This document shows positions 1-64,000 of a DNA stretch of 64,000 bases, one piece after another. The notes under the pieces are model-generated. The model searched no databases and was not told the origin of the DNA. It saw nothing but the letters and a program-made list of their open reading frames with translations. The translations under genes were made by a program, and so were the position numbers. The DNA lies in NCBI GenBank assembly GCA_025765615.1, contig JAIVFJ010000322.1, forward strand, positions 1-64,000, written 5' to 3'. The stretch's first letter is position 1. The number at the start of each line of letters is the position of its first letter. This DNA is from Zopfochytrium polystomum. Taxonomy: Eukaryota; Chytridiomycota; Chytridiomycetes; Chytridiales; Chytridiaceae.

Positions 1-2651
1 AGACAGTCACTCTCAGCCACACAAGAAAGAAAAGACACAGACAGAGACAACAAGGAAGAAATAAAAGAGAAACAGGAAAAACAGGAAAAACAGGATAAAT
101 TACTAATTGGAAAAATAAGTAAAAATCATCAATGAAAAGATAAAGAAAACCCCTGTGATCTCATACCCTTTTTATGAGGTATTACATCATGGTAGCAGGT
201 GGTAGGGCTTGTTAGCTCTGCCATCATCTTGTTAACTCTGTCCATCTGGGCTTAGCACTTCTCCCACAGAAGTGTTTCAGTCCTAAGTCATTTCCAAAAG
301 CGAGGGGCCATTGGCCAAGCATAGCAAGACTTTGCATTTCTGCTCAGTCTGTCAACTAGCATGTCTCAAACTTGGCACCTTCCCAATAGAAGGAGCACTC
401 TAACCACTGAGCAAGGGAACCTTGTATCAGCAATTAGAATCAAGACTGAGTCTTTCTGTCTGCAACATCGCCAATAATAAATAATAATAATAAATAATAA
501 TAGTAGAGCTCAGAGGCAGACGGATGGAGCCAGTCGGAGGCTGTATGGAAACCCAATAAATAATAAGAGAGTAGGAATCCAAGCCTAGCCACATTTTGCC
601 AGCAAAACGCGGGTCGAGACAGGGTGGTAATCCTCACAATTACCAGTTAAAAAGTGGGTATACACTTAATTTATTTGAGGTCACAGGCTCGACAGCCTGT
701 CGTCCTCACACGCCATTTCCGCTACATCAAGATCGCTACCTGCCTCACTGTAGAGCAGTGTGATTCCACAAGAAGGCCCCCCATCGGGTGCAAATTTTGC
801 AGAGAAGCCATTGACGAAAAAGTGGAATACTGGCAAAGACGACTGTGGGTGAAGGACTTGCAAGGTGTGGAGAAGCTTCAGGCCGTCATTGAGCTCAAAA
901 GGATAGTTCTGGTGAAATCAAGCAACTGAACAAATGGGGCAAGGTCGTTTGTGACTGGATCCATTCATCCCGTTCTTGAGTGCATGGAGAAACATTGTGG
1001 AGGTGACATGAACGTCTTTATCTCGAAGTTTGGAGCCAAGTTCAATCCTACAATGAATCTTTCCCAAAGCAAGCCAAGTTGTGTGACTTGAATGTGTTAG
1101 GCAGAACTGACTGGTTAGCAGCAAGAGGCACAAGACGGACCCAAACCTATTGTGACTGTCAGTTATCGTTCTCACAATGACCATGGGAGAGCGAGCCACT
1201 GCCAATGCAGACCTGGGCGCTGGCTTGCTCTGATGACAAATACTCCGAGTATTAAGTGGAACAGAAACCCGGTGTCAACAGTTTTCCTCCTCCTCTGCTC
1301 AAGCAGATAATATAGGAGAGGTTCTTACCCTGTGTCAGTCACGCTTGCCTAGCAACTATTACAGCGTGTATATCATCATCATGTACCAATAATTCATAAC
1401 AGAGTTTTTCTCTTTCTCTCCAAGTTGGGGAGAAGGACCACCCACAAACACACATCTCCACTTCATTCACTCCTTCCACTCACTCACTCAGAGTCGACTG
1501 TTTACAGAATGTATGATTGTGTGGTGGTTGTGCGAAAGGTGTGATGGTTGTGCGAAAGGGAAATAAAATCAACGTGAAGCAAAAAAGCAAACGCTCTATT
1601 CTCTTCCTCCTCCTCCTCCTGCTTTAACTACACCACACCTCCGACAGCGGATTCAGGTGGACCCACAGCTCCATATCTCTGGCGGGCTTGTTCAGCCCAT
1701 GAGGGGGTTGCATGAGGAAAATGAAATCATCGCAAATAAAATAAAAAAATAAAAATAAAAAAGTCAGGAAATAAGATGTGGCCGAAAGCAGTTTTGAGGA
1801 GGACGGAACGCGCACCCCGTCGTCTCGGCCTTGCAGCAGGTGGATTCGCTGGCCCCCACCCGGAGTGACACAGCTTACCTGTGTTTGTGTTGGCTGTGAC
1901 TTCTCATCTGTTGGGTTGAGTGGTTGATATTGCCAAACTGCGTTTTGTAATATCTTTTTCTTATTTTATTCCACCTTTTATTGATTCTTTTCACTCCTTT
2001 TTATACCATTTTCAGAGGTCTCCCATAGCTTCCCAGAACAAATAATAATTGTGGAAAAGGTTGCAAGGACGTCTCCCCGCCTCCTGTCTCCCACACACAT
2101 GATCTGGATCTTACAAAAATGAAAGGTTGCCGTCATGGCCTTCTCAGCTGGTAGAAAGTGGACTGATTCTCAACAGTCATTATCCCCGGCGCCATCCGCC
2201 TTTTGTCTGTAATTCCTCAATGCTCTTGTCTCTCCGGACCAATTGCAGTACGTAATCGCAGACTGAGAGACAGACGCGTGAGCAAGCGATCGAGCCGATC
2301 AGACAGACAGAGGTGGCTATCACTCGTTTTCATTTATCGTTGGCCAATGGGGAAAGAGGGAAATCATCCTCCAATCATATGTGGGCTCTCTTCCACCCTT
2401 TATCAACTGATAATGCCCAAAGAAAAGGCAGAGATGTTGATTGCATGATTGATCGATGCTTTGCAGAATATTGATGTAAATAAAAACCCCCCCTGCCCTG
2501 CGGGGCCCCACTCCGCCTCTGGCAAACGCACAAACTGTAATCGCCGTCGACTCGCACTCGCTCCCCCCCCGTCCCGACCAATTGACCACCTCCGCCATCC
2601 ACGCACGCACGCACGCACGCACGCACGCACTCGTCGACCGCGTCTTCCACC
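1..2651. other. AT-rich gene-poor region upstream of glutamine synthetase
   Basis: I see no supportable gene here. Open frames are short (90 codons or less) and resemble no family I recognise. The stretch holds a TAA/AATAA-rich tract near 475-560, T-rich and A-rich tracts near 1730-1765 and 1950-2000, and a near-exact direct repeat of a TGGTTGTGCGAAAG-type unit near 1525-1560. A tRNA-like SINE relic is listed separately at 352-420. A tandem ACGC tetranucleotide at about 2600-2630 lies directly upstream of the glutamine synthetase start and probably falls in its 5' UTR or promoter. The composition contrasts with the GC-richer genes that follow. It most likely represents degraded repeats plus the glutamine synthetase promoter. 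Confidence 0.5.
352..420 (-). repeat. tRNA-derived SINE-like relic
   Basis: Read on the minus strand, this stretch has a D-arm and A-box-like element (TTGCTCAGTGGTTAGAGTGC), an anticodon-like hairpin (CCTTC paired with GAAGG), then a weak B-box-like element (AAGTTTGAGACAT). The D stem GCTC/GAGT pairs well, but the T arm is poor, so this is not a functional tRNA. A similar D-arm-like element lies at 52145-52210 in another AT-rich island. Both are preceded on the plus strand by a related GGACTTAGCA / GGGCTTAGCA stretch. I infer a tRNA-derived SINE family; genome-wide copies would settle it. Confidence 0.4.
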
Positions 2652-3888
2652 ATGTACGAACTGCAATCAAACACGGAAACCTTGGAAAAGTGAGAATCTG
2701 GCGCGAAAGCCGTCTGTGCTGTTGCGCAACAGGGGCACTGAGCTGAAAAAACTGCACATCGTCCACGTGACACACTCAGATTCCTCGCCCTTCCTCAAAA
2801 TGGCTCCATCATGGCCACCTACATCTGGATTGGTGGCTCCGGAATGGACATTCGAACAAAAACCAAGGTTTGGGGTTTCCGTTTCACGTTCACAGAAGGC
2901 CTACCGGAAGCACCAGCACTCTAACATGATGCGGCAGACCCTGACCAAGATTCCCACCTCGCCATCCGAGCTTAGCGAGTGGAACTTCGACGGCTCTTCA
3001 ACCGGGCAAGCAGAGGGACATGACTCTGACGTGTACATCCGTCCTGGCGCAATTTTCAAGGATCCATTCATGGGAGGTGACAACATTCTCGTCATTTGCG
3101 ACTGTTACAACAAGGACGGCACCCCCCACGTCACGAATGGTCGCTCCAAGGCACTGGAGATTTTTAACAAGACTCTGGACGAAAAGCCTTGGTTTGGTCT
3201 GGAGCAGGAGTACACTCTCTTTGATACAGACGGACAGGTTCTTGGCTGGCCAAAGGGAGGCTTTCCTGGCCCTCAAGGTCCATACTACTGTGGTGTTGGC
3301 GCCGGTCGTGCCATTGGTCGTGATGTTGTCGAGGCGCACTATAAGGCGTGCTTGTACGCTGGTGTCAAGATTGCCGGAACCAACGCAGAAGTGATGCCGG
3401 CCCAGTGGGAGTTCCAAATCGGCCCAGCAGAGGGCATCGAAGCCGGTGATCATCTTTGGGTCGCCCGCTATATTCTGGAACGTGTCGCTGAAGACTTCGG
3501 AGTGGTTGTTTCGTTCTCCCCAAAGCCCATAAAAGGGGACTGGAATGGTGCGGGTTGCCACACGAACGTGTCCACTGCGTCAATGCGTGTGCCTGGCGGA
3601 ATGAAACACATTGAGGAGGCAATTCAGAAGCTGTCCCTTCGGCATGACGCCCACATCGCTGTGTATGGAGAGGGCAATGACGCGCGTCTAACTGGCCACC
3701 ACGAGACTGCCAATATCAGCACCTTCCTGCACGGAGTGGCCAATCGCGGAGCTTCGATCCGCATTCCCCGGCCAGTCGCTGCGCAAGGTTACGGTTACTT
3801 CGAGGATCGCCGCCCTGCATCGAACATGGATCCTTACAAAGTTACGGGCATCATCATGGAGACTATTTGCGGGCTTGCTGGTGGGTGA
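2652..3888 (+). CDS. glutamine synthetase (type II, eukaryotic)
   Basis: This enzyme makes glutamine from glutamate, ammonia and ATP and is normally cytosolic. Exons by hand: 2652-2689, 2780-2867, 2938-3888. The introns of 90 and 70 nt have GTGAGA and GTTTGG donors, and the second has a CTAAC branch point. Splicing gives an N-terminus [20 protein letters not shown] that runs into the beta-grasp segment ([10 protein letters not shown]). Conserved landmarks are all present: [14 protein letters not shown], the catalytic-site [57 protein letters not shown] and [19 protein letters not shown]. The C-terminus is uncertain. Direct reading ends at TGA 3886-3888. A GTGGGT donor at 3881 could instead splice to 3966 and add a tail ending at TGA 4058-4060. 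The family call is firm; the start rests on the splice model. Confidence 0.93.
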
Positions 3889-4060
3889 CATTTTCAGATG
3901 TTCTTCTCAGGCTTCCTCTGCTGACTAGGTCATGCATTATGAAGAACCGGATCCCGTCGTCTTAGCAGAGGATAAGCCTTCACAGCCTCCCGTCGTTGCC
4001 CCAACCGCACTGAAGAAGTCCAGGTCACCTTTCGCGTGCTGCACGACGATCGAAGGTTGA

Positions 4061-4642
4061 AAGGACTGATACTTTACCTCTAGAATTCCCGTTTGCTGTC
4101 TATGTTCTTGCTTTCGGTCTCTTCTTTGTCTGTGATGTGCACTCGGAATTTACCCTTGAACGTTCGTGTGTGTGTGTGTGTGTGTGTGTTGTGTGCGCAC
4201 GTTTGTGTGGCCTTATTTGAAAACAAAGACGAAAAGAAGGTGTGAACACAGTCCGCTTCGAGTTTGCGTCATTTTGAGGTGGTCGCTGTGTCGAAAAGAA
4301 GGCTGGAAAAACGAGCAAACCAAGGCACCGGTCGCCCATCTCGGTTGCCTTCCACCATCCCACAGCCCAATCGACCCGGTCCCACTCTCGCCCGTGAGTA
4401 CCTCTAGGATTGCCTCGCATCTCTTGGAAGAAACTCTCTGCGGCTCAATCGGATCGATTGCTTCTTTCCCCCCTTTCCCACGGGGTCGCGACTTGGCCCA
4501 TCCCCGCTGGATCTTCGCCTCAGCCACCATTGGTCTGGATAAGGCTCGCAGCCAGTTTAATCCCTTCCCACTCTCTTTCGCGCTACACCAAACCTCAAAC
4601 TCTTCGGTTCCTCTTCACCTGTCTATCTCAAGCTTGCACCAT
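4061..4642. promoter_or_regulatory. intergenic region / 5' leader of the endosulfine gene
   Basis: No gene is visible. A (TG)n microsatellite sits at about 4165-4190. An inverted CCAAT-like ATTGG lies near 4530, followed by pyrimidine-rich sequence (4555-4640) running up to the endosulfine ATG. This is the kind of pyrimidine-rich leader often seen at fungal transcription starts. The promoter role is inferred from position only. Confidence 0.35.
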
Positions 4643-5132
4643 ATGCCGCCAAAGGTTCCTGTCGACGTGTCGGTAAGCAGGATCGGAGCGTGGAGGATTT
4701 CAAACACCTAACAATTTTAATGGCGCCAACAGAAACTGTCGCCCGAGGAGGCAGCTTTCTATCAAAAGTACGGTCGATTGCCGCCTTCAAAAAAGGATCT
4801 GTTGGGGAAGCAGATGAAGGTGAGTGTTGTTACTCTTTGCTCCTGACGAAGCAAAACGCCAAACGCTTCATCCCTCCCGAAAAAAAAATTGTAACAAAAT
4901 GCGTGGATCCCCAACTGTCGTTAAGGGTGACCGCAAGTACTTTGATTCTGGCGATTACGCGTTGTCACAAGCTGGCAAGTCGTCGCCGAAGGAGGTCGGT
5001 TCCCAACACCCCTCTCCGGAGCGTATTCCCCACTCGGTGCCCCAAGTGCTTAAGAAAGACCAACAGCCATCGAAGGAATCAAATTTAGCGCAGCAGGTTT
5101 TCAGCGTCGAAGCGGGAGTTGAGGCGGAGTGA
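4643..5132 (+). CDS. endosulfine / Igo1-ARPP19 family protein
   Basis: This is a small PP2A-B55 inhibitor of the ENSA/ARPP19/Igo family. In yeast and animals, Greatwall/Rim15 phosphorylates the Ser of the FDSGDY motif, which turns the protein into a PP2A-B55 inhibitor acting at mitotic entry or quiescence. Exons: 4643-4672, 4733-4819, 4926-5132. The 60 nt intron has a CTAAC branch point and the second intron is 106 nt; the product is 107 residues. The core LSPEEAAFYQKYGRLPPSKK is followed by KGDRKYFDSGDYALSQAG, which carries the invariant phosphosite. The 50-residue tail (SPKEVGSQHPSPERIPHSVP and onward) is Ser/Pro-rich and not conserved. The motif and length match the family closely, so the identification is secure. 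The ten-residue first exon is the least certain part, but its splice sites are good. Confidence 0.9.
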
Positions 5133-5540
5133 CGACTCTGCAGTGGCCTGGAATCGCTTTATCACGTGGCATCAATGAAGTGACGAGGTTGCCCGTGTCA
5201 TAGTTGATTTGTTTCCTTCTCCTCTTTCTCATTATCTTCGTGAGTTGCATGATGATTTTCGGTCATTCTCATGGTCGAAATCGTGTTGGAGCAAGTGGGC
5301 ATCTGACTGTCGATAAGGGATGTGCGGTCCTGATGTAACAGGCTGTCATTCATGATTACCCGCTTCTTACACTCCATAATGTTTGCTACCCCCGCACGAT
5401 TCTCCCCTCGGTTTCCTTTGACTTCGTTGGTAGTGGCGTCCATCTCCTTTAACGCCTTGTTGCCTTTTCTTTCCGCGCAACGGTTTATTCGTTGGTTTTT
5501 TGCTCTTCCCCATTCCATCAAGACTTCATTAACTTTACCA
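5133..5540. other. convergent 3' intergenic spacer
   Basis: About 400 bases between the 3' ends of the endosulfine gene (+) and the SRA1-domain gene (-). Open frames on both strands here (up to about 120 codons) show no recognisable domain and overlap each other. I treat the stretch as 3' UTRs and spacer. Confidence 0.4.
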
Positions 5541-6410
5541 TCACGAGGAAATTCGGCTGCGGAGCTCAACCAGGCGCTTAGTCCCGAGAATCCACCGTGA
5601 CTCTGACGAATGGGTTGTTGACATTAATGTCAGGGTCATCGACGCGTCACCGGCACTCTTCATGTCAAACGCGTCCAGTCCTTTAGGATTCCTCATCATT
5701 AGCAGAGTCAGCGCCCCAATACCAAGGATCAAACCTTTTGCCAATTTGCGCAGCTGATCCAAAATCGTAGTGGGAAGTTTCCCTTCTCTGAGTCGCTCGT
5801 GCAACTCATCGAGCCGCTTGCTAGTATCATCAATAATGCGCTTCTGTGTTGGCTTCAAAATGAGACGATCAGTTGCATGTGCTTCTCTACTCAAACCACA
5901 ACTTCGAGGCTGTTGCGCATCGCGTCAACCAAATCCCACAGTGCACCAATCATCAGTGAAACTCACGTCAACGACGCCCACCCGAACCGTTTCCATAGCA
6001 GTGGTCAGGGCCTGCCGAACCTCTTCGTCCGTCAGAGGAGGACCTGGATCAACGGCACATGAAGGTCGTTCTGCACCGTCCACGACGGCAACATCTTCCA
6101 GTTTCTTCGTGTTTGCGGCTGGTGGACCTCGTGAGCCTCCTGGCCTCCGTGATGACGATATAGAGCTCGCACTGTTCAAGAGAGGAGGAGGATCATTCCA
6201 CCCCTGAAGGCCTGGTACGTGGCCCTGGTATGATCGTGCGGCCGGAGCGTCAGGCACGGAGGAAGCGACGATGGATTCGGGGGATGAGGAGAAAGAGGGA
6301 GGCGGCGGGAAGCTGGCCGCCGACGATGGCGATGACGAGGATGAAGCCGAAGACGACACGGGGGGTGGCGGTGGTAGAGGCCGCGCCGATGCCGTTGGCG
6401 GTGGAAACAT
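5541..6410 (-). CDS. SRA1-domain protein (steroid receptor RNA activator protein-like)
   Basis: It resembles the SRA1/SRAP family (about 236 residues in human). The fold is a C-terminal helical bundle also found at the end of Sec31. Proposed minus-strand exons: 6410-5967, 5843-5735, 5680-5541, giving about 230 residues. The first intron has a GTGAGT donor. The second is an in-frame 54 nt intron with a GTTTGA donor, removed because the family alignment runs straight across it. Evidence: the family N-terminal signature GLQGWNDPPP; a Pro/Ser-rich linker; LTDEEVRQALTTAMETVR; then KRIIDDTSKRLDELHERLRE and GKL..ILDQLRKLAKG; and a C-terminal ILGTKRLVEL, matching the WMVGVKRL block of animal SRA1. 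The ATG at 6410 is provisional; the frame stays open to 6557, inside the divergent transporter gene. Fungal function is not established. It could regulate transcription or act in COPII-related assembly. Confidence 0.75.
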
Positions 6411-6441
6411 TCCGGGCCAGCAATAGTCCCAAAATTCGTCA

Positions 6442-9042
6442 ATGATCACGCACATGGTCCGCACGGCCACCGCAACCGTCCAACTGCGACATAGCAGCTT
6501 CCGCAGGACTCCTCGCCCTTCGATCCAGGCAGCCGATGCCCAGTTCGGTGTGATCACTGTTGAGCGCTCCCGGTCTCATTGGGCTACTGGGGCTCTCTCC
6601 CTCCGTGCGCCGTTTTCACGGAAGTCATGGACAATATGTGGGCAGGCCTCGGAACTTCGTCGATTCCCTCGCGCCGGAGGCGCGGCGATACGCTCCGCAC
6701 CATTGCAGTTGTCACATCCCTCCCTCTCGTACTATCCGAATGGTTGTATCGGCGCGCCTATTTTTTTCTCGTCGTCTTCGACGTCTGGGCGATCGTCAGC
6801 ACCGTCGCCGACAAATCCGCAAACATCAGGCGCAGAACCCCCAACGTCAGTAGCGAGCAAAGAACCTGAGCCGGGCTCCTGGGCCGCAGATTGGCGCATC
6901 ATAAAGGAGCTCACTAAGCACCTCTGGCCAGTGTCAGAACATCCAGGCCGATCCTTTTCGGTGAAACTCCGCGTAGTCGCTGCCCTGACTCTCCTTGTGT
7001 CGGGGAAACTGCTCAACGTCAGCGTGCCCGTTTTCTTTAAACACATCGTTGACGCCCTCGGCGTTGCCATAAACCTGTCCCCAACATCCTCGTCCGCCGT
7101 CATAGCGGTTGCCTCGCCAGCGACCCTCGGCACGACTGCAACGCTGGTGGGAGGCGTTGTCCTTGGGTACGGAGTCGCTCGATTCGGGGCAGTTCTTTTT
7201 CAGGAATTTCGTAATGCCATTTTCGGCACTGTCGCCCAAGGGGCAATGCGCGACGCAGCACGAGACGTTTTTCGCCGGCTTGTTGCACTTGATATGCGAT
7301 TCCACTTGTCTCGCCAAACGGGCGGCCTTGTTCGCGCCATCGACAGGGGCACCAAAGGCATCCAATCAGTCCTCTCGTCAGTCGTCTTCAACGTCTTCCC
7401 AACTGGCCTCGAGATCGGCCTTGTTTGTGCGCTAATGGGATATCAGTTTGGTTGGCAGTATGTTGCCGTTACAGTCAGCACATTGCTAGCATATTCGGGA
7501 TTTACTGTTGCCACTACGGCGTGGCGCACACAATTCCGTCGCCAGATGAATTCGGCAGATAACCAAGCTGCGACAAAGGCGACTGAAACCCTGCTAAATA
7601 TTGAGGCTGTGAAGTTATTCAATAACGAACGATTCGAGTTGGGCCGGTACGATGAAGCATTAGCGAAGTACGAAAAGGCTGCGCTCAAGACTACTACGTC
7701 ACTCGCATTCCTCAATGCGGGACAAAATGTTATCATCACCACCTCTCTTACGGCGGTAATGTTTCTTGCTTCTCACGGCGTATTAGAGGGGAGTATGACG
7801 TTGGGAGACCTTGTGATGATCAATGGTTTGCTATTTCAACTATCGGTGCCGCTCAATTTTCTGGGGATGGTCTACAGAGAAACTCGGCAGGGCCTCCTGG
7901 ACATGGATACTATGTTCCGGCTGAGACGAAATGCGGCAGAAGAGGAGATTGTAAGGACAGATACTGGCCAGTCTGTCAGCGTGTTGCCACCACTATTACT
8001 TGATTCGAAAGGAGGCGAACTCAAACTCGAAAATGTTTGGTTCTCTTATACTGCGGCTTCAGCGGCGACCGCACCGAAGCTGAACGTGCCCATCCCTCCC
8101 GCAAAGCCCACCGGAGCCGCCAGCAGCGACCTTGGTGGCAGTGACCCTCAGTTAGCCGCATCCCCAGATGGCACAAGTCAGGATAATGATCCTGTTCCTT
8201 CCCACCTAGCCATTCTCAGAGGAGTCAACCTCACCATTCCCGCAGGCACCACAGCCGCTCTCGTTGGGCCGAGCGGCTGTGGAAAATCGACTGTTCTCAA
8301 GCTGCTCTTCAGGTTTATGGACCCAACGGCAGGCACTGTTTTTGTTGACGGGCAAGACCTTCGGAGCGTCGACCCTGACTCTCTTCGAAAGGTTGTCGGG
8401 GTTGTTCCTCAGGATGCGGTTTTATTCAATGGCACGGTCGAGTATAATGTGAAGTACGGTCGTATTGGCGCGAGTCCTGATGACGTCCAGGCAGCCGCAC
8501 GAATGGCACTTCTCTTACCCCCAAAAGATGGAGACGACGGCTTGCAGAAGGCCCGAGGACTGCCAAACGGTTTGGACACACAAGTTGGCGAACGAGGTCT
8601 CAAGATAAGTGGAGGAGAAAAGCAGCGCGTGCTACTTTCGCGATTATTCTTGAAGGTTCGTTTGAGAGCTTCCCCCCTCTCCCTGCAACTTTTTTGACCG
8701 TCGGGAGAACTCACTTCTTTGAAACGACAGAATCCTCCCATTTGCCTCTTTGACGAGGCCAGCTCTGCGCTGGATCAGAACACCGAAACCGCAATCCACG
8801 CCAATATCAGCAAGTTTTTGCAGTCTGCGCCAAATGTTCCGGATGGAACGGCCACCGCGAAGGTACTGCCGCATACGGCCGTGTTTGTTGCCCACCGGCT
8901 GTCGACAATAGCGCACTGCGATCAAATCATAGTGATGAAGGAGGGGCGGGTAGTCGAGACGGGCCGCCACGAGGAGCTCCTTGAAGTCGCGGATGGGTTG
9001 TACGCAAGCATGTGGCGGTCGCAGCAAGAATCCCACGCTTAA
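6442..9042 (+). CDS. mitochondrial ABC half-transporter, Atm1/ABCB7 type
   Basis: It is predicted to export a glutathione-linked sulfur or Fe-S precursor from the mitochondrial matrix for cytosolic Fe-S protein assembly. Exons 6442-8655 and 8731-9042 flank a 75 nt phase-0 intron (GTTCGT donor) and give about 841 residues. The first about 140 residues are Arg/Ser-rich with few acids, as in a mitochondrial presequence; Met at 6457 is an alternative start. A six-helix membrane domain follows, then the nucleotide-binding domain with Walker [10 protein letters not shown], the Q-loop region [14 protein letters not shown], signature SGGEKQR, Walker [13 protein letters not shown] and H-loop VAHRLST. 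Family blocks such as [10 protein letters not shown] and [14 protein letters not shown] point to Atm1 rather than another ABCB. Odd point: about 45 Pro/Ala/Ser-rich residues interrupt the domain between its first strand (LENVWFSYT) and [13 protein letters not shown]. The neighbour on the other strand starts only about 30 bp away. Confidence 0.92.
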
Positions 9043-9181
9043 TGCTTGCCATTTTTTTTTCCCCCCTACATAATTCTCTTTTCTCATTTTAGTTCTTTTT
9101 CCATGTAGTTGTGTGAGCAGACAGACAGAGAGACAGACAGACAGACACGCCGTCTCGTTCCATCACCGCAGAGGAGAGGAA

Positions 9182-12100
9182 ATGTCGCCTGCGTCAGCAT
9201 CGACAATAGCGACGACAACAGCGGCGGCGGCAACGGCGGCGGCGGCGGCGGCCTTGGCGGATAGCGACGGTGGTCTAGACCTCCTCCTCGACGGAGCCCA
9301 AAGCGTTGAAGGCGGGCACGATGTTTCCAGTGATTTTGAGTTCTGCGCGGAGGCGTACAAAGACGTCCGCAGAAAGAGCTCGCAGCTAAGGTTTTTCGAC
9401 CAAAGGGGCGATATCTCTGCCGCTCAGGACCGCTCCACGGATTTTCCTCCGGCTCCATCACTGTCAACAGCAGCAGTCCTTGCGGCTGTCGCGGACTCTC
9501 CTTTTCATATAAAACATACAAAGTCCTCGCTTCGAGCCGCGTCTGCTCCTTCTCGTCGATCTCGCCACGATTCAAATTCTCTCGCTGGCGAGGACTGCAA
9601 GGGCCATCACGCCACCACTGCCCCTACAAACATGCCCACTTTCACACCACTGCCTCCGGCTCCTCCCGCAACGGCCCACCGGAGGTATAACAGCGTGTAC
9701 CCATGCGCGAATCTTTTGCTCGCTAAGCGGTGGGATGAGGCAACAAGGGCTCGGCATCGGCAAAAGTTGGCGACGATGCGGACCTACATCGACGACACGC
9801 CGCCAAAACGTCATGGCCATTTGAGAGTTCGACTTAAAAAGCTTCAAATGGAAGAAGGTATCGGCACAGTTTGACGTTTACTGTTTCCCTTGCCCCAATT
9901 GTACCACCTTTCTAATTATTTACCCACTCGCATAAACCACCGACCATTTTCGGGCGCGGGCAGAGAAGAACGATAAAATCGAGCGAGAGAATGTCATTCT
10001 CCTGGAGCGCATGGCCCGTCAGATGGCTGAAGTCCAAGGCTTCTCAGGCGTTCCTGGACGCGAACGAATAAGGAGGTCTGCGCCACCGTTTGCGCCACCA
10101 CCGGTTAGCTTGAGGAAAAAAAAAGAGATGGAGGCCCGTATCGAGGAAGCGAACCAGGCAGGTGATTTCCTCTCTACATCTTCTTCATGTATGGAAAATT
10201 TCGCAGAAAATCCGGTAAGGAATACTAAAATGCCTAGGTTAGATCTTACTACAGCGCGTGGAAGCACGCGAGCCAAATTATCGGCAAGACGCGTGGGATG
10301 CGGAGCGGCGAACAAATCTGGGCTACTTGCAGAGGATTTCGCGATTTCCAGAGGGTTACAGACATGTGCTGGATCGCGAGGGCGTACCTCCCCCATCTCA
10401 AACTTTAGGACGACGTTTAATTGTACGCGGCAATCGGAGTGAGCGGTTGCGGGGAGGAGCAGCAGCAGCAGCGGCAGCAGCCGTCTCGGCAGCGGCAGAA
10501 GCTAGCGGTCTAACATATGCTGGTGAGGGCAAACGAGCAAGGACGAGAAGCGCAGAGGAACCTGTGATGGTCCACATGACGCGGGCGCAGATTCTGCGGC
10601 TTGAGTTTCTTAGCCGCCAAAATGCAGCCACACCCAGCTCTGCGTCCACCACTGCCGGGAATGTTTCGGATGAGTCTGCGGATGATCAACCCACAATCCC
10701 AGATATGGGATCCCCAACGAGCCATCGACGACTAAAAGTGCGAATGAATCGCGCGCAGCGACTCCGTGTATCAGATCATGACGCAAAATCACAGGCCAAC
10801 TCGACCTCGCCAAAGCCGCCTTCTCACCTCGACAATGTTGAGGCCCGCGTTGACTTTGGGCAAGATGGTTGGCACGAGGGCAGCGCAAAGGCTGCGGAGG
10901 CAGCCGAACGAGAACGTGAAGCCCTTTTGAACGCATCGGAAGTGGATGTGGGTGAGTTCGAAGCAGATGGTGCAGACAGTGGTCGCTTGCGTGGGCGGAA
11001 AGGGAGCGTATTGGATGTGGTCACTGGTGTTTCGTTTCGATCAGGATGGGAGGATTCAAATACCACTAACCGCCCCGCATGTGCTCGAATTTACATGTCG
11101 TGCGCGGAGGGAAGTTGGAGTTATGAGCGGAAAGAGATCCACGAACGAATTCTCCCGTCGATGCGGAGCTTCGCGTCAACTCTTGGTGTTGAGTTACTGT
11201 GGAGAGACATGCAGTGGGGAGTTCCGTGGTCTATGGTGGATGCGCACTGCTTGCAAAGCCTCCTCGGAATCGAACAAAGAAGGTGTGCTGAGGTGAGTAA
11301 ATCTTTCTAGGCTGGGAACGGAGAGAAATCTCTTGACTGGCATTTCATTCAGTATCCAGGCCGTGTTTCGACAGTTTGCTTTGTTGGTCCTTCGGCGAAT
11401 CAAAAGGGAATTGTTCCCTTGGCGATAAGCGTACCGTCAATGGACTACTTCAATGAGTTTCTCGACAGCAATGAGACACCTGGCCGTGATGTTCTTCGAA
11501 AATGGTACAGACTTGATGCAAATCTTGCCCCGCCAGCATATGTTCTGCAAAGTATTTCGCTCGGTTTGCTTGGCCACTCAAAGCAGGATGTGCGACACAC
11601 CGCGGACGCGTGGGAGGCGTGGAGGTAACAAGAAAGAGTTTTAGCAAGCACCTGGACTGAAAATATGTAACGTGCCCCATTGACACAGCTCCGAAAAGTC
11701 AAATCTCGTCAAAAATCTTGCAAGGGCTTGCAAGAGACTGCTCGAGGACGAAGACGCAGACCCGATGCCCGAGGAGGATGTAGAGTCGCTCCAAAATGTT
11801 GATGCAGTCCCACAGCAGTACGAGGCATTAACTGCTCTAGCCAGACCAGAGGGAGCAACACTAGCAATTTTTTTTTATGATGTTGGCAACGTCACGCGCC
11901 AACTAAGTTCTGCGGGTGAGGACGAAGACCTGGAATCACTTAAGCAAGGCTTTCGAGAGAAGTTGCAGCCGGAATACCTGTTGGAACTTGTAAGCTGGTT
12001 TCTTTCGTAAAATTCTTGCCTGACAGCCACATTCAAGGCTGCGCCAGCTCAGGTCTTCGACGAGACCACCAAACACACTGGCAGTAATCGCTTATACGAT

Positions 12101-15100
12101 TTCCTTTCTAACCATCTTCGGGATACACTTCAGAAAACGCGAGAGTCAACCCTGCCAAGCGATATTCTGTACTCGGAAATGGCAAATCACATCAAGTCCT
12201 GCCAGCTCAAATCCCGCCGCTTTGTCGGGAAAGCGCGCCTGATAAACAAAGTAATTGGGTACTTTGAAACCAAGTCGCGCCAGGGTGTCCCTCCCCTGCT
12301 GATCACCGGTACGACTGGTAGTGGAAAAGCGTCGCTTCTCTGCCGAGCTGTCGAAAGGCTTGTCTCATCGACCCTCTCCGTTTCAACGGGAAGGTCATCT
12401 ATGCCGCTTACGATCTTTCGCGACGTGGGGCTGACCTCATCGTCACGCACGCCGATAGGACTACTTCGATCCATTTGCACACAGTTCCGCCGCGCCATAT
12501 ACGCAATGGAGGATGTCACGATGGATGCTGATGCCGTTCTGAGGCGATTCGGACCAACATTTGCCGCGGACTACACACCGAACGACTTGCCTTCCCTTAC
12601 GACCCTCTTCTCATCCTATCTCACGTTCGTCGCCCAAAAGCGCCCAGTTCATGTTATCCTCCTCCATGCAGATAAGCTCTGCTCGGATGTCGAAAGTAGT
12701 CCATTAAGTTGGTTGCCTCTCGAAAACAACGACCCCAATGTCCGTGTTGCGATAACGCTCTCGTCCTCATCTGTGGGACTCCTTGAACGCCTGCGTGCGC
12801 GCTCATTAGCGATAACTTCCGCGCTGGTGACGGCCGGATGCGACTTTCTTGGTGCAACTTTGATCGAGCTGGACTCCATCGATATTCAAACTTGCCACAT
12901 GGCATTGACACGATGGTTGAAGCAGGACCGTCGCAACTTGACCCTTTCACAACGCCGTAGCGTTGTGGCGACTGCAACGCAACCGACACCTGAGTCGCCG
13001 GTGCATGGTTGCGCTACGCCGTTCCGACTGTGGTTACATTATCTTAGGTCACGTTTGTGGCACTCGTGGGAAGAACCGGCTCCAATGTCATCCTCGACTG
13101 AAGCGACACTACTGGATGGAATCTTCGACGTAATAGAGGTGGCCGTTGGACGTGCTCTCACGTCACGATTTTCCAGAGTGCTGTCGGCAATGAGGGATGG
13201 TGCCATGGAATCGGAGTTGGAGGATTTACTCAGCATTGACGAGGGGGTAATGGCTGATGTCGTGCTCTGGCAGATTGAATCCGTTGGCGCACAAGGGACG
13301 TGCCCGATTATTGTTCCTCGCGTTCCACATGCCGTGATTGCAAGGTTACTGCAACTTTTTGAGTCAACCTTCGGACTTGTTGAACGTGTCTGCACCGAGG
13401 CTGGTATTGTGCTGATAGTATGGACAAATCCTCTTGTTCGAGAGACATCGATTCGGAGATACGGGACTGTCGACCACAGGGTACCCCAAAATGTGTACAG
13501 CGATATTGCTGGATACTTCAAAAACGAGTTCTCGGCAGTCACCGGACCCACTGTGGATTCTCTTGGGAAGCCAGTTGTTCCAGTTTTTGCGATCAAATGC
13601 AAGCTTAAAGAACAGGACGAGAACTTTCATGTCGACTTGAAACCCCATGCTCTACTTCCTGTTCACTCTCTTCATCTAGTGTCATTGGATGAGCAAAGTT
13701 TCTCGTTCAACACTCGGTTATTCAAAGAATTATTTCCCGCTCTTGTTCTCTCGCAAAGGTGGCACGACCTTCAAGACTTGGCCACGAACTTTGCGTACTT
13801 CGAGGGTTTCTTACGAGTCAATGTGAGTTTTATTTCTCATTACAATAGGACTAAATCCCATGAAGGGCGTTGACGAGTCTCTAAAGCTATTCCACTGGAT
13901 GGCTAAGGAGGGGAAACGGCCTGGCAACTCAATGCCCACAGAGTGCCAACTTCTTATTAAGCATTTAACACTTTTTTTGCGGCAACGGTCCCAAGTATTC
14001 ACATTTTTCGACGCAACCACCTCAGTGCATCCACCCGGCTTATGGTTGCAAGAGCTCCACAATTTTCCCTCGATGTCTTCCGCGAAGTTTGCGGAGGCTC
14101 TTATGTCCAACTTAGAAGAAAATTGGGATGACTATCTGGGCCCTCGAGGTGGTCGCTTAGAGTGAGCACAATATCATTTTTCCTGCAAAGCTTCGTGTGA
14201 GTGATTTTTTGGCAATAGGTTTGACCCAAACTGGAAGCCTGACTGGGATTCTTATGTCGCCACGCCCATTCGCCACACCCTCGTTCAGTGCTGCGCAGTA
14301 TCTGCTGATGGAAAGCTTCTTGCTACTGGTGCCGAGGATGGTGGTGTTCGAATTTGGTCGATTCAGTCAGGAGAAGAGCTGGATTGCTTCACACATCTTT
14401 CGACAAATGCCAGAGATAAGAGCAACAATGACGAAAGCGACGAAGCGGGCACGATCCTGCCGCTCAAAGCTGGAGTCACTTGCGTATCATTTTCCGGGGA
14501 GAAGCCTCCATTTTACGTCGTCAGCTGCTCGCACGATCCGCACTCTGAACCAATGATAAAACTCTTTCCGTTACGACAAGCGGTTGCGGAGAAAACGCTC
14601 GCTGGCGCGCATTCACGCGGAGCACTGATAGTGAAATGCGAGTTTTTATCGCCAGAAAATCGCCGGATTGTATCAATAGGCACAGACTTTAATGTTGTTC
14701 TCTGGGAGGCGGCGCGCTGCCGCATTATTCGCATCGTTCCCTTCCAGCACCTCGAAGTGTCGACCGAACGTCCCATCTCGGGAGCGAAGAAGGGAGGATC
14801 GCAAGGCAAACAGATGTCCATAGAGGACAAGCGACGGCGCCGTTTTCCGTCAGGCTGGCCTCAGGTGGCCGGTGCGGTGTCGAGTACTGGTTTATTTGCT
14901 TTCGGTTCTGCACAAATCGCCGTGATGGATGGTCGCTGGCGGGAGCTACTCTTACGCGACCTGAATTGCATAACAGATAAAGAGGTTGTGTCATGGCACC
15001 GACTTTCTGCCGCAACTTTCAACTCTGACTCAACTGTCATATATGCGTCATCTGGAGTGCCGCCCGACGACCAGCAAATGATGGCAGTTGAAAAACAGCA

Positions 15101-17189
15101 GACGATTGAGCGTATGAACGCAAAACAGTCATCTCGTGCAGAAAGCGTGAATGCAGGTGACGGTGATTTCCCCGAGCCACCTTCAAATGCGCATTCGCCA
15201 TTTATGGCTGCAAACATGGCAGCAACAGATGCTGAGGGGGAGATCAGAAAGGCTCGACTCTCCATTATACGAGCATGGAATCTACACTCTGGACATCAAC
15301 TGCTGTTTTTTTCCATCTCCGATAGTGTAACCTCTTTGAACGTTTCCCCGAATGATTCCTTTTTGTTAGGTACTTGCCGAAGCGGCGCCATAACTGGATG
15401 GAACAGCCAGACTGCGCAACAGGAATTCTGCCGCTTTGGGCATGCCAATACGGTCTTGCAATTGTCAGTAATACCACCGGGATCTCGCCGGGGAAAGCGT
15501 GGCACCATTGCGGAAACGGACGACTCGGGAGTTTTTGGATATTCAAGCCCAACCACAACACTGAGCACGTCCAGGAGCCTTGCATCCCTAAGCTCTGCAG
15601 TCAGTCTACCCGTTCAATTTGCGACTGTTGGCACCGACGGGTTAGCGCAATTATGGAGCATCCCGGCTGATCAACCAGATCCTGGTCATAGTCCCGTTAC
15701 AGTCGGAAAGTTCAGCCGATCCGGGGAGTTTTTCCTCACAATAGGGGGCTCACTTTGTACTCACCACTCGAGGCCAAATGCACTCATCCGCTTATGGGAA
15801 TCTGTAAATGGCACCAATCGGTGCAAATTTGAGCTGCCGGAGACGTTCCGAACAGAAGCTATTGGCGCCGCCTTCTTCCCCGGTGATGAGTCCAAGGCTT
15901 TCATTGGATGCAGAAATGGCGCGGTGCGAATCTACCGGGTGAGAACAGGGGAGGTGATCAAGGAGTTTTGGGCAGATGTTGAGCTTGCTTTGGGCGAGGC
16001 AACACTGCGGCGAAAAGTGGAGTGGCCTTTCGCAGCCACGGGAACAAGCGTGCTCACGTACGCCTTGCACCCTGATGGAAACGTTCTCGCTGTAGCCGTT
16101 GCTGGAAACGAAAGAACGGCGGAGCCATCCTCTACCAGTGTCCAAAGCTCGTTGCGCAAAAGCGTGAACGCAGAAGCCGAGCTGCTAAGAGGGCTGGAAA
16201 GCGCCGGACTTCGAGACCTGGCCGAATACGCCAGGAAGAGTGCGACAACGCCGCATGCTCATCATGACCCAGCCGAAAGATCCGGAGATATGGTCCTTCG
16301 CGATCGCGTCCAACTGACCTTCTGGGACATTGACGGCAATCCCCTATGCAGCGATGGAAGTTTCTTTTTCCCCATCTTGTTTAACATTTCTGATGTTTCG
16401 TGCCCAAGCGTCCCAAGTAGCCATTTACCGTCTCTGAACCGTGCAAACAGCTTTGTGTTAAAATGGTCTCCCGACGGAAAGTCTTTATTTGCCAGCGATG
16501 ACTGCGATGTGATCAAGGAATGCTCCATCGACATTCGGGATAAGACTGTCACTGGCATTGTTGAATCTCGTTCCATCGCAAAAATCATTGGACCAATGGT
16601 GTGGAAACAAGGTTCAGCTTCGTGGAACTGTCGGGCGCTTCCGCCAAACATTGCTCAAGGAAGCGCGAACATGCCGTCTTTTAAAACAACGATTTCTTCT
16701 GCGACCGCCTTCAGCGTCATGACCATCAAAAATTGCGAGTATCTTTGTTTCGCCTACGGTCCGGCTGTTATTGGATTGCGTGTGCGAAACTTGGCCAGCA
16801 GGGTTATGGGAGAAGTGCACTGGTACCTGGGCCATTCGGCATTAGGGTCGGCAGCTGGGAACGTTATTGGATGCGAGTTTGTCCCGAACGTACCTGGGAA
16901 AGGCGAAAAGGTCGGTCATGCTAAAATTGGGGTTACAGGTGTCATTGTCAGCGCCAGCGAAAATGGGACAGTTCTTGTACAGGTATGAGTTAAAGAAATC
17001 ACCGCTGCGCTTCTGAAAAATCTACAGGACGTAGTTTCGAAAGAGATCTGCGCAGTCTTCCACGCCGGGTCACCTGTGCGCTTTATGAGCCTCAGTCCCC
17101 TTGCCGCCAAAGCAAGTTCTCACAATCGCCTCCGCATTGCGCTGGGGAAAGCAGATGGAACAGTTGTGTTTTTACGGTATTTTCCATGA
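9182..17189 (+). CDS. CFAP97 domain - DUF4062-like - NACHT-like - WD40 fusion protein
   Basis: Nine exons: 9182-9857, 9964-10214, 10255-11292, 11353-11624, 11689-11989, 12038-13822, 13866-14161, 14219-16982, 17028-17189. They keep one frame for 2,514 residues. After a low-complexity N-terminus, residues about 181-275 form a CFAP97/Hemingway domain: MRTYIDDTPPKRHGHLRVRL, LKKLQMEE, then across intron 1 KNDKIERENVILLERMARQM. Exon 3 alone carries the end of this region and, from about residue 587, a DUF4062-like segment (RIYMSCAEGSWSYER, GVELLWRDMQWGV) as in NWD1- and NPHP3-type STAND proteins. A P-loop-like element GTTGSGKA lies at about 937-944, with Ala where Ser/Thr is usual. From about residue 1540 there are degenerate WD40 repeats (LATGAEDGGVRIWSI, VSIGTDFNVVLWE, FATVGTDGLAQLWS). 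Intron 2 (40 nt, GTAAGG donor) is the weakest splice. The join of the two halves is unusual. I infer a flagellum-associated scaffold or signalling ATPase-like protein; this has not been tested. Confidence 0.82.
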
Positions 17190-17444
17190 ATAATAAAAAA
17201 CATGCACCCATAAGACCCCCCCAGCCTGCTTTGAACTGTTGTTTAGTTTTTTCTTTTCTTTTTTTATTCGGGCTGAATGGGATGTGCCGCCCAAAAAGAA
17301 AGAGAAAAGGGGCCATTCTCGACTGAATTTTCGGCTAAAAGTGGCGATGAGAATTGAGATCGGGCGAATTCAAAATGGGTGTCTATTTATAAATAATCAC
17401 GCTCACAAAATTTTAAAAAAAAAACCTTTGTAATCAGAAAGACC

Positions 17445-17948
17445 ATGTCAGCAAAGCTCATTGACGCAACGATCGCACAAGCCAATGTGGCCATCTTCTC
17501 CAAGTCGTACTGCCCGTACTGTTAGTAGCTCAGCGCATCCACTTTGCGCTCGAAGCCAACAGCCCCTTACCCTGTCGATCTTCCGTTCCACTTTTCCCTT
17601 CTCCCCGTCAACCCCACGAATCTTTGCAGGCCAAAAGGCGAAAGCGCTGTTCGACTCGCTGAACGTGCCTTACACTGCCCTGGAGCTGGACCAGCGTGAT
17701 GACGGTTCTGACATTCAAAGCGTCCTCGCAAGCAAGACTGGGCAGGTGCGCACATTTCTAGATCGTTTTCAACCCGTTCCCTCCCTCTGCTGTCCTCCTT
17801 GCGAATCGGCGAGCTAAGCAGAAACTCTCATTCAACAACGCAGCGCACGGTGCCCAACATTTTCATTGCCGGCCAGCACGTTGGGGGTTGCGACTCTGTC
17901 CACGCGTTGCACGCAAAGGGAGAACTGAAAAAGCTGTTGAAGCTGTGA
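17445..17948 (+). CDS. dithiol glutaredoxin
   Basis: A small GSH-dependent thiol-disulfide oxidoreductase. Exons 17445-17520, 17630-17745 and 17844-17948 give 98 residues. The first intron splits the second active-site Cys codon (T|GTTAGT...TTTGCAG|GC), and splicing restores CPYC, the classical dithiol active site, followed by QKAKALFDSLN. The cis-Pro element TVPNIFIAGQHVGGCDS and the final helix (ALHAKGELKKLLKL) match class I glutaredoxins of normal length. There is no obvious targeting peptide, so it is probably cytosolic. Possible roles are reducing mixed disulfides and feeding ribonucleotide reductase. The family assignment is secure. Confidence 0.93.
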
Positions 17949-18127
17949 GCTGGGCTGGGGAATTGGGATTTGGGGGTTTTGGCGATGCTTGGATCGTGTC
18001 CGGGTTTTTGGTCTGGAGGAATACAATGAAGTACTATAGTTCAAAAAGCCTGTCTGGTCGGTTGTCAATAGGAGCTATATTCCCAGACAGCCTTTCGCAG
18101 CGCTCCTCCACATTAGAAAAAAGCTCT

Positions 18128-20901
18128 TCAATCTTCGTCGTCGTCGTCCAAAAATTCTTCGCTCTTGAATTTGCCCGTGTCGGCGACCGCCGCCTTCGCC
18201 GACTTGGCCCCTTTTGATGTGCCGCTTCCTTTGGATGCGGAGCCCTTGGTCCTCTCGTATTCAGCGAGTTCCTTCTTGTATCGCGCATTGTCCTTCACAC
18301 TCATCTCGTTGTATTTCTGTACTGCGTTGTGAGAATACTTCTGTACGACTCAAGGACATGATTACAGACCTGCTTCTCCGATTCTGGCAGTTCCTTCCAC
18401 ATAGCCCCGGCTTTTTTCATAATATCTGTCTGAGCGATGGTCGGATCGGCCGCTTTCATCTCAGTCCGGACTTCGTTCGAAAAGAAAATGTATGCGGTTG
18501 ATGGCCGCTTCGGTGCATTGGGATCCTTCTCCTCCTTTTTCGCCTTTTTCGCTGGTTTAGAATCGTCAGCCTTCGATTTGGTCTTCGGCTTGGTTTCGGC
18601 TTTGGGCTTCTGCTTCTCGGACTTTTCAGCCATTTTCGGAGCTTCAATTTTATCCTTCTTGCTGCTCTTCCGTTTGGCAGCTGCAGAACGTGTCAACCCC
18701 GGAAGGCCAAAGAAAGAATTGAACCTTACAGGCATCTGAATCGCTTTCACTTCCACTGCCGCCATCGCTTGAGGCTGCGTCCGAATCAAACTCGAGATCA
18801 ACATCGCTGTCTGACTCTCCGCCAACGAAATCTTCGTCCTCTGCGATGAAAGTTAAGCTTGGTGTCATGACCGCCAACGGTACTAACCGCTCTCCTCCGA
18901 GTCGTCCTCGCCCCCGTACTGGCCCTCAGCGGGCCGCTTTCGCTTGCCAGGATTTTCATCGTCCTCCTCCTCCTCCACATCCGAAACCTGATAGGCAGGG
19001 CCATCCCCAAGCTCAGTGGTAACTTTAAGTTTCTTTGCTCTGCAGTGCTCTTCTAAAGCTGTATACTCCTCCCTGCGTGCACAACTGTCATTACGAGAGA
19101 AATTGTGTTCAAGCATCTGACCTTGGAATGCTTGAAAATGTGTATACACCTGAAGTTGTTGCGATTCGGATCTCAAAGGTTTTCGTTGCTGATGATGAAC
19201 CCGCACTGACCCTCTGGAAAGTCACGAGAGTGATGTCCGAGTGTGGGATGACGGTGGTGGGTTTTGGGAAAGACAAGAAACATTTCTCTAGTGGATATAG
19301 GAAAGCCTCGTTCGCCTTCAGCGCGCATTTAATTCCTGAATGCCCTTGTGCGCTGAAGATCCATTAGACACCTCAAATCACACTGCAATGCGCTCACTAC
19401 CTTCGGAAAACCCCTCCAGTAATCGTTGTCCGGTTTGTTAGAGCGCTGAATACGTCACTGACAATGACATAGGTTGGACCATCGTAAACTTTATAAATCT
19501 TTCCTCCGTATTTCGCTTTCAAAACTTCTCTGGGAGATACGATGGATCAGTGCATGCCTGTAAAGCGTAGAGCTTAACTCACTCGCTCATTTTGATTGTA
19601 AAATCCTCTTCTTTATCGCGATCGAATTGGAAAACAAGGAAAGGATATCGAGTTTGGCCCTGACGGACAGGGGGGTCCAGCTGCACCACAAACATGTGAT
19701 GCACGTCATCAGGTTTCGGAACAAGGTATAGGCCCTTGATGGAAGTGAATAGAACGCGATAGTCGTGCGATTTGCCGCGAATACGGAAAAATGACTCGAA
19801 CATTTCCATCTCGTATCGACCACTGTAACACGTATGAATATGTCGACCTAAGCAGGAGAGTGTAACACATACCGTGGTGCAAGGCAAAGGACTTCGTCAA
19901 ACGATATAATTGACTCCTCGTGGGCGACGCCAACGTCTACGCGGCTCTTGATTGTTTCGCAGAAAATGGCCGCGGCGGTCAAAGCTTCACCATCCTCGCC
20001 AAGCACAGGCTCCTCGTCCTCATCGTGAATTTCACCTTCCTCTTCCCCTTCCCTCTTCCGAGTGATGGGTGCTGCATCTTGATCGCGCATAATCTTTTTA
20101 CCCGCGGCACTTTCATCGACCTGGCTTTGCATGGCCATGCCGGGGACGTAGAAGTGTATCTCGCAAAGAGCGTCTTCTCGTATTCTTGGCCGCCGACCGG
20201 ACCCATCCGCGGCAGCTTGAGCTTGAGGCGTGACCAACTCGATTGATACTTCGTTGCGACCAGCTGTGGCAGTGTTGGCAACGTCTGTCAAGGGTATTTC
20301 GAAAGCTGTCTTGTCCTGGACATTGAAATTCATCGTGGTGCCCTTGAATTCGGCTTTGCCCCAGTTGTAGCCGCGAAGCGAGATCTCTCTCGCTTCCAAG
20401 GGTACTCGGTAATGTCTTTCTATCAGATCTGCAAGGAGGTCGAAAGACTTGGGGGATATTATCACAACGCCCTTGAATGCTACCCGCCGACGCCTCACCT
20501 CCTTCGGGAATCCATCAAACTTGTGGACAAGACCGTTCGCCATTTCGACTCGTAACTCATAGTCCCTTGCACACCGCTGCCATGACGCACGCTTGATGTC
20601 CTTTGATGCCATCGTAAGAACCTTTCTCGTCGCGGCCTCTTGGAATCCAATGCCCAACCCAGCAAGCTTCAGTTTGCCGAGGGTCTATTTCACACGGCCC
20701 TGCATTAGCCACGCCGCGCGCAACAAGCTCGAATCCATTCGACGGGCACACCTGAGGGCCGTTCTGGCCGCCGAGATAGATGTTTTCAAACGTCTTCCCA
20801 ACCACGGACGAGTTCGACTGGCCGTTGCTGCCGATGCCGCCGCCCCCGCCGCCGCCTCCTCCGTTCGCCGACGACGATGATACCGAAGGATCGCCCATCA
20901 T
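18128..20901 (-). CDS. FACT complex subunit SSRP1/Pob3 with C-terminal HMG box
   Basis: This histone chaperone subunit pairs with Spt16 to move H2A-H2B during transcription and replication. Ten minus-strand exons: 20901-20752, 20684-20499, 20447-19873, 19822-19583, 19529-19401, 19352-19122, 19072-18888, 18840-18730, 18680-18370, 18316-18128. They are separated by nine introns (mostly 47-67 nt) and total about 768 residues. Order: Gly/Ser-rich start; N-terminal domain (FENIYLGGQNGPQ, GKLKLAGLGIGF, LRGYNWGKAEF); middle double-PH domain (MFESFFRIRGKSHDYRVLFT, KGLYLVPKPDD); AQGHSGIKC, FSSIPREEYTALEEHCRAKK; an acidic stretch (VEEEEDDEN, ESDSDVDLEFDSD); a Lys-rich linker; and an HMG box DPNAPKRPSTAYIFFSNEVR to ESEKQKYNEMSVKDNARYKK, ending SEEFLDDDDED. 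Ascomycete Pob3 lacks this box and uses Nhp6 instead, so this is the animal/plant-type architecture. Its 3' end converges with glutaredoxin. Confidence 0.93.
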
Positions 20902-21355
20902 TGCTTGAAGCGACCGTGTGGTTGGGGGATTTTTTTTTTTTTTTTTTTTTTGTTTCCTAATTCGCTTGCCAAAGTCTATCTGCCTTGTCATGTCCGAAAC
21001 CTGGCCTCCCAAACACATTACAGTCGGACACACACTCATGGGCGGGTGTTGCCTCCAGAAAGTTCCTGTTCTATCTCTCTACTAGCGGTGTGGACCCGGA
21101 GCGCGCCGCCTAAAAAAAAAAAATATTAAAAAAAAGGAACATTCTTGTCGCGGGAATCCGACACCATTGGAATCAAACGGCACCCTCTTCCATGACAAAC
21201 GCATTTTCGCGTTCGCTCCACTCCTTTCTCCCTCGCAAAACTCTTGAACTTTCAGTGTATTATTGCATTTCGGGGGGAAGGCGCGGCCGGACCAAAACAC
21301 CTCGATGAAACGAATCGCCCATCCCACCACCCTCATCAGTCCCACAGTTCCCACT
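20902..21355. other. spacer between the SSRP1 5' end and the F-box gene 3' end
   Basis: About 450 bases without a supportable gene. A T20-class tract lies at about 20931-20951 close upstream of the SSRP1 start (an A-tract on the coding strand), and another A-rich tract at about 21112-21137. The first may form part of the SSRP1 promoter or 5' UTR, since long poly(dA:dT) tracts often exclude nucleosomes in fungi. That role is inferred. Confidence 0.35.
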
Positions 21356-24300
21356 TCAGCCCATCACGTCCGAAAAAAATTGAACCGACACATGCTTACT
21401 GGTATCAAGAAGAAGTTCCTCCAACGCGGCTCTTTCGGCCTTGGCGTCGTCAAAATCGCGGTCCGCTAGCCACAACCAAAGCCGCAGGTGACCCGGCACT
21501 GAAGACGACTCGGCTTCCTCCTCTGTTTGGCCGTCTTGGTTGGTGTTAGAATCACTTGCGCCTGTGTGCTCCATGGGCTTGATTCGATGGTCGCTCGTGT
21601 GGGCTGTCGCACTAACGGCCCTTTCCTTACCTCGGCGACGGGATGAGAGCCCTTTATGCCTGAACCGAATACTTTCAGCTGTTCGTCGTGCTATGGACAC
21701 TTCCCGCACAAGGCGCAGCATGTCGCCAACCACAAGTGGGCCTGCCAACGTAAGGTAGCAGCGACGAAGCATGGGGCATTGCTTGAATATGATGCGAAGG
21801 TGCTCCGTAGTAAGGTGCGGAATTACTCGAGCCCACAGCTTCGTTAGCAATGAAAGCGGCTGGGGCAATAGTGGTACTGGTGGACTTTTGAGAACAGCCG
21901 GAAGACCCGGTTGCGCGCTTGCAGGAAAGTCTCGTGGATGTACTTCCATTTGCGGCCCCGCTGTCCCACTTCCGGCCGCATCAGACGCAAGGGCATTGGC
22001 GATGCGGCCGAAGAGTGTATTTGGCTGGTCGCTTGCGCTCTCAATTGCCGCGAAATCGGTTATAAATCCTGTAGATTGGGAAGATGAGAGCAGACCAACG
22101 GCATTTTCTAGAGCAGTGTTTTCGTCCTCCGCAGCGAAGGCTTCCTCTGCGGCGTCCACCGATCCCCCTTCGCTTTCGTCGACGCGTCGAATCCTTCCGG
22201 CCGAGCTTGCGGTAGAGTCATCAATCAACTTAGTAACCTCATCCTGGAGCCACACGGACACGTTGCCAGCAAGAGCCATCGTCAAAGCTTCGCCTTTTCC
22301 GACGAAAAACTCCAAAAAGCCTTCTAAAGATATCGCCCCAATGGCGAGCGTCCGCATTTTTCGTCTTGCAGTCAACGGCAAGCTTCCCAGCAACGAGCGG
22401 ATAGGGTGTCGCGGGGCCAGAACAGCCATTCCAACATCGTTTGGACCTGCTCCCGCAGGGCTCGAGGGCCTCATTCCGCGGGCAACAGGGTTATTTCCTT
22501 GTCGTCCAAACAGCGGCTGCGAACCACCAAATCCCGGAAACCCCTCGCCAGGAGGCCAGTTTCCAACACCAAGCGAAAGCCCTTCGAGTTGGTCGAATCC
22601 CTCCAAGGAACCCATAGTGTGGTACACATCGCGAACATGCAAGTTTCGAAGGTTGGGAAGAAGGTCTCGAAGCACCGGAAGGTTTAGTGGATATGCATCC
22701 ATCCGAAGTGTCGTTAGGCTGGGGTGATAGAGAGCAAAGGTCATGGCGGGGTGTTGGCGAGGCAAGTCAAGGGAATGCCATGCCTCGGACCGAGCGCTCC
22801 GGGAATCGTCGCTTGGGGATTGGAAGCCACGAACCGTTCGTCGAGCCCTACGTTTAGTTCGCTTTGGTGGCGATTCGCCCAAACGATATCGGGGCCCTCT
22901 TGTGGGTGAGGACGTCGACGCTACGCTTTGTGCTTCTTGCGCTTGAATGGTATTACCGTCCGAAGAGTTCTCGGCGGAAGTTGTGGCATTTGTTTCAGAC
23001 GGCGGACTCCCGTCGGTATCCATAGGCTCTGCCTCTGAATCTTCAATGTCCGTCATCTCTTCGCTTGGATTCGGTATCAATCGCGGATCGACGTCGTCCC
23101 AGTCACCTCCGTTCAACGCGACATTCAAGGCTTGCCCTTCCATTGTGGCGGTGGCAGCACCGTTACCTGTGGCGCCGACCAAAGTCGTTCCAACGGTTGC
23201 TGGAAAGACCACTGGCCACGGAAAAGCGAAGGGTCTCATTGTCCTCTCTGGTACACCCCACATTCCGTTTGCCCGACCGATGCCTCCGTCCATCCGAATC
23301 TGCAGCGTTCGAAGGTGTCCCCCAAGGGCTGTCGCAAACCGATGAACCACACGAGGCGTTAACATTTCTTCCTGCATAGGTAAAGGTGGCGGTGGAGGTG
23401 CTGGAGGGACTGGTCCGCTGAGGGATGAGACAAAAGAACGAGGCGAGCTCGAAAACAAGGGTTCGTTGCGGCTGTCCACAAAAACGGAGCCGTTCTGCAG
23501 TAATCGATCGACTTTGCGTTCGGTTAATTGATATATTCTGACATGCATAGGAGATGGCTGCTCCTCCGTTTCTGGGTGGAGAAGGCGAGATGGCGTTGGC
23601 GTCAGGGCGAATTTGCCATTCACATGTATTCTTGCCGCCTCCACTTTCACGAACATGGACGGCTCCACCTTGAGAAATTGCGCGAGGGCGTTAACTTGCT
23701 CGAAGAAATTGGCGAGATCTGTCAAAACTAGCGAAACGGTCCTCTTTGGCTCCAGTCCTGACGGGGATTCCAACCATTCCGGATTTCTGAAGGTAAGGTG
23801 GAGAGACTGAAGCGGAGAAACTGAAAGTCCAAGCCGCACAGATTCCAGATAGACATTAAGAAGGATTCCCAACAAAAACTTGAGGGCCTTCATCGAGACA
23901 CCTGGAAAGCTGAGGTCTAGTGATTTGAGATGGCGCATTCGTTCAATATCTGAGGCAAAAGTGATGAGGCCTTCGTCGCAGCCGCCGTCTGACGCAAACC
24001 AGAGGTAAGTAAAGCCTTCAGGAAAACTCGCACATTTGGTTTCCTCACCGGTTAGACCGAGTCTCACCAGCCTTGCGGGTGACAAGAGCCCAGCGACATT
24101 GAGTGATCCGGAGAATCCCATTCCAAAGGACACCAATCTCCAGCGTTTGCACACAGAGCCCAGTAAAAGCTCAACTGGAATAGATCTACGCCAAGCTGCC
24201 GCACGTTGCCCAAATTTGGTTGTTGTCAAGAGCGATCCCAGATGTCGAGAGTGGTAAAACGAGCCTTGCGAGTTATGCGCTGACGATGGATACGCGGACG

Positions 24301-24526
24301 AGTACACGGGGACCTGCCATCTCACAGCGCGTACTGGCAGTTGCGCCCACCTATCCCCAGCTGGAGCCAGGGGCTCAAGCAATGAATAGGGCAGCGCTGG
24401 TTGAAGGAAGTGGAAAATGGCGAGAAGTAGATGGCCGGGTAGATCGTTGACATGAGCAGATCTCCTCGGCCAGCTGGAGACATCCAGATCTGGAGGTGGA
24501 GGGTGGGCCGGCGGCTCCCCTTCCAT
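21356..24526 (-). CDS. F-box protein, probable leucine-rich-repeat type, single exon
   Basis: An intronless reading frame of 1,056 residues. Residues about 26-50 (HVNDLPGHLLLAIFHFLQPA) fit the start of an F-box, and a second F-box-like block follows a proline/serine insert (PVELLLGSVCKRWRLVSFGM), so the motif may be interrupted by about 75 residues. Later segments show irregular LRR-like spacing, for example RHLKSLDLSFPGVSMKALKF, LTTLRMDAYPLNLPVLRDLL and PNLRNLHVRDVYH. Long acidic or Ser/Pro-rich disordered stretches separate them. By analogy it would be the substrate receptor of an SCF (Skp1-Cul1) ubiquitin ligase. No substrate can be inferred. The gene call is strong; the F-box call is moderate, because the motif is recognised by eye. 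Confidence 0.75.
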   Translation of the reverse strand: MEGEPPAHPPPPDLDVSSWPRRSAHVNDLPGHLLLAIFHFLQPALPYSLLEPLAPAGDRWAQLPVRAVRWQVPVYSSAYPSSAHNSQGSFYHSRHLGSLLTTTKFGQRAAAWRRSIPVELLLGSVCKRWRLVSFGMGFSGSLNVAGLLSPARLVRLGLTGEETKCASFPEGFTYLWFASDGGCDEGLITFASDIERMRHLKSLDLSFPGVSMKALKFLLGILLNVYLESVRLGLSVSPLQSLHLTFRNPEWLESPSGLEPKRTVSLVLTDLANFFEQVNALAQFLKVEPSMFVKVEAARIHVNGKFALTPTPSRLLHPETEEQPSPMHVRIYQLTERKVDRLLQNGSVFVDSRNEPLFSSSPRSFVSSLSGPVPPAPPPPPLPMQEEMLTPRVVHRFATALGGHLRTLQIRMDGGIGRANGMWGVPERTMRPFAFPWPVVFPATVGTTLVGATGNGAATATMEGQALNVALNGGDWDDVDPRLIPNPSEEMTDIEDSEAEPMDTDGSPPSETNATTSAENSSDGNTIQAQEAQSVASTSSPTRGPRYRLGESPPKRTKRRARRTVRGFQSPSDDSRSARSEAWHSLDLPRQHPAMTFALYHPSLTTLRMDAYPLNLPVLRDLLPNLRNLHVRDVYHTMGSLEGFDQLEGLSLGVGNWPPGEGFPGFGGSQPLFGRQGNNPVARGMRPSSPAGAGPNDVGMAVLAPRHPIRSLLGSLPLTARRKMRTLAIGAISLEGFLEFFVGKGEALTMALAGNVSVWLQDEVTKLIDDSTASSAGRIRRVDESEGGSVDAAEEAFAAEDENTALENAVGLLSSSQSTGFITDFAAIESASDQPNTLFGRIANALASDAAGSGTAGPQMEVHPRDFPASAQPGLPAVLKSPPVPLLPQPLSLLTKLWARVIPHLTTEHLRIIFKQCPMLRRCYLTLAGPLVVGDMLRLVREVSIARRTAESIRFRHKGLSSRRRGKERAVSATAHTSDHRIKPMEHTGASDSNTNQDGQTEEEAESSSVPGHLRLWLWLADRDFDDAKAERAALEELLLDTSKHVSVQFFSDVMG

Positions 24527-25090
24527 CGCCGACCGTTTTTCAGCGTTAGTCTCTCTCGGTACAGCACCGGGCAGACCACCAATGCAACCGAGGGAAGGAA
24601 TGAGCTGTGGCCGATGCCTGCGGGCGGGCGTGGAGGATGTTTCGCCCGGCCGTCCGTGCTTAGACGCGTATGTGGCCGTGACTGAGTGCAGAGGGCGCGT
24701 TTCACGTCGACGGGATCAGAGAAGACTCAAAGGAGGTGGACACAACAGCGAAAACACCAAATTTCCCTCCCCACGGTGCTGACTTGACCACCCAGTACCC
24801 GCCGACGGACGTGCATGCGGAGATGCACACAGCGCCTCTAATGCCCTTGGTACGAGCTACGGACGCGGTCGATACTCTCCAGATTCCTGCGTCTCAGTCA
24901 TTCCCTCACACCACTGACTGAACGGGAGACTGCTGATTCGAGGGCAGCTGCCGCTAAAGACACGCGATGCACTAAAGAAAGACGCATCATCCACACAACG
25001 CTGCCGAGAAAGGAGTCGGCTTCAATTTCGCTAACGTGGTAGAGGTAGCGACAATGCCTGCTTGCTGTTATTGCAGAATACAAGACCATG
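24527..25090. other. upstream region of the F-box gene with a weak small ORF
   Basis: This holds the divergent promoter side of the F-box gene. A 61-codon plus-strand frame at 24736-24921 (MDTTAKTPNFPPHGADLTTQ...) has a coding-like amino-acid mix, but no recognised family, no clear downstream exon and no second copy. It may be a first exon or chance. I do not call it a gene. Confidence 0.25.
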
Positions 25091-26585
25091 GCTGTTAAGG
25101 AGCCGCGGGGTTTGCGTTTTCACCGGAAGCAGCGGTCAAAGACGCCCCAACCGCACTCGGGCACTCTCTTGTTCATCTTCCAAACACCCTACCCCTCACA
25201 AGCTTGCGTTTTAAAAATCCGTCAGGATTCATTTGAAACCCGCGTGAGAAGGATTGGATACCGGCATCACGGTCAAACGACCCATCGACGATAATAATGT
25301 CGGGTTGGTTGGCAATTGTGTTACGATCAATATGACGGGCGTGTTCTGCTCGCCCTAGAAAGGGAAGGAGAGATTCACAAAGAAGGGCAGAGAGTGAGGG
25401 AATCAAAACGAAGCTTATTGGCAATCAAGGGCTCGTAAGGGTGATTGCTACTATCACAGTGAAGTATAGCTGCAATAATAAAGATATGTCTGTGAGATTT
25501 GCAGGGCCAACAACCCTGTATATGAAGAAGATCTACACGAATTTTCATTTGTTTATCATTGCAATTGCACGATGTGCACTTGCAATGATTGGCGATCCAT
25601 TGGCCCAGTTTTGTGGATGCATCATGGAAAAATACAAATCAGGTGATTTCATCATTGCATGACCATTTTCCCACGCAAGTTTTCCACCAAACAAGAGAAT
25701 ATATAAAGAAAGGAAGCTTGTGAGACTACACAAAGGTCTCAGTGATTAAGTCTAGGGATTTTATTTGCAAAAACAAGCATACCTGTGATAAAACGCCAAG
25801 GATCAGCACCCCTATTATGATTTCTGGTTCTTTAGTTTCCACGGTGTTATCAAAGTGTATTTGTGGCTAACCTGTCTTTATTATTGGGCCTGCCTTTAGT
25901 TTTGTCTAACAGTTTCCGTTGCACCAGGGTTTTCTCAACTTATTTTTTTCGGTGACTAACAGAGACTGTCCAACTGCATAGGGATGGGGTGCCTGACAGG
26001 CTGTACCCCACGCCTGCCTATTTTATTATTTATTTTCAGCACTTGTACATACATGCTTAGGGTTGGGGGGCTTAGAGCATTTGTGGTGAATGCTCCAAGT
26101 CAGGGGGGGTTGACTTGTCAATTTTCTCTCCCTCTGTTTTTGGGCCATTTCTCTTTTTCCTTTTTTCTTCAATCTGATTTCTGTCCTTCTGGCACCAATA
26201 CAGAGTCCCTTCAAATCCATCTGGCTCATGCGATGAGGGAAGTGAGAGGTGGTACACACCCAGGTAAGTACATGGTCCCTTTGGGGGCTCCGCTTAAGGG
26301 CTGTGGGTGGGGAATGCAGCTGGCACCACCGACTATGTGACACTTCTGGCTCTGTGTTGGAGAAAGGATCATGGGCACTCGCCCACTGCAGAGGCTATGG
26401 CAGTGGCGTAGTCGACCCTGCAAGGGTGTTGGCGGCCGCATTCTGCACAGCCCCCAACATCTGAGAGTTCAATCTACAAGTCCCTCAGTCCTATTGCTGT
26501 GAGAGTGAGATGTGTGAGTACGAGTGTGATGCAATAAAGCCTGTTGGTCGAGTGATTGTGCTGACGCAGGAATTGATCCTCCAGG

Positions 26586-26895
26586 AATCACCTTTCATCA
26601 AGACCACGTCCCCAAGCACACATCACACCAAGGGATGGCTGGAAGAGCAAGGATTTCATTGTGTTGAGTGGCCAGCTCAATCTCCAGACCTGAATCCTAT
26701 CGAGCATCTGGGAGAGATTTGAAAACTCAGCTGAATTCCTAAGAAAGACTTCCAAGATCCAATGCAGAGCTCTGAGAGCAAATCCGCTGCCAGTGGAGGC
26801 AAATTCTCCCTGAAGTTTGCCAGAACTTGATTGAAAGTATTCCTGGAAGGATTGCCACTGTGATTGCAGCAGGTGGGGGTCACACTACATACTGA
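26586..26895 (+). pseudogene. Tc1/mariner-type DDE transposase, C-terminal relic
   Basis: The frame-broken translation keeps the hallmark C-terminal block of Tc1-like transposases. ITFHQDHVPKHTS carries the second catalytic Asp. It is followed, after a frameshift, by KGWLEEQGFHCVEWPAQSPD and LNPIEHLG, which holds the third acidic residue of the DD34-36 region. After another frame change come KTQLNS, ERLPRSNAEL and PEVCQNLIESIPGRIATVIA, with in-frame stops between them, ending at TGA 26893-26895. The N-terminal DNA-binding part and the first catalytic Asp were not found, and I could not pair terminal inverted repeats by eye. This is a dead element; the family assignment is confident. Confidence 0.8.
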
Positions 26896-27208
26896 ATAAA
26901 AAATTTCGTTGGACACCCAAATTGGGCCAATGGTGCAGCACACTTCTTTTGCCTCTTTCTTGCGCAATTCAAAAGCTGGAAGAATGAAATTTTGTGAGCA
27001 GTTTAGTCTACTGTGCTGAATTTCTCAAATTTTATGATGGTCTTATGCATGTGTGACAGCACTCAGCAGCGCCAATTTTGTGAGCCACTGCACATATTAT
27101 TATCCCGCCACCATGACTGAACCAGCTGATTGAATCAGAGATGATTGATAAATTCTTATTGCACGAACCATGTGTTCGAATGCCGAGGAGGGGGAAGTTG
27201 GAGGCGTC

Positions 27209-27234
27209 CCGCCCCCCCCCCCCCCCCCCCCCCC
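27209..27234. repeat. poly-C tract of about 24 bases
   Basis: An almost pure C run in non-coding DNA, followed by GG CCCC GG sequence. Similar C runs occur at about 58459-58473. They mark homopolymer-rich spacers where assembly length may be unreliable. Confidence 0.7.
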
Positions 27235-27469
27235 GGCCCCGGATCCAGGCCTCGAGATGTGCAACCGCGCATAGGGCAGGAATGTGCCTTCCTCGGTCCA
27301 TAAACCCAAGCGCAAAACGCTGCAGGGCATGCGCACAAGAGAGGAGACTTTCATTATTGAAGGCGGCAGTTGCAAGAGTAGAAATGAGCAAGACTTTCGT
27401 TCACAAACTAGTTAAGGTTGGTGGTTGTGTTCTGTGACAAGCTCTCACCATTACGTTTTCTCTCCCCGC

Positions 27470-27471
<2 letters not shown>

Positions 27472-27511
<40 letters not shown>
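27472..27511. repeat. poly-A tract of about 40 bases
   Basis: A long A run just downstream of a C-rich sequence and about 160 bases past the 3' end of the minus-strand GPI-protein gene. On the plus strand it could be the tail of a retroposed sequence whose body lies to the left (about 27050-27470). I could not identify target-site duplications, so it may be a simple repeat. Confidence 0.5.
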
Positions 27512-27512
<1 letters not shown>

Positions 27513-27667
27513 AAATAAAAAAATATATATGGTAGGTCTGACATTTACTTCTTTGGACGACAGTGTTGTTTGTCTAGAGATAATGTATTGACTTCCATAG
27601 CAAAAAGCATGCAGTTGCGAGCTCAAAAATATTCTTCCTGAACACATGGAAACTAAAAAAATATAAT

Positions 27668-28761
27668 TCACAGCTGCACAGCCACAAGAAAAGCCAACCC
27701 CCAAATGGCACTTGAAATCGTCGCAGAGCGGCGTCCGGCGCTCGTGGACGACGATGCAGGCACCGAGGAAGACGAGGCGAGCGAGCTCCTCCTGGTCGAA
27801 GAAGAAGAAGAAGAAGAAGAAGAAGTGGAGCTGGTCTGAGATGGGCTGGTAGCCAAAGACTCTGTCGTGGACTCTGCGCCGTTGGAAGTTGCAGTTGTGT
27901 CTCCTGTCGAGCTCTGCTCCGACGAGAGACCGTCTCCAGAAACTGAAACTGTAGTTGGGGGGAGGGTATCGCGTTTGGTCGAAAAGGTCAAATTACAAAG
28001 AGAGAGAGGGTTCGTGTGTGTGTGTGTCTGTGGGAGGAGGCTCACCGTTTTGCAACCTCGAGGGAAAGTCCATCGAGCTCAAATTTTGCGTAGGAGTTGG
28101 AGTTGGCGCCGGAGCCGCCTCTTCCGGCGAGCCAGCCGGAACGGGAGACACGACCCCTTGGGCGGGCAGACCGACCGAAAACCCCGTCGAGGGGGTGTTG
28201 GGCGCTTGCAACGACGCCCGCTGCCCGTCCACCGGTTCAATTGGGGCAGGATTGCCGAGAGGAGGAGTCTGCTGAGCAGAGGGTGGATTCGCCTGTCCCA
28301 GGACAGCGGTGGCCCTTTCTCGATTCTCAATGGGGGCTATGGCTGTTGGGTTGTTTGGGATGTCGGCCGGAAGACTGAACTTTCCACATTAAAAGAACGG
28401 TGACGAAAGTGCGTGCTGCGGCCTACCTGGCTTGAGGCATAAACGCGGTGACCGTGGTTGTCAGCGTAACAAGTGATGGCATGGAAGTCTGGGCCGGCGC
28501 AGGTGGTAAGATCGAAGCGTCAGGGGGAAGCGGTGGGGCGGCTGGCTCTTCGACAGCTGGCGGAAGCACGGAGGCGGCCGGACTAGTTATGACGGCTACG
28601 GGTTCCTCCAACACCACACTGCTTGGAGCGGCCGGCAGCTGAGCACTGTACACCGTTTGCGTGACAGTCACGGTCACCACCTGCGCACTGGCAATGCCGA
28701 CCGCTGAGAGGAGGAAGGCGATTTTGCTGAAATACAACATAGAGGCAAATTTCACTGGCAT
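27668..28761 (-). CDS. GPI-anchored, Ser/Thr/Pro-rich surface protein
   Basis: A secreted wall or plasma-membrane protein of unknown specific role. Minus-strand exons 28761-28427, 28374-28046 and 27948-27668 have introns of 52 and 97 nt, giving about 314 residues. A signal peptide (MLYFSKIAFLLSAVGIASAQ) follows either Met1 or, more simply, the Met at codon 8. The mature part starts VVTVTVTQTVYS and continues as Ala/Pro/Val-rich repeats, then exon 2 with many Pro and Ala (APAPTPTPTQNLSS). Exon 3 holds a Ser-rich run (TSSTSSSSSSSSS), and the protein ends in a small-residue site plus hydrophobic tail (SATISSAIWGLAFLVAVQL), the usual GPI-attachment pattern. It lies 220 bp from, and on the same strand as, the giant Ser-rich protein gene, which suggests a cell-surface pair. 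Confidence 0.75.
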
Positions 28762-28984
28762 CTAATAGGGGTTAGCGGAGGTGTGGTTTTATAGCAAATG
28801 ATTTATGCTAATCTTAAGCTTTATTTCTTTTATGCTTTGCAGATTTTAGCGTCGATCACATCAAGTGGAATGATCATTGGGTGGTGAGAAACACTGGTCT
28901 AAACGCAACAAGGTTGAAGAAAGAAAAAAAAAAAGTAAAAAAAAAAAAGACATTCTAAACGAATCGAAAATTTTGGCAACGAGC

Positions 28985-31900
28985 CTACGCGGCGTTGGCG
29001 GCTTCGCCAGAGCCGCCAACTTCGTCCCGCCGCTCTTTCGTAATTCTAGACTCCGTCCACCAGTTGGTTGGCCACCAAGATGGGGGGTTGTCGTCGGCGC
29101 CATCGCGTTTATTGTGCGGGGGATATCTCGCTCCCTCAGTCGCTTTTGCTTGCTCCTCCGTGCAGGACTAAAATGTGGAACAATGCAGAGACTTTAGTCA
29201 GAAATTGTCTTCTGGCAAACTAAAATGCAAATCGGTGGCTAACCGTTGATGTCGAAGATGGCTTTACCGTCGGCTTCGTGGTACTCTTGTATCTATTTTC
29301 TGTGGGGAGTGGTTTCGCAACTGAAGCCGATGTACTGTAGGCTTTGGGAGGGGCGGCAGATGTTGTAGTATGAGGAGCGTATTTGACCGTCGTTGAAGAA
29401 GTGGCCTGAGCGAGGCGAGGACATTAGCAAGGAATAATGTAAAATGGGCGACGTTCTTCCACAAACCTTCTTCGTCGAAGTCTTCGCGTGTTTCGTCTTC
29501 TTCGACTTCGTCTTTTTCGTTTTGGTCGACTTCTTCGCCGATTCGGCCTTTCCGGCCGCCGTACTTGAAGTACTGTACGCCGCGTGAGAAGTCGAAGTCA
29601 CTGTTGTTTTCTTCGGCTCTGATACGGAGACGGTCGGTCGACCGGCATACGGCACACTCTTCACTGAGGAAGGCTTAATGGAAGCAGAGCTCGACGGTTT
29701 TCCGGCGTAAGTTGCGTGGGAGGTCGCAGGCTTCGAGCTTGACTTTGCCGTTGAAGTCGCATGCGTAGCCGCCTCCTCTGTGCACGTCGTTTCCGCAGGT
29801 GCATCCTTCGTTGTGGAAGATGGCTTGTTGTATGCCGAGCTAGTTGAGGATGGCTTTCCTCCATAAGCTGGTTTGGTGGAGGTAGCTTTAACGGACGTAG
29901 AGTGAGACGAAGATGTCTTCGCGACATAGCTGGTGTGAGCTGCAGATGAGGAGGACTGTTTGGAGGTCGAAGACGGTTTTGGACCATAGCCCGACGAAGA
30001 AGTTGACGTTTTCGACACAGCCGAGTGCGCTGTGGACGAGTAAGCACTCTTGTGCGAGGCCGATGATGGTCCCGCCTTTGCGGAAGAGTAGGCAACGTGA
30101 GTCGAGTGAGATGAAGCGGCTGCCGACGATGATTTAGAGGCCGTCGAGTGCTGCGACTTGGCATCATAGCTGTGGGACGATGCTGCCTTTGACGAGTGCG
30201 CGTAAACCGACGAAGACTTTCCGCCGTACGTAGGGTGGGATTGTGACGACTTCGCGGCACTGGAAGAGGAGGAGTGCAGCTTTGGAGTGTACGAGATCGT
30301 AGATTTTGTGTGCGAAGCGTAAGTGGCTGGCGATGAGGCAGCTTTCTTGGTCGACGACGAATGAACGGGCGTTTTGTACGCAGACGAAGGAGAGGCAGAT
30401 GACTTCACATGACTGGAGTAACGGATTTCAGTTTTGTGGATTTCTGTGTGAGCAGACGACGAGTAAGTGCGTGCCGAGGGAGTAGCGTGGGAGGGCGTTG
30501 GCTCCTTGCCAAAGTTCTTGGATGACGATGTTTGCGGAGCCGCTGTCCTGCTCGTCGGAGTAGGTTCCTTGCCATAAACCACCCGAGAGGACGTTGAGTA
30601 TTTACCTGAGGAACTGGCTTTTGTGACATGCGACGAAGTTCGGGAAGGATGACCAGCATAGCTACTGTGCGAGGATGCAGGGGCCTTTGACGTCGATGTG
30701 TGTGAAGCTGATGAAGAGGAGTGACCATACGCGGGTGTAGCTTTCGAGGAGGACGAGGAACTGTGTGAAAGGTAGGAAGAGGCCGAGCTAGCTTTTTTGG
30801 ACGTGGAGTAGCTTGGTGGCGTGCCTGAAGAAGCTGCTGCCTTCGAGGTAGACTTAACGTAAGACGAAGTCTTTGAAGTTGTAGTGTAGGACGGCGTTGA
30901 CGACGGCTTCGCGGACGAGCTTTTCTTCGAGGAGTAATGCGAGGAGACACTACTTGCCGCAGCCTTTGATGTCCCAGCAGATGAAGAGTGTCCATAGCCG
31001 GGTGTTGTCTTCGCCGTTGAGCTTGACGATGACGAGGCCGGGTGCGATGATGAGGTAGATTTCGCCTTGGTGTAAAACGTTTTCGATGACTTGGGCGGCA
31101 CAGCAGAGCTATAATGATGGGTCGAAGTGGGTTTTGCCGACGAGGTGTGGCTGTATACAGTCGAAGACGACGGCGTCGGATGGGGCGTGCCGTAGGACTT
31201 GGATCCAGTAGCCTCTACGTGAGTCGAGGAAACGAGTGTGTAGCCTGAGTGTGACTTCGACGACGACTTTGACACCTTCGAAGAGGAAGACGACGAATGA
31301 TGCGACGAATAGGAAGGTGTGCTTGCAGCCTTCGAAGTTGACTTCGAGTTTGAAGGTGTGCTTGCAGCCTTCGAAGTTGACTTCGAGTTTGAGTACACCG
31401 GCGGCACCTTGGACGGAGTCGACGAATGGTGCGAACTCGACGATGACTTGGACGGATGGCTGTATACGGGTGAAGCCTTTGACACAGAACTGGACGAATG
31501 CGACGCCACATAGGAGCTGGTGGAGGGAACTGCCTTTGAAGAAGTCGTGGGGCGAGTGGACGCTTTCGAGGAGCTCTTTGACGAGTTCGGCGAAACGTGC
31601 GACGAAGTGCTCGCAGTCTTAGAACTCGTAGGTGCCGAGTGGCCTGACGATGGCTTCACCGTCGACGACGAGCTTGGGTGAACGGTCTCGTGGGAAGATG
31701 ATCCGGCAGACTTTGAATGCGTCGAAGAGTATCCATGATTCTTCGACGATGATGTGGTATGATGGGAAACGTACGAAGACGACGGGCTTCCCTTTACAGA
31801 CGACGAAGCGGTTGGGTGACCGTATGAAGATGTCAGAGTTCTCTTCGACGAAGTCTCATGAGCGACGACGGACGAAGACGTGTGCCCGTAACTCGCGGGA

Positions 31901-34900
31901 GGTTGCTTCGATACAGAGCTCGATGAGTGGTACGAGGACTTTGACGAAACAGATTTCGAGCTGTGAGCAGTTGATCCTTTGGATGAATGGTACTGCACCG
32001 AGCTGCTTGAGGATGGCACGGTGGTGTGTTTGGCGGACGTGGTCGTTTTGTGTCCATAAGCAGGCGTCGACGAAGAAGCTAGGTGAGACGACGACGTGGA
32101 AATCGCCTTGGTGTAGATGACAGGAGTCGTTTTGGAAGAGGCGGAGGGCGCAGCCGAGCTGGAGTGATATGATGGCGTCGACTTGTGCGAAGACGTCTTG
32201 CTATACACCTCAGATGACGATTTCGACTTGGACGACTTGGGCGTGCCGTAGCTGGTCGACACTGAAGCCTTCGAGTGAGTCGAAGATGAATGGCTGTATG
32301 CAGGATGCGACTGGGCCGAAGAATGCGAGTAGGCAGGAGAAGAAGAAGGTGCGACAGTCGCTTTCGACGACGAGTGGCTGTACGTTGGCGAAGCCTTTGA
32401 AGAGGGCAGTGATGAATGCGAAGCGGCGTATGAAGATGAATGAGATGACGGTTTGGATGACTTTGAGGAATGGCTGGAGACGACTGAAGATTTCGTCGAA
32501 TGCGACTTGTCGTAAGAGGTTGACAACGGTCCTGACTTAGTCGACGACGTGTGCTGAGTGTACGCATTGGAGGAGCCCTTAGATGACGCTCGTGAGGAGT
32601 AATGTATGTCGTGGGACGAAGAGCTTGCGACCTTGGCACTCGAAGACGCAGTGTGGCTGTGAGCGGATGATGGCTTCTGCGTCGATGATAGTGACGGTGT
32701 GTGTCCGCCATACGATGATGAGCCGGCAGTTTTCGTGACCCGCTTTGTGGTCGACGACGAATGGTGACTGTAAACAGGAGAATCCTTCGATTCGGACGAG
32801 GAAGAGTAGTGGGAAACGTGTGAAGATGCCGTGGTCGGTTTCGCAGACTGAGAGGTTGTGTGCGTGTATGCCGAGGACTGAGGCTTCTTTGACGTCAACG
32901 GCTGGCTATACGAGGCTGTTGATTTCGATGACGGCTTGGAGGACTTCGATTGGGCGTAGCTCGAAGAATGACCATTCGACAATGAGCTTGACGAGTGGGG
33001 TGCGACGTACGAGGAAGCCGGGGTAGTCTTTGACGAAGCCGATTTTGAGCTGTGAGCGGTCGGCTTCGACGAGTAATGCACCACGGAAGTGCTGTGGGAC
33101 GCGGGTTTCGCCGAGGACGACGAATGTCCATAGCCAGGCGTCGTCTTTGCCAAAGAAGTTGCGGAGCTCGATGTCGCAGGAGACGAAGATGTGGAAACCG
33201 CCTTAGTGTAAATTACCAGACTCGATTTTGAGGACGCAGTCGAGTGTGTGGATGCAGTCGAGTGTGTGGATGAAGGCTTCGTCTTGATTGAGGACGTGTA
33301 GCTGTGGATCTTCGATGTTGCCTTGGAAGAAGACGACTGATGGGGTGTCCCGTACGGCGAGGATTCAGCAGGCTTCGAATAAGCCGACGAAGAGTGGCTG
33401 TAGCCAGGGTGCGATGTTGTCACGGAAAGAGATGTGCTTCCTGCCTTTGAGGGGTGGGGGGCGTATGATGTGACTGACGATGCCACCTTCGACGACGAAG
33501 AGTGCTGAGTGTACTCTCCCGATGTGCTCTTGGAGGAAATGTATGGAGGGTAGGGCGCCACGTACGACGAACTGCTTGCATGCTTTGAGCTTGCGGACGC
33601 CGAGTGGCTGTAAGCAGTGGAAGGTTTTCCTTTCGATGACGACGAAGTGTGCGAAGCAGCGTAACTGGACGACCCGGAGGCTTTTGGCGACGATGACGAA
33701 GAGTGGCCGTACGTTGGTGGCGCCTTCGCCGATGAAGAGGAAGAGTGGTGTGAGCCGTATGAGGATGCGGTGCTTGGTTTCAAAGATGAATGAGGTGACG
33801 GGCTCGCAGACGACGTCGAAATTCCTTTCGAGGACGAAGATGAGTGCGCGTACGAGGATGTTTGAGGAGCAGCGTGAGAGGACGTCGATGACTTCAAAGA
33901 TGACGTCGAATGGCCGTAAGTGGTGGGGGGCGCTTTCGAGTAGGTGCTCGACGTGTGCGATGCGGCGGTCTTTGACGAATGCGACGTTGATTTCGAATCG
34001 TAAACGGTCGAGGTTTTGGCCGATGTCGAAGTCGAATGTTCGTAATGAGGGGTCGTCGAAGCCGGGTGGGACGTCGAAACAGAGACCACTTTGGTGTAGT
34101 TGGGAGGCTTCGCTGATGAAGATTGACTGTGTACCTTCGTCGAAGACGTCGCATAGTGGGGTGTACCAGAAGACGCAGATCCAGCAGACTTTGTGCCACT
34201 CGAAGAGGAATGACTGTACGCAGGATGGGTCTTTGGAAAGAGTTAATAAAGAAGGTTGGATTGATAAAGGGACTGGATGGAACATAGTGCATTACTCACC
34301 GACGAAGATGCAGACTTCGAAGGCTGACTGTAGACAGGTGTGGGCGCCTTGGTCGAAGACAGCGAGTGCGAAGAACCGTAAGACAACGCCGGCGATGCTG
34401 CTTTCGACGACGAAATGTGCTGGGTACTCTTCGATGACGCTGGCGGGGGGGTACGGTGGCACGTACGAAGAGCTGCCGGCAGCCTTGTGGCTTGACGTCG
34501 AATGGCCGTAACTCGAGGACGGCTGAGCGGTGGAATAGTGGGAAGTCGCGTGGGAGGACGAAACAGGCGACTTTGACGACGTCGAAGAAGAGTGGCCGTA
34601 TAGCGGGGTCGTCTGTGAAAATTAAGTGGCATGTGAGAAAGAACAATAGACGTTGAACTTTGAACTTTTACCTGTGATGAAGTGACCGGCGGGACATGTG
34701 ACGACGAGTATTGACCGCTGTGTGAAGAAGCCGATGACGATTTCCCGATGGAGGACGAGTGGCCATAGCTCGAAGGCGACTGCTTTGAAGAAGTTTGAAC
34801 AGGCACGTACGAAGTCGACGACGCTGCCTTTGACGTCGAGTGCGATGAGCTGCCGTAACTGGGCGGTTTTTTGGAAGAGGCTACGGAAGAGTGCGTTGCG

Positions 34901-37900
34901 ACATAAGACGAGGTCGAAGTGTGCTGGCTGTAGACGGGCGCCTTGGACCCAGTTGACGATGAATGTGATCCAACGTACGATGAAGAGGATGGTGCAGCCT
35001 TTGATGACGACGTGTGGTAAGTGTACGCTGACGTCGAGCTCTTTGGCGGAGGGTAAGGAGCCAGGTATGACGAGCTGCTTGCGACCTTGGAGCTCGAGGA
35101 CGATGAGTGGCTGTACACTGGCGTCGCCTTGGAGGATGACGAGCCTGAGCTGTGAGGGGCGTACGAAGAAGCTGAGCTCGGTTTCACCGAGGATGACGAC
35201 GATGGCTGGTGTCCGTACGAAGAAGAAGCGTGCTTGGAGGACGAAGCGTGCGACGACGATGATGCTGGTTTTGCCGAGACCGAGGTCGAGGTCGACTGTC
35301 CGTTGGCAGGGGTCGTCTTTGCCGAATAGCTGGACGGCGTCGAAGTCGCAGTCGACGACGTCGAAACCGCCTTGGTGTAGATTACAAGACTCGTTTTGGA
35401 CGACGCAGATGGCGCACCGTAACTTGAATGAGACGAGGATTGCGGCGTGTGCGACGACGACTGGTGGGTGCTATACGCCGTGGACCCAGTAGCCTTCGAG
35501 GTGGACGAATAAACGTGACTAAAGCCAAAAGTGAGCATGATACCTTACACAATTACGCGGCACTTACGAAGATGTACTTCCAGCTTTGACCGACGATGAG
35601 GAATGACCGTAGGCTGGAGTTGATGCCGACGAAACTGACGCCGACGAGTGCGATGAAACGTACGACGTCTCTGAAGGTGCAGCCTTTGATGAAGAAGTGT
35701 GCTGAGTGTACGCCGGCGTCGAGCTCTTTGGCGGAGGGTAAGGGGCGACGTATGAAGAGCTACTTGCGACCTTGGAACTCGAGGACGACGAGTGGCCGTA
35801 CACAGACGACGGTTTGGCGGTGCTGGACGACGCAGGGTGGGAAGCGGTGTACGAAGACGGCCCGGAACTCTTTGCCGACGACGACGATGAATGGCTGTAC
35901 GCTGATGTCGCCTTGGACGATGACGAGGCAGAGCTGTGAGGGGCGTACGAGGAAGCCGAGCTCGGTTTCGCCGAGGACGACGACGATGGCTGGTGTGCGT
36001 ACGAAGAGGAAACTTGTTTGGAGGACGACGACGACGATGCGGGTTTCGCCGAGGTCGAGGTCGACTGTCCGTTGGCAGGGGTCGTCTTTGCCGAATAGCT
36101 GGACGGCGTCGAAGCCGCAGTCGAAGACGTCGAAACAGCCTTGGTGTAGTTTACAAGACTCGTTTTGGACGACGCTGATGGCGCACCGTAACTTGAATGA
36201 GATGAGGATTGCGGTTTTTGCGACGACGACATGTGCGTGCTGTACGCCGTGGACCCAGTAGCCTTCGAGGTGGACGAATAAACGTGACTAGAGCCAAAAG
36301 TGAGAATGATCCTTCCAACAATTACGCGGCACTTACGAAGATGTACTTCCAGCTTTAACCGACGATGAGGAATGACCGTAGGCTGGAGTTGATGCCGACG
36401 AAAGTGACGCCGACGAGTGCGATGAAACGTATGACGTGTTTGAAGGAGCTGCCTTGGACGAAGAAGTGTTCTGAGTGTACGCTGACGTCGAGCTTTTTGG
36501 CGGAGGGTAAGGAGCCACATAAGACGAGCTGCTTGCGACCTTGGAACTCGAAGACGAAGAGTGGCTGTACGCGGGTGTGGTCTTTGCCGTCGAAGACGGC
36601 GTCACGCGCGGGGAGCTGTACGGCGACGAAGCCGCTGACTTTGCCGTCGTCGAGGAGGAATCGCCGTACGTCGGCGAAGCCGCCTTTGACGATGAAGAGC
36701 TGTGGGATACGTATGCGGAGGTTGAGCTCGCTTTAGGTGTCGACGATGGCGCTTGCGCGTAGGACGACGTTGACGTTCCTTTTGAAGACGGTGATGGCTG
36801 GGGTGAGGGCGACGCAAGGAGAAAGATTTAGACAATGTGTGGTAATACAGTTTCAACGACGAAAGAAAAATGAGGAGTTGCCGCTTACGCTTGAAGCAGA
36901 GGAAGACGACTTTGGTGGTAGTTGAGAAGAAGAATATCCGACTTTCGATGTGGTCGACGACGACGAGTGGCTGTCCACCGGAGCCTTGGACGATGACGAA
37001 GACGTTCCATAGCTGTACGCTGGCGTCCCGGCGGCGGTCGACGATGATTTGTGCACCGAGACGGAAGAAGCCGAAGATGGCGCTGCCTTTGACGACGACG
37101 ACGACGAGTGCTGAGTGTACCCTGCCGACGAGCTCTTGGACGATGCAGACGGAGAGGAGGGCGCAACGTGCGAAGAGCTGGTTCCAGCCTTGGACGAGGA
37201 GCTGTAAGCAGACGATGCTTTTGCCGAAGTCGACGAGGACGGGCGCGGCGCCTCGTAAGACGACGAAGGGGAAGCCTTCGTTGAAGACGAAGATGAGTGG
37301 CCATACGTTGGTGGTGTGGACGAAGAGTGAGGCGTAATGTACGAGGACGTGGAGCTCGCCTTCGATGTTGAATGGGAAGTTGTGTAATCCGGGGGGCGCC
37401 GTCGATCCTTGGGTAACCGTTGATGAGTGAGGAGCACTGTACGGCGAGCTCGATGCCGATTTCAGAGAGGACGACGAGTGGCTGTAGCTTGCGGAAGGCG
37501 AATTTGCCGAGGAGCTGGACGGGTGAGGTGCCACGTACGACGACGACGAAGTAGCCACAGACTTTGTTGTGCTGTAAGCAGAGCTCGTCGAGGGTTTAGC
37601 TGAAGAAACCGACGACGAGTATCCGTGAGCAGAGGTCGTGGAAATAGCCTTGGTGTAAATGACCGGGCTTGTTTTCGACGAAACTGTGGGCGCAACATAG
37701 CTTGAGTGAGTAGAGGAAGACTGGGGCTTGACAGAGGGCGTTTGGCTGTACACCAACGACGTTGCTTTCGAAGACGATGACGACTGTTGGGGTGCGCCGT
37801 ATGTCGAGGATCCAGGAATCTTCGTGCTTGTCGATGTGCTGCCGCTGTACGCGGTTTGAGTCTTCGAAGAAGATGCTGACGACGAGTGGTACGAGGCGTA

Positions 37901-40900
37901 GGAAGAAGTTGAGCCAGCTTTTGATGTGGTCGACGACGAATGGCTGTAGGCGGTCGAGCCCTTTGAGGAAGAAGGTGGCACAACATACGAAGATGTCGAC
38001 GGCGAAGCCACTTTCGATGAGGACGACTTTGACGACTGGCTGTAAACCGGCGGGGCGTTCGAAGAGGACGACGAAGAGTGTTGGTAAACGTACGACGACG
38101 ACGTCGATGGAGCTGCCGTAGACGAAGTCGTGTGGGTGTACACAGCGGACGAACTCTTCGACGACACTGGGGGGCTGTACGGTGCCACGTACGATGAGCT
38201 GCTGGGGGCCTTGGAGCTCGAGGACGACGAGTGGCCGTACGCGGTGGTGACCTTTGCCGAAGTCGATGAAGACGTTTGCGGCGCGCTGTAAGAGGGCGTG
38301 CCCGCAGACTTTGTCGACGTCGAAGAAGACTGGCCGTACACGGGTGGGGCCGGTTTGGACGACGACGAAGCGGTGGGCGTAGCGTATGTGGAAGCCGAGC
38401 TCGCTTTCGGAGATGACGAAGACGGTGGGTGCGCGGAGGACGTCGTCGACGTTGCTTTGGTCGTCGACGAGGGCTGATGATACGTTGACGATTGGGGAGC
38501 AGCGTACGAGGACACAGATGACGGTTTCAGAGACGAACTAGAGTACGCGTCGGTTGCGGGTTGGGACTTTGAGGAAGACCCGTACGGTGCCACGTAAGAC
38601 GAAGTGGTGGCAGATTTTGGCGAGGAAGAAGCCGAACTATAAACGCTGGACCCTTTCGACGGTGCGTACGGCGCCGAGGTACTCGTCGTGGTCGCCGTAG
38701 CGGACTTTGTCGAAGAAGACGAGTGTCCGTAGACGGGAGTGGAAGACGACGTGGAGATGGCCTTTGTGTAAATGACGAGACTCGATTTTGAAGCCGACGA
38801 AGTTGAAGACGAAGGCGCGTGCGAGTAAGTCGACGAAAGCTTTGAAGACGACTGCTGGCTGAACGTCAAAGGAGGCGCCGTCGACTGCGACGACGGCGTC
38901 GCGCGCGTGGTAGAGTACACAGAGGTCGTCGACGGCTTCTGAGTGTATGCTGGCACACTTGACGAGGGCTTCGACGCTGACGAAGAGGACGGCGCGACGT
39001 AGGAGGAAGTGCTAGCCGCTTTCGAACTCGACGACGACGGATGAGTGTAATCCGGCGCTGGTTTCGACGAAGAGGACGAAACGGAGCTGTACGCCGGGGT
39101 CGACGCCGGTTTTGCCAAAGACGACGACGACGTCGAGTGACCGTAAACTGGCGCGGAGGACGAATGAGACACCGAGTACGCGGGGGTAGACGACGGTTTC
39201 GTCGTCGAGACCGACGAAGCTTGTGTGTACCCAGCCGGCGGAGCTTTCGTCGAGGAAGAGGCCGGCACGTGGGAGCTGTAGGCTGCAGACGGCGCGCTCG
39301 ATGACGAAGAGGTGGTCGGTGCGTAGGAAGCCTTGGACGATGACGACTGGTTATAAACAACAGTCGAGGGCTTTGCCGGTGTTGACGACGAAGGCTGTGC
39401 GGAAGATGACGAAGAGTGACCGTAAACGACGGAGGGCGCCTGTGACGACGAGGAGGCGTGCGTTGTTGGATTCGCGTACGAGGAAGAAGAAGGAGCCGTC
39501 TTGCTCGACGACGACGGCTGGCTGTACGGATTGACAGGCGGGGCCTTTGAAGATGAAGACGAAACCGAGCTATGGGCGTACGAAGAGGCCGCTGCACTCG
39601 TCTTTGAGGAAGCCGACGGCTGCTGGCTGTAAATCGCACTTGGACCTTTGGAGCTTGAAGGCTGAGCGGGGGGCGGCACGTAAGCGGACGATGACGACTT
39701 TGACGTCGTCGGCGAAGGTTGGCTGTAAGCCGCCGACGTGCTTGTCGACTTTGAAGAGGACGGAGGCGCCTGGGTGTACTGAGCAGGTGGCTTCGACGAC
39801 GACGACGGCGGTACGTACGGAGTGACGGAGGATGATGACTTTGTACTGGACGACGCCGGTCCGTATGCGACTGGCTGCGCCTTTGTGGATGTCGTTGTCG
39901 CTACGTGTGCAGAGGTCGTGGATTTTTCTGCTGGCAAGGACGATGTCGTATGGGCATACTGTGCGCTTGAAGACGGCTGACTGTAAGCAATGGGCGGCGC
40001 GTGGTAAGAGGACGTTGAGCTTGACGGAGCAGCCTTGGTCGAGGAAGCAGAGGTGGTTGGGGCCTGATTTTAATTTTTTTTTTGAATGGTAAGCGCGAGA
40101 TTAGCTACTTTGTAGTCCCGTTTGACCCCATTACCTTGTAGCTGGAAGTCGTAGGTGCAGGGGGTGCTGCGTACGAGGAAGTCGAGTGGACCGGCTGAGC
40201 GTTGGAAGAAAGAATTTTTGTTAGGTGGGGTTCCTGTCAAAAAAAAAATCCCACTTTTCCCGGCCACACGTACCAGAGACGAGCTCGAGGTCGCGACGGG
40301 CTTGTAGACGCTCGAGCTGGAGCTCGCCGAGTAAGCCTTATAAGCGCTGGCACTTGAAGTTGCTTGAGGCTTCGCGGCGCTTTGAACGAGCGCAAGAAGA
40401 AAAAAAAAACAAACAAAAAAAAAAAGCACATACACACACACGTCCGAGTCAGCCCGTGAGACGCGAAAAGAGATAGTTGGTGTCAAAGCCCCCATTTTTT
40501 CCTCACCTCGTGGTGGAGTACACAATCTTTTGGGAGGACGTCAGGCTCGTCTGAACATACCCTTTGCTCGACGACCCCGATGACGACGACGTCGAGGGCT
40601 TGTAGGTCGATGAGGCCTGCGCTTTGGACGTCGTGGCGGACGAGTCTGAGATCGCGCAAAGACGTTGCACCGTTCGGCGTATTTTTGAAGTTGGGTTGGC
40701 ACACGGGACGAAAAAAGCAGTCAGCCAACTATGCGCAATGCAGTTTGATGCCCGTTTCCTTCCCCCTGTCCCCAAAGCCCCACTTACAAGCGGCCTTGGT
40801 AGACGACAAAGGAGGGGCGGCGTAGGCTCGACGATGGGGGCGGGGATCGGCGACCATGCCCGGCTCGAACCCGCCTCGGATTTCTTGTGCACCGACATCT

Positions 40901-40983
40901 TCGCCAACCCCACGGCCGGGCAGCGCCGATACCGCCGCCCCGGCTGCGGCCAGCAGCGCGGCGGCAATGGAAGCGACCCGCAT
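28985..40983 (-). CDS. giant secreted Ser/Thr-rich repeat protein (mucin/adhesin-like), about 3,700 residues
   Basis: Twelve minus-strand exons: 40983-40788, 40645-40507, 40379-40274, 40194-40135, 40063-36889, 36797-36337, 36287-35568, 35518-34672, 34612-34300, 34230-29467, 29405-29244, 29167-28985. All junctions keep phase, except that exons 5 and 9 each carry one extra base (see findings). The N-terminus MRVASIAAALLAAAGAAVSA is a signal peptide. Nearly all the rest is Ser (visibly dominant), Thr, Ala, Lys, Pro, Tyr and His in degenerate units such as YGHSSSSSSKA and SSYVAPYPPPKSS. A landmark, VIYTKAVSTSS or a variant, recurs about nine times at intervals of roughly 0.7-1.3 kb. The tail has a Lys-rich patch (KKTKSKKTKHAKTSTKK) and a short non-repetitive end with one Cys. 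I see no GPI signal. It is probably heavily O-glycosylated extracellular or wall material. Gene prediction could also split it into several genes. Confidence 0.72.
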
Positions 40984-41627
40984 GGGGGTGTGTGTTGTGT
41001 GTGTGGTTGGGTGTAGCTAGGCCCGCAGTCAATGTTCGGGGCGCTCGAGGGGAAAGCGGAGTTTTGAGGGACGGGGAGGATTTCTCTTTCTAGACTCTCT
41101 TTGGGGAGATTAGCGCGGCTGCGGGAAACGCGCCTGGCGAATTGAAATTCTTCAGAAAAGAAGTGCGCAGCGCCGTTTTTTATATCAGATTTTTAGCGGG
41201 TGCCGACAACTGTCAAACTTGTTTGCTTTCAAAAAACGCAAAATTGATTATCTTTCCGGACGTTCCATGGAGGTCTTTTTTTCTCTAGCCGGCTTCTCCT
41301 TCTATAACCCCCCCCGCGACCTACGACGCTCGCTTCGCTGCACCCCCGACGCTTGACAGCGTTCTAGCACTCCATCGGATTTACCCCCTTCGGGCTTGGC
41401 GACCAGCAGAGACAGAGAGAGACAACGTTCGAGAGTCCCGCGGTCGGGCGTCCCTTCCAGCTTCCGCCCCCCGGTTCTTGATTGGTGTTGAATTGACACA
41501 GGCGAAAGACTAGTAGTTGCTCGATGGCGTTTATTTTACAAGAATAAATGACGTAAGAATGAAAATGGTCGTTGCACCCAACCCGTTCCCTCCCACCATA
41601 TCACATTCGGTGCTGAATTTACTTTCT
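40984..41627. promoter_or_regulatory. intergenic region: promoter of the giant Ser-rich gene and 3' side of the zinc-finger gene
   Basis: No gene seen. Reading towards the giant gene (minus strand), the sequence upstream of its ATG is A/T-rich around 41160-41260. It includes a TATA-like TATAAAAAA near 41180 on the minus strand. That could be a core promoter element, although it lies about 190 bp from the ATG. The rest is 3' UTR of the zinc-finger gene. Confidence 0.35.
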
Positions 41628-44347
41628 TTATTGTCTTGCGTAGACTACCCCGTTTGAGCTCCCCTCGCCAGCGTGGCCGTTTTCGTCATTTCTGCCGTCA
41701 TCTTGGTCCATTACATAGCGGACGGGAGGGGCATGTCCAGCCGCCAATTCAGCCAGGGCGTAAGATGCTTCCAAGTCCCTTGAGTATTCGCTCACATTGT
41801 AGCCGTAGGACATGCTTCTGGTGCTGTGCGGATGCTCGGATGTGACATGGACTGATTCCATCTTGACGCCGCCATGGCCGTGCAATGGAGGTGGTGTATG
41901 CGAAGGTGCCACAGGCACGTAAGTAAATGATGACACGGGCATCGGTGCTGGTGCATTCTGAGAGTAGAAGCTTGAAAACCCAGGGGTAGGTGGTCCACCA
42001 GCCGTTGAATTGGGGCTGGAATAGGTAGGAGCCGCAGGAGGAAGCATCGACAACGGGGGTGCGTGAGCTTGCACCTCGCCGCCAATTCCAGCGGACACGC
42101 TTGCCGCGTTGCCAGCCGCAGCAGTGGCCTCCGCGCCAGTTTTCGGCGCGCAGAGTCTGCCCTTCACGTGCCTTTGTCGAGCGTCTTTCCTGGTAAACAG
42201 AGTGCCACACATTTCACACGCAAACTGTTTTTCAGGCGCATGCCGCACCGCGTGCCTCTCAAGGTCCTGCCGGCGGAGGAAAAACTTGTGGCAGACAGTG
42301 CATTCGTGCTTGCGGGAGGTGCGATGTGACTTTCCGTGAATACGTAGCTTTTCCCTGGTGGAAAAGGACTTGGCGCATGTGGGGTGGGGGCATGGAAATG
42401 GCTTTGTCGGATCAACAATTGGATTGAAAGGTTGGCCTTCGTTGGGGAGGGGGTTCGCCACCGAGGTTGCAACCGATGACATCGGACGCGGGGACGTATT
42501 ATCGACAGCATAATGGTAGTCCTGCGGTGCGGCGGTAAATCCCGCTGGATCTGGCGAATGACTGAAAGCTGACGTGTACCCGGTAACGGGGGTGAAGGGC
42601 GACGTGCGGAGGACTGCGACAAATTCAGACTCTGGCTGTGAAGCACGCCGAGCTGCGCTCGAGGGCTCAAAGTCATCTGATATGTTCAGGATTTCCGCAA
42701 CGCTAAACACACTCGACTGCCGAACAGAACGGCGCCTGACAGGTTCACCCTCTGTTCGAACAGCTGAAGAAGAAGAAGAACCGGTTCCGGTTTCCAAATG
42801 AACTTTTGATGAATCCGACGGCGTTTCAGGTGCAGCGCCTGGAGACGAAGACTCTGCCGATGTCGAAGGAGCGGATGGAGAAGGAGCACACTCCGAAGAC
42901 GTTGAATTGACCGGAGCGGCAGCTGCGGGACGCTTGTGCACGAGCGAGGTGGACTCACTAGAGTTTGAACGTTTCCGCGTTTTGCCAGAGTTGGTTATGA
43001 AATCCAACGAGGTGACCCTCGGCGGAGCTGGAGGTCCCATAACGTTTTCGTTGGTTTGCGGTGCAGATGCCGAGGGGGCGGGAAGGTCGGTCCTCCCTGT
43101 GGAGGTTTGATTCCAAGTATCCATCCGCATTGCTGGAGACCTCTGCGGATTTCTCCTCATATCAGATCGCATCATGAGGGGTTGCGCCGCCGACAGCCCA
43201 TTGTAAAAAGAAGAGCCAGAGAAAGGAAGGACTGGGCTGGGAGCGGTTCTCGCCTTGGGGGAATTGAAAGGCCAGGCTCCTGGGTTGGCCAGGTGCGGAG
43301 GAAGGCCGTTGGACCGGAACGGGACGAAGGGAGACAGTAGCATGGAGTTGGCGCTGTGACCAAGAGAGGGGGACTGTAGAAGCGAAGGCAGATAGGGAGA
43401 AAAGAGTGCGGATTGGGGGTACATGTTGGGCATGCACGGTGTGCCCAGATCCATGCCCAAACTGCCACTATTATTTCGAATAGCGGTATTGCTATTGGCG
43501 GTGGCGCTAGGAAGTGGGATGCTCGCGTGGTGGTTGTGACCGATAAACGGGGAGGCAGCAAGCAGAGCGTGTAATGACGACGACGCAGTTTCGGCGGCGC
43601 CTTGACCGGTGCTTCCTAATAATTGGGCCATTACGCTGTCTGAAGGTTCGTCGATTGCGGAGAGAGCACCTGCAGCAGCGACAGCTTCTGCCAGGTCGGA
43701 GGATCCGGCTGCCATTACGTCAGGAAAAGCATTCGGGGGTGGTGCGTGACCCGTCAGCAGAGAATCGGAGGGATCGTCGAAGATGCCTTGCATAACAAGC
43801 GCTGAATCGAGAACTCCTGGAGGCAGTGTACTGAGAGGTCGCGACGGCGACAGTAGGGGAGAAGCCAGGCAGGACTAGCAAAACACAACAGTTAGTGCCC
43901 GATCTGTGTAGGTGGCGAACAACTGAACAAACCGACCTGAGCAAACAAAGGCTTTGAATAGTGGCCCCCGTTAGTTTGCATGGAGGGAGTTGAGAGCGGG
44001 GGGAACGGTAGCACTGGGGGGAAAGGATGGTGCGCGAGAGGGGTGACAGGCGAGAAAGCCATCAACGAAGCCGAAAGCGAGTGCTTGAGGAGGGGGTTCG
44101 ACGAAAAGTCGCCCCCCCCGGCAAGAAAAGCAAACGGATCGGTCCCACTCTCCGCCCCTGTAGGACCAGCAGCGGCGCCAAGATCTCCTAGCAGGTCTTG
44201 TAAGTTGTAGTCGCCATCGTAAAGGGGATCGAATATGAAAGAGTCGTCGTCCGTCGTCGGGCCAGCCATCGCAATTTTCCCCAGCGGATCTGCGGGGATC
44301 GAGCTTCCCTCTAACGATGGGGCCGACGTGGGGTCAATGGCGGTCAT
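41628..44347 (-). CDS. C2H2 zinc-finger transcription factor
   Basis: Two minus-strand exons, 44347-43937 and 43874-41628, flank a 62 nt phase-0 intron (GTCGGT...TTGCTAG) and give about 885 residues. Near residues 630-715 lie three tandem zinc fingers: CPHPTCAKSFSTREKLRIHG (C-x4-C-x12-H-x3-H), CTVCHKFFLRRQDLERHAVRH (C-x2-C-x12-H-x3-H) and CEMCGTLFTRKDARQRH, which ends with Cys in place of the last His (C2HC). The layout, a long disordered Ser/Pro/Ala-rich N-terminus with an acidic patch (DDDSFIFDPLYDGDYNLQD) that could activate transcription and then fingers and a Pro-rich tail, is typical of fungal C2H2 regulators related to the Crz1/Msn2 class. No specific orthology can be claimed. It should be nuclear and DNA-binding. 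Confidence 0.85.
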
Positions 44348-45697
44348 GGCCTTGACAGGGTGAGTGGGGGGGTGGTGGTTGGCAGGAGGGGATGAGGGGG
44401 GTGGGACTCCGTTTGCGGGGGCGGCGGGGGGGGTCTAGTTTGATAGTCGGGCGTTGGACTGGTGAAGGGTGGGTTAGCGCGACTTCGAAAACGGGAGGAA
44501 GGAGGAACAGACTCGGTTGCAATGGGTCAATGTCTCTCTCTCTGTCACTCTCTCTCTGTCTCTCTCTCGCTCTCTGTCTCTCTCTCCCACTCTCTGACTC
44601 TCTCTCTCCTCTCTCTCTCGCTCAGAGTTTCTCTTGCTCCGTCTCTCCCTATCTCCGTACGTCTCGCTCGTCTCTCTCCCGGCTGTCTCTCCTCCTTTCT
44701 GGAAGCTAGAGAGACAGGGAGAGAGAGAGAGAGAGAAAGAGAGAGAGGCAGAGAGACAGACAGAGAGAAAGAGAGAGAAAAAGAGACCCGCCAAGCCGCG
44801 TCGATTGCAACAACAGCAACAAAATCGACTGTCTCTCTCGCGCTCAGTCCAATCTCTAAATCAGTTAGGCGAATTTTTTTTTTTTTTGTTTCTTCTTTCG
44901 AGCTTGGAGCAGAGGCCAGACGGACAGACAGACATATAGACAGACAGATGTCGCAGCGCGGGCGCCGGGGACAGGCAGACAGAGAGCGAAGTGCCGTAAG
45001 ACAAACCAGCACAAATAAAAAAACCAAAAAAAAAATTCCCAAGGAACAGAAAAAAAAAAAAAAAAGGAAGGAAACACCAAAGCGGACCGATGGGTGATTC
45101 GGGGTCATATGCATGGCCAATCAAACAACCACGCCGCACAGGCTTGGCGGCGCGTCTTGTCGTCATACATTTCACCTTCACCTTGCGGTAGGTAAATAGT
45201 GAAATCCAGCAGTCTTCGCAGTGTATGCTTGTATGCATGCACGAACAAACTGCAAATGGATTCACTGCTCAAAAAAAAAAAAAAAAAAAAAAAAAAACCA
45301 AAATTATTAATTGACCCCACTGGCTTCGAAAGCCCTCTCACCCGATCGCAACCGGCTCCGAACGAACGAACGATATATTCACGCGCAGGCGGGCGCGCCC
45401 GCGGTTTTGCATGGCCCCTCCCCACCTTGCCCCTTCCCAACAACGCAGGGCAGAGCCCGGCTGGCGTCTCTCGTCTTTCCTTTCTCATCTTTTCTTTCTC
45501 TTCTTTTCTTTCTATGTTTTTTTTTTTGTGGGAGGCGGGGACACGTCATATGGTTTCCTTCGAGTTGGAATCCTTCATATTTGCTTGCGTTCAACCCTCA
45601 CGCGCCTTTTCCTCCCTCAGCTACCCACCCCCAGCCAGCGAGGCTGCAACGACAGGGGGGAAGGGGGCCCCGCAGCACTGCTTCAACATCGTCAAAC

Positions 45698-45733
<36 letters not shown>

Positions 45734-45970
45734 AAGATGTTAAACTCAAAAACTTCGTTGGGTAGGTGTCAATAGAGTAGCTGCCCCCGTCCGAACTTGT
45801 TCCCCTGAAAATAATGGGACGCCGCCCGCAACAGCCGGGGCCACGAACATCGTCACTAGTCACTAGTAAATGGCGGGGAAAATAAAGCAAACACCGAAGC
45901 CCCGTGTTATAACACGGTGCGCAAGAACGAAAAAAAAAACCTATTTCGCACTCATACTCACACAATCACG

Positions 45971-46001
<31 letters not shown>

Positions 46002-46349
46002 GCACGCAACAGATGCGCAGGCAAAAACAATATTTATCAAAGGAGGAGGAGGAGGAGGAGGAGGACCGGAACGTTACCAATAACCATTCCGCACTGACTT
46101 CAAAAAGAAAACAAGGGGGGGGGGGGCGGGGGAGAAGAAAGGGGGAGAAAGTGGAATAGGAAGAGGAAGCGAAAAAATAGTGAGGAAGGGTACGAAGAAG
46201 AGGGGGAAAGTGTGAATGCGGGTCATCGAGAAGGAGGGAAATAAGGAAGAAGAAGCAGAAGACGAAGAAGAAAAGGGTCCCCTCCAAAATAAACGTATAC
46301 TTTCAAGGCTCACTCAAACTCAAAACATCATCAAAACCAGGCGCCCCAC

Positions 46350-46399
<50 letters not shown>

Positions 46400-46430
46400 G
46401 GGAGAGAGGCCGCATGCAAAAGTCCTTTTT
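44348..46430. repeat. microsatellite-dense intergenic region
   Basis: No credible gene is present. Open frames here are translations of simple repeats. Visible elements: CT-rich then GA-rich tracts at about 44530-44790 that could pair as a large hairpin; poly-A runs at about 45048-45065, 45270-45297 and 45699-45732; (CG)(CA)n at about 45969-46000; a GGA-trinucleotide tract near 46043-46063; a G run near 46116-46125; and a (CA)n-A(n) stretch at 46350-46400. The left part contains the zinc-finger gene promoter. Two short CTAGT-type repeats occur at about 45854-45868. Confidence 0.6.
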
Positions 46431-49065
<2,635 letters not shown>

Positions 49066-49315
49066 GAATCAATATTGGGCGGAGATGAATGAAACGAATG
49101 AAAAAACCCCGACTAATTGAAGAGGGACTGGTCGTGCAGCACCCCTTACACAAACTACTGGCTTGAGAGTTGGTCCTGCAAGCTAGATGCACACTCGAGA
49201 TGCCAAGAGGGGGGGTGGGGGGTGAGGGGACACTACATTTTAGTTCCCACTCTGCATACCAATAAAGTCACACACACACACACACACACACAAACAAAAA
49301 AAAAAACCCCCTCAC

Positions 49316-50035
49316 CTCTTCAGCAGCCCCTCTTCGCGCTCGATCCACGCCCTCCGCTCCTCCTCCCACAGCCCCAGCCGCGCGGCAAGCACCACGTTAT
49401 CCGCGCTCCGCCGCTCCAGCTCGGCCCGCAGTGCCGCACCCTCTTGCTGCCGCCGCGCCCGCAGTCGCTCTCACGCCCGCACGGTTCTACTGCCGCCGAT
49501 GCTGCTTGCTGCTGTTGTTGCTGCTGTTGCGCGTCGGCCGCGGGTGGGGGCGCCAGAGACGGCGGTCGGGGTGCATTCGCACCAGGTCTGGCCGTGAAGA
49601 GATCTGTGACGACGTCGTCGTCGTCGTCGTCGTCGTCCTTGGCGTCGTCCAGCTTGTCCCCGCCCCCGCCCGCCACCGCCACCGCCACAGTCGTGTCGTT
49701 TCCGTCTTCGCTGTCGTCGCCGTCGCCGTTTTCGCAGCGTTGGACGCCGTCGTCGTCGCCGTCACGCAGCAGCAGCGCGGGTGAGTTGCTGGCGCCGTCC
49801 GCCGGAGGCGGCAGCGGATGGCAGCTGGCGGTCTGCGTTGTGCTGCTCCTTGCGATGCGCGCTCCGGCGATGGTGCAGTAGTGGCGGCCGGCGGCCGCGG
49901 CGGCGGCAGGAAGAAGGGGGCCAGGGTGCGGTGGGTAACGCAGGGCGGGAGTCCCGGTGGTGGCGGCGGGGGTCGTACTGAGGGACGTGAGGCGGCTCCG
50001 GCGGCGGCGGCGCGGCGAGGGCATGGGAAACATCG
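49316..50035 (-). other. possible coding exons: acidic/poly-Gln segment and coiled-coil segment
   Basis: Reading the minus strand, 49464-49316 encodes a charged, coiled-coil-like stretch (LRARRQQEGAALRAELERRS, then EEERRAWIEREEGLLKR) ending at a good GTGAGG donor. A different frame at 50033-49480 gives an acidic run and a Gln run (DDAKDDDDDDDDVVTD, AQQQQQQQQAAS). I could not find a junction joining the two or an acceptor exon downstream. They might be 5' exons of the Sel1-repeat gene or a separate small gene. A (CA)n microsatellite lies just beyond at 49268-49292. Confidence 0.3.
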
Positions 50036-50199
50036 AACGTGGGTGATACGGGTAATTTCGTGGATTTCGTGCTGGAAGCTTTCCCAGCCGAAGACAAAAG
50101 TTTTCGTGGAAATGTCAAAAATTATGGTGCAGTGGCGGACGTTTGCTTCGCCAGACTCTACGGTTTTGCCACAAACTAATGTGAAATTTCGCACGTACA

Positions 50200-53100
50200 T
50201 ACATGGTGGACATTTATTGCAACATGCTGTGTGAAATTGTTATTCATTCCATGGCTGGGTCACTTAGTAATTCTAATTTTGGTGCAAAACTCCAAAATAT
50301 CAAAGAAAAACTTACACTGCTGATAGAGTTGAAAAAAACACTTTTAGTGCAGCTGTGATGGTTGGACTTACAGAGAAATGATAAAAGACTGTGTTAAACA
50401 TGTTGAAACATCGGAAAAAAGTTTGTGGAGCAAAACATCATGCTATGAACTGTTGCCTGATGGGTGGATTGAAACCTGCCAAAAATTAGTTCTCCCCAAA
50501 AAGACTATCCTGTAAGTACTTACTGCCCTTTTTTTGCTCTTATTGAATGAAGTATACATTTTGTAAGCTGTTTGTGAGGGATTGCCCACCCATGGACTAT
50601 ATTAATGATATACTGATACGCAGATGAAAAAATTAGTGTTTCGACCTAATTGAGTCAACACCTTTGAGCCTTATCTCCACCTTATCTCCAATTTTCACAG
50701 TACCTTTGGCTTTATCATTGAATACACAAAAAAACTGTCCCTTCAATTCTCTGCAAATTTTACCTGCTGCAGCCACCTTTAGCACTGTGCTTTTCTAAAG
50801 ACTGATGGAAGATTTTCTTCCAATTTCTGGAGTTGGAAGATACAATTAAACTTAATTAATGCCCCAGACACAGAGCAACTACCAGGTTAATGCAGCATTT
50901 TGGTTCACTGATTTGCGCTGTGTCGACAAAGTTTCATAACATTGTGTTGAATATTGACGAAGTTCGTCTAACTGAATGTTTGTCCCATGCACTTAAATTA
51001 GGAGGTTTCCACGAAAACCACTGTACTCTGACGTTGGCGGGGCGGCTGGTTGGGGCAGAGGTGCGACTAGGGCTGAAGAACGCGCGGTCAGCGATGGCGC
51101 GTTCAGCGAATGGCGCCCTCTTCCTTGGCTGTGCTCCTCGTCCAACCTATCCGCCCACTCAAAGCTCGGCGCCGGCGGTCTTCGTCCAGTACGGGACCGA
51201 TTGCCCGGTACCGTCCGCTTCCGCGAGCATTCGAAGCAAAAATGCATCGGACCTTGGCGCGAGCGACGCGCTGTTGCGAGTTGCCGCGTTGCGATGAACG
51301 GGCACCGGGTGAGCCGGCACGAACGCGAGGGAGGAAGGCGGGTCGGTGTAATCTTGGTAGTCGCGGTGGCTGAGGGCGGCGTGCTGAAACGGCTGCTGTG
51401 GTGGAGGTGGGTTGAGGTGGGTCGGTCGCTCGTGGAGGAACTGGCGGGAGGGTGGTGGCTGGAGCTGGTGCGGTGGTTGGGAGCAGGGGGTGGTGTGGGG
51501 GTGGATGAGGAGCGGTACGGCGCTAGAAACGATCCCCAAGGTCATCGGCTCTCGTCGGATGGATGGCTGTTTTCCACGACCACTACTCTCTCGCTCCAGT
51601 GGGCTGATCCGGTGCTGGCCGCCAAATCCACGGTCATCGCGCGGACTCTGGAGAACGCATTCCGACCGTCGGAACCTGAGAAGAACTGGTGGCCGTGGAT
51701 GAGGTGGTTGCCGAAACTGTGCCGGTGGCGGTGGACGTCGTCGTTGTGGTGGTGGCTGCGCTGAGCACTGACGTCGCCAAGTCCGGGGGGCGAAGTGTCT
51801 CTCATACAGCGGCTTCCTTTCATGCGAGACGAGCCGGGTAAAGGAGGTTTCGCAGCCGAAAAGCGCGCCAGACGTTCGATGGCCACAAGCGGCAGCGGCA
51901 CTTCTTCCTCTCAGTCACAACATCCTCCCTCCCACCTCCTCCTTCCCTCCCGTCCCATGAGCCTCCATCGCGGGACCTCTCCAACCAGCCGTCATGGCGG
52001 ACCCCACTCCTTCATTATCCCCCTTTCAAGCATCAAAACTCGGATCTCAAACACAGTTATGTTCCGCACTTGTAGTGTGGTATTGTGTGTGGTAACACTT
52101 TCCTTGCTCTGTGGATCTGGACTTAGCATTGCATCGCAATAGAGCGTCCCAAGCCCCTGAGTCATTCCCCGGAATGGGAGAGAGCGCTCAATACTACCGA
52201 GCAAGTTGAAGAGAGAGTTGTAGCAGCAGCAGACGCTTCCTCTTTCTGTGCTACACCGAGATCTCCGAGGGAGGGGTGGAAGGTGAAGATTATCTGCTTG
52301 GCAGAGGACAGGTCAATCTTGTGAGTCTCGCTTCTGACCAGTCGGAACTTGGGCCTAACAAGCTTGCACCGATAATGCGCGGTTGTTTCCACCTGCTTAT
52401 TCTAGCCCTGGACAGAGGCAAAAGCCAACACAGCTATTCCAAACTTGTCTTTCTGCTGCGTGGAGATGTCAAATAATGGTGTTTTTTGGAGTAAACCTCC
52501 CATGTGTTGACAGTGAACACAGTGTTTTTTTCCTCCTCATTCCACAAGCAGCAGCAACCTAGCAGTGCAGCAGCAGACTTCCTCTTAGGTTGGGTGTAGA
52601 GTGTAGAGCCATGCTTCTTTCTGCTCACCTTGGAGAACTTGTGGCAGTGAAATCCTCTCTTGGTATTTGATTGAGGATCCTCAAACTTTGAGCCAGAAGA
52701 AACAAAAAGGTGTGGAATGACCATGGCGCCCGTTTTCACTGCCACAGGCTTACGGCAACGTTATGGAAGGTACGCATGATGAGGAGAAGGGGGCCGGCTA
52801 CTTGAACGTTCCTGTGTGCTGTGCTGGTCAGGCTTGGAATCAATGCGGCTCAGGGAACATCGCCCATCACGTGGCTGTAAGTAAGTCTCCGCTTATGTGG
52901 CGGGTGAAATCAATTATCCGCAATGGTTAATTTTTCCTGTTTAGGAATTCATGGAGACCTGCATTGGCGCAAGCGGATCCTAACTGGCCGACTCTTTCAG
53001 ACAGACAGACAGATAGTGACAGAAACCCAAACTTGCTGCACGTGTGTGTCTGTCTGTCTGTCTATTTGTCTGTCTGAAGGTCTGAACGTCTCTCTGTCTG

Positions 53101-53200
53101 GGGTTTTTCGTCTGCACCTCGTGACATGGCAGTCACGTTGATTGTTTGAATGTTTGATTTATTGACTGGCTGATTGATTGATTGACAGCCGCCGTCCTGC
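50200..53200. repeat. AT-rich, gene-poor block with an embedded GC-rich patch
   Basis: 50200-51000 is AT-rich with only short frames, some hinting at a decayed element, but none matches a family I can name. 51030-51950 is GC-rich and has overlapping Pro-, His- or Trp-rich frames on both strands (for example minus 51545-51159 and minus 51901-51542). None has splice signals that extend it convincingly. 52145-52210 is a SINE-like relic. 52975-53100 carries an AGACAG/CTGTCTGT-type microsatellite. I see no supportable gene before the glycosyltransferase at 53587. Confidence 0.45.
52145..52210 (-). repeat. tRNA-derived SINE-like relic, second copy
   Basis: The minus strand shows TTGCTCGGTAGTATTGAGCGC, with D-stem pairing GCTC/GAGC as in a tRNA A-box. 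A hairpin-like CTCCCATTCCGGGGAATG follows, then a GC-rich stretch where a B box would be. It is followed on the minus strand by sequence resembling that beside the copy at 352-420. It is not a real tRNA, because the acceptor and T stems do not pair. I infer a degraded tRNA-derived SINE. Confidence 0.35.
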
Positions 53201-53586
53201 CGCGTGTTGACGAAGTCGTCGAAGAAGCCCTCTCTCTCTCTTCTGTCTCTCTCTCTCACTCTCTCCTCTCTTCTCTCTTCTCCTCGCTCGTCGTCGCCTT
53301 ACACTGGCCGCGTCCCGCCCTCCAAGTGGCTCGCTCCCCCCCCTTCCCCCGGCGATCGATCGATCGATCGCTCCTCGTCGTCCTCGTCCTCATCCTCATC
53401 CTCCTCCTCCTTGCGTAATCAAATCAGGTCGGCCGGGAGTGACTCTGCCCCCACCTCTCTCTTAGCGGCGACGACGACCCGACGCGGTGATCCACGCACC
53501 ACACACACAGGCGAACACCGCAGGCCGTCGTCGTTGGAACTCCAACAACAACAACAACAGCAACAGCAACGTCGGCGACGGGACCG

Positions 53587-56500
53587 ATGATGATGACGGC
53601 CTTCTCTGACGACGGGGATGCACTCTCACCACAACCAGAGACGATGCTTCCAGCGCAGCTGCTTCAAGCCCAATCTGCCCAGCAGCATGAGCTGGAAGGG
53701 GAGCGGGCGCCACCCAGTGTGGGCGCACCTGTCTCCCTGGGCGAGAGCCCCACCATCGTTGGCGGCGTTCCCTCACCCCCGACCCGTTCCCCTCCAGCCT
53801 CACACCATTCTTCTGTTCACGCTTCCTCGTACGCCACGCAGTCGGATTCCCCAGCCCCTCCTCCGCCTTTGGTCCACCTTCAGACGGCCGGGGACGCTGC
53901 TACTCTTGACGAATCCACGACTCTGCTGGCCAGGGAGCTTTCCGAATCCAGTTCCGCCCCTGAATACTCGCTGCTCTCAGCGGCTGGGGTATTGATCACA
54001 GAACCCGTCTTGCCTTCATCTGCTGGCCCCGCGAACTCTCACCCTCACCCTGCTGTGGCTGATTCGTCGTCACTGCCATCGTCATTTACCTCTTCAGCAG
54101 TCAACGCCTCTTTCTCCTCACCTCGAGCGGCACCCGCTCCTTCTCGTACCCCTCGGGTCGCGAACGGCAACCAAGATGCTTCTGGGGCTTCAGTGGACGC
54201 AGTGTCATCCCTGCCTCATCCAAATATCAGGCCACGGCCACTTCATCCTCTCAACAAAGAAACACTACCTGTTCCGCCAGCAAACCAGCCACAACCGACC
54301 TCCCTCTCACAGCCATTTCATCGCGTAACGCAGGACCCCCAGCTGGGGCAGACTGCTCACCCAGGCAACTCATCTCTTCAGCACCAGTCGCTTCGGAGCC
54401 AGCAGCCGAGCAAAGTTCAACACGCAAATGCCGTGCCGCAGAAAGCTCCTGCGGCTGCACAGCAAGTCCAAGCACGACCTCCTCTTCCCACGGAGACATG
54501 GACTGATTTTAGACACCCTTCGTCTTACCGGGAGAAGGCATACCTTCGAACACGACTCTACGGCGTGAAGGCGAGCAGGGCCGTCACGTATCCGTTTGAA
54601 ACGATATGGGATAGCGGTGCGGTTTTCGTAGCCTGGACCACTTGCGTAATTGCGGTATTTGTCGGCGCCGCTGGCATCTACATAACAGCCGTCAGCCGAT
54701 GGATGGCTGGCGTGGGCAATCGCCAACGAAGACTCGCTGGCGCTCCAGCGCCGATCCCGCGTGAGCGTTTGACAATCTCTGTCGTCGTTCCCACCTGCCA
54801 AGACGCTTCCACCATTGTACGCTGCATTACGCGCACTCGGGGTGCGATGACTACCGACGCCAGCCTGGAATTCGTGATAGTCGACGCCGGATCCACGGAT
54901 GGTACAGTCGACGTTGTGAGACGCCTTGCCGTGGAGGGTACTCATCTCGATTGCAAACTCCGTGTCCTCGAGTTTGGCCTTCGTGCCAGTCGTGCCCGCA
55001 GGATGAATGCTGGAGCTGCTGCCGCAACAGGACAGGTGGTGTTGTTCTTGCTTCCTGGCATTCTGTTGGTAAGTTGAAAAACAGCAGCGCTTCATGAACT
55101 TTTCTACAATGGTTGAGCCCCAGTCAGCTGAACGATTGCGTATCTTACGTGTTCTCCTCGCCCTTCCAACTCCTCGAACTGACTGCAGCCTCACGGTTTC
55201 GACGAGGTCATTCTTCTCACAATGACAGTCCCAACCATTCCGGCTCCTCCTCCAAAGTCTCCTACTTCCCCACTGTTCTTCACTTCTAGATTTTTTTCCA
55301 AGACCCCATCTGGACCGTCAACTCGGTTGCCATCCCCCCAGCCGCGCCCTCTCCAACGCTCGCATCTTTTACCCCCATCCTTAACCCAGCCTTCACGAAC
55401 GCACCGAACATATCTTGGAGGTGCTTTTCCGGTGCGATCCGAATCCATTGCCCAGGATCCAACTTTACCCACGGTTTTTGCCGCCCTCAACTTCGCTTCT
55501 CTGCAGTTGTCTCTTCCCTTCTACCCCGCGCAGCCGTTTTGGGTCCACCGAGCGCGTTTTCTAGATGTCGGTGGTCTACCCGAAAGAGATGGCGCCCTGG
55601 AACTGTTTGAATGCGTTCAGAGACTCGTGAAGGGACCATCTTCTTCGACGGCCCCACCCGCCACTTCCAAGCGTACAAATCCTCGCCAGACGCCCAGTGC
55701 GTCGACGAAGGCTGACGCTGTCAATAGCACCGGTGCAAACGCCGAACAACCCAAAGTTCCCACCACGAATGAAACCCGCACGGTGATCCCAGCCGGTATG
55801 CACAGACCCACCCGGCGCTTCTTTATCGCACCCGAAGCAGGATTTTCCGCCATCGTCACTGGTGGATCGACCGCAGCTTGTCTCGGCCCGGCGGGCGTGT
55901 TCGAAGTCGTTCGAAACGAAGTCGCCGGGGCGATACCCCCGGAAGGTGTGGAGATTACGCTGCGAAAACGAACTTCTCAACGATCCTTCTCGCTGTGGGA
56001 GGACGCAGAAAGCTCTGACGAAGACGATGACGACGAAGTGGACTATGACAGCGGCGACGCGCTTGGCTTTGACTGGGATGATGAAGAAGAAGAGGAAGGG
56101 GTTCTTCACTACGGCTCTGGTTCACCCGGGGGGTACCCAGACCCTGCTCTGTGCGGTGGTCACGAACTAGGGCTGCGCGTTGGCGGGCTCGCCGTGCGCA
56201 CGCTTCTCGCTCACTGTCTCTGTGTCCTGTTGGTGGCAGGCCTTGGCATGGACGCCCGCGTGGCCTTTCGGCGGGTGGCAGGTGTCGAAATCGTGCGCGT
56301 GCTGGACGAAATGGCGAGGCGCAGGGGCGGCGGCGTCGGCGGCGGCGGCGACGGCGACGGTGGCGGCTCGATGGCTTTGGGCAGCCGCCGAAGGCGACGG
56401 CGGTCTCGCGGTGTCCAGCCGCGCGGCTCCGACAGTGCCGCTGGCGGTGGCGACGAGGATAGCAGCGACGATGGCGGCGGCAATGAGGAAGAAAATGGCA

Positions 56501-57153
56501 GCGCGGTCGTCGAGGGCGGGACTTGGCGCGAAGCCCCAGCCGCAGCAGCCACGAAAAGTGCTGCAGGCACCGAGGGAAAGCCGCCAGCGTCTTACTTTAC
56601 GCGGAGACTGACCGAGGATCTCCAAAGCAGTGAAGCTACCGCCGCCACCGCCGTTGCCGCAGCGAGCGCGCTGCCCAAAACGAGAGGGGTCGAAAGAGAG
56701 GCCGCCGTCGTCGTCGCCGCCACCGCCGCCGCCGCCGCGGTCGTTCCACACGACCCGCCTCTGCTTCCGGTAGGGGTTGGCACGCCTTCGCCGCCTCCGC
56801 CGGTCGAAGACGTTGACTGGACGCGTGTGCTGTCGGCGGCGCGCGCGTCCGTATCAGTGGTCTCGGCTGCGTCCAAGAACTCTGTTCCGTTCCACCCGAC
56901 CACGACGCGCGGGTTTGGCGGCGGTGGCGGCGGTGGCGGCGGCGGTGTTTCCGTCCGGCCGACGGAGGAGGAGGAGGAGGCGGACGAGCCGGACTACGAC
57001 GATGAGGACGAGGACGAGGACGAGGACGGGCACTCTTACTTTTCCGCCAACGACGACTCGTCGCAGCTGTCGTCGGACGCGGGGATCCTCGTCACGGACT
57101 TTCGGTTCATGCTGGTGAACGGCGGGAGCCCCACGCATCTCATCATACCGTGA
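53587..57153 (+). CDS. GT2-like glycosyltransferase with membrane segments and disordered arms
   Basis: Exons 53587-55068 and 55189-57153, with a 120 nt phase-0 intron, give about 1,148 residues. Residues 1-340 are Ser/Pro/Gln-rich and disordered. A hydrophobic segment (about 342-371, GAVFVAWTTCVIAVFVGAAG) precedes a GT-A fold start: LTISVVVPTCQDASTIVRCI, EFVIVDAGSTDGTVDVVRRL, RASRARRMNAGAAAATGQVV. This order (VVVPT, DAGSTDGT, R-x-x-R-x-NAGA) is that of family 2 enzymes that process cell-surface glycans. In relatives the next strand ends in an Asp-containing metal site (HAD-like); here it reads FLLPGILLPHGF, so the usual Asp is missing. GGAFPVRSE, PAQPFWVHRARFLDVGGLPE and ERDGALELFECVQRL continue the domain, interrupted by long Pro/Ser inserts. 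A second hydrophobic stretch lies at about 825-850, followed by an acidic, Gly-rich tail. Substrate unknown; activity uncertain. Confidence 0.75.
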
Positions 57154-57766
57154 GCAGGGAGGAGCGGTGAATTAAAAAAGAAAGACCTTTTTTTTTCTCG
57201 TATTTTGGCTTGTTCAGCGCCCCCCGCCTCAGTGTTCATTCTGTTTTAATTTTTTCCTCTCTCCGCCTTGCGGTTCCCGGTCCCCTCTCACTCTCTCTTC
57301 TACCTGACTCGACGTCATTCATGAATTTTTTTTATATCGATGTGGTTAGTCTTTCGCCGCGCCCCCCTCCCTTTTTCCTCCTCGAGAGGACACAGCGTTC
57401 TTTTTCCTTCTTTTTTTTTCTTTTGGCTTGTAATGTTAAACAGTGTCGAATTTTCCGGGAATTCTTTTTTGAGTGCTTGTTGCGTTGAAGCGGGGGGCTA
57501 GGATGAAGGGAGGGTATTCGTTTTAGGTGCCTTGCCTTCCTTGCTTTGCGTTTGGTTAGTTTTGTTGATGTTGTTTGGCTGCTCTGGTTCAATTTTATTG
57601 AAAGATCTGTTGGTGCTCCTCTTGAGACAGTCTCTTTTTTTTTTTTCTTCTTCGTTTTGTTGTTTCTGTAGAGAGAGAGAGAGAGAGAGAGAGGAGGTTG
57701 GTGTGTGCGTGAGGCGCCTGTGGCTTTGGCGCTCTCAATCGCACCCTCGTACTCCCCGTCCCTTAC

Positions 57767-57861
<95 letters not shown>

Positions 57862-58004
57862 GCGCGGACCATCGAAGAGATTCAACGAGGTTGTCAGGGC
57901 GCGCGTCAGAGAGAGAGAGAGGAGAAACAAAGCGTGTGCGTGTGGTGCGAGAGTGAGAGTCATGGTGCGAGGCAGAGAGAGAGAACAAAGACAGAGACCG
58001 AGAT

Positions 58005-58059
<55 letters not shown>

Positions 58060-58776
58060 ATGAGGCGAGTTGTACGCAGTGCCCCGCGGTATTGAGAGGA
58101 GTGAATCGCGAGGAGAGTGTGGTCTGTGTTACTTGTCCCGTTCGAGACAATTCTCAGCTGGTTCCAAGAGAATTGTCTTGCACACACACACACACACAAA
58201 CCCACACGCACACGCACGCGAATACACAGCCAAGCCAAGGGGGCCGGGAAAAGAAGAAAAGAAGAACGGGGGAAGGGAGCAGAGCAAGGAAGAATGGCAT
58301 CTCGGACAACGCCAGTTTCCCTTTTTCCCCCCTTCCCCCAGACCTTTTTGACGCCCCCGAACTCGTTTGGCTGCCCACAGACGCTGGAGCACTCTGCACT
58401 CTCCAGAAGAGGATCCATACAGCGTAACTTAACGAGAGCTTTAGAACAATAGACGGCCCCCCCCCCCCCCCCACCTTCCCCAAGGCGACGGCACCGCCCC
58501 TTCCCCAATCTTCCCGCGGCCGCCCCACCCGCAGGCAGTGCGCAGCAGCAGCACAGCGTCAGCCGCAGTCGAAGCCGCCAGCCGCATTCGCAACCGACGG
58601 ATCGGGCTCTTTAATAAACACAGGGCGCCTTACGCTTTACCGCCGCCGTGCATACCGCCGACGTGGAGAGCGGGGCTGAAGATGGCGCCGGCGGTGGCGG
58701 CGGTGGGAGCGACGGCGGCGCAAGCGATAAGAATGGCGCCGGCGCTGCCGCCGCCGGCGTGGTGCGACGCCCAGCT
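57154..58776. repeat. microsatellite-rich intergenic region
   Basis: Simple repeats dominate: T-rich tracts at 57187-57260, GA at about 57670-57692, CT at about 57768-57855, GA at about 58005-58060, CA at 58181-58205 and poly-C at 58459-58473. The CT block and the following GA block are inverted with respect to each other and could form a long stem. Open frames here are repeat translations (Ser-Leu or Arg-Glu runs) and are not called. From about 58530 the sequence becomes GC-rich coding-like and may hold an upstream exon of the next gene. A possible acceptor (AATAAACACAG) lies near 58622. Confidence 0.55.
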
Positions 58777-59496
58777 ATGTGTCAACACTTTAAGCGGCGA
58801 TCGCAGGTGACCTTCCCTCCAACATCCCCCCCCCCTGCCTCTTCATTCTCTGTTCCTTGTTTCCCACCAACGCCTTCCAACCCTCTTCCTGTATCTGCTT
58901 TGCACTCCCTATCCTCGCGCCGGTCGGCGCTACCCACGCCCATCCGCGATTCTCCTCTCCTCCCCACTTTTCCCCCTCCTGCCGCTCTTCCGGCTCTCAA
59001 CATACATCTCATCCATCCGTCCATCCATCCCCCTCAGTGCGTCCAGTGCTACGAGGAAGGAACGGGCGGATCCACGATTTGCGTGCATCATCGACAGCGC
59101 TATGTCGTAAGCTACCATCATTTCTTCCACAATCCTCCTCCTCCATGTTCCCGTTCCGAGGCAAACTCCGGTCTCGCTCCCGTTCGCTCTGTCTCCCTCC
59201 CTCGTTTCGTGCGTTCGTGCGGAGCCCGTGTTCGACAATTCTGACATTTTTTTTTTTTTTTCATTCTCCGACCGCGGAACACACACGGAAAAAAACCAAC
59301 CAAAAAAAAAATTGTCTCCTCTCTAAAAGTGTTCGAAGGTAAAATGTGCGAAACAACAAAAAGCGGGGGGGCGCGCAACGAATTTTGCGTTGCGTTCAAG
59401 ACAATCGCGCTCACACAGACTAATCGACTCGGCTTCACTTTGCGCACCCCCTCCACCTCGCATTCATTCCCCCCCCACCGACCAACTCCACCCGAC

Positions 59497-59545
<49 letters not shown>

Positions 59546-59787
59546 CACCCAAAAACGCGCCTTTTTGCCCACCCAACCCGGGGCTACAGTGCTTCGATGA
59601 AGGCCATCCCGCAAACTCCCTGTGCGTGCACAAGCGCGCCAAGTACAAGTGCAAGGTCTGCGCGCCCGCCGCCGTCGCCGAGCGCGACCGCAAGCGCGAA
59701 GAGCATCGCGCCGCACTCGCCGCAAAGGCCGCCGCCGCGAGGGAGAAGCCCGTGTCGGTGCAGCAGCAGCAGATCCAGATCCACCAC

Positions 59788-59821
<34 letters not shown>

Positions 59822-62800
59822 GGGCGGCAGATGGCGATGCCGCCGCCGCTGCCGGCGCCGGCGCGAACCGGTGGGCGCGTGGCGGGTCCATCGCAAAGGC
59901 CTACGAGAGGGCGCCGACGCTGCTGGTGCCCCTCCCGCCGCCGCCGACGCAGCTACCGACGGGGGCAAATTCGCCTACGACGACGACGAAGACGACCAGA
60001 GCGCCGGCGGCAGCGGCGGCGACCGCCGACGGGATGAACCTCGACCGTCCCCCCGCGCAGCCCAAGCGTGCCTCGTCCGGCGCAGTTGCCGCTGCGAAGC
60101 AAGCGGCGGCCGCGCCGCCGCCGCCGCCGTCGCCGACCGCCGCAACGGCCGCAGCGGTCGCGGCGGCGGTCGCGGCTGCACTTGTTGCGGGCGAGGAGGC
60201 GACGCGCGCGGGGGCTGGTGTTGCGGGAGCCGCAGCGGGAGCAGGAGCGGGAGGAGCGGGAGCAACGGGAGCACCGGTGGCGGCGGCGGCGGCGGCGGGG
60301 ATGACCGTGGCGAAAGCGCGGCCGGGCCGCCCGCCAAAGGCGCGCGCCGCCGCGGCGCCGGCGTGGGGTGGTGCGGCCGTCGCTGCTGCGGGGGACGGGT
60401 TCGGTCGTGGCGCGCCGACGGCGGTGGCGGCGGCGACGACGACGCCCGGGGGACCGCCGGCCGTGCAGAAGCAGCAGCGCGCCGCGCTGCCGGCTCGCGC
60501 AGCCGCCGCAGCCGCAGCCACAGCCGCCGCCGCCGCCGCCGCGCCCACCGCGCCGCCCAAGCCGCTGCCGCCGCCGCCGCCGAAGGGCGTTGAGCTCATT
60601 GTCATCGACGACGACTCGGACGAGGATGCCGGCGAGCGCGGCGAGGGCCGCCAGCGCCCGGTGGCCAAGGTTAATAGGCTCTTGGGAGTAAACGAACCCG
60701 GGGAACAGGTTCTGCCGCTGCCGGCTGACGGAGGTCGACACAGCAATAAACAGCCGGTCGCTCAGCCGCCTCTGCAGCAGGCTCCTGATGCAGGACAGCA
60801 GCAGCAGCAACTACCGCAGCAACAGCAGCAGCAGCAACAGCAGAAGCAGAAGCAGCAGCCACTCAGCCACCCCGTCCCTGCCACAGACTGGGTCATGGAG
60901 GAAGCCGGCGCTGGGCACCCAGCTGCGGCTGCTGCTGCCGCCGCTGCCGCTGCCGCTGTGCCAGGCGCCAGCAGCATCGATGACGGCAACGACAGCGACC
61001 CGTCCCCGCGCAATGCTCCCGCTGCTCCGCTGGTCGATAGGTGGTCGGGCGTCTTTACGCGCCAGCTCTCGCGGTACATCCTTCGCAGCCCGGATATTGG
61101 CCCTATCCCGCCGCCGCCGCCGCCACCGCCTCCAATGCCGTCGATGCTGCCGCCGCCGCCGCCGGCGGACGCCGCGCGGCGAGGCCTTGGCGGTATGGTT
61201 CGTGCCGCGGGGGTGAGCCTGCAGACGGCGCGGCGCGGCGTGCCGGGATTCGACGCCGGGGCTGGGCCGGCTCCTGTAGTGGGGGCGAGAGGCGGGGCCG
61301 ACGGGCTCGCCGGAGGCGGTCTCGCGCACAGCGACGACCCGGGGGGCGCGGGCGCCATGTCGGCGTCGGCGGCCGTGGCTGCGTCCAGGCACCGGTCGGC
61401 CATGCTGCAGCGACAGTACCATCAGCAGTTGCTGATGCACTATTACGCGCGAAGCAGCGCCGCCGCCGCTGCTGCCGCCGCCGCCGCAGCCGCGTCGGAC
61501 GCCGATCGCGCGTGCTCGCCAACTGGCCACACTTCGCCCTTTTTCGACGACGAGCTCGACTACCCGATGTACGACGCACCGATCGACGAGGGCGTCTACC
61601 GATATCGGTTCGTTTGCTTTCCCTTTCACCGCTGCTAATCATTTTCTTCGGCAGTCTAATTGTTACTCTTTTTTTTTCTCCTCTTGCAAACACCAACTTT
61701 GAAAATCCTCACCTCAGCCCGTACCCCCCACCCGTTCCAGCACGACGCCTTCACCCCCACCCACTCGCACTGCGCCCACATCGTGGGAGCGCAGTCCAGC
61801 CCCCCATCTCGCGCTCGGTATCCGCAATCCACGGCCATCTACAGGGACGACTACCGCCGACAGCGCAATTGGCGCAGCGCCATGCCCACCACGCCCCGCT
61901 CCCGACAGCTACCGCCCCGGCCGACGGGTCCCGACGGCACTATTACTACTATCCCTCGTACCCTGCCACCGACATTCCAGACTCTGACGCATCTGCAGAA
62001 CCACTCCGGTACCTGCACGACGCGTGGGCGTCCTCGCCGTCGCAGAAGCCGCCACGGGCGTCGGCGCCGGGGCCCGAGGACGATACGTTGGGCGGCGCAT
62101 CGGCGGCCGCGGCGATGAAGGCGGCGCACAAGCAGCGCCAACAGCAGCATCAGCAGCGGCAACTACAGCAGCAGCAGCAGAGCCGGACCTCGGCGCCGAC
62201 GTCAGCGTCGTCGCCCTCCGCGTCCGCACCCGCCGCCGCCGCTGCCGCCGCGCCACACAACAGGCACCGCGCCACCGCCCCCGCTGACACCGTCGTCGTC
62301 GCCGACTCACCGTCCCCGCCACCGCCCCAGCCCTCGCCATCGGCGCTGCAGCACCACTACCTCCACACCCACCGCCCGCCGGCCGTTCCCACCGCCGCAG
62401 CTGCCCCTTCATCCCACCGCCAGCAGCAGCTGCTCGCGGGCGCCGCCACCGCCAGCCGCCTCCGCACGCCCCCACCCCCCTTCGCAGCAGCAGCAACAGC
62501 AACAACAACAACAGCAGCAGCAGCAGCAGCAACATCAAGTCCCCGCACCCTACTGGCAGCCACCCCCGCCGCCGGCGCGGCTCCGCGCCCCGCCGTCCGC
62601 CTGCCGATGCGGCCGCCCCGACTGCGGCGACTCCGCAGCTGTGGCGTCCATGCACCCCGCTTTCCGCCACCAGCGCCTCCACCACCCGCAACCCTTCTCG
62701 CGCACCCGCGTCAGCCCCGCCGCCACCGCCCCCCTCAACCCAACCCCGGCCCCGGCGCCGCAGCGGCGGCGGCGGCGGCGGCGGCGGCGGCCGCGGCGCT

Positions 62801-63158
62801 GCTCCACCACCCGCACATGATCCACCGCCCCCGCCACAACCTCGCCGCCGAGGCCGCGAGTAACCGCGTCAGCGGAAGTGCGCTCAACAGCGCCTCCGCC
62901 GCCGCCGCCGTCGCGGAGCCGTACGCGATCCCGCGGGCGCTGCGCGGCATCTGGCGGCGCGGCGGAGCCGCGGCGGCCGCTGCTGCGGGCGAGGCGGCGG
63001 CCGCGGCGCGGCGCGGCGGTGGCGGCGCTGACGAGGCGGCGGCTGCTGCTGCGGCGGCAGCCGCCGTGGCCGTGGGTGCGAGGAGGGGGGGCGTTGGGGC
63101 GGCGGGCGGCGGCGGAGCGGTGGAGGTGTGTGGCGGCGGCGGCGGCGGCGGGCGGTGA
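58777..63158 (+). CDS. large Gln/Ala/Pro-rich protein with tandem Cys/His (C-x-H-x-R-R) zinc-binding-like motifs
   Basis: Proposed exons: 58777-58806, 59038-59106, 59590-61607, then from about 61724 to 63158. The first three encode three tandem copies of one motif, each roughly one exon: MCQHFKRRSQ; CVQCYEEGTGGSTICVHHRQ-RYV; CFDEGHPANSLCVHKRAKYK-CKVC. The pattern is C-x-x-C...G...(I/L)C-x-H-x-(K/R)-x-(K/R)-Y-x-C. It resembles the C-E-H-G-R-x-x-x-x-C-K-x-C repeats seen in various eukaryotic proteins and probably binds zinc. The rest is poly-Gln, poly-Ala, poly-Pro and Gly runs with an acidic patch (ELIVIDDDSDED). The frame after 61.7 kb is not secure. CRCGRPDCGDSAAV with flanking natural-looking sequence (about 62530-62740) lies in another frame from the segments on either side, so one or more frame breaks are likely. 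Nuclear regulatory role guessed from composition only. Confidence 0.55.
59493..59545. repeat. (CA)n microsatellite inside an intron
   Basis: A CA dinucleotide tract of about 50 bases lies in the 483 nt second intron of the Cys/His-motif gene, about 45 bases before its acceptor. This intron is far longer than the 40-120 nt typical of the window. Confidence 0.8.
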
Positions 63159-64000
63159 GGGGGGAGTGTCAAATGCGAAAAGGTGGGGAGAGAGGGAGAG
63201 GAGAACGTTGCAGGGGGGTTTGGGAAAAAGAGGAGACTGAGGCGGGGTGGAAAGCTTCGCGGGAGGAGATGGGGCCAAGGGTGGCAGGCCTAGCGGCCTG
63301 GCGGTTGTTTGCAAACACGTAGTGATATATTTTAGAATCAGAGATAGCGTTGCCGGATGTGATGCGAAAAATGCGAGAAATTGAAAGCGGAATTATTTAA
63401 TAATAACAAAACGCTTGCGAGAATTGAATCAAAAAGCCAGTTTGGTTGGCGGGGAAAGACCCTCGAAGTCGATCTTTGAGCTGGGGGAGTGAGGCGGAAG
63501 AGGGGAGGTGGACGGGGGTTCTTTGGGGGGGCCACTCCTCGCACTTACATTGCTATCGCCGCTCACGATGGAAACGCAAGCTCAAGGTGGGGTGGGACCC
63601 CGCTCCGACCGAACTTAACAAGCTTCGAGCACAGTTTCGCAAAGCGGCTGCGGTTGCAGTGGGGAATCCGCTCAATTCACTTTCTAATCATTTGGCATCT
63701 ACCCCAGTATTAATCTCAATGAACCCAATCGGCGTTGCTCACTCACCACTGGGCTGTGTCCACCAGAGGACAGTTTTTCCTTCTTCCTTTCTGATGACAA
63801 AAAACGGCGACAATTGCTTTGCGACAACTCTGCTGTTGGCTGTGTGTTTTGACCAGTTTTTAATGTGGACCATGAGCAGCGGCTATTACTTCTTCCTCTT
63901 GGGTTTCTTGCTTTGCCGGGATCCAAAGGATTTACCAACATGTGGAGCAAGCGAAGTGACCTCGGAGACATCGGATTTGTCAGGTGGGACATGAGCGCAG
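63159..64000. other. terminal region, unassigned
   Basis: No family resemblance on either strand. A 182-codon plus-strand frame (63446-63994) and 60-100-codon minus-strand frames overlap each other. None has a recognisable domain, and coding statistics cannot be judged by eye. A gene could extend beyond the window edge. The sequence is lower in GC than the gene just before it. Confidence 0.3.

Follow-up and report, generated by a model that had tools for sequence, protein, structure and literature searches.

A predicted CFAP97-STAND-WD40 fusion protein with degenerate Walker motifs in Zopfochytrium polystomum and other Chytridiales

The window analyzed here is a stretch of 64,000 nucleotides of the chytrid Zopfochytrium polystomum (contig JAIVFJ010000322.1). 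Its forward strand carries a gene at 9182–17189 which, after splice correction, encodes one protein of approximately 2,499 residues. In this protein a complete CFAP97 region is followed by a linker of about 230 residues, an NWD1-like STAND region (a DUF4062-like part, an NTPase and a winged helix) and a WD40 tail (Table 1). The ATG at 9182 is preceded by an in-frame stop at 9071. An initial annotation had proposed a nine-exon model; its open frame of 2,514 residues was reproduced, however one of its eight introns (10215–10254) was wrong. Intron 1 is supported by orthologue alignment, while the six introns after exon 3 are covered by the public model DFJ73DRAFT_875715, which equals the new model from residue 399 onward.

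Table 1. Features of the CFAP97-STAND-WD40 gene; positions are those of the window.
Feature	Coordinates	Strand	Content	Evidence or remark
Exon 1	9182..9857	+	Low-complexity N terminus and first CFAP97 part (from residue 157, base 9650)	Pfam PF13879
Exon 2	9964..10157	+	Middle of CFAP97; end moved from 10214 to 10157	Orthologue alignment, Pfam and PDB scores
GC-AG intron	10158..10242	+	CAG|GCAGGT ... GTTAG|ATC	Replaces 10215-10254
Exon 3	10243..11292	+	CFAP97 tail to 10362, linker residues 331-560 (10363-11052), DUF4062-like start	Continuous frame, eight-species alignment
Linker motif copy 1	10423..10452	+	VRGNRSERLR	Motif comparison
Public start codon	10567..10569	+	Start of DFJ73DRAFT_875715 (2,101 residues)	Model omits CFAP97
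Linker motif copy 2	10570..10599	+	VHMTRAQILR	Immediately after public start codon
Linker motif copy 3	10738..10767	+	VRMNRAQRLR	Motif comparison
Exon 4	11353..11624	+	DUF4062-like part	WYRLDxN.xPPxYVLQ signature common with NWD1-like proteins; identical in DFJ73DRAFT_875715
Exon 5	11689..11989	+		Identical in DFJ73DRAFT_875715
Exon 6	12038..13822	+	Pseudo-STAND NTPase and winged helix (HTH_NWD1-like)	AAA_16 E 8.8e-6 (below cut-off); STAND/AAA+ fold matches
Degenerate Walker A	12308..12331	+	GTTGSGKA, residues 922-929	Alignment
Leucine codon at Walker B aspartate site	12662..12664	+	Residue 1040	Alignment
Exon 7	13866..14161	+		Identical in DFJ73DRAFT_875715
Exon 8	14219..16982	+	WD40 region with room for two propellers	Pfam WD40 E 7e-13; structure model and fold search
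Exon 9	17028..17189	+	WD40 end and stop codon	Identical in DFJ73DRAFT_875715

The 40-nt intron at 10215–10254 was rejected in favor of a GC-AG intron on the basis of orthologue alignment, Pfam score and comparison with known structures. It inserts 19 residues in place of four, an insertion absent from all three aligned orthologues, which read NQILMQRVEAR, NLMLMQRVEAR and NQTLMRRIEAI at the junction. Splicing at 10158–10242 instead yields NQILLQRVEAR and the 2,499-residue protein. The Pfam score is 66.3 bits with the GC-AG intron and 59.1 with the 40-nt intron, and all five CFAP97 chains in the PDB score better with the former. A non-canonical GC-AG intron is thus able to conceal a domain from annotation.

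The CFAP97/Hemingway domain recognized in the initial annotation is borne out by Pfam, where Hmw_CFAP97 already matches the 2,514-residue model (E 4.1e-15, 56.8 bits); the corrected protein reaches its 66.3 bits against a curated cut-off of 25.6. The best structural match to the fused module is sea urchin sperm CFAP97 (8snb_4T; E 1.9e-25), and the alignment extends through a C-terminal tail that lies beyond the Pfam domain. Further matches are CFAP97 proteins in the doublet structures of bovine sperm, T. brucei and Leishmania. By eye, a similar tail is seen in the stand-alone paralogues C20 and C5. In an eight-species alignment CFAP97 is the most conserved region, with a mean pairwise identity of 67.6% compared with 36–46% in the regions downstream. 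The genome holds three other CFAP97 genes, hence the fused copy need not perform the ancestral job. These genes could fill the axonemal role, leaving the fused CFAP97 to act on microtubules of the cytoplasm or basal body, or just to dimerize or target the protein. Such a non-axonemal module is nonetheless unlikely, given the strong conservation of the whole module including its tail and a best structural match that is an axonemal doublet protein.

The junction between CFAP97 and the DUF4062-like part was said to be free of any doubtful splice, and this holds: the frame at 10243–11310 is uninterrupted and contains both the CFAP97 tail and the DUF4062-like start. Two adjacent genes could nevertheless be envisaged, one for CFAP97 that stops near 10.4 kb and a separate NWD1-like gene that begins at 10567, with the joint frame accidental or a minor read-through. 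The public model does start at 10567, and retention of the intron at 10158–10242 would give a stop at 10440–10442 and a CFAP97-only product. This start also falls within the interval of about 10.4–11.0 kb that the initial annotation had singled out as telling against a join, although it is an annotation and not a transcript. The orthologues, however, run through the 10567 start, and residues 291–398 upstream of it align with them in frame; six of the eight annotated proteins have CFAP97 in the same chain. The public start moreover immediately precedes linker motif copy 2, one of three copies that resemble one another. Among 9,666 pairs of blocks, 8, 1 and 7 score at least as high as the respective motif pairs (gap-free blocks of ten columns, with the motif picked by eye beforehand). 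Two separate genes are therefore very improbable.

The same domain order occurs in other zoosporic fungi, as one annotated protein in other chytrids. The fused architecture is common to eight Chytridiales proteins from eight species, including Zopfochytrium, in whose genome one fused gene was found. Annotated models with the Pfam CFAP97 domain exist for six of the eight; the Siphonaria model begins inside CFAP97, and the public Zopfochytrium model lacks it. Trees built from the CFAP97, STAND and WD40 parts have these groups in common: Zopfochytrium with Dinochytrium and Irineochytrium, the latter two together; Obelidium with Siphonaria; and Entophlyctis with Phys. The range of the fusion is that seen within three protein searches, which scored 7,985, 7,973 and 7,997 candidates; the second of these did not recover P0004, one of its own query sequences. 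Matches without CFAP97 were excluded from the fused counts, namely P0005 of the first search and P0010–P0014, five of the 12 matches of the second. Judged from these sequence comparisons, the CFAP97-STAND-WD40 fusion is very likely real.

The region downstream of the linker had been described as NWD1/NPHP3-like, and the NWD1 half of that description stands. A Clarias NWD1-like protein matches directly (E 5.6e-27) in collinear pieces from the DUF4062-like part to the winged helix, and HTH_NWD1 is found in Irineochytrium at 28.2 bits against a cut-off of 27. The HTH_NWD1 profile stays under this threshold in three others, Zopfochytrium, Dinochytrium and Entophlyctis; Obelidium is without a match at E 0.1. 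NPHP3 was rejected as the closest family, as NPHP3_N scores 15.6 bits in Zopfochytrium and 19.6 in Irineochytrium against a cut-off of 24.8. Pfam DUF4062 (PF13271) matches none of the fused proteins scanned, however a profile built from the eight fused proteins aligns at 71.7 bits with P0015, an unfused relative bearing PF13271, over its residues 12–194. A TEP1 chain matches the DUF4062-like part at E 0.019, too weak to be used. The structure models, all of middling confidence, give fold matches to STAND/AAA+ chains that point to a STAND/AAA+ fold with a winged helix. Axonemal doublet proteins with WD40 repeats are among the fold matches of the WD40 region; double propellers match one another generally, and these matches are uninformative on location.

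The NTPase motifs are degenerate in the fused proteins. At the position of the Walker B aspartate all eight carry leucine or isoleucine, whereas the aspartate is kept in all six unfused relatives compared (P0005, P0012 and P0015–P0018, the last four from the third search; P0010, P0011, P0013 and P0014 lie outside the comparison). Walker A GK[S/T] survives in one of the eight fused proteins compared with six of six unfused, five of which have the full GxxxxGK[S/T] pattern. Two paralogues in the Zopfochytrium genome keep both GK[S/T] and the Walker B aspartate. The initial annotation had suggested a flagellum-tethered signaling or scaffold protein; tethering is supported only by analogy with doublet CFAP97 proteins, whereas a signaling switch is unsupported because of these losses. 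A tethered STAND switch with nucleotide binding and turnover intact would fit the STAND-type domain, which is kept by sequence relation and fold match, and the Walker A motif, which is canonical in Irineochytrium and retains its lysine in Zopfochytrium and Dinochytrium. With this lysine gone in the other five fused proteins and the Walker B aspartate lost throughout, a working switch is distinctly improbable, less so simple nucleotide binding, with which the Irineochytrium motif and the retained lysines would be compatible.

In mammalian sperm CFAP97D1 is described as an outer-surface doublet-microtubule protein; in the mouse it shares a module with two further chains, the kinase TSSK6 and EFCAB3 (PMC13066092, PMC13406575, PMC11779644). 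In fly neurons, loss of a CFAP97-family protein is reported to break axonemes (PMC10425847). The literature searched contained no paper on CFAP97 and NACHT together. CFAP97 is unmentioned in the main text of a fungal flagellar protein atlas published in 2026 (PMC13358043) and in the main texts of the chytrid papers searched, as is NACHT/NWD1 where it was sought. Titles and abstract openings of the literature on NWD1 and cilia hold nothing on axonemal NWD1.

The fusion of a CFAP97 module to a STAND protein with broken switch motifs suggests a flagellum-anchored scaffold. The fused protein is probably one large scaffold of the zoospore flagellum, anchored by CFAP97 and carrying its cargo in cis with a dead NTPase. 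Like its relatives, the CFAP97 module would bind on the outside of the doublet microtubule, with the STAND/WD40 part as covalently attached cargo. The STAND part would no longer switch by ATP hydrolysis, and the propeller surfaces may hold other axonemal or regulatory proteins. The public Zopfochytrium and Siphonaria models, which start without a complete CFAP97, were counted against this scaffold. There is about an even chance that the protein is an extra, Chytridiales-specific part of the outer doublet, that is, an NLR-type STAND/WD40 protein captured by a CFAP97 anchor that lost its ATPase and now has a structural or docking role. If so, new parts can be added to the outside of flagellar doublets when a microtubule anchor becomes fused to a large scaffold unrelated to it, and a fold used for immune-type switching can be converted into a structural element. 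For work on the axoneme of chytrids, which is little studied, the fused protein is a concrete and lineage-specific target.

Several known systems resemble the fused protein in part. It shares with the CFAP97/Hemingway family (PF13879; CFAP97, CFAP97D1, CFAP97D2) the whole module of about 170 residues with its tail, however the five PDB relatives are proteins of 158–231 residues, while in the chytrid the module forms the N-terminal region of a protein of about 2,500. With NWD1-like STAND proteins the fused protein has in common a collinear series of WYRLDxNxVPxxY signature, NTPase, winged helix and, after these, WD40, and it differs in its N-terminal CFAP97, in the Walker B aspartate lost from all eight proteins and in GK[S/T] lost from seven. 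Fungal NLR/STAND repertoires (PMC9815663, PMC12258605) likewise pair a STAND core that binds nucleotide with WD40 repeats; here, by contrast, one fused gene was found in the Zopfochytrium genome, its domain order recurs across eight species, its NTPase is degenerate and its N-terminal module is of axonemal type. The CFAP97D1-TSSK6-EFCAB3 module of mammalian sperm doublets (PMC13066092) offers an analogy only: a CFAP97 protein is joined by further proteins outside the doublet, but there as separate chains including a kinase, and in the chytrid as one chain with a pseudo-NTPase/WD40 part.

The gene at 9182-17189 joins a CFAP97 domain to an NWD1-like STAND and WD40 protein, a fusion that is almost certainly real. 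It lies in an 80.2 Mb assembly, on a contig of 66,332 bases. The initial annotation proposed a nine-exon model of 2,514 residues without internal stops; this model was reproduced, while its exon 2/3 junction disagrees with three orthologues. Aligned there, the orthologues read NQILMQRVEAR, NLMLMQRVEAR and NQTLMRRIEAI. The proposed splice was rejected, as it puts 19 other residues in place of four of theirs. A GC-AG intron gives NQILLQRVEAR in frame and a product of 2,499 residues. The CFAP97 assignment is confirmed by profile search with either splice, the Pfam score being 66.3 bits with the GC-AG intron and 59.1 bits with the earlier junction. The corrected splice also raises the scores to all five CFAP97 chains found in the PDB, for instance to 93.1 from 85.3 bits for 8snb_4T. 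The public protein of Zopfochytrium polystomum, DFJ73DRAFT_875715, starts at residue 399 (base 10567) and is identical to the model from there through the end. Its omission of CFAP97 may be explained by the non-canonical donor just upstream of this start. Retention of the intron (10158-10242) would run the exon 2 frame to a stop at 10440-10442; the resulting short CFAP97-only protein, lacking the tail, is a possible alternative isoform.

Features of the fused gene and of related loci in the Zopfochytrium genome
Feature	Location	Strand	Remarks
GC-AG intron	10158-10242	+	donor CAG/GCAGGT, acceptor GTTAG/ATC
Linker motifs	10423-10452, 10570-10599, 10738-10767	+	conserved in eight species
NWD1-like paralogue L008	C9:281006-281605		contig without CFAP97 match; Walker motifs intact
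NWD1-like paralogue L009	C10:504148-504738		contig without CFAP97 match; Walker motifs intact

The N-terminal part is a full CFAP97 module, with the tail at its C-terminal end included. Its PDB matches are the CFAP97 of sea urchin sperm (8snb_4T, E 1.9e-25), CFAP97D1 of 8otz and 9v10, and the CFAP97 proteins of 9e2g and 9e78. According to their PDB titles, these entries include doublet microtubules from sea urchin sperm (8snb), bovine sperm (8otz), T. brucei (9e2g) and Leishmania tarentolae (9e78). Three more CFAP97 matches above the family cut-off occur in the Zopfochytrium genome (L001 on contig C83, L002 on C20 and L003 on C5), with CFAP97 sequence visible in the surrounding frames. The STAND query found no match on these three contigs, and their CFAP97 genes are apparently stand-alone. 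Strong matches to that query occur at the fused gene only (all six candidates scored).

A search for this domain order in other zoosporic fungi had been proposed; two protein searches combined yield eight chytrid proteins of this type. These come from Zopfochytrium, Dinochytrium, Obelidium, Entophlyctis sp. JEL0112, Siphonaria sp. JEL0065, Chytriomyces confervae, Physocladia obscura and Irineochytrium annulatum, all placed in the order Chytridiales by taxonomy records. PF13879 appears in the precomputed Pfam lists of six; the Siphonaria model starts within the domain and the public Zopfochytrium model past it. A family CFAP97 profile matches 7 of 18 retrieved proteins, namely the seven of these eight other than the public Zopfochytrium model, and none of the remaining ten. 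Across the eight species, CFAP97 has a mean pairwise identity of 67.6% (28 pairs). The linker averages 41.0% and the DUF4062-like part 39.9%; the stretch that follows has 36.0%, the NTPase 41.5% and the winged-helix part 44.8%, and the halves of the WD40 region have 45.7% and 46.1%. Trees of CFAP97, STAND and WD40 all contain Zopfochytrium with (Dinochytrium, Irineochytrium), Obelidium with Siphonaria, and Entophlyctis with Physocladia, as expected from long physical linkage; the position of Chytriomyces in the WD40 tree is without support (0.145).

The C-terminal part is NWD1-like. A profile of five members matches a catfish (Clarias) NWD1-like protein at E 5.6e-27 and, at E 9.2e-42, an unnamed protein whose Pfam annotation includes DUF4062 and NACHT. 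Collinearity extends from the WYRLDxNxVPxxY signature across the NTPase through the winged helix. HTH_NWD1 (cut-off 27) scores 28.2 in Irineochytrium and 16.1 in Zopfochytrium, while AAA_16 stays under its cut-off of 32.6 in Zopfochytrium (26.8), Dinochytrium (18.1) and Irineochytrium (31.5). Structure models predicted from eight sequences were used in fold searches: that of exon 6 (mean pLDDT 64.5) retrieves STAND/AAA+ matches and that of exon 8 (mean pLDDT 57.1) double-propeller WD40 matches, with low TM-scores.

The NTPase is degenerate. Walker A reads GTTGSGKA in Zopfochytrium, GPQGVGKG in Dinochytrium and canonical GPRGTGKT in Irineochytrium only; its lysine is gone in the other five. Leucine or isoleucine occupies the Walker B aspartate position in all eight. 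Six unfused relatives all keep this aspartate and Walker A GK[S/T], one (P0018) lacking the first glycine. The two similar NWD1-like paralogues of Zopfochytrium, with GPSGVGKSS and LDALDEIS or LDGLDEIS, offer a ready internal control for the pseudo-NTPase. Parsimony would place the loss of Walker B ahead of the divergence of the eight lineages and the erosion of Walker A after it. Nucleotide binding without hydrolysis is possible in Zopfochytrium, Dinochytrium and Irineochytrium.

The linker carries three related ten-residue motifs of VRxNRxExLR type (residues 351, 400 and 456), the second directly preceded by the public start codon. Of 9,666 gap-free linker block pairs, 8, 1 and 7 score at least as high as the respective motif pairs, figures that are descriptive since the motif was chosen by eye beforehand. 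The motifs are possibly a second binding segment.

The genes nearby resemble ordinary metabolic ones. One is a glutamine synthetase by Pfam search (2449-3888); two others, from motifs read by eye, appear to encode an ABC transporter of mitochondrial type (6427-9042) and a glutaredoxin (17446-17949). Farther on, seven of the eight two-kb windows in 28000-44000 show strong positive GC skew (0.16-0.32). The skew covers several successive long frames on the minus strand (1,649, 433, 1,155 and 748 residues), one of which has a Pfam match at E <=1e-5, a C2H2 zinc finger.

The architecture is already visible in databases, where the Irineochytrium protein is named NACHT domain- and WD repeat-containing protein 1 without mention of CFAP97. 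Our literature search, with most subscription journals outside its scope, found no printed description and no paper pairing CFAP97 with NACHT; the main text of the chytrid papers word-searched does not mention CFAP97.

What is observed is a single fused chain with a conserved module of the anchor type, an NTPase that has degenerated and a WD40 tail. In the proposed mechanism, CFAP97 would position this chain on the outer side of the doublet, the linker would extend outward and the pseudo-STAND/WD40 mass would act as a docking scaffold. Taken as a whole, this mechanism is moderately probable. In two reports, CFAP97D1 is among the listed outer-surface proteins (PMC13406575; PMC11779644). A third places TSSK6 external to the seam in mouse sperm and describes TSSK6-lacking sperm as also devoid of CFAP97D1 and EFCAB3; rather than implying kinase recruitment by CFAP97D1, this result means that CFAP97D1 depends on TSSK6 (PMC13066092).
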